Made by a program: the position numbers and the translations under genes. A stretch of DNA of 34,105 bases from Patescibacteria group bacterium. GTDB taxonomy: Bacteria > Patescibacteriota > Minisyncoccia > Moranbacterales > GWC2-37-73. The notes beneath the pieces are model-generated. The model had not been told where the DNA came from, did not search any database, and saw only the letters and a list, made by a program, of their open reading frames with translations. Shown piece by piece: positions 1 through 34,105 of the stretch (within the stretch, counting starts at the first letter, position 1; each line of letters opens with the position of its first letter). The stretch is from the NCBI GenBank assembly GCA_022709545.1, contig JAKLIP010000005.1:1-34105 (forward strand), read 5' to 3'.

Positions 1-42
1 TTAAAAGCTTATCCAGCAGCTAAAAAATGCACAAACTGTTAA
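1..42 (+). CDS. C-terminal tail of an unidentified protein (partial)
   Basis: The first 42 bases read in frame 1 as 13 codons (LKAYPAAKKCTNC) followed by TAA. The gene starts outside the window. The stop lies 7 bases before the lspA start, so the two are probably co-transcribed. The tail ends in a pair of cysteines, but it is too short to assign to a family. Confidence 0.4.
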   Translation, partial: LKAYPAAKKCTNC

Positions 43-49
43 TTTTCCT

Positions 50-496
50 ATGTTTAAAAGCCTTAAAAACAGCTATTTCTTAAAGGGGGGTGCTTTTTTG
101 GGCTTATTTATTATTATTATTGATCAGCTTTTTAAATATAAAATCCGCCAAAGTGGCGGATTTTATTTGTGCAATAGCGGCATATCTTTTGGAATACAAT
201 TACCTATACCCGCTTTTTGGCTCATCCTTGGTCTTTTTTTATTACTTTTAGTGATTTATTTTATTTTTTTCCACAAACAAGCCTTCTCTCAAAATTTCTT
301 ATTTTTAGGCTTAAGTTTAATTATGGGTGGTGCCTTGTCTAATATTTCAGATCGCTTCTTTTTTGGTTGTGTTTTGGATTATATTTCTATTTTTAAAAAT
401 TTTTTTCCTATTTTTAATGTCGCCGACGTGGGCATTTCCAGCGGATTATTGTTTATTTTATTTTCTTTAACCAGGAAAGCCCCTGAAATTTGTTAA
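50..496 (+). CDS. lspA: Lipoprotein signal peptidase (signal peptidase II)
   Basis: This is a membrane aspartyl protease that cleaves the signal peptide of prolipoproteins after lipid attachment. At 148 residues it is slightly shorter than typical LspA (about 160). The conserved blocks appear in order: D25 in IDQLFKY, an N42-S-G-I-S-F-G block, GALSNISDR (D101), LDYI (D110) and FNVAD (N123, D126). D110 and D126 correspond to the catalytic aspartates of the family. Four hydrophobic segments are visible. The ATG start has no Shine-Dalgarno sequence. The short linker between blocks I and II is encoded by a perfect inverted repeat (138-166) that looks like a terminator but stays in frame. The gene follows the end of another ORF by 7 bases. 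Membrane location and lipoprotein maturation follow from the family. Confidence 0.88.
   Translation: MFKSLKNSYFLKGGAFLGLFIIIIDQLFKYKIRQSGGFYLCNSGISFGIQLPIPAFWLILGLFLLLLVIYFIFFHKQAFSQNFLFLGLSLIMGGALSNISDRFFFGCVLDYISIFKNFFPIFNVADVGISSGLLFILFSLTRKAPEIC
138..166. repeat. Perfect 13-bp inverted repeat inside lspA (TCCGCCA hairpin)
   Basis: Bases 138-150 and 154-166 are exact reverse complements around a 3-base loop. The core is ATCCGCCA / TGGCGGAT. The stem is followed by a T-rich run, as in a rho-independent terminator, yet it lies within the reading frame and encodes the residues between the first two LspA motifs. The same core palindrome occurs at 30926-30942. Confidence 0.8.
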
Positions 497-809
497 CAAG
501 TTGTGAATAACCCCTGTTTTTCACCCCACCTGCTGTTAATAACACCCTGTTTTTTATGTGTATAAAAATAACACCTATATTGTTTTTAAAAAAACACCCC
601 CTTATCCATCTAAAAATGACGTATAATGTTTGTTTTATGCACACCTAAAAAGTGGAAATAGTTCTTTATCTTTGGGATTTTTTGCGCACTATCAACATTT
701 TTCAACAACACTAATAATAATAAATCTTTATTAAATTTAAATACTTATAATTAAACTAGTATAAATCTATAAAATATGGTATTATTTTTATATAATAAAA
801 AACTTTTTT
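497..809. other. Intergenic region with three DnaA boxes and an AT-rich tract
   Basis: No gene is visible in these 313 bases. Three perfect matches to TTATNCACA are present: 502-510 (minus, TTATTCACA), 557-565 (minus, TTATACACA) and 635-643 (plus, TTATGCACA). A near-match, TTATCCATC, lies at 602-610. From about 715 to 805 the sequence is almost entirely A and T and includes TAA triplet repeats near 711-724. A TATAAT hexamer occurs at 622-627 without a clear -35. The arrangement resembles a DnaA-box cluster next to an unwinding region, but it could also be a DnaA-regulated promoter. Confidence 0.5.
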
Positions 810-1448
810 ATGAAAACAAAAGAATTTGTTTTAAGTACGGTTTTTATTTTAAGCATATTAATTATATACGCACTCTTTCCAGCGCTGGATGTTTTTCAAC
901 AACTTATAGTAATGATTATTTTTTTAATAATTATACCAATATTATTTAATAAGTTTATTTTAAAAAAAGATTTTAGCGCTTTTGCGCTTAGGATTGGCGA
1001 CTGGAAACAGGGATTATTTTGGGGAGGCATAAGTATTGTTGCGGGCGGCTTATTATTATTTTTAGCTATATATTTTTTTGGTCTGTTTGGGGGTAAATAC
1101 GGGGTACCAAAAATGATAACTAATAATTTTGGGAAATTTATTTATTATGAGTTTATATTAGTATTGCCGGTTATTTTTTTATATGACTTTTTTTTCCGAG
1201 GCTTTTTACTTTCTATTTTTAAAGAAAAAATGGGTTATTGGGCTATAGTTATCCAGGCGGCACTTTTTTTATTTCTCGTTATAATTTCAGGGTCCCTTTC
1301 TTGGCTAATGACTGTTTATTTGATAAGCGCACCACTAGCTGGATTAATTTTATATAAAAGCAACTCTCTTATTTATTCAACACTGTTTCAATTTATATTA
1401 ATTACTGGATTAGATGCTATTTATATATATTTAATAAAATACTTTTAA
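810..1448 (+). CDS. CPBP-like integral membrane protein, catalytic motif degenerate
   Basis: This 212-residue protein has about six to seven hydrophobic helices. The segment LYDFFFRGFLLSIF (around residues 124-137) resembles motif 1 of CPBP (Abi) intramembrane proteases, which normally reads EExxxR followed by FRG. Here the two glutamates are replaced by Y and D, and I see no FxxxH second motif. It is therefore probably a non-proteolytic relative, or a protein only similar in fold. CPBP proteins process prenylated proteins or confer bacteriocin immunity, but nothing here shows that activity. It starts with ATG after a very AT-rich leader without a Shine-Dalgarno sequence, and ends 15 bases before the large surface-protein gene. 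Another membrane family remains possible. Confidence 0.5.
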   Translation: MKTKEFVLSTVFILSILIIYALFPALDVFQQLIVMIIFLIIIPILFNKFILKKDFSAFALRIGDWKQGLFWGGISIVAGGLLLFLAIYFFGLFGGKYGVPKMITNNFGKFIYYEFILVLPVIFLYDFFFRGFLLSIFKEKMGYWAIVIQAALFLFLVIISGSLSWLMTVYLISAPLAGLILYKSNSLIYSTLFQFILITGLDAIYIYLIKYF

Positions 1449-1463
1449 TTTATTTTTAAAAAT

Positions 1464-4400
1464 ATGTTTAAACACAGAAAAAATAAAAAAATTCTTGCAT
1501 ATGTTTGTGGGGTGGGTCTATTTTTTACCCAAACATTTCCCCTGGGAGCGCAAGCTGCCAACACAATTGGTTCAATTTCTGATCCCAGTACTGGGTCGGT
1601 GAACTTTGACACGCTTGATGATGAGATTGGGAATATAGATAAAAAATCTAGCGCCATAAACCCCCTGGTTAAAATCTCCTTTTCCTCAACAGACAATTTT
1701 AAAGGCGGGTCTAGTGTAACGGGAAAGGCTATAACACAGGGATTTTCCGATGAAAAACCTATTTATTACACCTGGTATTTAAAAAGGGCAGATTGTGGAT
1801 TAACAGAAAGTTGGTGGAAAACAGAAACCTGGTGTGAGGAAAACTACCTAGACGCAGACGCCATAGAAGACTGCAGGGATGAAAAAGCTAAAGAAACAAA
1901 TCAAAGCAAAATTGAGGCTTGTGATTTAGACGGCGATGAATTAATAACACCCAATGATTGGAAAATAGCGGCCACTAGAGCAGTTATTAAAAGAGAGGCT
2001 GGAAAGTTTGGTTCATCAGCCACGGGCATAAAGGCAGAGCCATCGGTTACTGATGAAAATGAAGGCTGGATTAAAAATTTTAAAAGAGACAATAATGGTG
2101 ACTTAGAACAGCACAATGATGAGGATGCACCCAATTGTTATATGTCAGCGGAAGAGAGTGGAACAACGTATGAGCTAAGAAATGCAAAAGTTTCTTTTAG
2201 CGGTACTTGTCCATCTGGACACCACCCTGCCTGTGTGGAAGCAACCACCGCCTCCTGTGACGTGCTTAATTCAGTATATCCCACAACTGATCAAGATTGC
2301 CCACCATGGATTGAGGAGTCTGATCCAGCCTATGATCCTGACCTTTGCACAGATCCAGTGGAAAAGACAATCTCCGGGAGTTTTAGTGTTTGTGCCGCCA
2401 ATTCAGATGAAGAAGACGCTGAGTCTGTGTTTGGGTGCACCATAGAAAACGAGGCTGACTTGGAAGACTATGAAGCAACCCTAAGCTGCCGGGAAGGCAG
2501 TGGGACACCTATTTGTCTTGAAGATGATGGAATTATGAACTTAATGGACACTGATGATACAGATGCTGATCCAGATTCAATTTTGGGAGTGATAACCTCA
2601 ATGCCAGGGACCAATGCTGAAAATGAGACCGATGGAATTTGTAGCGCCTTAGCTGAAGCAAACACCAACACACAAACCGGTTATGATGATACAGACCCGG
2701 AATATTATCGTGTTGCCCCACCAAACTTTTTTAGTACAGCCAAAACACTTAATGAAAGCTGCTCTTACTTAGTGGATGGCCTAGTTAATGGCATAACCCA
2801 AGATAGAACTGTTTCGATACAGGGAGCCACTGAAGTATATACCGACACCATACCGGATGGCACAACTATTGCAGAAGGAGATTCAACCTTGCAGCCAACC
2901 TGCTCGTTTACAAAAGACGTCAATTTATGCAAACACCTTTTTCCATATTTCCCAGAAAAAAATATAAGCACCAAAAAGGTTACAGTTGATTTGAATGATA
3001 ATGATAGAGCTGGCGACGGAGATTTTACTGATAAGGAGAGAACGTTTTGGGGAGCTGATTCTGCTGATAATGCTAACAATGGCGACACGATATCAGACAA
3101 AGATGAAACCCTGATCATAGGAAAAGGATTGGATAAATTTACTTGGCTATATGCAGACGGTGATGAGGTTGGGGTAGCAGTAGAAGGCACAACTTTTTTA
3201 CCAACCGATCACCAAGATTCATCAACCAAGATTATGTGGGCATTTTCAAATGGAACTTGTTCTGCGCTGGAAGAGGAGAAGGATGATATTGAAAATGGGC
3301 GCCGGGCTTTTTATAAGGAAGGCAGTGTAAACATATTAACTAGCAATTTTGATCTAGATAGGTGTCTTGAAGAAAATTTAGTTGATCCAACCACAAATGA
3401 ATATGGGATAGGCGAAATGACAATTGGTCTTTCAGCAAATCCAGAAAGCCCGCTTAATGATCCGGGTGGCAATGGAGACACGCTCACGGTAGCGGCTGGA
3501 ATACAAAACGTGAGTGATTCGGGCAGTGTTTATTATGAGTGGAGCATAGAAAAAAGCGAAGACGGAATAATTACTCCTAATGATGACACATCATGGACCG
3601 ACATAACCACGGACATGATAAAAAAATATGGCAGCATAAAAAATTCCGACATAGTGGGAATAGGCAAAAATAAGATAAATATTTCATTAAATCTACCGGC
3701 TAATCTAGTGGATCCAGACGGAGAAGGAGCATTTTATTTAAAAATAAGAGTGAAAGCAACAGAAAGCTCTGACAGCAACAACGAAACAACCCAGGGCTCA
3801 ATTACAATAAGAGTGCGACAGCAAGAAAATAAATTAATGGCCTATTCTGTAGTGGTTTCAGCGGACGGAGAAATGAAGATGGATAAAAGTGGTGGCGCTT
3901 TTTGTGATTCAACCAGTGGAACAGCCTGTGAGGTTGCTGAAAATAAAATTATAGGAGTAGAGCTTCCTAAAAATGACGACGATACTTTAACCGGCGTTTC
4001 GTGGATGGTTAATAACCACTCCATGTCATGCACAAGCGATATGTCTGAAGATTGTAGTGAAGGCAATGTTTTAATTTTTCCTGTTTTGGGAGAACCAGGA
4101 GAAGCAATTAATGTTATAGGTAAAGGATTGAGCAAAAAAACAGGGGGTGTTGTTGAGGTTAACCTTTATTTTTTAATTGTCGAACCACAGCTCACAATAA
4201 CTACAACCGATACTGCAAAAGTTTGGCCAAAACTCATGGGATTTTTTAAAGATACAGAAAATGGGAAAACCGCAGATTATAGCTCCTATGTTTTTGAAAC
4301 AAATACCGGCAATGAGGTTACTTTAAGGGCGGACACCTCAGGCATTTGGGGGTATTTTGGGCAAACCTTCGAGTGGAGTGTAGATGGTGAATCAGATGAT

Positions 4401-4802
4401 TCATATGGAAACACCACATCATTTTCTGCAGACAAAGAGGTTGGAGACAGTTATAGCGTATCAGTAGTAATGGAAGAAGACCGAACAGAAGAAAATTCTA
4501 AAAAGATAAACTATTTACGCAAAGCCCTTTATAATAATTGGGGAGTTAGTGTGGATGACCTGGGCGACGAAAGTATGGCTGCGTCTGTGCAAGTTAATGT
4601 TGTGGATAATACCTATCAAACAGTAAGCGATTCTGGAAAAGGAGGTCTCTTTGCTAGCTTGGCAATCAACCTGCCAAAGCAGCTTATGTTTTTATTTAAG
4701 ATTGCTTTAACCGGTTTTGTGCTGATGTTTTCAATGGGTATAATTTTTGCTGTTATTCCAGAGCCCCTTTTTGAAAAAAGGGAAGAAAACCCGATTATCT
4801 AA
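1464..4802 (+). CDS. Large secreted, C-terminally anchored surface protein (unrecognised family)
   Basis: This 1112-residue protein starts with a basic stretch and a hydrophobic signal segment ending near GAQA (residues 1-31). One strong hydrophobic helix lies near the C-terminus (about 1075-1100) with a charged tail, so the bulk should face outward. It is rich in Asp, Glu, Ser and Thr and has many cysteines, mostly in residues 110-400, suggesting disulphide-stabilised domains. A clear EF-hand-like loop, DLDGDELITPND, spans 154-165. A second Asp-rich loop lies near 508-525. Repeated motifs YYTWYLK (about 101), YYEWSIE (about 690) and FEWSVDG (about 970) suggest several PKD/Ig-like beta domains. 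It heads the operon with the pilin-enzyme fusions (39 bases to the next start) and may be their scaffold or adhesin. I do not recognise a named family. Confidence 0.7.
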   Translation: MFKHRKNKKILAYVCGVGLFFTQTFPLGAQAANTIGSISDPSTGSVNFDTLDDEIGNIDKKSSAINPLVKISFSSTDNFKGGSSVTGKAITQGFSDEKPIYYTWYLKRADCGLTESWWKTETWCEENYLDADAIEDCRDEKAKETNQSKIEACDLDGDELITPNDWKIAATRAVIKREAGKFGSSATGIKAEPSVTDENEGWIKNFKRDNNGDLEQHNDEDAPNCYMSAEESGTTYELRNAKVSFSGTCPSGHHPACVEATTASCDVLNSVYPTTDQDCPPWIEESDPAYDPDLCTDPVEKTISGSFSVCAANSDEEDAESVFGCTIENEADLEDYEATLSCREGSGTPICLEDDGIMNLMDTDDTDADPDSILGVITSMPGTNAENETDGICSALAEANTNTQTGYDDTDPEYYRVAPPNFFSTAKTLNESCSYLVDGLVNGITQDRTVSIQGATEVYTDTIPDGTTIAEGDSTLQPTCSFTKDVNLCKHLFPYFPEKNISTKKVTVDLNDNDRAGDGDFTDKERTFWGADSADNANNGDTISDKDETLIIGKGLDKFTWLYADGDEVGVAVEGTTFLPTDHQDSSTKIMWAFSNGTCSALEEEKDDIENGRRAFYKEGSVNILTSNFDLDRCLEENLVDPTTNEYGIGEMTIGLSANPESPLNDPGGNGDTLTVAAGIQNVSDSGSVYYEWSIEKSEDGIITPNDDTSWTDITTDMIKKYGSIKNSDIVGIGKNKINISLNLPANLVDPDGEGAFYLKIRVKATESSDSNNETTQGSITIRVRQQENKLMAYSVVVSADGEMKMDKSGGAFCDSTSGTACEVAENKIIGVELPKNDDDTLTGVSWMVNNHSMSCTSDMSEDCSEGNVLIFPVLGEPGEAINVIGKGLSKKTGGVVEVNLYFLIVEPQLTITTTDTAKVWPKLMGFFKDTENGKTADYSSYVFETNTGNEVTLRADTSGIWGYFGQTFEWSVDGESDDSYGNTTSFSADKEVGDSYSVSVVMEEDRTEENSKKINYLRKALYNNWGVSVDDLGDESMAASVQVNVVDNTYQTVSDSGKGGLFASLAINLPKQLMFLFKIALTGFVLMFSMGIIFAVIPEPLFEKREENPII

Positions 4803-4840
4803 AACGTTTATTATCAATAAACACACACCAAAAACCAAAA

Positions 4841-5710
4841 ATGAAGCTACATAAGATTAAAAAAATACTAGCCATAAGCGCTATTAGTTGTTTGATGGCG
4901 TTTGCAATAAGCAGTTCTGCTTCAGCCGCACTTGAATATAAAATGCTGGAAGGACTGCCGGGATTTTATCAAAAAGACACTACAGCTCCCGACCTTCCGG
5001 ATTTAATCGTGGCTATCTATAAATTCGGAATCTGGACAGTGGGTATTGCTGGACTTCTAATGATGACTATCGGCGGAGTTATGTATATGGGCAGTGCAGG
5101 CAACAATGCTGCCGCCCAATCGGCCAAAGGAATCATTACCGATGCCCTGATAGGTATCATAGCTGCTCTAACGGCCTATCTAGTTATGTATGTTATCAAT
5201 CCGGATTTGGTTAAGGTAAACCTCAGTAATTTAGTAAGTGTAACAGCGGAAGAAAGTGCGGCAAATACGGCAACGACAACCCCCGCAGCCACAGTTTCTG
5301 GAGGGACAACTGGCGGAACTGATGTTGCTACGCGGACTAAATTAGCTGCAGCAGGTATTAAAGTTAATAAATTAAATTGTAAAAGCACTACAGAAACAAA
5401 TTGTACAAGCCTGGCTGGCCTAAAAACATCAGCTGTAGACAATCTAATAAAACTAAAAAAGGATTGCGGAACAAGTTGCAATGTGATGGTAACAGGAGGA
5501 ACAGAAGGAGGGCACTCTTCGCATAGCACAGGGGATAAGATTGATTTAAGAGTTGACCAATCAGTAAAGAATTTTCTCCTAAAAAACAAAAATAATCTAA
5601 GCAGTTATGGAATAAAACAAATTTGTGCTACCGATGCAGATGCTAGTTTAAGATACAACTGTACTACTAAAGAAAAAACGCCTCATTATCATGTGGCTTT
5701 TGGCAGTTAA
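4841..5710 (+). CDS. VirB2/TrbC-like pilin module fused to an M15-type peptidase domain
   Basis: Residues 1-29 form a signal peptide ending in ASA. Residues about 50-125 hold two hydrophobic helices around a GNNAAAQSAKGIIT segment, as in VirB2/TrbC-type conjugative pilins. A Thr/Ala/Gly-rich linker (about 138-165) leads to a C-terminal domain with SHSTGDKID (H228, D235) and HYHV (H282, H284). This is the SHxxGxxxD plus HxH zinc-site pattern of M15 D,D-peptidases that cut peptidoglycan stem peptides. Ordinary VirB2 proteins end after the second helix. It is gene 2 of the surface operon, with the propeller gene 5 bases downstream. Its pilin module is clearly related to those at 6922 and 8190 but has diverged. 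Whether it assembles into a pilus or simply anchors the enzyme is unknown. Confidence 0.75.
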   Translation: MKLHKIKKILAISAISCLMAFAISSSASAALEYKMLEGLPGFYQKDTTAPDLPDLIVAIYKFGIWTVGIAGLLMMTIGGVMYMGSAGNNAAAQSAKGIITDALIGIIAALTAYLVMYVINPDLVKVNLSNLVSVTAEESAANTATTTPAATVSGGTTGGTDVATRTKLAAAGIKVNKLNCKSTTETNCTSLAGLKTSAVDNLIKLKKDCGTSCNVMVTGGTEGGHSSHSTGDKIDLRVDQSVKNFLLKNKNNLSSYGIKQICATDADASLRYNCTTKEKTPHYHVAFGS

Positions 5711-5715
5711 TTTTT

Positions 5716-6858
5716 ATGAAAAAAGTTTTAATAATATCCTTGGTTTTGCTTGGTATAACGCTATTTTTTTTAGGCGTGTATAATTTTGTGTTCAAAAAAA
5801 GCACACCGAGCAGTTCTGAGCCAATAGTGCAAACAGATCCAGAAAAAAACGAACAGGAAAAAATTATTCAAAAAAAATCTGAAAAAATAATGCCCGTTTC
5901 TAAACAGCCAGTAATAGGCAAGCCTATTTTTGATAAAAAAAATGAAACCATTACCTATTATTCGGCTAAAGACGGCACGGTTTGGTCGGTTCAAGCAGAT
6001 GGCAGCAAAGAAAGCCAAATAGCAGATACGGAACTAGCAGGGCTTAAAAATGTTTTTTGGGCCAATGGCGGAGAAAAAGTTATAACCGAATTTAAAAAAG
6101 GCAACAATAGTTCTTTCTATTTCTACAACCATAAGGAGAAAAAAGGTTTTCCATTGAAAGATGGACTCGATACAATTGCTTGGGATTCCGCCGGTACTAA
6201 AATTTTTTATAAATATTATGACGCTAGTTCTAACAAAAGAACACTGAATATTTCTAATCCTGACGGCAGTGAATGGCAAAGCCTAACCGAGTTAATAGAC
6301 AGGGATGTTTTAATTGCTCAAATTCCTTCAACCTCGCTGCTTTCATTTTGGAACGCGCCCAAAGCCCGAGAAAAAACCTATTTCAAGGCGGTAGACATGA
6401 CCGGTGGTGAACCTCATCTAATTCTAAGCAACAGATTTGGGGCAGATTATTTGTGGGCTCCTAATGGTAAACAGGCCCTGGTGAGTTCTCTAGCAAACAG
6501 CGAGAGCAAAATGGTTACATTAGGACTCATAACGTCTGAGGGAAATTACACAGAACTAAACATTCCAACGCTAGTTTCTAAGTGTATATGGTCTAATGAC
6601 AGCAAAACAATATACTATGCATTGCCTGGAGATATTCCAGGCGAAGCAATTATGCCCGATGATTACCAAAACAATAAATTTACAACTAAAGATACTTTTT
6701 GGAAAATAAATATCGAAACCGGGAAAAAAGAAAGGATAGTTGAAATAAATGATATTGCGAAAGATTATGATTCCGATAGACTGTTTCTTTCTGCTAACCA
6801 GGGCTACTTATATTTTGTAAACAGAATTGACGAAAAAATTTATCTTATAAGGCTATAA
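5716..6858 (+). CDS. Membrane-anchored beta-propeller-like (TolB/WD40-like) protein
   Basis: This 380-residue protein has one N-terminal hydrophobic segment (about 4-24) serving as anchor or uncleaved signal, then a Glu/Lys/Gln-rich linker. From about residue 75 it has repeated short beta motifs of the type found in TolB-like propellers: ITYYSAKDGTVWSVQADG, NVFWANGGEKV, TIAWDSAGTKIFY, YLWAPNGKQALV, CIWSNDSKTIYY and YLYFVNR. These W-x-x-(D/N/S)-(G/S)-x-K repeats are typical of propeller blades, and about six can be counted. No catalytic motif is seen, so a binding or scaffold role is likely. It sits 5 bases after the M15 fusion gene and 63 before the C39 fusion gene, implying one operon and a shared extracytoplasmic machine. 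Confidence 0.65.
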   Translation: MKKVLIISLVLLGITLFFLGVYNFVFKKSTPSSSEPIVQTDPEKNEQEKIIQKKSEKIMPVSKQPVIGKPIFDKKNETITYYSAKDGTVWSVQADGSKESQIADTELAGLKNVFWANGGEKVITEFKKGNNSSFYFYNHKEKKGFPLKDGLDTIAWDSAGTKIFYKYYDASSNKRTLNISNPDGSEWQSLTELIDRDVLIAQIPSTSLLSFWNAPKAREKTYFKAVDMTGGEPHLILSNRFGADYLWAPNGKQALVSSLANSESKMVTLGLITSEGNYTELNIPTLVSKCIWSNDSKTIYYALPGDIPGEAIMPDDYQNNKFTTKDTFWKINIETGKKERIVEINDIAKDYDSDRLFLSANQGYLYFVNRIDEKIYLIRL

Positions 6859-6921
6859 TGAGAAAAGATAGCGCGTCTTGCTTTTATAAACGAGTTAAAA
6901 CTCACACGCTAACAACCAAAA

Positions 6922-7929
6922 ATGAACCCAATCAAGATAAAAAAAATACTAGCTATAAGTGCTGTTAGCTGCTTGCTGGCCTTTGCAATAAGCAGCTCTG
7001 CTTCAGCCGCATTTGAGTATAAAATGCTGGAAGGCCTACCCGGATTTTATCAAAAAGATACTACAGCGCCCGACCTTCCGGATTTAATTGTGTCTATCTA
7101 CAAATTTGGAATCTGGACAGTCGGCATTGCCGGACTTCTGATGATGACTGTTGGAGGAGTCATGTATATGGGCAGCGCAGGCAACAACGCTGCTGCCCAA
7201 TCAGCCAAAAAGATTATTACTGACTCACTGATAGGCATAGTAGCGGCTCTGACAGCCTACCTATTTATGTACGTTATCAACCCAGATTTAGTTAATGTAA
7301 ATCTTGGTAATTTAATAAGTGTGGAGGTGGACACATTTGAATTGCCAGCTTCAGAAAGAGTGGCACCAGTTGCGGGTTCTAGCACCGCAGGTACCGGAGG
7401 TGTTCCCGCACTGTATCAATGCGCTTCAGGGGTAGCAGCTATCGATTATAGTAATGGTGGAAAATGTAAAGAAAAAAGCGGTAAACTTTCAAGTATTTGT
7501 TCTTCTGGTTGCGGGGTTGTTTCAACCGCAATGGTGCTTAAATATTATGGAAAAGATGCTGATATTAAGGGATTATCTCAAAAAGTAATTGCTAAAGGTG
7601 GTCGCATATGTAATGCTGGATCAACTGCTGCAGGATTAGCTGCTGCTGCTGAAAGCTATGGTTTAAAAAGCCAAGCAACTACTGCTGAAAATGCATTAGC
7701 AAAAGCCGGGTCCAATAAGCCGGTTGTAATATCCGTTCGTGAATGTAAGTCAGGCAAAGACTGTAGATTTACCAATGGCGGTCATTTTATAGTTGTTACC
7801 TCAAGAGATGGAGACAATTTAACAATTAATGATCCCTCCAATGGAGCAGGCAAATCCACAAGAAAACAAATCACTGTTAGTGAATTAAAGAGCGAGTGTT
7901 GTTTGGGTCAGGGTATTACATTTAATTAA
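6922..7929 (+). CDS. VirB2/TrbC-like pilin module fused to a C39-type cysteine peptidase domain
   Basis: This 335-residue protein has the same signal peptide and two-helix pilin module as its neighbours (residues 1-137), then a Ser/Gly/Ala linker. Its C-terminal domain matches the papain-like C39 peptidase pattern: C197 in SSGCGVVSTAMVLKYYG, H288 in NGGHFIVV, and N303/D304 in INDPSN, giving a Cys-His-Asp/Asn triad. C39-type domains cleave peptides such as leader peptides, and relatives act on cell-wall cross-bridges; the substrate here is unknown. Its pilin DNA is identical to the next gene for 402 bases, while the enzyme parts are unrelated. The leader before ATG is purine-poor with no Shine-Dalgarno sequence. 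About 260 AT-rich bases separate it from the next fusion gene; I see no gene in that gap. Confidence 0.75.
   Translation: MNPIKIKKILAISAVSCLLAFAISSSASAAFEYKMLEGLPGFYQKDTTAPDLPDLIVSIYKFGIWTVGIAGLLMMTVGGVMYMGSAGNNAAAQSAKKIITDSLIGIVAALTAYLFMYVINPDLVNVNLGNLISVEVDTFELPASERVAPVAGSSTAGTGGVPALYQCASGVAAIDYSNGGKCKEKSGKLSSICSSGCGVVSTAMVLKYYGKDADIKGLSQKVIAKGGRICNAGSTAAGLAAAAESYGLKSQATTAENALAKAGSNKPVVISVRECKSGKDCRFTNGGHFIVVTSRDGDNLTINDPSNGAGKSTRKQITVSELKSECCLGQGITFN
6934..7335 (+). repeat. 402-bp perfect direct repeat, copy 1 (pilin module)
   Basis: Reading both copies line by line, I find no difference between 6934-7335 and 8202-8603 (offset 1268). The repeat covers codon 5 to about codon 138 of both genes and ends abruptly where the enzyme-specific linkers begin. 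Absence of even synonymous changes indicates very recent duplication or gene conversion. Confidence 0.92.
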
Positions 7930-8189
7930 GGTTATCAAATTAATAAAAATCATATAAATATTAACTAGAAAAAATAAACATAAAGAATTTTAATTTTTTA
8001 TGCAGACATAAAAAAATATCAATAAAAAATATGCCCAAAATAAAAAACCGCATTGTTTTTCCGATAAAATGTCAAGTTGATGAATATAAAAAATAATTAA
8101 GACTAATGTCTATTACAAACAACATTAGGGACAATTTAACATATTTGTTATTTTTTATAGAACTTTTTTAAGAACACCACATACTAAAA

Positions 8190-9080
8190 ATGAACCTAAA
8201 TAAGATAAAAAAAATACTAGCTATAAGTGCTGTTAGCTGCTTGCTGGCCTTTGCAATAAGCAGCTCTGCTTCAGCCGCATTTGAGTATAAAATGCTGGAA
8301 GGCCTACCCGGATTTTATCAAAAAGATACTACAGCGCCCGACCTTCCGGATTTAATTGTGTCTATCTACAAATTTGGAATCTGGACAGTCGGCATTGCCG
8401 GACTTCTGATGATGACTGTTGGAGGAGTCATGTATATGGGCAGCGCAGGCAACAACGCTGCTGCCCAATCAGCCAAAAAGATTATTACTGACTCACTGAT
8501 AGGCATAGTAGCGGCTCTGACAGCCTACCTATTTATGTACGTTATCAACCCAGATTTAGTTAATGTAAATCTTGGTAATTTAATAAGTGTGGAGGTGGAC
8601 ACAGAAGGAACACCAATGGGAACCATAGATTCAACGACGGGAAAATATAAAAAAATTACGTCTGGAAAATGTACAGTGGAAAACTTAACAGCTCTTAATA
8701 AAACAAGCAGCCCGTCTACATGGGCAACGCAAGCATCTTGTATTTGTTCAGGAGAAAGCAGTGGAGTAGACAACGCCTTAAGTTCTGTTGATAAATGCCA
8801 GGGAGGGGGCACTAATGATTCCGTATCTGTTGGTCTCTTTCAAATTAATCTTTCTGTGCACAAGGTGGCAGGATTAAATTGTCCAAGTGCTTTTAATACG
8901 GCATATACTGCTAAAATCGCAAAAGATAAAACAAAGTGTTGGGTAACAGATAGAGACTTGTATAATAAATGCGTAACAGCAGCATCAGATCCAAACACGA
9001 ACATTAACGCTGCAGTTAAACTTTACAGTCAAAATAACAACTGGAAACAATGGGGAGCAAGAAAAGGATGTGGACTATAA
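8190..9080 (+). CDS. VirB2/TrbC-like pilin module fused to a lytic transglycosylase (VirB1-like) domain
   Basis: Residues 1-137 of this 296-residue protein repeat the signal peptide and pilin module. The C-terminal part resembles SLT/goose-type lysozyme folds: E189 in CSGESSG is the likely catalytic glutamate, followed by SVGLFQIN (213-220) and NINAAVKLY with WKQWG near the end. Several cysteines (161, 184, 186, 203, 231, 250, 261, 294) suggest disulphides. In type IV secretion systems the wall-cutting transglycosylase (VirB1) and the pilin (VirB2) are separate proteins; here they form one chain. It is the last gene of the surface operon and converges on the glycan-ligase gene, which ends 40 bases away. 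Enzyme activity is inferred from motifs only. Confidence 0.75.
   Translation: MNLNKIKKILAISAVSCLLAFAISSSASAAFEYKMLEGLPGFYQKDTTAPDLPDLIVSIYKFGIWTVGIAGLLMMTVGGVMYMGSAGNNAAAQSAKKIITDSLIGIVAALTAYLFMYVINPDLVNVNLGNLISVEVDTEGTPMGTIDSTTGKYKKITSGKCTVENLTALNKTSSPSTWATQASCICSGESSGVDNALSSVDKCQGGGTNDSVSVGLFQINLSVHKVAGLNCPSAFNTAYTAKIAKDKTKCWVTDRDLYNKCVTAASDPNTNINAAVKLYSQNNNWKQWGARKGCGL
8202..8603 (+). repeat. 402-bp perfect direct repeat, copy 2 (pilin module)
   Basis: This is the second copy of the block at 6934-7335. The homologous module at 4841 differs from both at many silent sites, so it is an older copy. The perfect repeat is also a risk for assembly collapse or rearrangement. Confidence 0.92.
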
Positions 9081-9119
9081 ACAAAAAACATACATAATTT
9101 AAAACAAAAAACAGATAGT

Positions 9120-11567
9120 TTAGTCACGACTAAATTTTTGAATAAAGATTTCCAAAAAAACGCACAGCCAGAACAAAAAAGCAAAGTCATTTTTCCAAAA
9201 AGGCGTGTCAACAAGTCCGTGCAGTACAATATAAACAAAAAACATAAAAAGAGGCGCAACTAAAAGGGCGTCTTTTTTATTTTTTAAAATACTCCAGGTG
9301 TTTTTAAAAACAAAACACAGTAAAAGCAGAAAGCCTATAAGACCCAGCAAGCCCGATTGAAGCCAGAAGGCAAGGAAAATATTGTGCGGCTCCGGGACGG
9401 CCCATTCCAAATAAGGGGGAAAATATTTTTGAAATTCCAAATATTTATCTTGAAAGTTTCCGGGGCCGATGCCTAGCCAAGGATTTTCTTTGAGCATCAT
9501 TAAAGAGGACTTCCAAATGGTTATGCGCGAAGCCACAGAAGAACGCTCAGAAAAAATTCCCGAAAATTTTTCGGTGTTTGTTTTAAAGATAAGCGCAGAA
9601 AAAATAATTGCAAAAATGATTGCTGCAAAAACAATTTTTTTATTGGAAAGGGTGAATATCGCAGTAACTAAAATAGACATAAAAACAGCCAGCCAAGCGC
9701 CGTAAGAATAAGTAAAATGCAGAGCGGTTAGCAAGCAAGTCAGAAAAAAAAGATTGAGAAAAATATATTTTAAATTATTTTGCGATTTGTATTTCATCAA
9801 AAAATAAATCCCAAAAAAAATTCCCGGTGCCAGATACATAGCCAAATAATTAGGTGAAGAATAAAAAGCTTGCAAGCGATTGTCATAAGTAACTATCCCG
9901 GAGATTTTATAAATAATAGCTATAAAACCAACTAAAAATGAGGAAAAATACAGACTGGCATATATTTTTTCCAAAAAGTTTTCTTTCTGCAAGCTGGAAT
10001 AAATCGCAAAAGAAAAAAGAAGAGGGATCACAAACCAGCTTTTAAGAATACCAAAGCCAACCGCATAGGAATTGTTAAAAAACAGCGACAACACTAAGCC
10101 AAGCAAAATAAGCCCGATACTGATTAATAGAAATTTTGGCAAACAGAGAAAATCATTCCACAAATTTTTTCTATTTTTTATTCCCCAAAGAAAGATTGCT
10201 ATTGTGGACAAAATTTCGAAAACATTTGTTGGCAAATCAAAAATAGTTACACGAACCAAATATAAGGGCAGGCAAAAGATGGCCAGTAAAAGCAAGTTAT
10301 TGAGAGAGATTATTTTTTCATAAGACGTCAGGGCTGTGCCTAGAGCTGCCAAAATTAACAGCAAGGGCAGCACGTGAACAGAATAGAGCGGATTTTCTAC
10401 CAAAGAATGAAAAGAAAAAATAGCAAGGCTGGCGACACCGGCGGCAAAGAACTGATTTTTTCTAGCTGCTTGCCAAAAATTTTTAAAAACTAAAAATAGA
10501 AACGCAATAAAAACAAGAGCAGCCGGTATCCCCAGTTCAGCGGCAATATCCAGATATAAATTATGCGCATAAATCGGTTCGCGGTAATTCGCATCAGGCT
10601 TGATAGACAAAGAATACATGCCAATGCCAACGCCAAGCGGATGAGAAGTGATTATTGAAGCTGCTTGCTGCCAATTAACAAGCCTTCCTTGATTGGAGCC
10701 TTCTTGTGCGTCAAAACTGGAAACAAATCTACCCGTGACCGGTCCATGCGGCATGGTTATCAAAAGAAAAATAAAAATTATTATGCCAAAGAGCAGTTTT
10801 TTGGCGGTATTTTTGGAAACTATCGGTAAGACTATAAAAGCGGATGTGATAAGGGCGACATAACTGCCGCGAGTAAAAGTCATAATATCGGCAATAATGA
10901 TCAAAAGTGAAAAAATAAAAAACAGCTTTTTGTGATTTTTTGATGTTGCCCAAAGAGCGATGGACCATGGAATAAGCAGGCCAAGATAATAAGAAAACAT
11001 GTGTGGGTCAGGAAAGTTGGCCACTGCACGCATATAAGTGGTTCCTTCGCTATTGACTAGCCAGCTGGGGTAAGTTAGCACCGCCTGAGAAAAAGAATTG
11101 CCCAAAAAGAAAGGAGCAATACTGCGAGCCAAGAAATCATACACAGGATCAATGCCAAAAATAAACTGAGAAACAAATTGAATAATGCCAAAAGTTGCCA
11201 GCAAAGCTCCGCCGCCAACCAATGCCGCCAGTGTCTTGCGTTGGGCTGTCTTTTCTTTGAAAACGGAAACAGCTACAAAATAAACAGGCAGCAGTGATAG
11301 CAAAAAAAATATTTTTCGCAGCGACCAGGACAGATTATGTGAAAACAAAAGAGAAATAAATATAAGAAAAATAAAAACTAAAAGACAGCAGGTTGTTTTG
11401 TTTTTTGGCAGCAAGAGCGATTTATTTTTCAAAGCAATAAATAGCCAGGCTATAAATATGGCGGGAATAATGACGCGTACTATTGCCAAATCAATTCCTG
11501 TTGCCGGATTCAGGGCAAACTGGAAGGGCAGGAAAAAGCAGAGAAAGTAAAAAATATAATTAAACAT
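9120..11567 (-). CDS. Tandem O-antigen ligase/polymerase-like membrane protein (two Wzy_C domains)
   Basis: This 815-residue polytopic protein is about twice the usual 400-450 residues of O-antigen ligases (WaaL/Wzy_C family). Each half has its own ligase signature. The first half has GRLVNWQQAASIITSHPLG, GVGIGMYS and later YAHNLYLDIAAELGIP. The second has SRITIWKSSLMMLKENPWLG, GIGPGNFQ and later EPHNIFLAFWLQSGLLG. The RxxxW, GxGxG and HNxxL elements are thus duplicated. WaaL-type enzymes transfer polymerised glycans to a lipid or protein acceptor on the outer face of the membrane. The gene is the last of a minus-strand glycan cluster, 6 bases after a GT2 gene. No frameshift or stop marks the joint, so the fusion looks genuine. 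Confidence 0.8.
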   Translation of the reverse strand: MFNYIFYFLCFFLPFQFALNPATGIDLAIVRVIIPAIFIAWLFIALKNKSLLLPKNKTTCCLLVFIFLIFISLLFSHNLSWSLRKIFFLLSLLPVYFVAVSVFKEKTAQRKTLAALVGGGALLATFGIIQFVSQFIFGIDPVYDFLARSIAPFFLGNSFSQAVLTYPSWLVNSEGTTYMRAVANFPDPHMFSYYLGLLIPWSIALWATSKNHKKLFFIFSLLIIIADIMTFTRGSYVALITSAFIVLPIVSKNTAKKLLFGIIIFIFLLITMPHGPVTGRFVSSFDAQEGSNQGRLVNWQQAASIITSHPLGVGIGMYSLSIKPDANYREPIYAHNLYLDIAAELGIPAALVFIAFLFLVFKNFWQAARKNQFFAAGVASLAIFSFHSLVENPLYSVHVLPLLLILAALGTALTSYEKIISLNNLLLLAIFCLPLYLVRVTIFDLPTNVFEILSTIAIFLWGIKNRKNLWNDFLCLPKFLLISIGLILLGLVLSLFFNNSYAVGFGILKSWFVIPLLFSFAIYSSLQKENFLEKIYASLYFSSFLVGFIAIIYKISGIVTYDNRLQAFYSSPNYLAMYLAPGIFFGIYFLMKYKSQNNLKYIFLNLFFLTCLLTALHFTYSYGAWLAVFMSILVTAIFTLSNKKIVFAAIIFAIIFSALIFKTNTEKFSGIFSERSSVASRITIWKSSLMMLKENPWLGIGPGNFQDKYLEFQKYFPPYLEWAVPEPHNIFLAFWLQSGLLGLIGFLLLLCFVFKNTWSILKNKKDALLVAPLFMFFVYIVLHGLVDTPFWKNDFAFLFWLCVFLEIFIQKFSRD

Positions 11568-11573
11568 AACTGG

Positions 11574-12356
11574 CTATATTTTCTTAAAAGCTAAAGCGAT
11601 CTTTTTTAAGAGTTTAATGAATAGCGAAGCAGCCGTTCCAAAATGTTTTTTAAAATAATAATCCTGTGACTGATAATAAAATTCTTTCTGTTTTTTGATG
11701 TCAGAAATGCTTTGTCCTCCCAGGTGCAAAACTTTGACAGACGGTAAAATTATAATTTTTTTCCCCAGAGACCGGATGCGCTTGCATAAATCGATATCCT
11801 CAAAATAAAGAAAAAATTTTTCATCAAAACCTCCGCATTCCAGAAAAGTTTTCTTCCGAATGGCAAAAGCTCCGCCGCTGACCCAATCAGCCTCGCTGGG
11901 TGCAATTTGTTTTTGAAAAAAATCATCTTGCTTACTGCTAAGATTATTCAGCAGCGTGCGCCAAGGAGTAATTGTCTTGCCGGCGCTCCAAGGCTGGATG
12001 GATCCCGACGCCATAACCAAGACTGGAGCAACAATGCCTAAATTCAAGTCAGCAAGAGCTTGGGCAATGTCGTCAATATTGGAAGTTTTAAGTTCTGTGT
12101 CCGGATTTAGAAAAAAAAGAATCTCACCGATGCTCTCTCTGGCGGCCAAATTGCAAGCTTGGCCAAAGCCGACATTGCTCTGATTCTCAATAATTTTTAG
12201 ATCAGGTTTTTCTAAAAAATTAAGCAAAGGTTCGCTGTCATTGTTAGCCAGCAGTATTTCATAGGAAACAGCGGGAGCATGTTCATAAATAGATTTAATG
12301 CATTGTTGCAAAAATTGCCGGCTTTGATAATTTACGATAATAAAAGAAATATTCAT
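11574..12356 (-). CDS. Family 2 glycosyltransferase
   Basis: This 260-residue GT-A-fold protein starts with SFIIVNYQSRQFLQQCIKS, a typical GT2 nucleotide-binding start. It has NNDSE near residue 40, a DxD-like FFLNPDTEL, and the acceptor-side block GGFDEKFFLYFEDIDLCKR that marks rhamnosyltransferase-like GT2 enzymes. Such enzymes add a sugar from a nucleotide donor to a lipid-linked glycan at the cytoplasmic membrane face. Its ATG overlaps the stop of the upstream glycosyltransferase by 4 bases (ATGA), so the two are translationally coupled. The sugar specificity cannot be read from sequence. Confidence 0.88.
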   Translation of the reverse strand: MNISFIIVNYQSRQFLQQCIKSIYEHAPAVSYEILLANNDSEPLLNFLEKPDLKIIENQSNVGFGQACNLAARESIGEILFFLNPDTELKTSNIDDIAQALADLNLGIVAPVLVMASGSIQPWSAGKTITPWRTLLNNLSSKQDDFFQKQIAPSEADWVSGGAFAIRKKTFLECGGFDEKFFLYFEDIDLCKRIRSLGKKIIILPSVKVLHLGGQSISDIKKQKEFYYQSQDYYFKKHFGTAASLFIKLLKKIALAFKKI

Positions 12357-13228
12357 AGATTGGAACGGAGATTTTTAAAATCATTATAAGCTTTGCGGAC
12401 AAGAGCAGCAGTGTCTTTTTTCCTGAAAACAATATCGCAGGTATTTTTAATTTTTCTTATCTGCAGATAGAAAAAAAGCCATATTTTTTGGAAAAAAGAA
12501 GCATTTAGATGGAAAAAAAGAAGCCCGGAAAGCACCAGCCAGTAAAGTTTAGCAGCGTTTTTGTTGGAACTTTGTTCCAAGTGTTGCAAGTGTGCTTCCG
12601 GGATAATGCAAAGATCAAAACCAGCCTTCTTGGCGCGCACAGAGAAATCAGCATCTTCATAGTAGAGAAAAAATCTTTCGTCAAAAAGTCCTATCTTTTT
12701 AAAAACTTCTTTTTTAACCAGCATGGAACAGCCGGTTATGTATTCTGTCGCGTAAGGTGAAACTGACGGCACTTCGTATAGATGAAAAGCTTTCATTTTT
12801 AACCAATTTATTTTTCCTCCAGCGAACCAAATTTTGTTGTTAGCTGAAAAAATCAAAGGACTGGCAATGCCGATGTTCGGATTTCTTTTCATTGTTTGGA
12901 TGAGGATAGACAGGGTTGTTTTTTCTACGAAAGCATCGTTGTTAAGAATAAAAACATAATCAGCAAATTTTTCGAGAGCAAAACGGATGCCAACATCATT
13001 GCCTTTGGCGAAACCAAGATTAGTGTCATTTTTTATAAAGTGCGCGCGAGAAAAAAACTGTTTAGCTTGTTCAAAAGATCCGTCTTTGGAATCATTGTCC
13101 ACTACAACTACTTCGAATTCGGGATAATCAGATTGATACAAGGACGACAAACAGCCGTTCAATGTGTCTTTGCCGTTAAAATTAAGCACGACAATGAAAA
13201 CGGTGGGTTGTTTGGTGTAATTATTCAT
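12353..13228 (-). CDS. Family 2 glycosyltransferase
   Basis: This 291-residue GT2 enzyme begins MNNYTKQPTVFIVVLNFNGKD and carries VVVDNDSKDGS, FILNNDAF and IGLFDERFFLYYEDADFSVRAKKAGF, the usual donor-site and catalytic-base regions. I chose the ATG at 13228. An upstream TTG at 13258 would add ten hydrophobic residues that break the usual GT2 start. It is related to the next gene, with which it overlaps by 4 bases, and follows the flippase gene. It probably builds the same surface glycan. The C-terminal segment (about 220-255) is hydrophobic or aromatic and could touch the membrane. Confidence 0.86.
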   Translation of the reverse strand: MNNYTKQPTVFIVVLNFNGKDTLNGCLSSLYQSDYPEFEVVVVDNDSKDGSFEQAKQFFSRAHFIKNDTNLGFAKGNDVGIRFALEKFADYVFILNNDAFVEKTTLSILIQTMKRNPNIGIASPLIFSANNKIWFAGGKINWLKMKAFHLYEVPSVSPYATEYITGCSMLVKKEVFKKIGLFDERFFLYYEDADFSVRAKKAGFDLCIIPEAHLQHLEQSSNKNAAKLYWLVLSGLLFFHLNASFFQKIWLFFYLQIRKIKNTCDIVFRKKDTAALVRKAYNDFKNLRSNL

Positions 13229-13277
13229 AGCAAAATTAAACACAAAAAGCTTATTCAAAACGCAAGACCCGAAGAAG

Positions 13278-14693
13278 TTATTTGGCTAGAAAAATACTGG
13301 ATAATTCCTTAATTGTAATCGTGCGGGTAAGCCAGAGAAAAAAGATATATATCAGCGAACTAAACAACACTCGAGGCAGAAAACCCAAGTCGCTAACAAG
13401 ATATAAAAAAGCGGCCATAGCTGCTCCTGAAATCAAGATGCGTGCAAGCGGCCGGAAAGAAGGCTTGTAGCCTACATATTTTGCCGTCAAAATAAAACCT
13501 GCCGCCGCCACAAAGAATTCGGTGAAAGCGGAAATAATTGCCGAGCCTGTATAGGAAAACAACGGAATAAATATTAAATTAGCGGTGACATTGAAAATTG
13601 CACAGCCCACCAGCGCCCAAAGCAATTTTTTTTGATGATTGCTCGCAATCAGAATGCTGTTGAAAAAATTGCCGAAAAAAATAAAGGCTAAGGAAAAAAT
13701 AAGTATGCGCAAAGTATTGGCTGACTGAGCAAAAGCAGCGCCACCGATGAGATTAATGATGCCTTCAGAAAGAAAAAGTGTTCCAATCACAATCGGCACC
13801 AGCAAAACCAGAAACACCTTGGTTGTTTCATTGGCAACGTGCGAGAACTGCGGCTTGTCGGAAAAAATATGCCGAGAAAAAATAGGGAAAACCAATCCGA
13901 TTATCATAGCCGGAAAAAAAGAAACATTTTCAATTACCTTATAGGCCGCATTGTATATGCCGACCTCTGTGTTGGTTTTTAATACGGAAAGAAGAATAGT
14001 GTCTATTTTAAAATAAACAAAGATTACGATAGCGGAAATTCCTAGCGGCAAAGCTTCTTTAAAAAAACTTTTCCAATAAACGTAATCAAATTGCAGACTT
14101 AGTTTGGCGTATTTTCTCAAAAAGAAAAGGACGGTGGAGAAATTAAAGATCATAGCGGCCAGCACCGAAAGTATTATAGCAAGGAATCCCCAGTTATTTT
14201 TAACGGCCAAGATTATTATGGAAATCTGCAAAACCTTGCCCAAAACTTCCGCCAAAGCAACGCGGTCCATAGCCAGATTTTTTTGAAAAACACCATTGAG
14301 CACATTATAGGTGGAAGAAAAAACAAAAGAAGCTGCGGCAATTAAGATGCCCAGTTTGACATCGCTGGAATAGGGCAGAAAGAAAACCAAAATAGGAGTA
14401 AGGATAAAAACAGCCACCGAAGAAGCCAGTCTCAAAGTGAAAGCGTTGTTGAGAATTCTCTTTTCATCCGCGTTCGGGCGGGAAATTTCTCTGGCGGTTA
14501 TCGAATATAAACCCAAATCAGCGAATGAACCAAAAAAAGCGAAAAATGCTAAAACCGTGGAATAATCTCCAAAGCCGCTTGTCCCCAGATAACGCGTAAT
14601 AAAACCGATTCCGACCAAAGCTAAAATAGTCGAAAGAATTTTGGCTATTGAATTAAAAATCACATTGTACGCAATTTTACGCGCGATGGCCAT
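13278..14693 (-). CDS. Polysaccharide flippase (Wzx/MOP superfamily)
   Basis: This 471-residue protein has about 12-14 hydrophobic helices and a start typical of MATE/Wzx flippases: a short basic N-terminus, then GIGFITRYLGTSGFGDYSTVLAF. Further hallmarks are LGLYSITAREISR and the mid-protein block EVGIYNAAYKVIENVSFFP. Such proteins move lipid-linked oligosaccharides across the cytoplasmic membrane. It is the first gene of the glycan cluster, about 70 bases downstream of jag, and supplies the substrate later used by the ligase-like protein. The start is ATG without a Shine-Dalgarno sequence. Confidence 0.88.
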   Translation of the reverse strand: MAIARKIAYNVIFNSIAKILSTILALVGIGFITRYLGTSGFGDYSTVLAFFAFFGSFADLGLYSITAREISRPNADEKRILNNAFTLRLASSVAVFILTPILVFFLPYSSDVKLGILIAAASFVFSSTYNVLNGVFQKNLAMDRVALAEVLGKVLQISIIILAVKNNWGFLAIILSVLAAMIFNFSTVLFFLRKYAKLSLQFDYVYWKSFFKEALPLGISAIVIFVYFKIDTILLSVLKTNTEVGIYNAAYKVIENVSFFPAMIIGLVFPIFSRHIFSDKPQFSHVANETTKVFLVLLVPIVIGTLFLSEGIINLIGGAAFAQSANTLRILIFSLAFIFFGNFFNSILIASNHQKKLLWALVGCAIFNVTANLIFIPLFSYTGSAIISAFTEFFVAAAGFILTAKYVGYKPSFRPLARILISGAAMAAFLYLVSDLGFLPRVLFSSLIYIFFLWLTRTITIKELSSIFLAK

Positions 14694-14763
14694 GTAAATT
14701 TGTGAAAATCGAACCTAGCTTGAAAAGCTTGATTCTCAAATAAGAAAAATTAATTTCTTGAAA

Positions 14764-15237
14764 CTAATCAATCATATCGGCTGGCTTTACCACGATTTTT
14801 CGATCTTCCCCTTCGCCGGTGCTTTCAGTGGAGACCTCGGGGTTTTTGGAAAGTTCAAGATGAACAATTCGGCGTTCATAGGTTGACATCGGTTTCATGA
14901 AAATTGCACGGCGCTGAGCCAGGGCTTCATCCGCGGCAGCGCGAGCCTGTTCGATTATGGACTGATTTTTTTGCTGGCGGTAGGAATTTACATCCAAAGT
15001 AAAACGGATTTTTTCCGGCAGCATTTTTCTGACCATCAGGCGAGCCAAATGCTGGATGGCCTGCAAGTTCGCTCCATATTGTCCGATAAGAAAATTGGAA
15101 TCGTTTTCTGTTGTTATGTTGCAAATTACATTTTCATCATCCTGAGACTCCGCAAGAGAAACTTGTCCGGAAAAACCCATTTTTTCAAGCAGCTGTTCAA
15201 TTGTATTTTTGATGGTTTCCTTTGTTTTTTCATCCAT
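14764..15237 (-). CDS. jag: Jag/KhpB-like RNA-binding protein (KH-R3H)
   Basis: This 157-residue protein has a KH-like domain with FLIGQYGANLQAIQHLARL (about residues 49-67) and an R3H-type C-terminus with MSTYERRIVHLEL (about 117-129). The N-terminal Jag_N domain of Firmicutes is absent, which I regard as common in short versions. Jag/KhpB binds RNA and affects cell division and envelope growth in other bacteria. It lies immediately downstream of yidC, the standard position in the rpmH-rnpA-yidC-jag operon. The final acidic stretch (STESTGEGEDRK) is the R3H loop region. Confidence 0.9.
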   Translation of the reverse strand: MDEKTKETIKNTIEQLLEKMGFSGQVSLAESQDDENVICNITTENDSNFLIGQYGANLQAIQHLARLMVRKMLPEKIRFTLDVNSYRQQKNQSIIEQARAAADEALAQRRAIFMKPMSTYERRIVHLELSKNPEVSTESTGEGEDRKIVVKPADMID

Positions 15238-15258
15238 AATATTTGTAAATTTACGAAA

Positions 15259-15981
15259 TTAGCTTTTAGATTTTTTTTCAATCAGAATTTGTTGGATAAG
15301 CATAAACAGTGTTCCGGTCAGCCAATAAAGCGAAAGGCCAGCTGGGAATTTTATGCCTATAAACAATGTCAGGAATGGTCCTATATATAGCATCTGCTTG
15401 CTCATCATTTGCGCGAAATCCGGTTTTCCGTCAGGATCTTTTTTCTCCGGCTGTGGCTGGCTCTGCATTAATAATTTTGTTTGGAAGTACTGTGCTATAG
15501 CAGCCAAAACAGCAAAAACATAGCTTGGTTTGGTCAGGTCTACTAATGAAATAAAAAACTTATCAATTGTTCCCGGGTTAGCTACAAACGAATACAGTTC
15601 AGCAGTGTCTATAACCAGCCCATTGCCGGAAATTTTTATAAGAACCTGATAAATGGCAATCAAAAAGACCATTTGGACAACTAGCGGCAAGCAACCTGAA
15701 AAAGGATTGGTCTTATGCGTCTTATAAAGTTCCATCATCTGCTTGGTTTGCTGTTCCTTGTCTTTAACCCGCGCTTGCAGCTCTTTTATTTTCGGCTGCA
15801 ATTCCTGCATTTTTTTCTGCGATTCGATCTGTTTTTTGTATAACGGAATAAGCGCTACTCTGATCAAAATGGTCAGCAGTATGATTGAGATGCCGAAATC
15901 GCCTCCCGGCACGATATTATAAAGAAAAACCAGAATATTATAAAGCGGCTGATAGACTGTAACGTGAAAAAATCCCAACAT
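15259..15981 (-). CDS. yidC: Membrane protein insertase YidC/Oxa1 family
   Basis: This 240-residue insertase has five hydrophobic segments and the family features: GGDFGISIILLTILIRVALIPLYKKQ, which contains the conserved positive arginine of the hydrophilic groove (about residue 41), a long charged cytoplasmic hairpin (about 50-90), NPFSGCLPLVVQM, and FPAGLSLYWLTGTLFMLIQQ at the end. It lacks the large periplasmic domain of Gram-negative YidC and resembles the short Gram-positive/Oxa1 type. It inserts proteins alone or with SecYEG. Its position between rnpA and jag is conserved; yidD is missing between rnpA and yidC. Confidence 0.95.
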   Translation of the reverse strand: MLGFFHVTVYQPLYNILVFLYNIVPGGDFGISIILLTILIRVALIPLYKKQIESQKKMQELQPKIKELQARVKDKEQQTKQMMELYKTHKTNPFSGCLPLVVQMVFLIAIYQVLIKISGNGLVIDTAELYSFVANPGTIDKFFISLVDLTKPSYVFAVLAAIAQYFQTKLLMQSQPQPEKKDPDGKPDFAQMMSKQMLYIGPFLTLFIGIKFPAGLSLYWLTGTLFMLIQQILIEKKSKS

Positions 15982-16011
15982 TCCTTTGTTTGTTCTCTTT
16001 TAAGGAGAATC

Positions 16012-16353
16012 TTATTTTAATAATTTAGCTTTTGTAAAAATATGCTCGAAAACGGTAACAATTTTTGCAAATTCATATTTTTCCTGAACAGGCTTTGGAA
16101 TAATAATAATGTCAAAACCTGGCTTCAAGGATTCAACATGCGTCCGCGCGGCATTTCGCAGCAATCGCTTGATCCGGTTTCTCTCGACAGCTTTCTTGGA
16201 AAAATTCTTACCGACCGAAAAACCAATTCGAGTTTCCGCATTCCGGGATGGCGCGTATTTTATGGAGATTCCATCCAGAGACAAAAAGGACCCTTTGGAA
16301 TATACAGCCGAGAAATCTTCGCGTTTGGTCAGTCTGTTTTTTTTGGCTAGCAT
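16012..16353 (-). CDS. rnpA: Ribonuclease P protein component
   Basis: This 113-residue basic protein is of normal RnpA length. It begins MLAKKNRLTKREDFSAVYSKG and contains the RNR-type signature SKKAVERNRIKRLLRNAAR (about residues 51-69), which binds the RNase P RNA. RnpA with the catalytic RNA removes 5' leaders from tRNA precursors. It follows rpmH by about 30 bases and precedes yidC by 30. The RNase P RNA gene is not visible in this window. Confidence 0.95.
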   Translation of the reverse strand: MLAKKNRLTKREDFSAVYSKGSFLSLDGISIKYAPSRNAETRIGFSVGKNFSKKAVERNRIKRLLRNAARTHVESLKPGFDIIIIPKPVQEKYEFAKIVTVFEHIFTKAKLLK

Positions 16354-16386
16354 ATCGGTTGATAATAATTAGCGCGGGGAAGCCAT

Positions 16387-16521
16387 CTAGACAGAAAGCT
16401 TTTTGCGACCAATTTTTCTTCGCTTATTGATTACTGCTGCGCCTGTTTTAGTGCTCATGCGTTTAAGAAATCCGTGACGGCTTTTGCGGCGGCCTTTCTT
16501 GGGTTGATAAGTGCGTTTCAT
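16387..16521 (-). CDS. rpmH: 50S ribosomal protein L34
   Basis: This 44-residue, highly basic protein reads [18 protein letters not shown] at its start and ends with KIGRKKLSV, the L34 pattern. It has the conserved TYQPK and RxxHGFLxRM motifs. It is a structural protein of the large ribosomal subunit and the first gene of the rpmH-rnpA-yidC-jag operon, diverging from dnaA. A promoter lies at 16555-16582. Confidence 0.96.
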
Positions 16522-16554
16522 ATGAGATATTGTTTAATTTATTAACTATATTCA

Positions 16555-16582
16555 AGTGTACCAGTACGCCATAAAAAGTCAA
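16555..16582 (-). promoter_or_regulatory. Putative promoter of the rpmH operon
   Basis: On the minus strand TTGACT (16577-16582) and TACACT (16555-16560) are separated by 16 bases. This is close to the sigma-70 consensus and lies about 34 bases upstream of the rpmH start. Confidence 0.6.
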
Positions 16583-16728
16583 CCAGTTTTTGGTCAAAAA
16601 AAAGCTTAACAGAGTCATTTTTGCCAAAAACAAATCACGTGGCTGAAAAAAGGGTTATAATTTAGAAAATTAGAGCAGAAAAGAATTTTTTAGGGGTGTT
16701 AATAAGGCAACCTTTTTTCGCAAGAGTA

Positions 16729-16758
16729 TTGACAAAAAAACCAAACTGGGGATATTCT
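16729..16758 (+). promoter_or_regulatory. Putative upstream dnaA promoter
   Basis: TTGACA at 16729-16734 and TATTCT at 16753-16758 are spaced by 18 bases, close to the sigma-70 consensus. The leader to dnaA would be about 300 bases and would cross the DnaA boxes, which fits autoregulation. Confidence 0.5.
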
Positions 16759-16817
16759 ATAAGCATGTGGCAAAAGTAATTGATTAAAAGAGCCCTTAGT
16801 TAAGGGACGAAGGAGAC

Positions 16818-16834
16818 TTATCCACTTATCCACA
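16818..16834 (+). promoter_or_regulatory. Two adjacent DnaA boxes
   Basis: TTATCCACT (16818-16826) and the perfect consensus TTATCCACA (16826-16834) overlap by one base and have the same orientation. They lie between the two putative dnaA promoters. Confidence 0.75.
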
Positions 16835-16883
16835 TATTGTTAACAGTTAAACCTCATTTTTTCTAGCTAGCCAAGGAACGCTG

Positions 16884-16892
16884 TGCTATACT
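16884..16892 (+). promoter_or_regulatory. Extended -10 element, putative second dnaA promoter
   Basis: TGCTATACT matches the extended -10 pattern TGnTATAAT except at one base. No good -35 is visible. It lies about 50 bases after the DnaA boxes. Confidence 0.4.
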
Positions 16893-17059
16893 TTCCGATG
16901 CGTAACCAATAAAAGAGAAAATTGCCTTTTCGGAAACAAACAAAATAAAAAATAAAAGCGGGAACGCCCATTATTATATTTTCAGATAAGCAGTATTTTT
17001 AATAAAAATTCTAAAGAAAATTCATTTGACCGAAGATCACTTGAATTTTTGCAATCAGA

Positions 17060-18463
17060 ATGAATAACGCGGAACTTTGGCAGGCAGCTTTGGGAGAGAT
17101 AGAACTGTCCATTTCAAAAGCCAACTTCAGCACATGGTTCAAAAACACAACCATACTTTCCAATGAAAATGGAAGGGTTGTTATTGGTGTGCCCAATGGA
17201 TTTGCCAAAGAATGGCTGGAAAATAAATATAACACCTACATCTTTAAGGCGCTGAGAAACTTCCAAAATGAAATTCGAGAAATCAGCTGCGTGATCTACA
17301 ACGCTGATCAAATGCCGCCACAGGAAACAAAAAAAATAGATTCTGTTGTTTCAGTATCGCCGGATAAAAATAAAGAGCCGTTGCCGGGCGTTGTTTTTCA
17401 ACCTAATTTTACGCAGCAGCAACCGCAAGAAGTTTTTGATAACAATATAAATTCACGTTACACTTTTGAAAATTTCATCATCGGCGAAAATAATGAATTA
17501 GCGCGCGCAGCATGCTATGCTGTTTCCCAAAACTTGGGCAAAATATATAATCCGCTGTTTATTTATGGCGGCGTTGGCTTGGGAAAAACTCATTTGCTTC
17601 AATCCATAGGCAATGAAGTCTTGAAACATGATCCCGCAAAAAAAATAAAATATATAACTTCCGAGCGCTTTGCTAATGAGCTTATCAACTCGATTCGCAA
17701 TCAAACTGTCAATGATTTCAAAGCCGCCTACCAAGCCATAGACCTTCTTATTATCGATGATGTGCAGTTTTTAGCGGGCAAAGAAAAAACCCAAAATGAA
17801 TTTTTCCACATCTTTAATGCGCTTTATCAAATAAACAAACAGATTGTCATCAGCAGTGATCGTCCGCCCAAGGCGATTGCAACCTTGGAAGAAAGATTGC
17901 GCTCGCGTTTTGAAGGCGGAATGATTGCCGACATTGGCAAACCCGATTTGGAAACCCGCATTGCGATTTTGAAAACCAAATCCGCCGAAAAAAACTTCAA
18001 CATTGATGAAGAAGCCATTATATACATAGCGGAAAACATTAAAAGCAATATTCGTGAATTGGAAGGCGCGCTCAACCGCATCATCGCCGAATGTGAATTC
18101 AACAAAAAAATGCCTACGCTTAAATTTGTCCAGCAAGCTTTATCGGAAATAATTTCCAGCGGAAAAAAGAAAGGAGTTCAGCCGCAACATGTTATTGTCA
18201 CCATTTCCCAATATTTCAATATCTCCAACAAAGAACTTTTGGAAAAGGGACGCAAGAAAGAAATTGCCTATGCGCGTCATCTGGCAATGTATATTATGCG
18301 CAGCGAACTCAATATTTCATATCCAAGCATCGGCAATCATTTTGGCGGACGTGATCATACAACTGCCCTGCATGCTTTTGAAAAAATCAGCAAAGACATG
18401 GAAATTAATGAAAAGGTCAGAGAAGATGTGACAAAACTAAAAGAATTAGTTTACGCCATCTAA
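17060..18463 (+). CDS. dnaA: Chromosomal replication initiator DnaA
   Basis: This 467-residue protein has all four DnaA domains. Domain I (1-80) begins LWQAALGEIELSISKANFSTWF. A variable Gln/Pro-rich linker follows (about 85-130). The AAA+ domain has Walker A GGVGLGKT (170-177) and Walker B LLIIDD (229-234). The C-terminal helix-turn-helix carries the DnaA signature GGRDHTTALHA. DnaA-ATP binds 9-base boxes at oriC, melts the DNA and loads the helicase. The ATG has no Shine-Dalgarno sequence. It diverges from rpmH across the likely origin and is followed by dnaN after 55 bases. Confidence 0.97.
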   Translation: MNNAELWQAALGEIELSISKANFSTWFKNTTILSNENGRVVIGVPNGFAKEWLENKYNTYIFKALRNFQNEIREISCVIYNADQMPPQETKKIDSVVSVSPDKNKEPLPGVVFQPNFTQQQPQEVFDNNINSRYTFENFIIGENNELARAACYAVSQNLGKIYNPLFIYGGVGLGKTHLLQSIGNEVLKHDPAKKIKYITSERFANELINSIRNQTVNDFKAAYQAIDLLIIDDVQFLAGKEKTQNEFFHIFNALYQINKQIVISSDRPPKAIATLEERLRSRFEGGMIADIGKPDLETRIAILKTKSAEKNFNIDEEAIIYIAENIKSNIRELEGALNRIIAECEFNKKMPTLKFVQQALSEIISSGKKKGVQPQHVIVTISQYFNISNKELLEKGRKKEIAYARHLAMYIMRSELNISYPSIGNHFGGRDHTTALHAFEKISKDMEINEKVREDVTKLKELVYAI

Positions 18464-18518
18464 ATAAATTTAATAAAAGTAAAATTATAGAAAATTAATC
18501 AGCTTAAAATAAGCCCAT

Positions 18519-19667
18519 ATGAAACTAACTTGTACTCACGAAAACCTTAAAAAAGCTGTTTATAGTACCGAAAGAGTGGTTGGGAAGCAGATAACTTTGC
18601 CTATTTTGGAAAATATCTTGCTTCAGACCGACCATGGAATGCTAAAAATATCAGCTACTAATCTGGAAATTGGGGTTTTCTTGAAAATCGGGGCTAAAAT
18701 TGAAGAAGAGGGTGAAATAACCGTGCCAGCCCGCCTGCTTAGCAATTTTGTTAATAATTTGGGAGCTGAAAGCACAGTATCTTTGTCTGTTATTGATCAG
18801 ACGCTGCATATTGAAAGTGGCTCATCTAAGGCTCAAATAAAGGGTCTTTCGGCTCAGGATTTCCCGATAATTCCGGAAATGGAGGGTGATTTCCTTTTTT
18901 CACTGTCAGCTCAAGAGGTCAAAGAAGCTATTCCAAGACTGGCTATTTGTGTTTCGCCTGATTCAACCCGTCCAGAACTTTCCGGAATAAACATGCTTTT
19001 GCAAAAAATCGAAGTGCGGATGGCGGCTACTGATAGTTTTAGGCTTGCTGAAGCCATTCTAGTCCCAAAAACAGAAAACGAGAGAAATCTGGACATCTTT
19101 ATCGAGAAGACAAATTCCATAATTATTCCCCTTAATGCCGTTTCGGAAGTTTTCCGGGTTATCGGCAATGATACCCAGGAAATAAAGGTGGGCATAGAAG
19201 AAAGTCAGATATTTTTCCAAGTGGACAACGTGAGGATAGTTTCTCGGCTTATTAACGGCAAATATCCGGAATATCGCCAAATTATTCCCCAAAGTTTCGC
19301 AACCAAGGTAGTTTTGGAAAAAGACAGTGCTTTGCGGGCGGTTAAAATTTCCGGAATTTTTGCCAGCAACAAGACGGGAGAAGTAAAATTTACCGCGGAT
19401 GACAAGAAAAACACAGTTACAGTTCAATCCAGAGCGGAGGAAGTTGGAGAAAATAGCACAATTTTGGAGACCGAGATCACTGGTCCGGCTCAGGAAGCAA
19501 TTTTCAATCCGCGCTATATGGCGGACGGAATTCAAGCTGTTTCCGGTCCTAAACTGCTCCTGCTGATGAACAGCGGATCTTCGGCGGCTGTGCTTCGGAT
19601 GGCGCAGGGCGAAAAAAATGAAGAAGTGCCGACTTATACATATATCATAATGCCGATAAAGAATTAA
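18519..19667 (+). CDS. dnaN: DNA polymerase III beta subunit (sliding clamp)
   Basis: The 382-residue length is normal for DnaN with its three clamp domains. It begins MKLTCTHENLKKAVYSTERVVG, has the characteristic TLPILENILLQ, and ends with a conserved ...TYIIMPIKN-type C-terminus like the family's MPMRL. The clamp encircles DNA and tethers polymerase and other proteins. Its position directly after dnaA is the usual arrangement. Confidence 0.96.
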   Translation: MKLTCTHENLKKAVYSTERVVGKQITLPILENILLQTDHGMLKISATNLEIGVFLKIGAKIEEEGEITVPARLLSNFVNNLGAESTVSLSVIDQTLHIESGSSKAQIKGLSAQDFPIIPEMEGDFLFSLSAQEVKEAIPRLAICVSPDSTRPELSGINMLLQKIEVRMAATDSFRLAEAILVPKTENERNLDIFIEKTNSIIIPLNAVSEVFRVIGNDTQEIKVGIEESQIFFQVDNVRIVSRLINGKYPEYRQIIPQSFATKVVLEKDSALRAVKISGIFASNKTGEVKFTADDKKNTVTVQSRAEEVGENSTILETEITGPAQEAIFNPRYMADGIQAVSGPKLLLLMNSGSSAAVLRMAQGEKNEEVPTYTYIIMPIKN

Positions 19668-19732
19668 GGTTCTTTTAAACAAATATTTTTAGGAAGCTCA
19701 AATAAATCAACAAAAAACGAAAGGAGTATTAT

Positions 19733-20032
19733 ATGAAAAAATTGTTCCTTGGTTTTTGGTTCTGGCAAAAAATTGCTTTGAGACATTCTTGGCTGGGCAA
19801 AATAAAAAGATTAATTTGGAATAGAAGCATTAAGCTTCAATGGAATCGTCTTTGGATAAGAAAAGATGAGTTTCATAAATCATTGAATTGGGACAGTGAG
19901 GCTGTTTTGGGAATAAGCCAAGAACAGAGAAAGATATATGTTGATGATTTGGTAAAACGTCGGCATATTGCTCACGAACGTGATTTAATGAAAAAAAGCC
20001 CAGCATTTCGTGTTATGGTAAACAATCGTTAG
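19733..20032 (+). CDS. Small basic, Trp-rich protein of unknown function
   Basis: This 99-residue protein has a Shine-Dalgarno sequence (AAAGGAG, about 10 bases before ATG), one of the few good ones in the window, which supports it as a real gene. The N-terminal half is unusually rich in tryptophan, lysine and arginine (FWFWQKIALRHSWLGKIKRL); the C-terminal half is charged and probably helical. I do not recognise the family. It sits between dnaN and the DciA-like gene and is followed by a GC-rich hairpin. Confidence 0.6.
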   Translation: MKKLFLGFWFWQKIALRHSWLGKIKRLIWNRSIKLQWNRLWIRKDEFHKSLNWDSEAVLGISQEQRKIYVDDLVKRRHIAHERDLMKKSPAFRVMVNNR

Positions 20033-20044
20033 CAGAGCTTCTAG

Positions 20045-20067
20045 GGGGATGATCAAAAACCATCCCC
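20045..20067 (+). terminator. GC-rich hairpin after the small Trp-rich gene
   Basis: GGGGATG (20045-20051) pairs with CATCCCC (20061-20067) across a 9-base loop. There is no U-run, so it may be a processing or stability hairpin instead of a true terminator. Confidence 0.4.
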
Positions 20068-20100
20068 GCTTCCTAAAAGTATTTGTTTGAATATTCTATT

Positions 20101-20385
20101 ATGAAAAAAATCGGAAGCCTGCTGGACAGGAGAAAATTGTCTAAGAGGATAAACATTGACCAAGAAACTATTTGCTATATTTTCAGGCAAATTATCAAGG
20201 AGGAATATGGCAAGCAAGGCGCTGAGAACATAGTGCCGGTTTTTTTTAAAGATAAAAAAATATTTGTGAAAACCGCAGGATTGAATTGGGCCAGCGAAAT
20301 TTTGACAAACAAAAAACAGATCATCAAAAAAGTGAATGAACAACTTGGCGGAGAAGAAATTGTGGATCTGGAAATGTCGCAATAG
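20101..20385 (+). CDS. DUF721/DciA-like protein (putative replicative helicase loader)
   Basis: This 94-residue protein has the DUF721-type core VPVFFKDKKIFVKTAGLNWASEI followed by a helix with KKQIIKKVNEQLG, matching the pattern of short beta strands then W-A-x-E-L and L-N-x-x-L-G in DciA. DciA recruits the DnaB helicase in bacteria without DnaC or DnaI. I chose the ATG at 20101 over a TTG at 20083. No Shine-Dalgarno sequence is seen. Location near dnaA and dnaN fits a replication role. It is immediately followed by the tRNA-Pro promoter. Assignment rests on pattern only. Confidence 0.5.
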   Translation: MKKIGSLLDRRKLSKRINIDQETICYIFRQIIKEEYGKQGAENIVPVFFKDKKIFVKTAGLNWASEILTNKKQIIKKVNEQLGGEEIVDLEMSQ

Positions 20386-20388
20386 CAA

Positions 20389-20417
20389 TTGACTCGGGAA
20401 TGTTTATGGTATAAAAT
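20389..20417 (+). promoter_or_regulatory. Putative tRNA-Pro promoter
   Basis: TTGACT (20389-20394) and TAAAAT (20412-20417) are separated by 17 bases. The tRNA starts 23 bases after the -10. Confidence 0.6.
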
Positions 20418-20439
20418 AAGCATTAGTTTGAAAAAATAT

Positions 20440-20515
20440 CGGGGTGTGGTGTCAACGGCTAGCACGAGTGGTTTGGGACCATTTAGACAGGGTTCGAATC
20501 CCTGCACCCCGACCA
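20440..20515 (+). tRNA. tRNA-Pro (anticodon TGG), CCA encoded
   Basis: The acceptor arms CGGGGTG (20440-20446) and CACCCCG (20505-20511) pair fully. The anticodon stem AGTGG/CCATT encloses the loop TTTGGGA, giving anticodon TGG. The T arm CAGGG-TTCGAAT-CCCTG (20488-20504) is perfect. Discriminator A is followed by an encoded CCA. The 3' part is overlapped on the opposite strand by the recombinase ORF. Confidence 0.95.
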
Positions 20516-22108
20516 GTTGAGACGAACAGAGGCAAGAGCCTCTGTTTTTGTTTTATTCAAAGGTAGTTTATGCAGTTCTAACCTTTCATATTCTGCTTTT
20601 AACGCAGGATAACCATTTTCAATTGGCACAAGCCATTCATTGGCTTGAATAGTGAGTTTTCCATCTAAAATTATCGGGTGCGAACCTAATCCCATTAAAA
20701 TTTCTTTTTTCTTTTGCAAATCACCAGTTAAAAACTCTTTGTGAGCATAGGTCGCAAAGGTAAAAGTTTTTTCCGTAAGCTCTAGCCAGTTTTCTGCCCT
20801 GTTTTCTGTCTCCCTCAATTGTTCTTTTATTTTTAGAATATCATTCTGAAGCGTTTCTTTTTCTTTTAAAAACTGTTCATCATCAATCAGCATACGATAT
20901 CTCATTTTTGTAAGCTCATCCAAATTATTTTGTTTTTCTGTTAAGGTTTTATGTTGCATTTCGTAAATTCTGGCTCTGCATTCAATCTCATTGTCGTTTT
21001 TACTATTTAAATCCTCTAATGCCCATTCCAAAAATTCAGGCAAGATAGAAAGTTTACTAATCTCCCGTTCAATTTGAAGCTCTAAATCTTCTTTTCGTAT
21101 AGCTTTTCTTTGCGAACAATTTAAATCTCGCTTTTTTCTAGTGCAGTGATAGTAAGTAAATTCTTTTATCTTACCAGTGCTTCTAATAATTTTTCTTTTA
21201 GTTTCTGCTGTATGCACACAACCGCATTCACCGCAACGGATAAGTCCAGTAAAAGCAAACTCGTGTTTCTTTGGTCTTGGCTTTCCTTTTCTTCCTAATA
21301 ATATTTGCACTCGGTCAAACTCTTCCAATGAAATCATAGCTTCGTGTTTACCTTGATATTCTTTGCCACGACAAGAAATAATTCCAGTATAAAAAATATT
21401 AGTAAACATTCTATAAATACTGCTTCTTGCAAGCTCCTTCCCGCCGTGTTTTTTGTATTTTCTTGTGCGATATCCCCATTGTTTATTTGCTATATTCAAT
21501 ATTTTAGGTGGGGTATAACTTCCAGTAAGCATCAAATCAAACATTTTGCGAATAAGATTAAAGCGTTCCTCATCTTTTATGATAGTTCTGCTTGCTGGGT
21601 CATTAAGATATCCCTCTGGCGGTAAGCTTGGAAGCCAGCCATCATTACGCTTTTTCTCATTACCTCTTTTTACATTTTTGCTAAGGTCTAATATGTATTG
21701 ATTAGCCATTCCACTTTCAACACTGAAGAGCAGAACATTATCATCTGGAAGAAATTGCCTATCTATTGTTTGAATTGATTTCATTATCCCTTGCTGAAGC
21801 ATCCAACTAATTTTTCCGCTATCAATCGGATTTCTTGATAAACGATTTATTTGCCAGCATAAAATTCCGTTTGCTTCTCCATTTTCAATTCTTTCCATCA
21901 TTTCATCAAAGATTGGTCGGTTGTTTGGTTTCTTTGCTGACTTTGCTTCAGTATAGATTTTCTTAATATCCAAATTTAAATCACGAGCAAGTTGCTTTAG
22001 ACGATTAACTTGGTCATCAATAGACTGAACTTGTCGGTCTTCGTTTTCCGATGATTTTCTAGCATAAAGGAAATATTTAATTTTTTTATCATTGTCATTG
22101 TTTTTCAT
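20483..22108 (-). CDS. Large serine recombinase (site-specific integrase)
   Basis: This 541-residue protein has a resolvase-type catalytic domain starting YFLYARKSSENEDRQVQSI (probable nucleophile S19), NRLSRNP (about 104-110), and a recombinase domain with PPEGYLND. A zinc ribbon (CGECGC ... YYHCTRKKRDLNC) and a long coiled-coil segment (about 380-450) follow, the order of large serine integrases. Such enzymes insert and excise elements at short att sites. The last 20 or so codons are antisense to the tRNA-Pro terminator and T arm, and the stop (20483-20485) lies inside the tRNA. The C-terminus therefore probably comes from the integration site. The start is ATG in the context AATTATATG. A pseudoknot-forming inverted repeat lies just upstream. 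Confidence 0.92.
   Translation of the reverse strand: MKNNDNDKKIKYFLYARKSSENEDRQVQSIDDQVNRLKQLARDLNLDIKKIYTEAKSAKKPNNRPIFDEMMERIENGEANGILCWQINRLSRNPIDSGKISWMLQQGIMKSIQTIDRQFLPDDNVLLFSVESGMANQYILDLSKNVKRGNEKKRNDGWLPSLPPEGYLNDPASRTIIKDEERFNLIRKMFDLMLTGSYTPPKILNIANKQWGYRTRKYKKHGGKELARSSIYRMFTNIFYTGIISCRGKEYQGKHEAMISLEEFDRVQILLGRKGKPRPKKHEFAFTGLIRCGECGCVHTAETKRKIIRSTGKIKEFTYYHCTRKKRDLNCSQRKAIRKEDLELQIEREISKLSILPEFLEWALEDLNSKNDNEIECRARIYEMQHKTLTEKQNNLDELTKMRYRMLIDDEQFLKEKETLQNDILKIKEQLRETENRAENWLELTEKTFTFATYAHKEFLTGDLQKKKEILMGLGSHPIILDGKLTIQANEWLVPIENGYPALKAEYERLELHKLPLNKTKTEALASVRLNWSGCRDSNPV
20526..20549 (+). terminator. Rho-independent terminator after tRNA-Pro
   Basis: ACAGAGGC (20526-20533) and GCCTCTGT (20538-20545) form an 8-bp stem with an AAGA loop, followed by a T-run (20545-20549) and TTTTATT. 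It lies inside the 3' end of the recombinase ORF on the other strand. Confidence 0.85.
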
Positions 22109-22140
22109 ATAATTGTGTGTACTTAAATTTATTTAATTAG

Positions 22141-22251
22141 AGATACTAAAAGGACGGTTCTGACTTGTCCAACTTTCCAAAGGATTGCTGGCAGAACCGC
22201 CCATCTAGTAAGACGATAAAATCCTTTGGTTATTGAGTTGGACAAGTATCT
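22141..22251 (-). other. Complex inverted repeat with potential pseudoknot upstream of the recombinase
   Basis: Read on the minus strand, an 11-base arm CTTGTCCAACT and a 9-base arm CCAAAGGAT pair with ATCCTTTGG and AGTTGGACAAG (plus-strand arms 22164-22174 with 22236-22246, and 22177-22185 with 22221-22229). The 35-base apical loop contains CGGTTCTG, which can pair with CAGAACCG just 3' of the stem (22192-22199 with 22155-22162), forming an H-type pseudoknot. An outer pair AGATACT/AGTATCT (22141-22147 with 22245-22251) competes with the stem base. It may be a structured RNA leader controlling recombinase expression, or a DNA recombination site. Confidence 0.75.
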
Positions 22252-22254
22252 AAA

Positions 22255-22860
22255 TTATAGCATTTTTGTGTTTTTTAGCAACGCATAATTAGAGTGGCTT
22301 TGGTTCAGAATTTTAATCATTCGCCTGTATTTTCTGGTCGGCTTCCCTGCGTAGTAATGACGCTTCAATCCTTCATTAATCTTTTCCATCTTTTCCTCCA
22401 TATCAAGCACTTTGAATACATATCTGTATTTTGATTGTCGGTTTTCATTCTTTGATTTATAGGTTAACTCATAGCAATGCCGACATCCGAAATAATCTCC
22501 GCTCTTATAAAGCACACCAACTCTTCTGCCACAGAAAACGCCATTTTTTGAAAGCGGACAAACGAACCAATATCTTTTACCGCCGTAATTGCAAGGGGAA
22601 GAAACCAGTGATGCTCTGTAATCAAAGTTCTTTTTTTCTCCATCATCTTCGGTCTGGGAATAATTGAAGCGGATATAATTTTCTCCATCCAGTATGGAAA
22701 CTGTAATGCCTATGCTGTCATTTTTTTCCGACCAGCTATTGCTCCACTGAATTCCACCAGATTTCCATCCATCCAGATAGCCATATTTTTTCAGCCACCA
22801 CATTTCAACTTTTTTCAATCTATCTGCTTCTGTTTTATTTGACCAACTCCATCTTCCCAT
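22255..22860 (-). CDS. Zinc-ribbon-like protein of unknown function
   Basis: This 201-residue protein begins MGRWSWSNKTEADRLKKVEMW. It has a beta-rich middle and a cysteine cluster: CNYGGKRYWFVCPL, then VFCGRRVGVLY and FGCRHCYELTY (about residues 112-152), suggesting a zinc ribbon. The C-terminus is basic and helical. I recall similar uncharacterised proteins in Patescibacteria but cannot name a function. There is no transposase catalytic triad. It ends 4 bases from the pseudoknot element and precedes the recombinase on the same strand, so it may be co-transcribed with, or a partner of, that element. The start is ATG in AATTATG context. Confidence 0.65.
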   Translation of the reverse strand: MGRWSWSNKTEADRLKKVEMWWLKKYGYLDGWKSGGIQWSNSWSEKNDSIGITVSILDGENYIRFNYSQTEDDGEKKNFDYRASLVSSPCNYGGKRYWFVCPLSKNGVFCGRRVGVLYKSGDYFGCRHCYELTYKSKNENRQSKYRYVFKVLDMEEKMEKINEGLKRHYYAGKPTRKYRRMIKILNQSHSNYALLKNTKML

Positions 22861-22993
22861 AATTTTTTCAAATTATTACCGAAATCATTAGAGATTGATT
22901 TCTTCTCTTGATTATATTTATGCTTTGTATTGGGCAAAATATTAATTTTCATCGTTTGCCTGTTTTTTCAATATTTTTTCCAAACGAACCCAT

Positions 22994-23515
22994 TTATTCT
23001 TCCTTGGATATTTCAACATCTACCGCTACTGGCAGAGGAATATCCTGTCCATTTCTCTGTGCCTGCAATCTTTGTAGTTCGTGCAGTGCTTTGTAAATTC
23101 CTTTCTCAATACTGGTTTCGTAACGAGTAAATTTTCCATAGGTATCATTATTTACAAAATCATAGCTGAATGCTTCTCCAAGAGTTTTTTCTTTTTCTGA
23201 AAACATCTCCTTTCTGTCATCTTCAACCATTTCACTTTCTATCTTCATAGCTCTTTTTAATCTCCAAATGTTTGCGATTATTCTATCTGAAAAAAGAAGC
23301 TCTATTTCATTGGCTGGTTTTAATTCACCTCTAATCTTTTTTTCTAACTCCAAAAGCTCCTCTTCACTCTCATCTCTTAATAGAACACCTCCGCTTAAAA
23401 GCCCGTGCTTCAATGCATTGTATCTGCTAATAGATTTACCTTCTTCGGTTTTAACTCCGCCCAATTTAGCATTCTCTCTGTTAGCTTCTAATTGTTTTTC
23501 TGATATTTCGCTCAT
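22994..23515 (-). CDS. Uncharacterised helical protein with KQLEANRENA-type N-terminus
   Basis: This 173-residue protein starts SEKQLEANRENAKLGGVKTEEGKS followed by RYNALKHGLLS. I recognise this N-terminal pattern from a widespread uncharacterised bacterial family often found in mobile DNA. A helical body with WRLKRAMKIE and a RYETSIEKGIYKALHELQRLQ block follows. The basic start could bind nucleic acid; no enzyme motif is seen. It is minus-strand, upstream of the zinc-ribbon gene. A palindrome array (23658-23717) and a hairpin (23533-23556) lie in its upstream region. Confidence 0.65.
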   Translation of the reverse strand: MSEISEKQLEANRENAKLGGVKTEEGKSISRYNALKHGLLSGGVLLRDESEEELLELEKKIRGELKPANEIELLFSDRIIANIWRLKRAMKIESEMVEDDRKEMFSEKEKTLGEAFSYDFVNNDTYGKFTRYETSIEKGIYKALHELQRLQAQRNGQDIPLPVAVDVEISKEE

Positions 23516-23532
23516 AGTTTTTATTAACTGTT

Positions 23533-23556
23533 CTTATACTGTTTATCAGTATCAAG
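23533..23556 (-). promoter_or_regulatory. Hairpin in the leader of the 23515 gene
   Basis: ATACTG (23536-23541) pairs with CAGTAT (23547-23552) across TTTAT. Flanking CTT/AAG extends the stem past a one-base bulge. It is a possible operator or RNA hairpin. Confidence 0.35.
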
Positions 23557-23657
23557 TCAGTCTTTTTTATAGTGTCTGAAATCTTTTCTAAAGCCATATT
23601 TTATATTTAATTTAATATAAATAATATAATTACCTTTCCTTTAGAGGAATAATATAG

Positions 23658-23717
23658 ACTATAGTAATAACTCTAGTATTTACTATAGTAGTGAGTTAAA
23701 AATCTGCTACTATAGTA
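23658..23717. promoter_or_regulatory. Array of three ACTATAGT palindromes
   Basis: ACTATAGT occurs at 23658-23665, and the longer palindrome TACTATAGTA at 23681-23690 and 23708-23717. Centres are 24 and 27 bases apart, roughly two to two and a half helical turns. Position between two minus-strand genes suggests operators for the 23515 transcript, or iterons. Confidence 0.55.
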
Positions 23718-23721
23718 AGAA

Positions 23722-24012
23722 CTATTTTTTTTCCACGATTGGAATACTAGCGTAATCATATTTTTCAATAATTTCCCTCTTTATCTTTTCAAGAAGTGAT
23801 TTTTCAAAAAGACAATATTTAAAATTTCTTTTTTGAGGAACTTGCACATTTAATGCATTGTCATACTTACTTTTCCAAACAGTGAAGCCAGAAATGGTAA
23901 AGTATTCCCCAAGCTCACCCTTGAAAGTCAAGGTAGCATTTGCAAGTAAATTTTCGTGTTGTCCTGAAGTTAGTTTTACACTTGCGGTAATCTCTACAAT
24001 GTTAATTCTCAT
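23722..24012 (-). CDS. SpoVG-like small protein
   Basis: From the ATG at 24012 the protein has 96 residues: MRINIVEITASVKLT, then NATLTFKGELGEYFTISGFTVWKS, then a VQVP-type strand, and a helical end LLEKIKREIIEKY. The strand order resembles SpoVG, a small nucleic-acid-binding regulator (compare its ASVTF...IRVI...VAMPS layout). I prefer 24012 to the ATG at 24027 because it has the AATTATATG context shared with other genes of this element. Function here is unknown; replication or expression control of the element is possible. Confidence 0.45.
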   Translation of the reverse strand: MRINIVEITASVKLTSGQHENLLANATLTFKGELGEYFTISGFTVWKSKYDNALNVQVPQKRNFKYCLFEKSLLEKIKREIIEKYDYASIPIVEKK

Positions 24013-24042
24013 ATAATTTTTATCCATTTATGATTTAGATAG

Positions 24043-24318
24043 TTAGTTGTATGCTTGATGGTTTAAAACCTGCTGGGGTTCATTTTTGCCCTCAATTCCT
24101 GTTGTCCTCAGGGGCACTGTAATGTTTTCCAGATGTGCTAAGATTGCCCTTTTTTCTTTTCTAGTATAATCATTTTTGTCCACCAGTCTTTGAAACCAGC
24201 GATGGATGGATTGACGATTAAAACCTTGTCCCTTTACTGCTTCAGAAAAACATACATAACTGCTCCAAAACGGTTTCTTTTTAGTTATGTTTTTAAATCT
24301 TCTTTCTAAGGATTTCAT
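24043..24318 (-). CDS. Small basic protein, possible helix-turn-helix, unknown function
   Basis: This 91-residue protein begins MKSLERRFKNITKKKPFWSS and contains AVKGQGFNRQSIHRWFQRLVDKNDY, whose spacing resembles a helix-turn-helix with an aromatic-rich recognition helix. The C-terminal third looks unstructured. It lies in a run of small minus-strand genes downstream of the reverse transcriptase. I do not recognise a named family; DNA binding is inferred. Confidence 0.5.
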   Translation of the reverse strand: MKSLERRFKNITKKKPFWSSYVCFSEAVKGQGFNRQSIHRWFQRLVDKNDYTRKEKRAILAHLENITVPLRTTGIEGKNEPQQVLNHQAYN

Positions 24319-24339
24319 AATTGTAATTTTGGTTAATTT

Positions 24340-24534
24340 TTAATATTCGCTATCTATCTTTTCCTGACGCTTCTTCAGTTCAAGATAGTTCTGTTTTGTC
24401 ATTGGTTTGTATATGAGTTTCACAAGACGAACAAGCCGAACACCTTTTTCAAAAGCTTCATCTCGGCTTATTTCTATGCCAAAACGATTTTTGTAAATTG
24501 TTTGGAATTTTTCAATTTGTTCGCTTGTGAACAT
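24340..24534 (-). CDS. Small protein of unknown function
   Basis: This 64-residue charged, helical protein starts MFTSEQIEKFQTIYKNRFG and contains EISRDEAFEKGVRLVRLVKLIY. I recall similar short proteins near recombinases of Patescibacteria but know no function. The ORF is tightly packed, 4 bases downstream of the DUF5659-like gene and 21 bases before the next gene, which supports it being real. Confidence 0.55.
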   Translation of the reverse strand: MFTSEQIEKFQTIYKNRFGIEISRDEAFEKGVRLVRLVKLIYKPMTKQNYLELKKRQEKIDSEY

Positions 24535-24538
24535 AAAG

Positions 24539-24832
24539 TTATTCGCTATAAATTCTATTTTTTAACATTTTTACATTGTCAAAAAATGTTCGGGCTTTTA
24601 CTTCTAATTTGTCGGCAAAATAGTCGTCCACAACCTTTTCAATTCCTAGTTCTCGGTGAAATATGAACTGCACTTTTTTAGGATTGGATTTGTCCAAAGA
24701 GACAAGCTCAAAACCCGCACTTATAATTGCGGAACTACAGCCTAAATCGTAAGTTGTCATAAAGTCCTGATAATTGTCGGAAGAAATACGACCTTGTTTC
24801 TCCGAGATGCCACTTAATTGATTTTTGGTCAT
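24539..24832 (-). CDS. DUF5659-like protein
   Basis: This 97-residue protein has a core YQDFMTTYDLGCSSAIISAG followed by FELVSLDKSNPKKVQFIF, and ends with a VKARTFFDNVKMLKNRIY helix. This matches my memory of the DUF5659 pattern (T-x-D-L-x-x-A, G-F-x-x-x, K-K-V-x-F-x-F, ending in L-K-x-x-I-Y), a domain found in phages and mobile elements with no known activity. It starts with the AATTATATG context and lies 137 bases downstream of the reverse transcriptase, separated by a terminator hairpin. Confidence 0.6.
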   Translation of the reverse strand: MTKNQLSGISEKQGRISSDNYQDFMTTYDLGCSSAIISAGFELVSLDKSNPKKVQFIFHRELGIEKVVDDYFADKLEVKARTFFDNVKMLKNRIYSE

Positions 24833-24904
24833 ATAATTTTTTGTTAATTATTATGCCCTCTAATCATTAATGGCGAATTTCACTCTAATTTTTTAAAAAC
24901 AAAA

Positions 24905-24926
24905 AACTCCCTTTATTTTGGGAGTT
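24905..24926 (-). terminator. Rho-independent terminator downstream of the reverse transcriptase
   Basis: AACTCCC (24905-24911) and GGGAGTT (24920-24926) form a 7-bp stem with an 8-base loop. The minus strand continues with a strong T-run; the plus strand also has T-runs, so it could act in both directions. Near-identical 13-base sequences (GGYGAATTTCRCT) flank it at about 24872 and 24956. Confidence 0.75.
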
Positions 24927-24969
24927 ATTTTTTGAAAAAGTTATAAATTTTTATTGGTGAATTTCGCTA

Positions 24970-27342
24970 CTATTCTTCAAACACTTCGGGAGTTTGCTTT
25001 TTTAGATATTCACTGATATCCGAATTGTTTTCATCTTCTCTGTTGTCGGATTTTGTATTTTTATCTAGCGGTGGAATTAGAGTAATTTTAATTTTGTACG
25101 AGTTCCCATTTTTTTCAGAAGATGTGTGATAAGGATAAAATGGGTCATAGTCTAGTGAAAAATAGTCCTGAAGTGATTTTGCCAAAAGTTCTTTCTGTTT
25201 CTTATACTTATCTCTTGCTTCAGGATTTTTAATGGCAAGCTCACCGTTAACTTGTGCCAATACTTTTAGAAATGTCCACGCTCCACTCGGATTAGGATTA
25301 TTACCCTTGCCAATAAAGCCCATATCTTTATAGCTAGCGTTTTCTTTGAATTGCTTTACTTGGATAAAAACATTTTCGTTATCTAAAAATTTGATTGTGA
25401 AATTTTCCCACCTTGTACCAGCAGGAAGCTTATGTGGAAATTTTTGTTTAGCTTCTAATTTTGTTGCAACAATTGCTTTTAGCCCTTCCTGTAAGCCAAT
25501 GACCTCAATTTTCAGTGGAGTTGTTGACATACCAAAAAATGGAGCGAGTTTATCTTGAGCAATTTTACCCTCATCATTGAGAAACTCATCTTTTGTTTTT
25601 GTTAGAGTTTCAGACGATTGTAGATTAAAATAAATTTTGCTAAATTCTCCCGCTATTTCCCGCTCTAAAATTGGAGTATATTTTTCTATAACGGTTTTTT
25701 CATCAACTTTCTTTTCATTAACAAGAAGCCAACCGAATAATCGGTGCAGTTTTTCAACTAGAAATATGCCCATCGTCTGAATTTCAAGCGATTTAGATTG
25801 CAGTGCTTCATAAACCAGTTCTTTTATTGCCTCGTCTTCTTCAATATCTCTTAAATAAACAGCAAAATAGTAATATGTTGCTCTTTCTCCTTCTGTTTTT
25901 GCATTTCTGATATGTCTTTTAATATCATCTAAATTAAAACCCAAGCTTGCAGAGGGGTCTCCCTTTTCTTTCATATAAGCTCTGTAAAAAAATGCCAAAG
26001 GTCTAAAAAATTTAGCTTTTGGGTCTGCTATAATCCTATCTAATTCCATTTGAAAACCAGTATGATTTTTAGCAAACAGGGGAGCTGAAAGAACCTTTAG
26101 GAGCCAGAATTTTGTCCAATCAGTAAGCGAGTTACTATGATAAGTTTTCCAAACCCTCTCATATTTTGAATGAATGATATCCTCCTTTGCCCCATAAAGA
26201 AACTTGTTTAGTTCAGAAAAGTAAAAACCTAAATATCTGCACACTAGATAAGTTAGAGAGGGTCTCATTAAAACCAAAGCTATTAGGTCATTGAGCATTT
26301 CTGTGTTTCCTAAATCTACCCCAGATTTAAGATAATATTTTAAGGCACTCATTTCTGTTTTTTTGGTATCATTTCCATTTTTTATTTTTCTTAATATAGT
26401 TGGTATCTTCTTGCCTATTCTTGCAATTTTTTGTTTAGAAGTTTCATTTAAGTTACCGTATGGATTATAAAACTTCAATTCTTCAATGCCTGATGTGTTT
26501 TTAAGTTTTTCTAATTTAGTTTTTTCATTAAGCCTTAGATTATAGCTCCTTAAAAACAATACTAATTTGTCTACTATGTGGTTTAGCGTATCGGCACTTT
26601 TTGACATTATTACTATATCATCAGCATATCGGAAGTATTCAAAATCCCCATTGCTCTTTAAGTCATCAATAAATGTATCAAGCGGATGGAGATAAGCATT
26701 TGCCAAAATGTGAGAGGCGTTAGCTCCCTGCGGAACACCGCACATAGTTGGATTTTCCGACCAGCTCTTTAATTGTTTTGATAATATTTCAAGAATTTTA
26801 GCATCATTTATTTTGAATTGTTCATTTAATACTTTTAAAAGAGTGTCTATGTGTATATTTTCATAATAAGTTTGTATATCAAATTCAACACGCCAAGTTA
26901 ATTTTTTTTCAAATGCCTCTATTTGCTTATCGCAAAAAAATACCCATTGGTTCTTGTATGGTTTGAGAAATTTTTCTTTACTAGCTATCCTGTTGCCACA
27001 ACAAAAGCTGAAAAGTTTTTTATCAATTATATTACCTAAAACGGATGGGTTAAGAAGAGCTTGGAAAATTATCCTATCAACAACTGAAAATATGCAGATA
27101 GGACGAACTCCTAAATTATCTTTTGAAGCATAAATATAGTCAGCTTTATCTGGTTGATATTTTCCTTGTCTTAGATATTCCTGAAGCGTTTCAAAAAAAT
27201 CATCGCCAAGATGAACAATTGCACTTATTGAAGGTCTCCAAATTGGGTCTAGGGGCAGGCTACTTTCATCAGTTTCATATTTTAAATATAAGAAAGCCTG
27301 TTTAAGATTTTCTTTAGAAGTAAATTTATCAAACAAATCCAT
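24970..27342 (-). CDS. Reverse transcriptase with a long C-terminal region; not a group II intron enzyme
   Basis: This 790-residue protein has an N-terminal RT domain: VRPICIFSVVDRIIFQALL (79-97), motif A VEFDIQTYYENI (D155), motif B GVPQGANASHILANAYLHPLD (202-222), and motif C FRYADDIVIMS with YADD (239-242). The catalytic aspartates are intact. After the RT core come about 480 residues: a helical region (about 330-600) and a C-terminal part (about 640-770) with GTRWENFTIKFL and a basic WTFLKVLAQVNGELAIK segment that could be a winged-helix-like domain. I see no maturase X domain, HNH nuclease or retron NAxxH element. Architecture fits the abortive-infection/defence RT groups (DRT/UG), which is inference. 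It starts with AATTATATG, has its own terminator, and lies divergently from the DUF5320 gene. Confidence 0.85.
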   Translation of the reverse strand: MDLFDKFTSKENLKQAFLYLKYETDESSLPLDPIWRPSISAIVHLGDDFFETLQEYLRQGKYQPDKADYIYASKDNLGVRPICIFSVVDRIIFQALLNPSVLGNIIDKKLFSFCCGNRIASKEKFLKPYKNQWVFFCDKQIEAFEKKLTWRVEFDIQTYYENIHIDTLLKVLNEQFKINDAKILEILSKQLKSWSENPTMCGVPQGANASHILANAYLHPLDTFIDDLKSNGDFEYFRYADDIVIMSKSADTLNHIVDKLVLFLRSYNLRLNEKTKLEKLKNTSGIEELKFYNPYGNLNETSKQKIARIGKKIPTILRKIKNGNDTKKTEMSALKYYLKSGVDLGNTEMLNDLIALVLMRPSLTYLVCRYLGFYFSELNKFLYGAKEDIIHSKYERVWKTYHSNSLTDWTKFWLLKVLSAPLFAKNHTGFQMELDRIIADPKAKFFRPLAFFYRAYMKEKGDPSASLGFNLDDIKRHIRNAKTEGERATYYYFAVYLRDIEEDEAIKELVYEALQSKSLEIQTMGIFLVEKLHRLFGWLLVNEKKVDEKTVIEKYTPILEREIAGEFSKIYFNLQSSETLTKTKDEFLNDEGKIAQDKLAPFFGMSTTPLKIEVIGLQEGLKAIVATKLEAKQKFPHKLPAGTRWENFTIKFLDNENVFIQVKQFKENASYKDMGFIGKGNNPNPSGAWTFLKVLAQVNGELAIKNPEARDKYKKQKELLAKSLQDYFSLDYDPFYPYHTSSEKNGNSYKIKITLIPPLDKNTKSDNREDENNSDISEYLKKQTPEVFEE

Positions 27343-27463
27343 ATAATTATAATAGTAATTTTCCCTTATTTTACGCCAAAACCCTCAAAAAATCAAGCTT
27401 CTGAGTGGTTTATGGACTTAGAATTTTTTATAAGATTTTTCTGGCTGAAAGAAATTACCAGCA

Positions 27464-27492
27464 TTGACAGTATTACATTATGGGTATATATT
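27464..27492 (+). promoter_or_regulatory. Strong sigma-70-like promoter of the redox/metal cassette
   Basis: TTGACA (27464-27469) and TATATT (27487-27492) are spaced by exactly 17 bases. Directly downstream, ATATATTCA-type direct repeats (about 27486-27508) could be an operator. Confidence 0.75.
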
Positions 27493-27542
27493 CATAATAT
27501 ATATTCAATTAAATAACTAATATAGAAAGGTAGGTGATAAAT

Positions 27543-27791
27543 ATGCCAAGAGGAAATCAAACAGGTCCAATGGGAATGGGTCCAATGACAGGGAGGGGAA
27601 TGGGTTCTTGCGGAGGCGGTGGTTTGGGCAAAGGAAGAGGATATGGTAGAGCGATGTGTGGTTGGTTCTATCAGAAATACCAAGTTATGCCAAAAAATGA
27701 GAAAAGAGATTTGCTAAAAACTGAAATTGAAGATTTGAAACAAGAAATTCAGATGGTTGAGGAAGAATTAAAAGCATTGGAAGAAAAGTAG
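27543..27791 (+). CDS. DUF5320-like Gly/Met-rich small protein
   Basis: From ATG 27543 the protein has 82 residues. It begins MPRGNQTGPMGMGPMTGRG, the hallmark of DUF5320 proteins, then a Gly/Cys stretch, and ends with a coiled coil (LLKTEIEDLKQEIQMVEEELKALEE). An AGGTGA Shine-Dalgarno sequence 6 bases upstream decides this start over the GTG at 27534. DUF5320 genes often sit next to DUF134 and iron-molybdenum-cofactor-related genes, as here with DUF134. The Met-rich N-terminus suggests metal binding, but that is inference. Confidence 0.75.
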   Translation: MPRGNQTGPMGMGPMTGRGMGSCGGGGLGKGRGYGRAMCGWFYQKYQVMPKNEKRDLLKTEIEDLKQEIQMVEEELKALEEK

Positions 27792-27803
27792 TTTTCATTG
27801 GAA

Positions 27804-27857
27804 ACAGTCTTTCTTCTTCTTTAGCTAGCTAATAAGGAAGAAGGAGATTGTCTTTTA
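27804..27857 (+). terminator. Long hairpin between the DUF5320 and DUF134 genes
   Basis: ACAGTCTTTCTTCTTC (from 27804) can pair, with wobble pairs, to GGAAGAAGGAGATTGT (ending 27851), followed by CTTTTA. This is a probable terminator or attenuator. A TATAAT hexamer at 27861-27866 may start the next transcript. Confidence 0.55.
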
Positions 27858-27886
27858 TGATATAATAAGATAAATTACAAATTATT

Positions 27887-28162
27887 ATGACTAGACCAAG
27901 ACTTTGCAGAAGGCTTTGTTTCAAGCCCAATGCTCATTATTTCAAGCCTCAAGGTATTCCGATGCGTCAATTAAAAGAAATTGTTTTAACTAGAGAAGAA
28001 ATGGAAGCAATTAAGCTTAAAGATTTTGATGGATTAGAGCAAACTGAAGCAGCCGAAAAAATGAATACCTCACAAAGCACTTTTCAGCGAATTTTAACAT
28101 CCGCCAGAATGAATATTGCCGAAGCGATTGTAAAAGGCAAAGCATTAAAAATTGAAGATTAA
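27887..28162 (+). CDS. DUF134 family DNA-binding protein
   Basis: This 91-residue protein begins MTRPRLCRRLCFKPNAHYFKPQGIP, the conserved DUF134 start, and continues with a sigma-70 region 4-like helix-turn-helix: LTREEMEAIKLKDFDGLEQTEAAEKMNTSQSTFQRILTSAR. These are small presumed transcription regulators, frequently beside metal-cofactor genes. It could regulate the cassette from the promoter at 27464. It starts 96 bases after the DUF5320 gene and ends 11 bases before the thioredoxin-like gene. Confidence 0.85.
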   Translation: MTRPRLCRRLCFKPNAHYFKPQGIPMRQLKEIVLTREEMEAIKLKDFDGLEQTEAAEKMNTSQSTFQRILTSARMNIAEAIVKGKALKIED

Positions 28163-28173
28163 AATAAAAACAT

Positions 28174-28554
28174 ATGAAAAAGATAGGTTCGTATTTGTTT
28201 TTGGCTGGAGCTTTGATATTTGCGCTTATTCTTGCCTATATATTTCTAAACGCCAAGCAAAAAAATAATAGCGACAATCAGAATACTATACTTTTCTATG
28301 GAGACAGCTGTCCCCATTGTGCAGAGGTTGAAAAATATATTACAGATAATAATATAAAAGAGAAAGTAATCTTTGTTGAAAAAGAAGTTTATAAAAATGC
28401 GGATAATGCTAAACTTCTTCAAGAAAAAGCAAAGAGGTGCGAAATAAAGGATGCTGATATCGGAGTTCCCTTTTTATGGTTGCCTTCGGGCAATTGTTAT
28501 ATGGGAAATGACGATATAATAAAAATTTTTAATGATAAAATAAATGAAAAATAA
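28174..28554 (+). CDS. Membrane-anchored thioredoxin/glutaredoxin-like protein (CPHC)
   Basis: This 126-residue protein has an N-terminal anchor (about 7-26) and a thioredoxin-like fold: TILFYGDSCPHCAEVEKYI with CPHC at about residues 46-49, and a cis-proline motif IGVPFLWL (about 104-111). It probably acts on the outer side of the membrane as a thiol oxidoreductase. Its last codons overlap the start of the next gene by 11 bases, so the two are co-translated and likely partners. Confidence 0.75.
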   Translation: MKKIGSYLFLAGALIFALILAYIFLNAKQKNNSDNQNTILFYGDSCPHCAEVEKYITDNNIKEKVIFVEKEVYKNADNAKLLQEKAKRCEIKDADIGVPFLWLPSGNCYMGNDDIIKIFNDKINEK

Positions 28555-29053
28555 AAGAAAAATTCTGTTTTTTCTAACTGTTTTTTCTTTTTTAATTACA
28601 TCTTCAGCTAAAGCAATCTGCCCTATTTGTACAGTGGCGGTTGGGGCTGGCGTGGGTCTTTCTCGCTGGCTTGGAATTGATGACACAATCACTGGTCTTT
28701 GGATTGGTGGGCTCACTGTTTCAATGATTATGTGGACGATTGACTGGCTGGGCAGAAAGAATGTTTATTTCAAAAAAAGGAAGACTATTATTGCAGTAGT
28801 ATATTACCTTTTAATAGTTGCTCCGCTTTATTGGATGGATATTATTGGGCATCCCTTTAATAAGATTTGGGGAATAGATAAATTGTTTCTAGGAATTGTA
28901 TTCGGAAGCATTGTTTTCTGGTCTGGAGCAAATTGGTATTTTTATCTTAAAGCCAAGAATAATGGACACGCCTATTTTCCTTTTCAAAAAGTGGCTATGC
29001 CTGTAGGTCCATTGATTATCCTAAGTTTTATTTTTTATTTCTTAACTAAATAA
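28544..29053 (+). CDS. Membrane protein with CPIC motif, unknown redox partner
   Basis: This 169-residue protein has a signal-like start, a CPIC cysteine pair (about residues 26-29) right after it, then AVGAGVGLSRWLGIDDTITG and about four hydrophobic helices. The CPIC pair would face outside, next to the CPHC thioredoxin encoded by the overlapping upstream gene. It may pass electrons across the membrane like DsbD/CcdA or VKOR proteins, but no second cysteine pair is visible in the helices, so the mechanism is open. I recall similar unnamed proteins in Parcubacteria. Confidence 0.65.
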   Translation: MKNKRKILFFLTVFSFLITSSAKAICPICTVAVGAGVGLSRWLGIDDTITGLWIGGLTVSMIMWTIDWLGRKNVYFKKRKTIIAVVYYLLIVAPLYWMDIIGHPFNKIWGIDKLFLGIVFGSIVFWSGANWYFYLKAKNNGHAYFPFQKVAMPVGPLIILSFIFYFLTK

Positions 29054-29057
29054 GTCT

Positions 29058-29588
29058 ATGGAAAACAAAATTAAAAATTTGGAAGAGTTTGTAGAAAAAA
29101 TTGACCAGATGAAAAAGCAGGATAAAATGGACTTGTCCTCTGACCAAGACTTGAGCTTGGCGATTATGAACCTTATCAGCATTGAGGAACATTTCTTTTT
29201 CACTGCAGAAAAAACAGGCAAAGATGAATATTTTGATTTACTCAAAGAAGTAAGAGAAATGCGAAAATCTCTTCTCAAAAAAATTATCAAAGAATACGAA
29301 GGCGAAGTCTGGTGTATATCTAAACATCTTTTAGCTGCTTCAATGCGACTTATGGAAGTTGGAACAAAACAATTAGGAATGGATAAGAAAGAAGAAGCCA
29401 AAGAATTATTTCAGAAAGCCTATAATCTCTACGGAATGTTTTGGGCATTAAATATGAAATTAGTCGGGACAGATGATATTAAAAAGATTGATGAAAATGC
29501 TCTGAACAAACACGACAAAAAACCAACGGGTTTCACTGGAAAGTTAAGGGAATTGGTGCGAAAAGCGATTGATTGTTGTATTGAATGA
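29058..29588 (+). CDS. Uncharacterised helical soluble protein
   Basis: This 176-residue, mostly helical, charged protein has the conserved-looking block EGEVWCISKHLLAASMRLMEVG (about residues 80-101), and MNLISIEEHFF with Glu and His residues that could bind metal. It ends in a CC pair (DCCIE). It lies 4 bases after the CPIC gene, in the same operon. I recall similar proteins in Patescibacteria but know no function. Confidence 0.6.
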   Translation: MENKIKNLEEFVEKIDQMKKQDKMDLSSDQDLSLAIMNLISIEEHFFFTAEKTGKDEYFDLLKEVREMRKSLLKKIIKEYEGEVWCISKHLLAASMRLMEVGTKQLGMDKKEEAKELFQKAYNLYGMFWALNMKLVGTDDIKKIDENALNKHDKKPTGFTGKLRELVRKAIDCCIE

Positions 29589-29634
29589 TAATAAAAAACA
29601 AATGATAATTTTTTAGAACTTTTTAACATTCCAT

Positions 29635-30366
29635 ATGCCCAATATAAATATTTTAATATTGGCAAGTTTAGCAGGCTTGGCTACCCTAGTAGGATTTTTT
29701 CTTGGTAGCCTTTTTAAGAAAACAAAAAAGAATATTATTCTTAGTGCGAGTTTTTCAGCTAGTCTAATGATTTTAATATCAGTCTTTGAACTCATTCCAA
29801 CTGCTTCCAAAGACATTGATATAAAAAGTTTGATTTTTTGGGTTATGCTCGGAGCTTTCATAATATGGATAGCTAATCTGGTTATTCCGCATTTGCATTC
29901 AATGAAGGAAATCAAGAATTGTAAAGATAAATGTTTAATGAAAATAGCTTATCTCGTCGCTGTTGGGCTTGTCCTTCACGATTTCCCTGAAGGTTTTGCT
30001 ATTCCAAGTTCATTTGGTCATTCAGCGTCGCTCGGATTTATGGTTGTATTGGCTACATTTTTTCATAATATCCCAGAGGGGTACATTCTGACATTGTCGC
30101 AAACAAAATCTAGTGGAAATAATTTTTGTTTTAGGGCAGCTATATTTTCCGTGCTGGCTACTTTTTTGGGAGCTGTTTTAGGCATTAGTTTGCTTAATAG
30201 TTTCCAAAATCTCAATCCAATCCTTCTGTGTTTAGCGGCTGGAGCTATGATTTTTATTTCTTTTCACGAACTGCTTCCTGAAAGTTTCAGACACAAGGAC
30301 ATTAAAACATTTTTATTAGGTATTATTTTAGCAGCCGTTGTTTATTTTATTTTAGGTTTATTATAA
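29635..30366 (+). CDS. ZIP family metal transporter
   Basis: This 243-residue protein with about eight helices carries both ZIP signature motifs: HDFPEG (H115-G120) in helix IV and HNIPEG (H144-G149) in helix V, which form the binuclear metal site. A cytoplasmic His/Cys loop (HLHSMKEIKNCKDKC) follows helix III. ZIP proteins import zinc or other divalent metals down a gradient. The context with DUF134 and thiol-redox genes suggests a metal-homeostasis cassette. No strong Shine-Dalgarno sequence is present. Confidence 0.88.
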   Translation: MPNINILILASLAGLATLVGFFLGSLFKKTKKNIILSASFSASLMILISVFELIPTASKDIDIKSLIFWVMLGAFIIWIANLVIPHLHSMKEIKNCKDKCLMKIAYLVAVGLVLHDFPEGFAIPSSFGHSASLGFMVVLATFFHNIPEGYILTLSQTKSSGNNFCFRAAIFSVLATFLGAVLGISLLNSFQNLNPILLCLAAGAMIFISFHELLPESFRHKDIKTFLLGIILAAVVYFILGLL

Positions 30367-30396
30367 TTTTTTAATATCGTGCTATAATTCAACTAT

Positions 30397-30696
30397 ATGA
30401 ACAAACAAAAAGTAAATTATTTCATTGATTTTCTAGCTTTTCTCTCTTTTGTTGCCACCGCTCTTTCTGGTTTGGCAATTAGGTTTTTTATGCCTAGTGG
30501 AGTTCGCCAAGGAAGATTGCAAGAATTTTTAGGAATTCAAAAAGGAGTTTGGTCGGAAATTCACGACTGGTCGGGAATATTTCTGATTATTTTTGCTATA
30601 ATCCATCTTATTCTTCATTGGGATTGGATTGTATGTATGACAAAGAATATGTTCCAGTCTAATAATGGCGAGAATAAAATAGAAAAAAATCAATAG
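30397..30696 (+). CDS. DUF4405-like membrane protein (cytochrome b-like)
   Basis: This 99-residue protein has two hydrophobic helices. It has EIHDWSGIFLIIFAIIHLIL with HWDWI following; the paired histidines within a helix match DUF4405 proteins, which resemble haem-binding cytochrome b helices. Haem binding is inferred. It follows the ZIP gene by 30 bases and is the last gene of the cassette; a terminator lies about 100 bases downstream. Confidence 0.7.
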   Translation: MNKQKVNYFIDFLAFLSFVATALSGLAIRFFMPSGVRQGRLQEFLGIQKGVWSEIHDWSGIFLIIFAIIHLILHWDWIVCMTKNMFQSNNGENKIEKNQ

Positions 30697-30797
30697 CATT
30701 AAGGTTAAAAGCTTAAGTCTGGTATATAAACATACTCATTATTCTCTTGAAATACAGTTCTAACACTGTTCACGATTGCCGACAGCCAAAATTAAAA

Positions 30798-30826
30798 AGG
30801 CGTTCGTAAGAATGTCTTTTTTATTT
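30798..30826 (+). terminator. Rho-independent terminator of the redox/metal cassette
   Basis: AGGCGTTC (30798-30805) pairs with GAATGTCT (30810-30817), including two G-U pairs, across GTAA, followed by TTTTTATTTT. Confidence 0.75.
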
Positions 30827-30864
30827 TACTTATTGGAACACAAGGGAGTCGAACAAGGAAAGGG

Positions 30865-30970
30865 GTCGGGGAAACGTGAGTTTTCCCGGGGTGGAAGTAT
30901 TGAAACCGCAAGGTTTCAAAAAGCGATCCGCCAGCTGGCGGAGAGCGCGTGAGATTCCCTACTCCCCGAC
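30865..30970 (+). other. Hairpin-rich structured region, possible ncRNA or repeat element
   Basis: GTCGGGG (30865-30871) and CCCCGAC (30964-30970) close a region containing GGGAAA/TTTCCC-type pairing (about 30869-30886), the hairpin TGAAACC-GCAA-GGTTTCA (30901-30918) and the 16-base palindrome TCCGCCAGCTGGCGGA (30927-30942). A terminator follows at 30983. This is GC-rich compared with its surroundings. It could be a structured RNA, a nested repeat, or the right end of the integrated element. Confidence 0.5.
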
Positions 30971-30982
30971 AAAAATTAAAAA

Positions 30983-31005
30983 AAGATCCTTCCGGGTCTT
31001 GTTTT
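30983..31005 (+). terminator. Rho-independent terminator after the structured region
   Basis: AAGATCC (30983-30989) pairs with GGGTCTT (30994-31000) across TTCC, followed by GTTTT. No protein gene ends just upstream, which supports transcription of the structured region. Confidence 0.7.
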
Positions 31006-31078
31006 AATTTATTATAGTTGAGAAATTGCTTTAAGTATGGTTATATTATAGAGTATTATAACAATTAAAAAACAAAAT

Positions 31079-31294
31079 ATGTCAGAGGAAAAATATGTAC
31101 ATGGCTACCATGTTATGTTTGAAGAAAGCGCAGCGGAGGGAATGCGCTATTTAGATGATCGCCTAGATTCAGAATGCGCTAAAGTTTTCTTTGTGTATGC
31201 TCAGCGTTATGGCAAAGCTCCTTTTGAGGATCAACAGGGCAGGAAATATATGCTTTCGTATGAAAATGAGATGTATGTGTTAAACAAAAAATAG
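31079..31294 (+). CDS. Small soluble protein of unknown function
   Basis: This 71-residue protein begins MSEEKYVHGYHVMFEESAAEGM, is acidic and aromatic-rich, and has no hydrophobic helix. It precedes the hydrolase gene by 3 bases, so they are probably co-transcribed. I do not recognise a family. Confidence 0.6.
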   Translation: MSEEKYVHGYHVMFEESAAEGMRYLDDRLDSECAKVFFVYAQRYGKAPFEDQQGRKYMLSYENEMYVLNKK

Positions 31295-31297
31295 CTT

Positions 31298-31996
31298 ATG
31301 AAAAGGATACATTTTTGGTTGGTGGACTATTGGTATATGGTTAAAAATTGGCTGGCAGATTTATTTTTTACCAACCCGCCAAAAGACTATTTGGAAAAAA
31401 GAGGAGAGAATAAAAGCGACATTATTATCTTACCCGGACTTTTGGGAAAATGGTCTTTTATGAAATGTATTGCCGATATGCTTTCCGAAGAAGGCCATGC
31501 TGTCCATGTAATATTGGATCTCAAAAACAATCTTTTTGACATTCCGCATTCAGCCGAAATCGTACAGGAATATTTGGAAAAGAAAAACATAACGGATGCT
31601 ATTTTTGTAGCGCACAGTAAGGGTGGGTTGATCGGAAAATATTTTTTGCATTATTTAAACAACGACAAACGCGTGTTAGGCATGATCAGCTTGGCAACTC
31701 CTTTTGCCGGAACAGCAATGGCCAAAATTATTCCGCACAAAGCGGTCAGAGAGCTTTTGCCCGAGAGTCCTATTATATAAGAATTAGGAAAAAACAAAGA
31801 GGTCAACAAGCAAATTATTTCCATTATGGCTTCTTTTGATAATCATGTCTGGCCGAAAGAAGGCGTTATTTTGGAAGATGCGATGGAAAATATAACAGTG
31901 GAAGCTTTTGGGCATCATAAGATTGTTTTTGATAAAGAAACGCATGATATTATCAAAAAATCAATTCGGAAAATATGTGGTTTTTCTAATTTATAA
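31298..31996 (+). pseudogene. Alpha/beta hydrolase interrupted by an in-frame TAA
   Basis: Codons 1-160 encode an alpha/beta hydrolase: IIILPGLLGKW (oxyanion region), the nucleophile motif AHSKGG (S107) and ISLATPFAGT. A TAA at 31778-31780 stops translation after ESPII. The same frame then continues for 71 sense codons to TAA 31994-31996 and supplies the expected acid (SFDNHVWP) and histidine (AFGHHKIV) of the triad. No frameshift is needed. The full protein would be about 232 residues. The truncated product lacks two catalytic residues, so the gene is probably inactive, unless the stop is a sequencing error or is read through. The next gene follows by 9 bases. Confidence 0.85.
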
Positions 31997-32005
31997 ATTA
32001 TATTT

Positions 32006-32467
32006 ATGAAAAAGAAAATAATGACCCTTTGCTGCATACATGATGAATCCCGCATATTGCTGGGCATGAAGAAGCGCGGATTTGGAGCGGGCAGATGGAA
32101 TGGTTTTGGCGGAAAGATACATGAAGGTGAAACAATTGAACAAACAGCCAAGCGAGAAACTAAGGAAGAAGCCGGAATAGAAGTTGAAAACCTGAATCAA
32201 CGCGGAGTGCTTACATTTGTTTCTGAGAATAATCCGGAAGAATTGGAAGTGCATATTTTTAGCAGTAATAACTTTAAAGGAGAGCCGGTTGAAACTGAAG
32301 AGATGCGGCCGCAATGGTTTTTGTTTGATAAAATCCCATATGATTCTATGTGGGCAGACGATCCTCTTTGGTTGCCGTTACTTTTAGGGGGCAAAAAATT
32401 TGAAGGTAAATTTTTGTTTGACAGCGATGGCAAGAAAGTATTAAAGTACGAGCTTAAAGAGATTTGA
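32006..32467 (+). CDS. Nudix hydrolase, MTH1/NUDT1-like (oxidised purine dNTPase)
   Basis: This 153-residue protein has a complete Nudix box: GGKIHEGETIEQTAKRETKEE with following AG (residues 35-57; R50, E51, E54, E55). The flanking features WNGFGGK and, later, IPYDSMWADDPLWLPLLLGGKKF resemble MTH1/NUDT1, with the WxDD motif that recognises oxidised purines. It would remove 8-oxo-dGTP or similar nucleotides from the pool. The start is ATG in a leader without a Shine-Dalgarno sequence. Confidence 0.88.
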   Translation: MKKKIMTLCCIHDESRILLGMKKRGFGAGRWNGFGGKIHEGETIEQTAKRETKEEAGIEVENLNQRGVLTFVSENNPEELEVHIFSSNNFKGEPVETEEMRPQWFLFDKIPYDSMWADDPLWLPLLLGGKKFEGKFLFDSDGKKVLKYELKEI

Positions 32468-32499
32468 TTAGAAATGTCCCAGACCTCACACAAAAATTT

Positions 32500-32572
32500 G
32501 CTTTCGTAGCTCAGTGGATAGAGCGTCTGGTTCCGGTCCAGAAGGCCGCAGGTCCGATTCCTGCCGAGAGCA
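32500..32572 (+). tRNA. tRNA-Arg (anticodon CCG), CCA not encoded
   Basis: The acceptor GCTTTCG (32500-32506) pairs with CGAGAGC (32565-32571, one G-U). The anticodon stem TCTGG/CCAGA holds loop TTCCGGT, giving anticodon CCG. The T arm GCAGG-TCCGATT-CCTGC is intact. Discriminator A is followed by CAA, not CCA. Confidence 0.93.
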
Positions 32573-32578
32573 CAAGAC

Positions 32579-32649
32579 GGGCTTATAGTTAAGTGGTATA
32601 ACAGGGCATTCGCATTGCTCAGTTCCGAGTTCGATTCTCGGTAAGTCCA
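32579..32649 (+). tRNA. tRNA-Ala (anticodon CGC), CCA not encoded
   Basis: The acceptor GGGCTTA (32579-32585) pairs with TAAGTCC (32642-32648) and has the G3-U70 pair that marks tRNA-Ala. The anticodon stem GGGCA/TGCTC holds loop TTCGCAT, anticodon CGC. The T arm CCGAG-TTCGATT-CTCGG is intact. No CCA follows. It lies 6 bases after tRNA-Arg. Confidence 0.9.
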
Positions 32650-32689
32650 CACTTCGACTCGTCCCGATAAAGCGGGACTCGCTCAGTGT
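32649..32689. repeat. REP-like palindrome with internal hairpin
   Basis: ACACTTCGACTCG and CTCGCTCAGTGT flank a TCCCG-ATAAAG-CGGGA hairpin. The ends CACTTCGAC/GCTCAGTG match the family of the repeat at 32747-32765, with a long insertion in the loop. Confidence 0.6.
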
Positions 32690-32746
32690 AAACACATGTA
32701 ATAAATTAAAGTTGGTAATTTTTCTTGCAAAAAAGCGAGTAAAGTA

Positions 32747-32765
32747 CCCTGAGCTTGTCGAAGGG
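32747..32765. repeat. REP-like repeat CCCTGAGCTTGTCGAAGGG
   Basis: This is a 19-base imperfect palindrome (CCCT..AGC / GTCGAAGGG) of the CTTCGAC...GCTCAG type seen in intergenic DNA of many bacteria. It lies 35 bases before alr. Confidence 0.65.
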
Positions 32766-32800
32766 CACAAAGAACAGCTAAAACCTAAAAATTATTTTTT

Positions 32801-33925
32801 ATGCTTTCCTACATCGAAATTTCAAAAGAAAATTTGCTGCACAATTTCCAGATGATGAAATCCTTGGTGCGGCCGGGCGTGAAAATCGTTTCCGTCATAA
32901 AAGCCGACGCTTACGGACACGGACAAAATGTCGTAGCTAAAATTTTGGAAAAAGAAACCGACTATTTTCAGGTGGATGATTTTTCTGAACTCAAACTTTT
33001 GCGCCAAGTTTCCAAAAAGCCGACATTCGTGTTTGGTTATGTTGAGAAAAGCGAAATGGCGGAAGCGATCAAGCTCGGAGGAATACTCTGCGCTTATGAC
33101 GAAACGCAAATTAAAAATATAAATGCAGCAGCCAAAAGATTGGGCAAAAAAGCGATCGTGCATATCAAAATAGACGCGGCACTGGGACGGCAAGGAGTTT
33201 CGGTAAAAGATTTGCCAAAATTAATCAATGTTCTCAAAAAATGCCAAAACATAGTTATTGACGGGGCCTATTCTCATTTTGCCAACATTGAAGACACGAC
33301 GGATTTATCGCATGCGCAGAAGCAATTAGACTTGTTTGAGAGCGCCTTGGCTATATTCAGTAAAAATGGATATACAAAACTGAAAACCCACATTTCTGCC
33401 AGTTCCGGCATCATGGCGTATGAAAATAAAAATGGAAAATCATCTTTGGTTAGGACAGGCCTAAGCCTCTATGGTTTGTGGCCGTCAGAAGATTTGTGCA
33501 AAAAACTGGAAACTAAAAAATTTAAATTGAAACCGGTTCTGCGCTGGGTAACACATGTGGCGCAAATAAAAAATTTGCCGAAAAATTATCCCATTGGTTA
33601 TGGCCTGACATACGTTACTCCCAAGCTGATGAAAATTGCGGTTATCCCGCAAGGCTACAGCGACGGTTATGATCGCGGGCTTTCTAACTCGGGCGCAGTT
33701 TTGATTCAGGGAAAACGCTGTCGAGTTTTAGGCCGGGTGGCGATGAACATGTTTGTCGTTGATATTTCACATTTGAAAAACGTGAAAAATGAAGAAGAAG
33801 TTATGCTTTTAGGCCGGCAGGGTCAAGCAGAAATCACAGCAGAAGAAATCGCCGAGCGTTTGGGTACTATAAACTATGAGATTGTCGCGCGCATTTCACC
33901 GCTGCTCCCAAGAATTACGCGCTAA
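32801..33925 (+). CDS. alr: Alanine racemase
   Basis: This 374-residue PLP enzyme makes D-alanine for peptidoglycan. The PLP lysine is K34 in SVIKADAYGHG. Other family blocks are YSHFANIED, SASSGIMAYE, the IGYGLTY block with its conserved tyrosines (about residues 266-271), GYSDGYDRGLSNSGAVL and GRVAMNMFVVDIS. In the last block the usual M-D reads M-N, a substitution worth noting. Normal length is about 360-380. It follows two tRNAs and REP-like repeats. The presence of alr supports a peptidoglycan wall, relevant to the wall-active fusion proteins at 4841-9080. Confidence 0.95.
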   Translation: MLSYIEISKENLLHNFQMMKSLVRPGVKIVSVIKADAYGHGQNVVAKILEKETDYFQVDDFSELKLLRQVSKKPTFVFGYVEKSEMAEAIKLGGILCAYDETQIKNINAAAKRLGKKAIVHIKIDAALGRQGVSVKDLPKLINVLKKCQNIVIDGAYSHFANIEDTTDLSHAQKQLDLFESALAIFSKNGYTKLKTHISASSGIMAYENKNGKSSLVRTGLSLYGLWPSEDLCKKLETKKFKLKPVLRWVTHVAQIKNLPKNYPIGYGLTYVTPKLMKIAVIPQGYSDGYDRGLSNSGAVLIQGKRCRVLGRVAMNMFVVDISHLKNVKNEEEVMLLGRQGQAEITAEEIAERLGTINYEIVARISPLLPRITR

Positions 33926-33978
33926 AAAATAGCGCCAAGGCCTAATTTTTAAAGGCAGACTTGCATAATTTCTAAAGT

Positions 33979-34005
33979 TGAAACGATTTTGTCCGGCTGA
34001 GCGTA
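33979..34005 (+). promoter_or_regulatory. ECF-sigma-type promoter candidate
   Basis: TGAAAC (33979-33984) and CGTA (34002-34005) are separated by 17 bases, close to the TGAAAC-N16-CGTA pattern of SigW-like ECF promoters. It lies 30 bases before a possible sigma-factor gene. A TATAAT overlaps just downstream (34006-34011), so a housekeeping promoter is also possible. Confidence 0.4.
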
Positions 34006-34035
34006 TATAATTATGCGAAATGTCTGAAAGGGCTG

Positions 34036-34105
34036 ATGAAGAAGAAAAAAAATAGAGAATTTAATAAGATTACCGAAAAGACAACAGACGAAGAGTTGGT
34101 GGCAA
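34036..34105 (+). CDS. Start of a gene, possibly an ECF sigma factor (partial)
   Basis: From ATG 34036 the frame is open to the window end: MKKKKNREFNKITEKTTDEE followed by LVA. TTDEELVA resembles the start of ECF sigma factors (DEELVARAQ-type). A GAAAGGG Shine-Dalgarno sequence lies 4 bases upstream. A competing ATG at 34019 stops after 11 codons. With only 23 residues the assignment is weak. Confidence 0.4.
   Translation, partial: MKKKKNREFNKITEKTTDEELVA

Follow-up and report, generated by a model that had tools for sequence, protein, structure and literature searches.

The window analysed here, a stretch of 34,105 nucleotides of Patescibacteria DNA, encodes three proteins (A, B and C) in which the same module, judged from its sequence profile to be a homologue of the VirB2-like T4SS pilins, is followed by three different tails of putative wall-active enzymes. 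A T4SS pilin and a VirB1-type function would be combined here in one protein, an arrangement that appears to be new. The reading preferred here, to which a probability of roughly 0.55 is given, is that the fusions are wall hydrolases tethered to the T4SS and performing the task of VirB1, with the module acting as the docking piece.

The locus and its pilin-like module

The window comprises the entire contig C13 of a genome bin with a completeness of 98% and a contamination of 9.6%. The main contig of the bin, C10, carries a syntenic locus (L019/L023) near 319-343 kb, where the matched genes encode proteins 34-84% identical to those of the window, and the dnaA genes of the two contigs are 83% identical. 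Since the bin contains two dnaA genes and the same chromosomal region twice, the most likely source of C13 is a second, related species, whose contig contaminates the bin. The C10 locus, which represents the main species of the bin, has other tails than the window: one module protein of 135 aa is free of any enzyme, and one module is fused to a VanY/M15-like tail.

On the + strand of the window the genes are arranged in the order lsp, CAAX protease, SURF, A, PROP, B and C; an O-antigen ligase and glycosyltransferases follow protein C on the opposite strand. The features are:

50-496, + strand: signal peptidase II (lsp), a neighbour in family f1, to which the window belongs
810-1448, + strand: CAAX (Rce1-like) membrane protease, conserved neighbour
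1464-4802, + strand: SURF, 1112 aa, predicted to be exported, one C-terminal transmembrane helix; conserved immediately 5' of the fusions
4841-5710, + strand: protein A, 289 aa, pilin module and M15-like zinc peptidase tail (H228, D235, H282, H284)
4841-5251, + strand: module of A, signal peptide (about residues 1-30) and two transmembrane helices
5716-6858, + strand: PROP, 380 aa, N-terminal transmembrane anchor and propeller-like body; conserved neighbour, between A and B
6922-7929, + strand: protein B, 335 aa, pilin module and C39 cysteine peptidase tail (C197, H288)
6934-7335, + strand: 402-bp stretch in B, identical to 8202-8603 in C
8190-9080, + strand: protein C, 296 aa, pilin module and SLT/lysozyme-like tail (E189)
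8202-8603, + strand: 402-bp stretch in C, identical to 6934-7335 in B
17060-18463, + strand: dnaA, 8 kb from the fusions, a marker of the origin region

The homologue of PROP in C10 gave a hint of PD40 below the cut-off. An apparent insertion, missing from the syntenic C10 region, occupies positions 19700-27500; it includes a large serine recombinase gene (20483-22108) overlapping tRNA-Pro (20440-20515), and a 790-aa reverse transcriptase (24970-27342) whose nearest relatives are the UG/DRT-type defence reverse transcriptases (UG19, E 7e-48).

Over residues 1-140 the pairwise identities of A, B and C are 119/140, 120/140 and 136/140, and the likeness ends sharply at about residue 138, with nothing in common beyond. 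The first-pass annotation had described a common signal peptide and two-helix module with a break at this point; this description held, and every residue it named was found in its place. At the DNA level the modules of B and C share 402 identical bp, copy A is 83% identical to both, and a 46-base probe from the 402-bp stretch occurs twice in the window and not once in 100 shuffles. The identical DNA, together with catalytic residues conserved across the order, rules out chance or an annotation artefact.

The module is predicted to start with a signal sequence, whose AxA-like site falls around residue 30, and to continue with two transmembrane helices (residues 52-83 and 89-119 in the models), which are joined by a short lysine-bearing loop and have acidic stretches on either side. 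This predicted arrangement of a signal peptide and two helices connected by a short loop is that of VirB2-like proteins. In the known topology of VirB2 the position corresponding to the tail is extracytoplasmic, and by analogy the tails of A, B and C, which contain all the cysteines of these proteins, are predicted to be extracytoplasmic as well.

The match of the window modules to the T4SS_pilin family (PF18895) is weak, 19.8 bits against a curated cut-off of 26.6, which the modules of several relatives exceed. In a profile-profile comparison, 16 modules matched the canonical T4SS pilins of the bin with an E-value of 5.7e-13 over 72 columns, and one of these canonical pilins passes the TrbC/VirB2 cut-off. 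From the profile-profile match and the relatives above the cut-off, the module is concluded to be a homologue of VirB2-like pilins, a subfamily with its own sequence signature, and the earlier suggestion that it is T4SS-pilin-like is therefore borne out, with the window copies themselves remaining below the family cut-off. A PDB sequence search with the module gave no match, while Foldseek and VIA searches with two AF2 models of moderate confidence returned only helical hairpins; a fold match to the Aeropyrum conjugation pilin 8dfu was tied with unrelated coiled coils and was discarded as evidence.

Two variants of the architecture were observed in relatives. In some genera the signal peptide and the pilin helices are separated by a cysteine-rich segment of about 70-150 aa that matched no family (L061:9449-10750, L063:1000-2118, L064:10285-11565), and in L246, L257, L260 and L269 large proteins of about 680-1420 aa carry a pilin-type module at the C-terminus or mid-protein, not near the N-terminus.

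Enzyme tails and their exchange

The tail of protein B belongs to the C39 peptidases (PF13529, E 2e-13; PF03412, E 1.5e-12) and contains C197 and H288; the 335 aa of B include no ABC transporter domain of the kind found in bacteriocin-exporter C39 proteins. It groups with L266, a module-C39 fusion from a genome outside the class. The tail of protein C matches SLT_3 (PF18896) at E 1e-4, below the curated cut-off, with E189 present; it clusters with 20 SLT-type tails, and SLT matches in relatives reach E-values down to 5e-20. Protein C is the only one of the three with an SLT domain and a catalytic Glu, as expected of a VirB1-type protein.

The tail of protein A fits the HxxGxxxD and HxH zinc-site pattern, and across 29 related A-type tails conservation is highest (86-97%) in the five columns H228, G231, D235, H282 and H284. 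A family profile search with this tail gave no significant match (VanY, E 0.075), and a weak profile link to the family runs through other tail groups (E 1.5e-4 and 6e-4). Because the family match is not significant, the tail is named M15-like only, an assignment that rests on the conserved residues, without a significant profile or fold match. PDB sequence searches gave no match for the A-type tails or for the SLT tail; the VanY-type tails of relatives matched D-Ala-D-Ala carboxypeptidases. The model of protein A used to check for the M15/LAS fold had a pLDDT of 66.8, and fold searches answered for the helical hairpin only, so that in the two moderate-confidence models the tails were left without a fold match. 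Among the enzyme classes proposed in the first-pass annotation, C39 is firm, SLT is upheld with a score below the cut-off, and M15 stands by its residue pattern and not by its family profile.

The module was detected in 118 of the 131 genomes searched of the order (Moranbacteria) at E <= 1e-12, which rules out a single-genome oddity. In wider samples it was detected in 320 of 385 genomes for the class and in 168 of 286 for the phylum, counts that are upper bounds for the module subfamily because more distant pilins are included. The relatives found via the module are named as Candidatus Moran(i)ibacteria and other Paceibacteria/Parcubacteria. Other classes also contain such fusions; the class and phylum loci were fetched for long open frames and therefore give no rate of fusion.

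Tails were grouped by profile clustering, which replaced a regular-expression search for active-site motifs that proved too crude; linkage on a small set may over-merge the groups, and with this reservation the 68 tails longer than 80 aa in the order set comprise 38 M15-like, 20 SLT, 3 VanY-like, 1 CHAP/DUF2272 and 1 C39 (protein B of the window), the others being without a group. In family f1 SLT and M15-like tails occur together in at least five genomes, and in the loci read of family f11 the module stands alone, without an enzyme. The M15-like group includes a few tails seemingly without catalytic residues. Two of its members that seem to lack the zinc-site residues (L165:6401-7399 and L126:6935-7939) are each located beside an apparently intact copy and are possible pseudo-enzymes.

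Beyond the order, tails of M15_4 (E 1e-16), M23 (7e-10), GH18 (8e-22) and C39 (1e-10) were found on this module, as were SLT plus GDSL hydrolase and PKD-type domains. The idea that different wall-active enzyme families are swapped on one platform is supported by this genome survey, across the order and further afield. A phage origin was rejected, with no match in phages searched with protein C or in viral contigs searched with the module; a plasmid origin was likewise rejected on one query, for which no record covered 80% and the listed matches were to the SLT part only.

The diversity and quick exchange of the tails would also suit enzymes directed outwards, which cut the wall or surface polymers of a host bacterium while anchored where the T4SS makes contact or on the tip of a short pilus. 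Such an attack on the host wall is the main rival to a VirB1 role, and we regard it as possible but doubtful. The GH18 and PKD-type tails fit poorly with a role purely in the cell's own wall, the Patescibacteria in culture live as epibionts (PMC12206443), and a part in breaching host envelopes has been suggested for lytic transglycosylases (PMC11665869). However, the pair of SLT and peptidase is the tool set with which VirB1 acts on the donor's own wall, no immunity gene came to notice, and the module predicts an enzyme held in the membrane rather than released.

The tree includes 13 genomes with two or more full copies, and in every one of them the modules cluster according to genome rather than enzyme class. 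Module DNA is 83-100% identical in pairs within a genome, apart from an enzyme-free third copy in L170 (about 70%), and 58-79% identical between genomes of the family. Gene conversion or repeated exchange of tails explains modules that are homogeneous and tails that differ, and the selective reason may be that all copies must fit one common partner while the enzymes change freely. Many assemblies (L071-L079) end or carry runs of N inside the module, as expected of near-identical repeats, and fusion genes are probably undercounted in short-read MAGs.

The enzyme-free module protein of C10 and the fused one adjoining it are 89% identical in DNA, and such a pair is what a mixed filament would need. 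The module being a pilin homologue, it could in principle polymerise into a long pilus with an enzyme-coated surface. This is nevertheless very unlikely, since in most loci read every copy bears an enzyme; moreover, tails of 135-200 aa on every subunit would be hard to pack, and the bin has genes for canonical pilins at other sites.

T4SS gene neighbourhood and proposed role

In families f2, f3, f4, f8 and f10 of the order, VirB4, the motor gene of the machine, is at most about five genes away from the fusion, and the genes run VirB6, X, PrgI (VirB3), VirB4N, VirB4, small membrane protein, CAAX protease, SURF, fusion(s) and PROP. A shorter version of this VirB4-fusion operon is present in other orders. 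SURF and the propeller protein, earlier put forward as partners of the fusions, are indeed conserved neighbours, and T4SS genes do lie near the fusions in relatives, in the five families and in other orders, contrary to the refuting case that the first-pass annotation had set out. In L273, L274, L275 and L252 the fusions are the sole module-bearing genes found in the stretch of operon read. In f11 the lone module is, in L146 (4158-7097), directly 3' of a gene with a T4SS coupling-protein domain (TrwB_AAD_bind, E 1e-8), and the gene order is similar in L147, L152, L153 and L154.

VirB4 was not seen adjoining the locus in f1, f6, f9 and f11; the f7 locus meets a contig end and was left out of this comparison. 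Within the window itself no VirB4 or other T4SS gene accompanies the fusions, and in its family VirB4 is encoded elsewhere. In several genomes dnaA is located nearby, in agreement with the report that T4SS genes of Patescibacteria are often found near dnaA (PMC12102498).

The f1 locus, apart from VirB4 and remaining with lsp and envelope-polysaccharide genes near dnaA, could indicate that the module is now a mere membrane anchor for general wall remodelling, with its pilin origin and T4SS linkage functionally meaningless. This is improbable, given the VirB4 linkage in five other families and other orders and the coupling-protein linkage in f11; in addition, the strong conservation of the module and its homogenisation within genomes would be needless for an anchor.

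For the preferred reading, in which the fusions take the place of VirB1, the following mechanism is proposed. After Sec export and cleavage of the signal peptide, the two helices would reside in the membrane, the loop on its inner and the enzyme on its outer side, and the module would be recognised by the T4SS membrane complex. Glycan-cutting (SLT) and peptide-cutting (M15, C39, CHAP-like, M23) activities would thereby be kept at the point of passage of the machine through the wall. In this way the fusions would replace VirB1, whose role is filled in Gram-positive T4SSs by a separate SLT+CHAP protein, and the paired SLT and peptidase tails of f1 may be seen as resembling this SLT+CHAP pair. 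Support comes from the homology of the module to T4SS pilins, the VirB4 linkage in relatives, the wall-hydrolase tails and the predicted topology, all at the level of sequence. Counting against it are the lack of VirB4 adjacency in the window's family and the window modules below the Pfam cut-off, along with enzyme-free f11, the seemingly dead tails and the tails without a fold match.

A broader and rather speculative proposal is a display system across the phylum, in which the T4SS would load pilin-like docking modules with exchangeable extracellular tails (hydrolases, glycosidases, PKD-type domains) and gene conversion would keep the modules alike. If true, one machine could be re-equipped for different surfaces.

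Comparison with known systems

VirB1 is reported to be rare in Patescibacteria and, according to a 2025 survey, the VirB2 pilus can do without it (PMC12102498). This survey scored pilins and VirB1 as separate components, and fusions could therefore have gone unremarked. In the only Patescibacterium tested, epibiotic growth depends on the T4SS, a machine whose role has been called completely unknown (PMC11665869). With the present locus, the wall-opening activity that had been missing has a candidate, unexpectedly attached to a pilin, and the question of wall opening becomes testable. No description of a pilin::hydrolase fusion was found in the open-licence papers searched (PMC12102498, PMC12857230, PMC10633639, PMC6744442, PMC8080830, PMC11665869, PMC5512222, PMC13059738).

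The module resembles the VirB2-like T4SS pilins of Patescibacteria (PF18895; PF04956) in its signal peptide, two helices, short basic loop and T4SS context, and shares with them the signature GG(I/V)MY-x-SAG-x(7)-AK. Unlike these pilins, it bears an enzyme tail of 135-200 aa and a signature of its own (PGF, IYKFGIW, INPDL), and in the window it scores below the Pfam cut-off. As in VirB1 and the hydrolases of Gram-positive T4SSs (PrgK, TraG of pIP501, CD419, TrsG), a predicted wall-opening combination of SLT and peptidase is found near virB4. However, the Gram-positive VirB1 is one protein with SLT and CHAP, whereas here two or three proteins are involved, each on a pilin module, and the peptidase class varies (M15, C39, CHAP-like, M23) instead of being CHAP. 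VirB1 is also a free-standing exported hydrolase, while protein C is fused to a pilin module. Wall enzymes likewise adjoin virB4 in Southlakia epibionticum, where the peptidase and lysozyme genes downstream of virB4, in the T4SS locus SEML1_0006-0019, are reported to be essential for epibiotic growth (PMC12102498, citing Wang 2023).

The polyvalent proteins of phages and conjugative elements (PMC5512222) are comparable in that lysozyme and DD-peptidase domains are swapped on a common scaffold. They differ from the present locus, which is chromosomal and conserved across an order, and that paper does not mention a pilin. The fusions described here offer a clear natural case in which tails are swapped on a module that is kept uniform within each genome.

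Follow-up and report, generated by a model that had tools for sequence, protein, structure and literature searches.

A structured leader RNA family upstream of recombinase genes in mobile elements of Patescibacteria and its probable role as a transcription attenuator

Transcription attenuators such as the trp and greA/rnk leaders and the "mobile attenuators" of Naville and Gautheret (2010; PMC2965389) combine an intrinsic terminator with an antiterminator, and in the usual design the antiterminator pairs with one strand of the terminator. In the antisense attenuators of pT181 and pIP501 (PMC3753616) the leader is ON by default and terminates when its 5' part is occupied. Pseudoknot riboswitches, such as those for preQ1 and fluoride, show a loop-to-flank pairing next to a terminator, while integron attC sites are folded recombination sites with RYYYAAC/GTTRRRY arms. 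The locus described here lies in a stretch of 34,105 nucleotides (GCA_022709545.1, contig JAKLIP010000005.1, positions 1 to 34,105; hereafter the window) and reveals features recalling each of these systems. It is one member of a structured leader RNA family, situated on the minus strand between a predicted promoter of its own and a large serine recombinase gene, and we read it as a probable transcription attenuator. How mobile elements of the Patescibacteria control integration is, to our knowledge, unstudied, and this family provides a defined RNA element in front of recombinases, methyltransferases, nucleases and a Cas12a, which could also serve as a search handle for integrated elements in these genomes and as a compact genetic part.

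The original prediction had described stems of 11 and 9 bp, an 8-bp loop-to-flank pairing and a competing 7-bp outer pairing within 111 bases, and as an observation it was confirmed, since all four pairings exist. The stems, P1 and P2, are in fact 12 and 10 bp long, and the loop-to-flank helix P4 has 8 perfect pairs, 11 bp when a G-T is counted and up to 16 positions through the T-run. The 7-bp outer pairing is not conserved, as an equivalent was found only in 2 of the 56 parsed elements scanned, the window and locus L032 (L numbers denote the loci compared here), and four of its bases lie upstream of the predicted transcript start; it was hence rejected as a conserved part. All features of the locus are compiled in Table 1.

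Table 1. Positions of the leader elements and neighboring features in the window, with the findings on which each assignment rests
Feature	Position	Strand	Description	Basis
Promoter	22254..22281	-	-35 TTGCTA (22281-22276), 16-nt spacer, extended -10 with TG before TATAAT (22259-22254)	Promoter scan, 10 of 12 positions, TG before the second hexamer
Predicted transcription start (+1)	22247	-	First base of P1	7 nt after the -10 hexamer; same geometry in relatives
P1 5' arm	22236..22247	-	ACTTGTCCAACT	Pairing analysis
P2 5' arm	22220..22229	-	CCAAAGGATT	Pairing analysis
P4 5' arm	22192..22202	-	GGGCGGTTCTG, in the apical loop; extends to 22207 with mismatch	Pairing analysis; conserved across relatives
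P2 3' arm	22177..22186	-		Pairing analysis
P1 3' arm	22163..22174	-	AGTTGGACAAGT, directly abutting the P4 3' arm	Pairing analysis; gap 0 in 38 of 58 elements
P4 3' arm	22152..22162	-	CAGAACCGTCC, followed by TTTT	Pairing analysis
Perfect 8-bp part of P4	22155-22162 / 22192-22199	-		Pairing analysis
T-run	22148..22151	-	UUUU in RNA, after P4	Sequence; T-rich in relatives
Outer 7-bp pairing	22141-22147 / 22245-22251		Not conserved	Scan of 56 elements
Large serine recombinase	20483..22108	-	541 aa, the presumed regulated gene	Pfam PF00239, PF07508, PF13408 (Resolvase, Recombinase and zinc-ribbon domains)
Zinc-ribbon gene	22255..22860	-	Upstream neighbor, not a defining part; TAA stop inside the -10 box	Open reading frame; no Pfam or NCBIfam match
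tRNA-Pro	20440-20515		Overlapped by the recombinase 3' end
Reverse transcriptase	24970-27342		Closest to defence-type UG19/UG21 RTs; in the same tRNA-Pro-inserted island	PADLOC

The region folds better than dinucleotide shuffles (z -3.03, reached by 0 of 200), and a joint score for P1, P4 and the T-run amounted to 60 for the window element, whereas 0 of 2000 shuffles reached it, with a maximum of 38.5. A DNA search of the genome revealed only the window copy plus short chance matches, so that the element is single copy there, and it is the only hit of our strict descriptor in the window. Comparison with Rfam 15 showed only tRNAs in the window, no match at gathering score in 11 related loci and weak chance matches only. 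Literature searches yielded no description of this leader, though with open-access papers only this absence is weak evidence.

Whether copies at comparable positions in related genomes and covariation exist had been named beforehand as the test of the observation, and both were found. Starting from the zinc-ribbon protein alone, without prior use of the structure, 21 of 286 genomes of the phylum were obtained; in 12 of those 21 loci a recombinase match lies beside it, and in 10 of these 12 the same anatomy was read by eye, the two exceptions being L008 and L012. Model R1, built from 8 sequences with P1 pairs, hit 27 of 379 Patescibacteria genomes at E<=0.01, and 25 of the 27 loci contain a recombinase match, L047 and L051 being those that do not. 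Model R2, built from 28 sequences with P4 pairs and loosely thresholded, hit 43 of 379 at E<=0.05; four weak hits (L209, L218, L219 and L221) revealed no P1 and were dropped. Further R2 hits in the genomes G647 and G656 are not included here, and other genomes which, as far as coordinates show, repeat earlier ones were not counted again. A P4-only DNA pattern over the GTDB contig set (84,980 species) matched 13 stretches, mostly titled as Patescibacteria lineages or plain "bacterium" and one as a "Bacteroidetes" MAG; all 13 have P1, which was not in the pattern, and a recombinase-like frame downstream (that of L056 judged from its translation and subsequently confirmed), while four of them appear to repeat loci already collected. 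The same pattern gave 0 matches in IMG/VR, where the zinc-ribbon protein also had no relative, and relatives of the recombinase in plasmid records were only distant.

The Bacteroidetes-labelled MAG (contig NVRZ01000041.1, L227 / L065) carries the leader and recombinase although 147 other genomes of its phylum show none. Bacteroidota as a host was not upheld, since R2 hit 1 of 148 genomes of the phylum of genome G385, namely G385 itself, and the strict descriptor hit 1 of 30 recombinase loci there, again that of G385, probably reflecting a misbinned contig or a transfer.

Altogether, 58 elements were parsed, and in 50 of them a large serine recombinase frame lies downstream on the same strand within 1600 nt, in 43 within 200 nt. 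The other eight are L047 and L233, preceding Mod methyltransferases (Pfam DNA methylase; PADLOC type III methyltransferase), L215 and L232, preceding staphylococcal-type nucleases (SNase), L213, where a leader with P1, P4 and a longer T-run (L213:401-560) precedes a Cas12a gene, and L217, L051 and L056b, whose genes are unassigned; the first frame of L051 is a short unknown ORF, followed by an HTH-like frame. Some of these share a contig with a recombinase member (L233 with L055, L056b with L056, L051 with L210 and L232 with L067), suggesting coordinated control within an element. L216 and L217 are kept among the 58, but their arms were misparsed, and they are therefore left out of the folding, arm-swap and outer-pair counts (n = 56).

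Covariation was evaluated on an alignment of 28 sequences (A2), in which MAFFT did not align P2, so that only P1 and P4 were counted. The score was 0.338 versus 0.178 +/- 0.012 for shuffled alignments (0 of 500) and at most 0.163 for slid versions, with 15 of 21 pairs changed on both sides. Swapping arms between elements lowered pairing from 99.8% to 55% for the inner 10 pairs of P4 and from 98.4% to 56% for the outer 9 pairs of P1 (n = 56). As most of these elements were found with models containing P1 or P4 pairs, these numbers lean upward.

The same comparison speaks against a folded single-stranded recombination site or an element end acting at the DNA level, which we consider very unlikely. 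The original prediction had noted GTCCAAC/GTTGGAC in the arms of the window, fitting the attC core; the window and 5 other elements match the core motifs in both P1 arms, but 52 of 58 do not, promoter geometry and T-run fit an RNA, and a search of the genome with TIGR02249 gave 0 integron integrases over cut-off, with weak matches as in the control genomes. The other end of the recombinase gene, at tRNA-Pro, is the likely integration junction. The proposal of a small element ending with the zinc-ribbon gene is likewise not supported, since the structure occurs without that gene and L008 and L012 carry the gene beside a recombinase without the structure. This zinc-ribbon family is nevertheless often found directly upstream of the recombinase, with or without the RNA, and is a candidate partner such as a directionality factor. 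In sum, the original interpretation was partly supported, namely in its first option, a regulatory RNA leader of the recombinase with mutually exclusive folds, which is supported by homologues, covariation, promoter position and gene association.

In 33 of 57 elements a hexamer matching TATAAT at 5 or 6 positions lies exactly 6 nt before P1, the next base being the first of P1, while no other spacing from 0 to 15 exceeds 6 and 24 of 57 elements lack such a hexamer at the exact spacing; T is commonest at -35 and -34. On the antisense strand the best position reached only 4 of 58. This bears on an antisense-RNA-controlled attenuator of the pT181/pIP501 type, in which an antisense RNA would pair with the P1 5' strand or loop and trigger P4: mobile elements use such control, and the computed bistability described below is what it needs, but no conserved antisense promoter was found, rendering this reading unlikely.

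An upstream open frame stops within 20 nt of P1 in 27 of 57 elements, and the 7-nt distance given by the TAA within the -10 box of the window recurs in other members. The structure might thus be an insulator that mainly stops transcription from the upstream gene, whereby a ribosome finishing that gene would cover the P1 5' strand and allow P4 to form, while transcripts from the leader's own promoter would escape; IS 5' terminators with a similar protective role are described (PMC2965389). However, 24 of 57 elements have no such stop within 40 nt or none at all, and many of the close stops are the TAA inside the -10 box, which explains the spacing without coupling, so that we regard this as an unlikely, though the least unlikely, alternative.

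A sequence-free descriptor demanding P1, P4, T-run and -10 gave 50 distinct sites in 0.96 Mb of collected loci on both strands, and none in three sets of shuffles (2.88 Mb); these loci were selected for carrying the RNA or a recombinase, which means that this is not a genome-wide rate, and one hit (L067 +, 5327) may be chance. Four of 22 IMG/VR recombinase loci (L275, L276, L282 and L283) carry the leader by this descriptor, so the module also occurs on contigs called viral. Among recombinases in general, PF07508 gave 122 matches in 61 of 116 phylum genomes, all of which were inspected, 111 as newly retrieved loci (6 of them truncated) and 11 already collected. The leader is present in 9 of the 11 and in 10 of the 111 (L083, L085, L086, L109, L155, L159, L164, L168, L169 and L178), hence in 19 of 122, with two more doubtful (L156 and L166). 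On a FastTree of 122 recombinase rows, a different set of the same size comprising most survey rows plus leader-bearing loci, the label needs 18 changes (shuffled mean about 36; at least 10 forced by starred branches), so the leader is clustered but has been gained, lost or moved repeatedly. This tree wrongly included L216 as a very long branch, so that 18 may be one too many, and L168 was still labelled as lacking the leader.

With a nested folding model, the minimum free energy (MFE) structure contains P1 in 46 of 56 elements and P4 in 8. When the P1 5' strand was forbidden to pair, P4 appeared in 46 of 56 and failed to appear in 10, so blocking the extreme 5' end flips the predicted fold in most. 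The median cost of forcing P4 is 5.7 kcal/mol, but only 0.6 for the window (-35.7 versus -35.1 kcal/mol). P4 plus a T-rich tail is present in all 58 parsed elements by construction of the descriptor; one of the dropped R2 hits, L209, was an ordinary terminator of the same AAAAGGGCG...CGCCCTTTT form, showing that P4 looks like the terminators of these genomes.

Our preferred explanation, held with moderate confidence, is a 5' leader acting as a transcription attenuator of the large serine recombinase. In this view, RNA polymerase starts at the first base of P1 and the emerging RNA folds into a long hairpin of P1 and P2, in many relatives with a third stem, whose loop holds the 5' half of a terminator, the 3' half and a T-run following P1 with no spacer. 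If P1 closes, the terminator halves would be held too far apart for the complete P4 to form, and polymerase would read on into the recombinase; if the P1 5' strand is blocked or displaced, P4 would form as an intrinsic terminator and transcription would stop after about 100 nt. While the conserved pairings, their covariation, the promoter geometry, the gene association and the computed bistability were established by our analysis, it is only by inference that P4 terminates, that P1 antiterminates, that premature termination is regulated in the cell and that the two helices exclude each other sterically. The latter was judged from helix lengths, the P4 5' arm lying in the loop at the far end of a stem of about 20 or more pairs, and coexistence of P4 and P1 is not excluded. 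The P4 loop is moreover long, as its arms enclose the 3' arms of P1 and P2, the T-run is short (4 in the window), and in some members it is itself paired into P4; at L043 (1495-1627, minus strand) P4 extends through the T-run into paired GC bases, making a plain U-tract terminator less obvious. With no conserved antisense promoter found, no signal is identified. In A2, invariant columns are few and mostly in P4 and T-rich parts, P2 not being well aligned, and this scarcity of strongly conserved unpaired bases may argue against a metabolite aptamer, whereas a trans RNA, a protein or a fixed low readthrough level remain possible. A pseudoknot activating translation or stabilizing the mRNA appears unlikely: P4 lies just upstream of the recombinase start in most members, but the T-run would be unexplained, and the start codon and any SD lie outside the structure. 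More tentatively, and less likely than not, the family might represent a new class of bacterial gene switch, apparently confined to Patescibacteria and their mobile elements or viruses, in which terminator and antiterminator exclude each other only by knot topology and which is used as a portable module to co-regulate the DNA enzymes of mobile elements (recombinase, Mod methyltransferase, nuclease, Cas12a) in answer to one common signal.

Compared with integron attC sites, the window has similar arms, but the motif is absent in most relatives, and a predicted promoter and a T-run are present. As in the preQ1 and fluoride riboswitches, a loop-to-flank pairing is found next to a terminator, here a putative one, but little unpaired sequence appears to be conserved, so that no aptamer is apparent, and the knot helix would itself be the terminator. 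With the pT181/pIP501 attenuators the leader would share the default ON state and termination upon occupation of its 5' part, but its architecture is different and its gene is a recombinase instead of a replication gene. With the attenuators of the trp, greA/rnk and "mobile" kind it has in common the predicted mutually exclusive folds, a terminator-like helix before the presumed regulated gene and, as for the latter, the association with mobile-element genes, though the terms "pseudoknot", "recombinase" and "integrase" do not occur in the main text of PMC2965389. In contrast to their usual design, the two helices here share no base: the 5' half of the putative terminator sits unpaired in the loop of the putative antiterminator and its 3' half abuts the stem, so they would exclude each other by topology.

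Follow-up and report, generated by a model that had tools for sequence, protein, structure and literature searches.

Fusion of a UG-type reverse transcriptase to a conserved domain of Patescibacteria integrated elements, with a candidate cognate DNA site

Reverse transcriptases (RTs) of the UG and Abi kinds are familiar as defence enzymes encoded alone or in small operons. Class 1 enzymes carry out untemplated, protein-primed DNA synthesis, and in Class 2 DRTs template ncRNAs adjoin the RT (PMC12632851). Elsewhere in immunity, nuclease-protease pairs form exchangeable modules that unrelated systems have acquired (PMC12799240). Here, we describe an RT gene of a Patescibacteria bacterium in a window (the whole stretch of DNA analyzed) of 34,105 nucleotides. 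The gene and its parts are as follows.

24970 to 27342, minus strand: RT gene, 790 aa, with an ATG start and no internal stop (ORF, Pfam, PADLOC)
26443 to 27342, minus strand: RT fingers, palm and thumb, residues 1 to 300 (RVT_1; YADD at residues 239 to 242; solved RTs match the model)
25630 to 26445, minus strand: all-helical repeat region, residues ~300 to 571 (AlphaFold2 model of modest confidence; full-length UG19 match of a sister RT)
24973 to 25512, minus strand: C-terminal domain (CTD), residues 611 to 790, common to an element family (genome scans, profile searches)
27368 to 27396, minus strand: promoter-like site of the RT gene, TTGATT-17-TAAAAT (consensus match only)

The catalytic core is intact, as the original prediction had held. 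RVT_1 matches residues 78 to 277 (66.9 bits; cut-off, 29.6), and motif A (FDIQTYYENI, with D155), GVPQG and YADD are all present in the sequence. Likewise as predicted, domain profile searches detected no maturase or nuclease domain. No other RVT_1 match occurs in the 1.02-Mb, 17-contig genome bin.

Profile scores and the RT core tree show the enzyme to be, by sequence, a UG-type RT that is nearest to UG19, UG21 and UG23 and lies outside UG19 proper. PADLOC ranked UG19 first (162 bits), ahead of UG21 (141), UG23 (132), UG9 (120) and the generic RT profile (111), which was the top-ranking profile for all eight comparison RTs of other kinds. This ranking supports the predicted UG-type RT, which has a long C-terminal region modelled as helical and lies in an integrated element. 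The likeness to UG19, UG21 and UG23 (UG-Abi; PADLOC "DRT" models) extends to the RT order, the motifs and the modelled helical C-terminal region. However, the UG19 profile covers residues 4 to 399 only (386 of 562 positions), whereas a true UG19 member, the 702-aa RT of another Patescibacterium (L178), is matched over its full length at 511 bits; by score, the RT described here is thus not a member of UG19 proper, from which it also differs in its added 180-residue CTD and its fixed slot before a DUF5659 gene. Two sister RTs (L063/L064), 37% identical to it over residues 3 to 421, match the UG19 profile along their whole length (170 bits). In the literature searched, the myRT classification (PMC8934634) was the sole paper naming UG19 together with RTs, and no documentation of defence activity of UG19-type RTs was found.

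In the tree of the RT core, from which retron, Abi and characterised DRT rows were left out and in which several branches are long, the RT paired with L063 (support, 97/90). A branch supported at 94/92 split the UG-type rows (this RT, L063, L177 and L178) from the group II-like and DGR-like rows, the latter so called because of their length and source and not because of template repeats. The group II-like rows held together at 99/97; annotation of the tree is carried by L170 only (in part by L165, L167 and L169). Taken with the profiles, the tree (without retron or Abi rows) puts the RT domain nearer to UG profiles than to the RTs of group II introns, DGRs or retrons, so the placement that the original prediction had named as evidence against itself was not observed.

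That the RT is a remnant of a group II intron, DGR or retron is barely credible. The group II RT profile TIGR04416 does match at 116.8 bits and group II RTs are the closest among solved structures, but this score is far under the cut-off of 300, and the absence of a maturase domain and of intron RNA, together with the tree, led us to reject a group II origin. A retron origin is contradicted by the St85 retron RT profile (56.7 bits; cut-off, 235) and by the lack of an msr-msd RNA; neither intron nor retron RNA beside the RT was matched by Rfam. Missing template/variable repeats (none in 20440 to 27540) and the tree placement speak against a DGR. The AbiA and Drt4 profiles reached 62 and 36 bits, respectively.

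Other RTs were also encountered in these bacteria. About one-third of the sampled Patescibacteria genomes carry an RT, mostly of 320 to 390 aa and DGR-like by length, far from the RT at 24970 to 27342. A further divergent UG-type RT of 530 aa occurs in the class (L177/L224, G265:C58). The true UG19 gene (L178, G278:C24) stands behind a small HTH gene and adjoins a serine recombinase gene.

The 480-residue novel C-terminal region of the original prediction is real but composite, consisting of the helical repeats of residues ~300 to 571 and a separate conserved domain at 611 to 790. Structure prediction with AlphaFold2 (mean pLDDT 51, highest over the RT core) returned helices only for residues ~300 to 571, at moderate to low confidence (pLDDT mostly 40 to 74), a pattern that appears compatible with the helical repeats known from UG/Abi enzymes. 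Among the solved RTs matched in a fold search with this model were DRT9, UG15, DRT4 and Abi-P2, mostly through the RT core. The Abi RTs (AbiK, Abi-P2) and UG15/DRT4, all of Class 1, resemble the enzyme, as modelled, in combining an RT with helical repeats and in having no ncRNA seen adjoining the gene; low profile scores, weak global structural overlap and the extra CTD set it apart from them.

Searches with the CTD found no fold match in Pfam or PDB profiles, and modelled alone it reached a pLDDT of 37. Its pattern is strands-helix-helix-strands. A gene occupying the same slot in an element without the CTD (L218) has a sub-threshold Trans_reg_C match at its C-terminus (E 0.09). This order of strands and helices, the association of the CTD with a palindrome and the L218 match make a winged helix possible for the CTD, although they are suggestive only, and similarity to OmpR-type domains was not detectable with hhalign.

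Little room is left beside the gene for an RNA template. The 95 nt upstream show no excess structure (z −0.9), the 137 nt downstream hold a terminator and palindromes, and the flanks of the sister RT measure 45 and 72 nt. In the two intervals in which the original prediction had suggested looking for an ncRNA, we found the promoter-like site, the terminator and the palindromes and no obvious ncRNA. A retron-, DGR- or DRT-like ncRNA beside the RT was not detected, nor was there an Rfam match, and the two flanks lack the adjoining template ncRNA that characterizes Class 2 DRTs. The RT thus shares a UG-type core with DRT2, DRT9 and DRT10 (Class 2; PMC12632851) but differs from them in having no adjacent ncRNA; the structured RNA of the element lies 2.7 kb away and is also found in RT-less elements. 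Because no ncRNA was found and space is limited, protein-primed and/or untemplated synthesis, as in Class 1 UG/Abi enzymes, appears likelier than the use of a dedicated ncRNA template.

The CTD is not particular to the RT. When the whole RT protein was compared with 84,980 species genomes, five loci were recovered, in named Doudnabacteria, Berkelbacteria and other Patescibacteria, all matching residues 609 to 790 only (62 to 68% identity). Their N-termini differ from the RT, with TPR repeats in L006 and uncharacterised regions elsewhere. Profile searches, which recognised the domain down to ~20% identity, found it in 7 of 94 genomes sampled from the order, 12 of 383 from the class and 15 of 380 from the phylum; none was found in viral contigs. 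The CTD ends the lead gene of ~27 other Patescibacteria elements. When 26 N-termini were compared with each other, four small groups shared sequence and at least 15 were unrelated to any other. Some sub-domains are partly shared among them, and the RT part resembles none of the others. Across a Patescibacteria-wide family of integrated elements, an unchanging CTD is combined with N-terminal parts that are swapped. The extra C-terminal domain that the original prediction called unusual is real in this sense, but it is a family-wide element domain carried by many unrelated N-termini and no novelty of the RT, whose fusion to it is seen in one genome only. The arrangement recalls the nuclease-protease modules (PMC12799240) in that one constant module is joined to many unrelated partners, but here the constant part is a C-terminal domain of a mobile element and appears to have a cognate DNA site there.

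Some of the slot genes and their flanks deserve mention. The N-terminal region of L043:8612-10441 (minus strand) is common to L037, L047 and L050 and in L043 matches AbiJ_NTD3 weakly (E 0.001, short of the cut-off). In L002, L038, L040, L043, L045, L047 and L049, methyltransferase- or restriction-type genes (clusters c3, c14 and c28) lie divergently upstream of the CTD gene, a flank that is possibly defence cargo. Elements L216 to L220 have DUF5659, a structured leader RNA and the recombinase without the CTD, and their slot genes encode other proteins.

The RT gene lies at one end of an integrated element with the following features.

20440 to 20515, plus strand: tRNA-Pro (TGG), the attachment target (ARAGORN, Rfam tRNA; same sequence as the empty-site tRNA-Pro at 76/76 positions)
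20516 to 27437: integrated element, ~6.9 kb (delimited by empty site L197; right end known to some tens of bases)
20483 to 22108, minus strand: large serine recombinase, 541 aa (Resolvase, Recombinase and Zn_ribbon_recom over cut-off; 3' end inside tRNA-Pro)
22255 to 22860, minus strand: 201-aa gene, cluster c4, in 8 of the elements compared (no Pfam match)
22994 to 23515, minus strand: 173-aa gene, cluster c8, in 5 elements (cluster comparison)
23722 to 24027, minus strand: 101-aa gene (ORF; no family match)
24043 to 24318, minus strand: 91-aa gene, cluster c11, in 3 elements (cluster comparison)
24340 to 24534, minus strand: 64-aa gene, cluster c5, in 8 elements (cluster comparison)
24539 to 24832, minus strand: DUF5659 gene, 97 aa (Pfam, 34.8 bits; cut-off, 23.6), first gene of the operon leading to the recombinase

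The recombinase-bearing element that had been predicted is borne out by the large serine recombinase and by an empty site on another contig of the same bin (C10, locus L197), the two hallmarks of a serine-recombinase integrative element. Contig C10 carries dnaA, dnaN, a DciA-like gene and tRNA-Pro, followed directly by the genes found to the right of 27438; homology ends after 20515 and restarts at 27438. Serine recombinases leave no long direct repeat at the att core, and no direct repeat of at least 10 bases was present at the element ends. Of nine elements checked, eight have a recombinase gene whose 3' end runs over an opposite-strand tRNA, and each element uses a tRNA of its own (Pro, Gln, Trp, Ser, Asp, Val). 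Compared with known large-serine-recombinase elements (CcrAB- or XisF-like), the Resolvase, Recombinase and Zn-ribbon domains, the site-specific insertion and the empty site are alike, whereas the tRNA targets overlapped by the recombinase 3' end, the small genes (DUF5659, 64 aa, 91 aa) and the leader RNA are its own.

Gene order is common to the family and runs from the CTD gene through DUF5659, the 64-aa gene and variable replication genes to the serine recombinase. The DUF5659 family was found in 13 of the elements compared, including both sister-RT elements, and the lead gene of the module always adjoins DUF5659 or replication genes. The sister RT L063 occupies the same slot before a DUF5659-like gene, with no detectable CTD. 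The original prediction of a solitary gene, in the sense of plain defence cargo, did not hold, as the RT gene occupies the usual lead position of the element module, beside DUF5659 or replication genes. In the literature searched, we found no description of this family, with its DUF5659 gene, tRNA-targeted serine recombinase and pseudoknotted leader RNA.

Between the recombinase and the rest of the operon lies the structured RNA of the element.

22138 to 22249, minus strand: pseudoknotted leader RNA (z = −4.5), starting just after a TATAAT box at 22259 to 22254

Two nested helices (ACTTGTCC/GGACAAGT and CCAAAGGATT/AATCCTTTGG) are followed by a pseudoknot in which the loop GGGCGGTTCTG pairs with the downstream CAGAACCGTCC; a T run and the recombinase start come next. 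Ten elements keep these three helices and their order while differing in sequence, and in each the RNA lies immediately downstream of a −10 box. A covariance model (R1), built from two sequences with the pseudoknot pairs left out, recovered seven new loci (E < 1e-4) from 342 genomes, all seven directly before a serine recombinase. The pseudoknot that the model did not contain was restored in all seven, in several with changes on both sides (e.g., GGGCGTACTG/CAGTACGTCC). In all, the three helices are maintained through compensatory changes across 17 elements, namely the RT element and L002, L037, L040, L043, L045, L047, L050, L059, L082, L204, L205 and L207 to L211. The leader RNA has no match in Rfam and is new. 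Since it stands in elements with and without the RT or the CTD, it belongs to the recombinase, and because its final strand directly precedes the start codon, it most likely controls recombinase expression. Its presence in many elements without an RT rules it out as an RT-specific template. A role as a guide to the tRNA target was likewise rejected, as the longest stretches shared with own and foreign targets averaged 7.3 and 7.0, respectively.

The region behind the RT gene contains a terminator between two palindromes.

24953 to 24967, minus strand: palindromic site 1, GCGAAATTCACCAAT, immediately after the stop codon of the RT gene
24905 to 24926, minus strand: intrinsic terminator of the RT gene, between both palindromes
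24869 to 24883, minus strand: palindromic site 2, GTGAAATTCGCCATT (motif search, leave-one-out test)

The gene therefore has a terminator of its own (24926 to 24905), as predicted. Palindromic site 2 shares bases with the −35 hexamer of a promoter-like site for the DUF5659 operon (24876 to 24847); allowing one mismatch, its 15-mer occurs only once in the genome bin. Almost all of the 28 elements have a terminator motif at this position behind the CTD gene, with its orientation unchanged (likelihood 224 versus 84 to 91 for shuffles). Between the terminator and the next gene, a motif search given no prior input revealed a second motif, GAAATTTCGCCATT, whose core is palindromic (EM likelihood 131 versus 44 to 57 for shuffles). 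In a leave-one-out test, the palindrome exceeded the 95% point of shuffles in 23 of 28 CTD loci versus none of 6 kindred loci (elements with DUF5659 or the leader RNA but without the CTD), although the loci are related by descent and these counts are not independent trials. The palindrome claim rests on this profile test and not on a simple count of GAA-N-TTC, which is weak per locus (30 in all versus 10.6 expected). In the nearest RTs (L063/L064), the slot and the DUF5659 neighbour are kept, and neither CTD nor palindrome is detectable. This co-occurrence of CTD and palindrome suggests that the CTD binds, or reads, the palindrome.

Two other roles for these palindromes were considered. They could be recombination sites that swap N-termini onto a constant C-terminus, with the CTD serving a structural role only; the 15 or more unrelated N-termini on one CTD and their partly shared sub-domains would fit, but both palindromes lie behind the gene and not at the junction of N-terminus and CTD, and the 5' ends of CTD genes have no such palindrome in common, which makes this highly improbable. 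An invertible terminator was rejected, as the orientation of the terminator relative to the palindromes did not vary between elements, which speaks against inversion in this reading too. Distinctly improbable as well, if less so, is a replication-origin or partition module formed by the CTD and palindromes, in which the CTD would bind the element's origin and the RT part would act in replication or priming. The CTD gene adjoins primase/helicase-like and Rep-like genes in many elements and palindromes plus hairpin look like an origin, yet the palindromic site is constant whichever replication module is present and overlaps a promoter-like site, and a replication-like domain is absent from most N-termini.

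Evidence for the RT-CTD junction comes from a single contig. The genome bin is 9.6% contaminated and holds two regions with dnaA, dnaN, a DciA-like gene and tRNA-Pro (17060 to 20515 and G000:C10, i.e., L197), with dnaN 75% identical, so the contig of the RT probably derives from a second organism related to the first. The CTD of the RT is at most 67% identical to any other CTD, which makes a chimera with a known relative unlikely. At the level of sequence, the gene combines a UG-type RT with a domain of the element family that has a likely cognate DNA site.

How might such a protein work? We tentatively favor, at slightly less than an even chance, a reading of the fusion in which the CTD would bind the palindromes and control the mobility operon and the RT would serve as an exchangeable sensor or effector. 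The CTD, as a putative DNA-binding domain, would sit on the palindromes flanking the terminator and control transcription of its own gene and of the mobility operon from DUF5659 to the recombinase. The N-terminal module would set the timing, with the RT as the sensor or effector in this particular element. The polymerising state of the RT, triggered by phage or foreign nucleic acid as in other UG/DRT enzymes, may change the grip of the CTD on DNA, and the RT would also protect the host.

Defence by the RT is plausible from its UG kinship and from the restriction-type genes in sister elements. Defence could even be its only role, the CTD being borrowed for expression or autoregulation of a UG/DRT-like antiphage RT and the element gaining through protection of its host. 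A UG-type RT with helical repeats, the methyltransferase/restriction-type genes across the same slot in other elements and the one weak AbiJ_NTD3 match all speak for such plain cargo. However, the position and C-terminus of the RT gene are those of the element's own lead gene, and most N-termini in the CTD slot have no defence profile match, so that we regard it as somewhat unlikely. The more specific proposal that the polymerising state of the RT directly sets CTD binding at an excision/replication operator, such that infection or foreign nucleic acid leads to mobilisation of the element and the same CTD serves exchangeable sensors across Patescibacteria, is doubtful and to be taken as unlikely.

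Overall, an RT fused to a constant mobile-element domain with a matching DNA site would make the coupling of RT activity to transcription control testable, and ~27 natural "sensor swaps" on one CTD are offered for comparison. A Patescibacteria element family characterized by DUF5659, a tRNA-targeted serine recombinase and a pseudoknotted leader RNA is now described.
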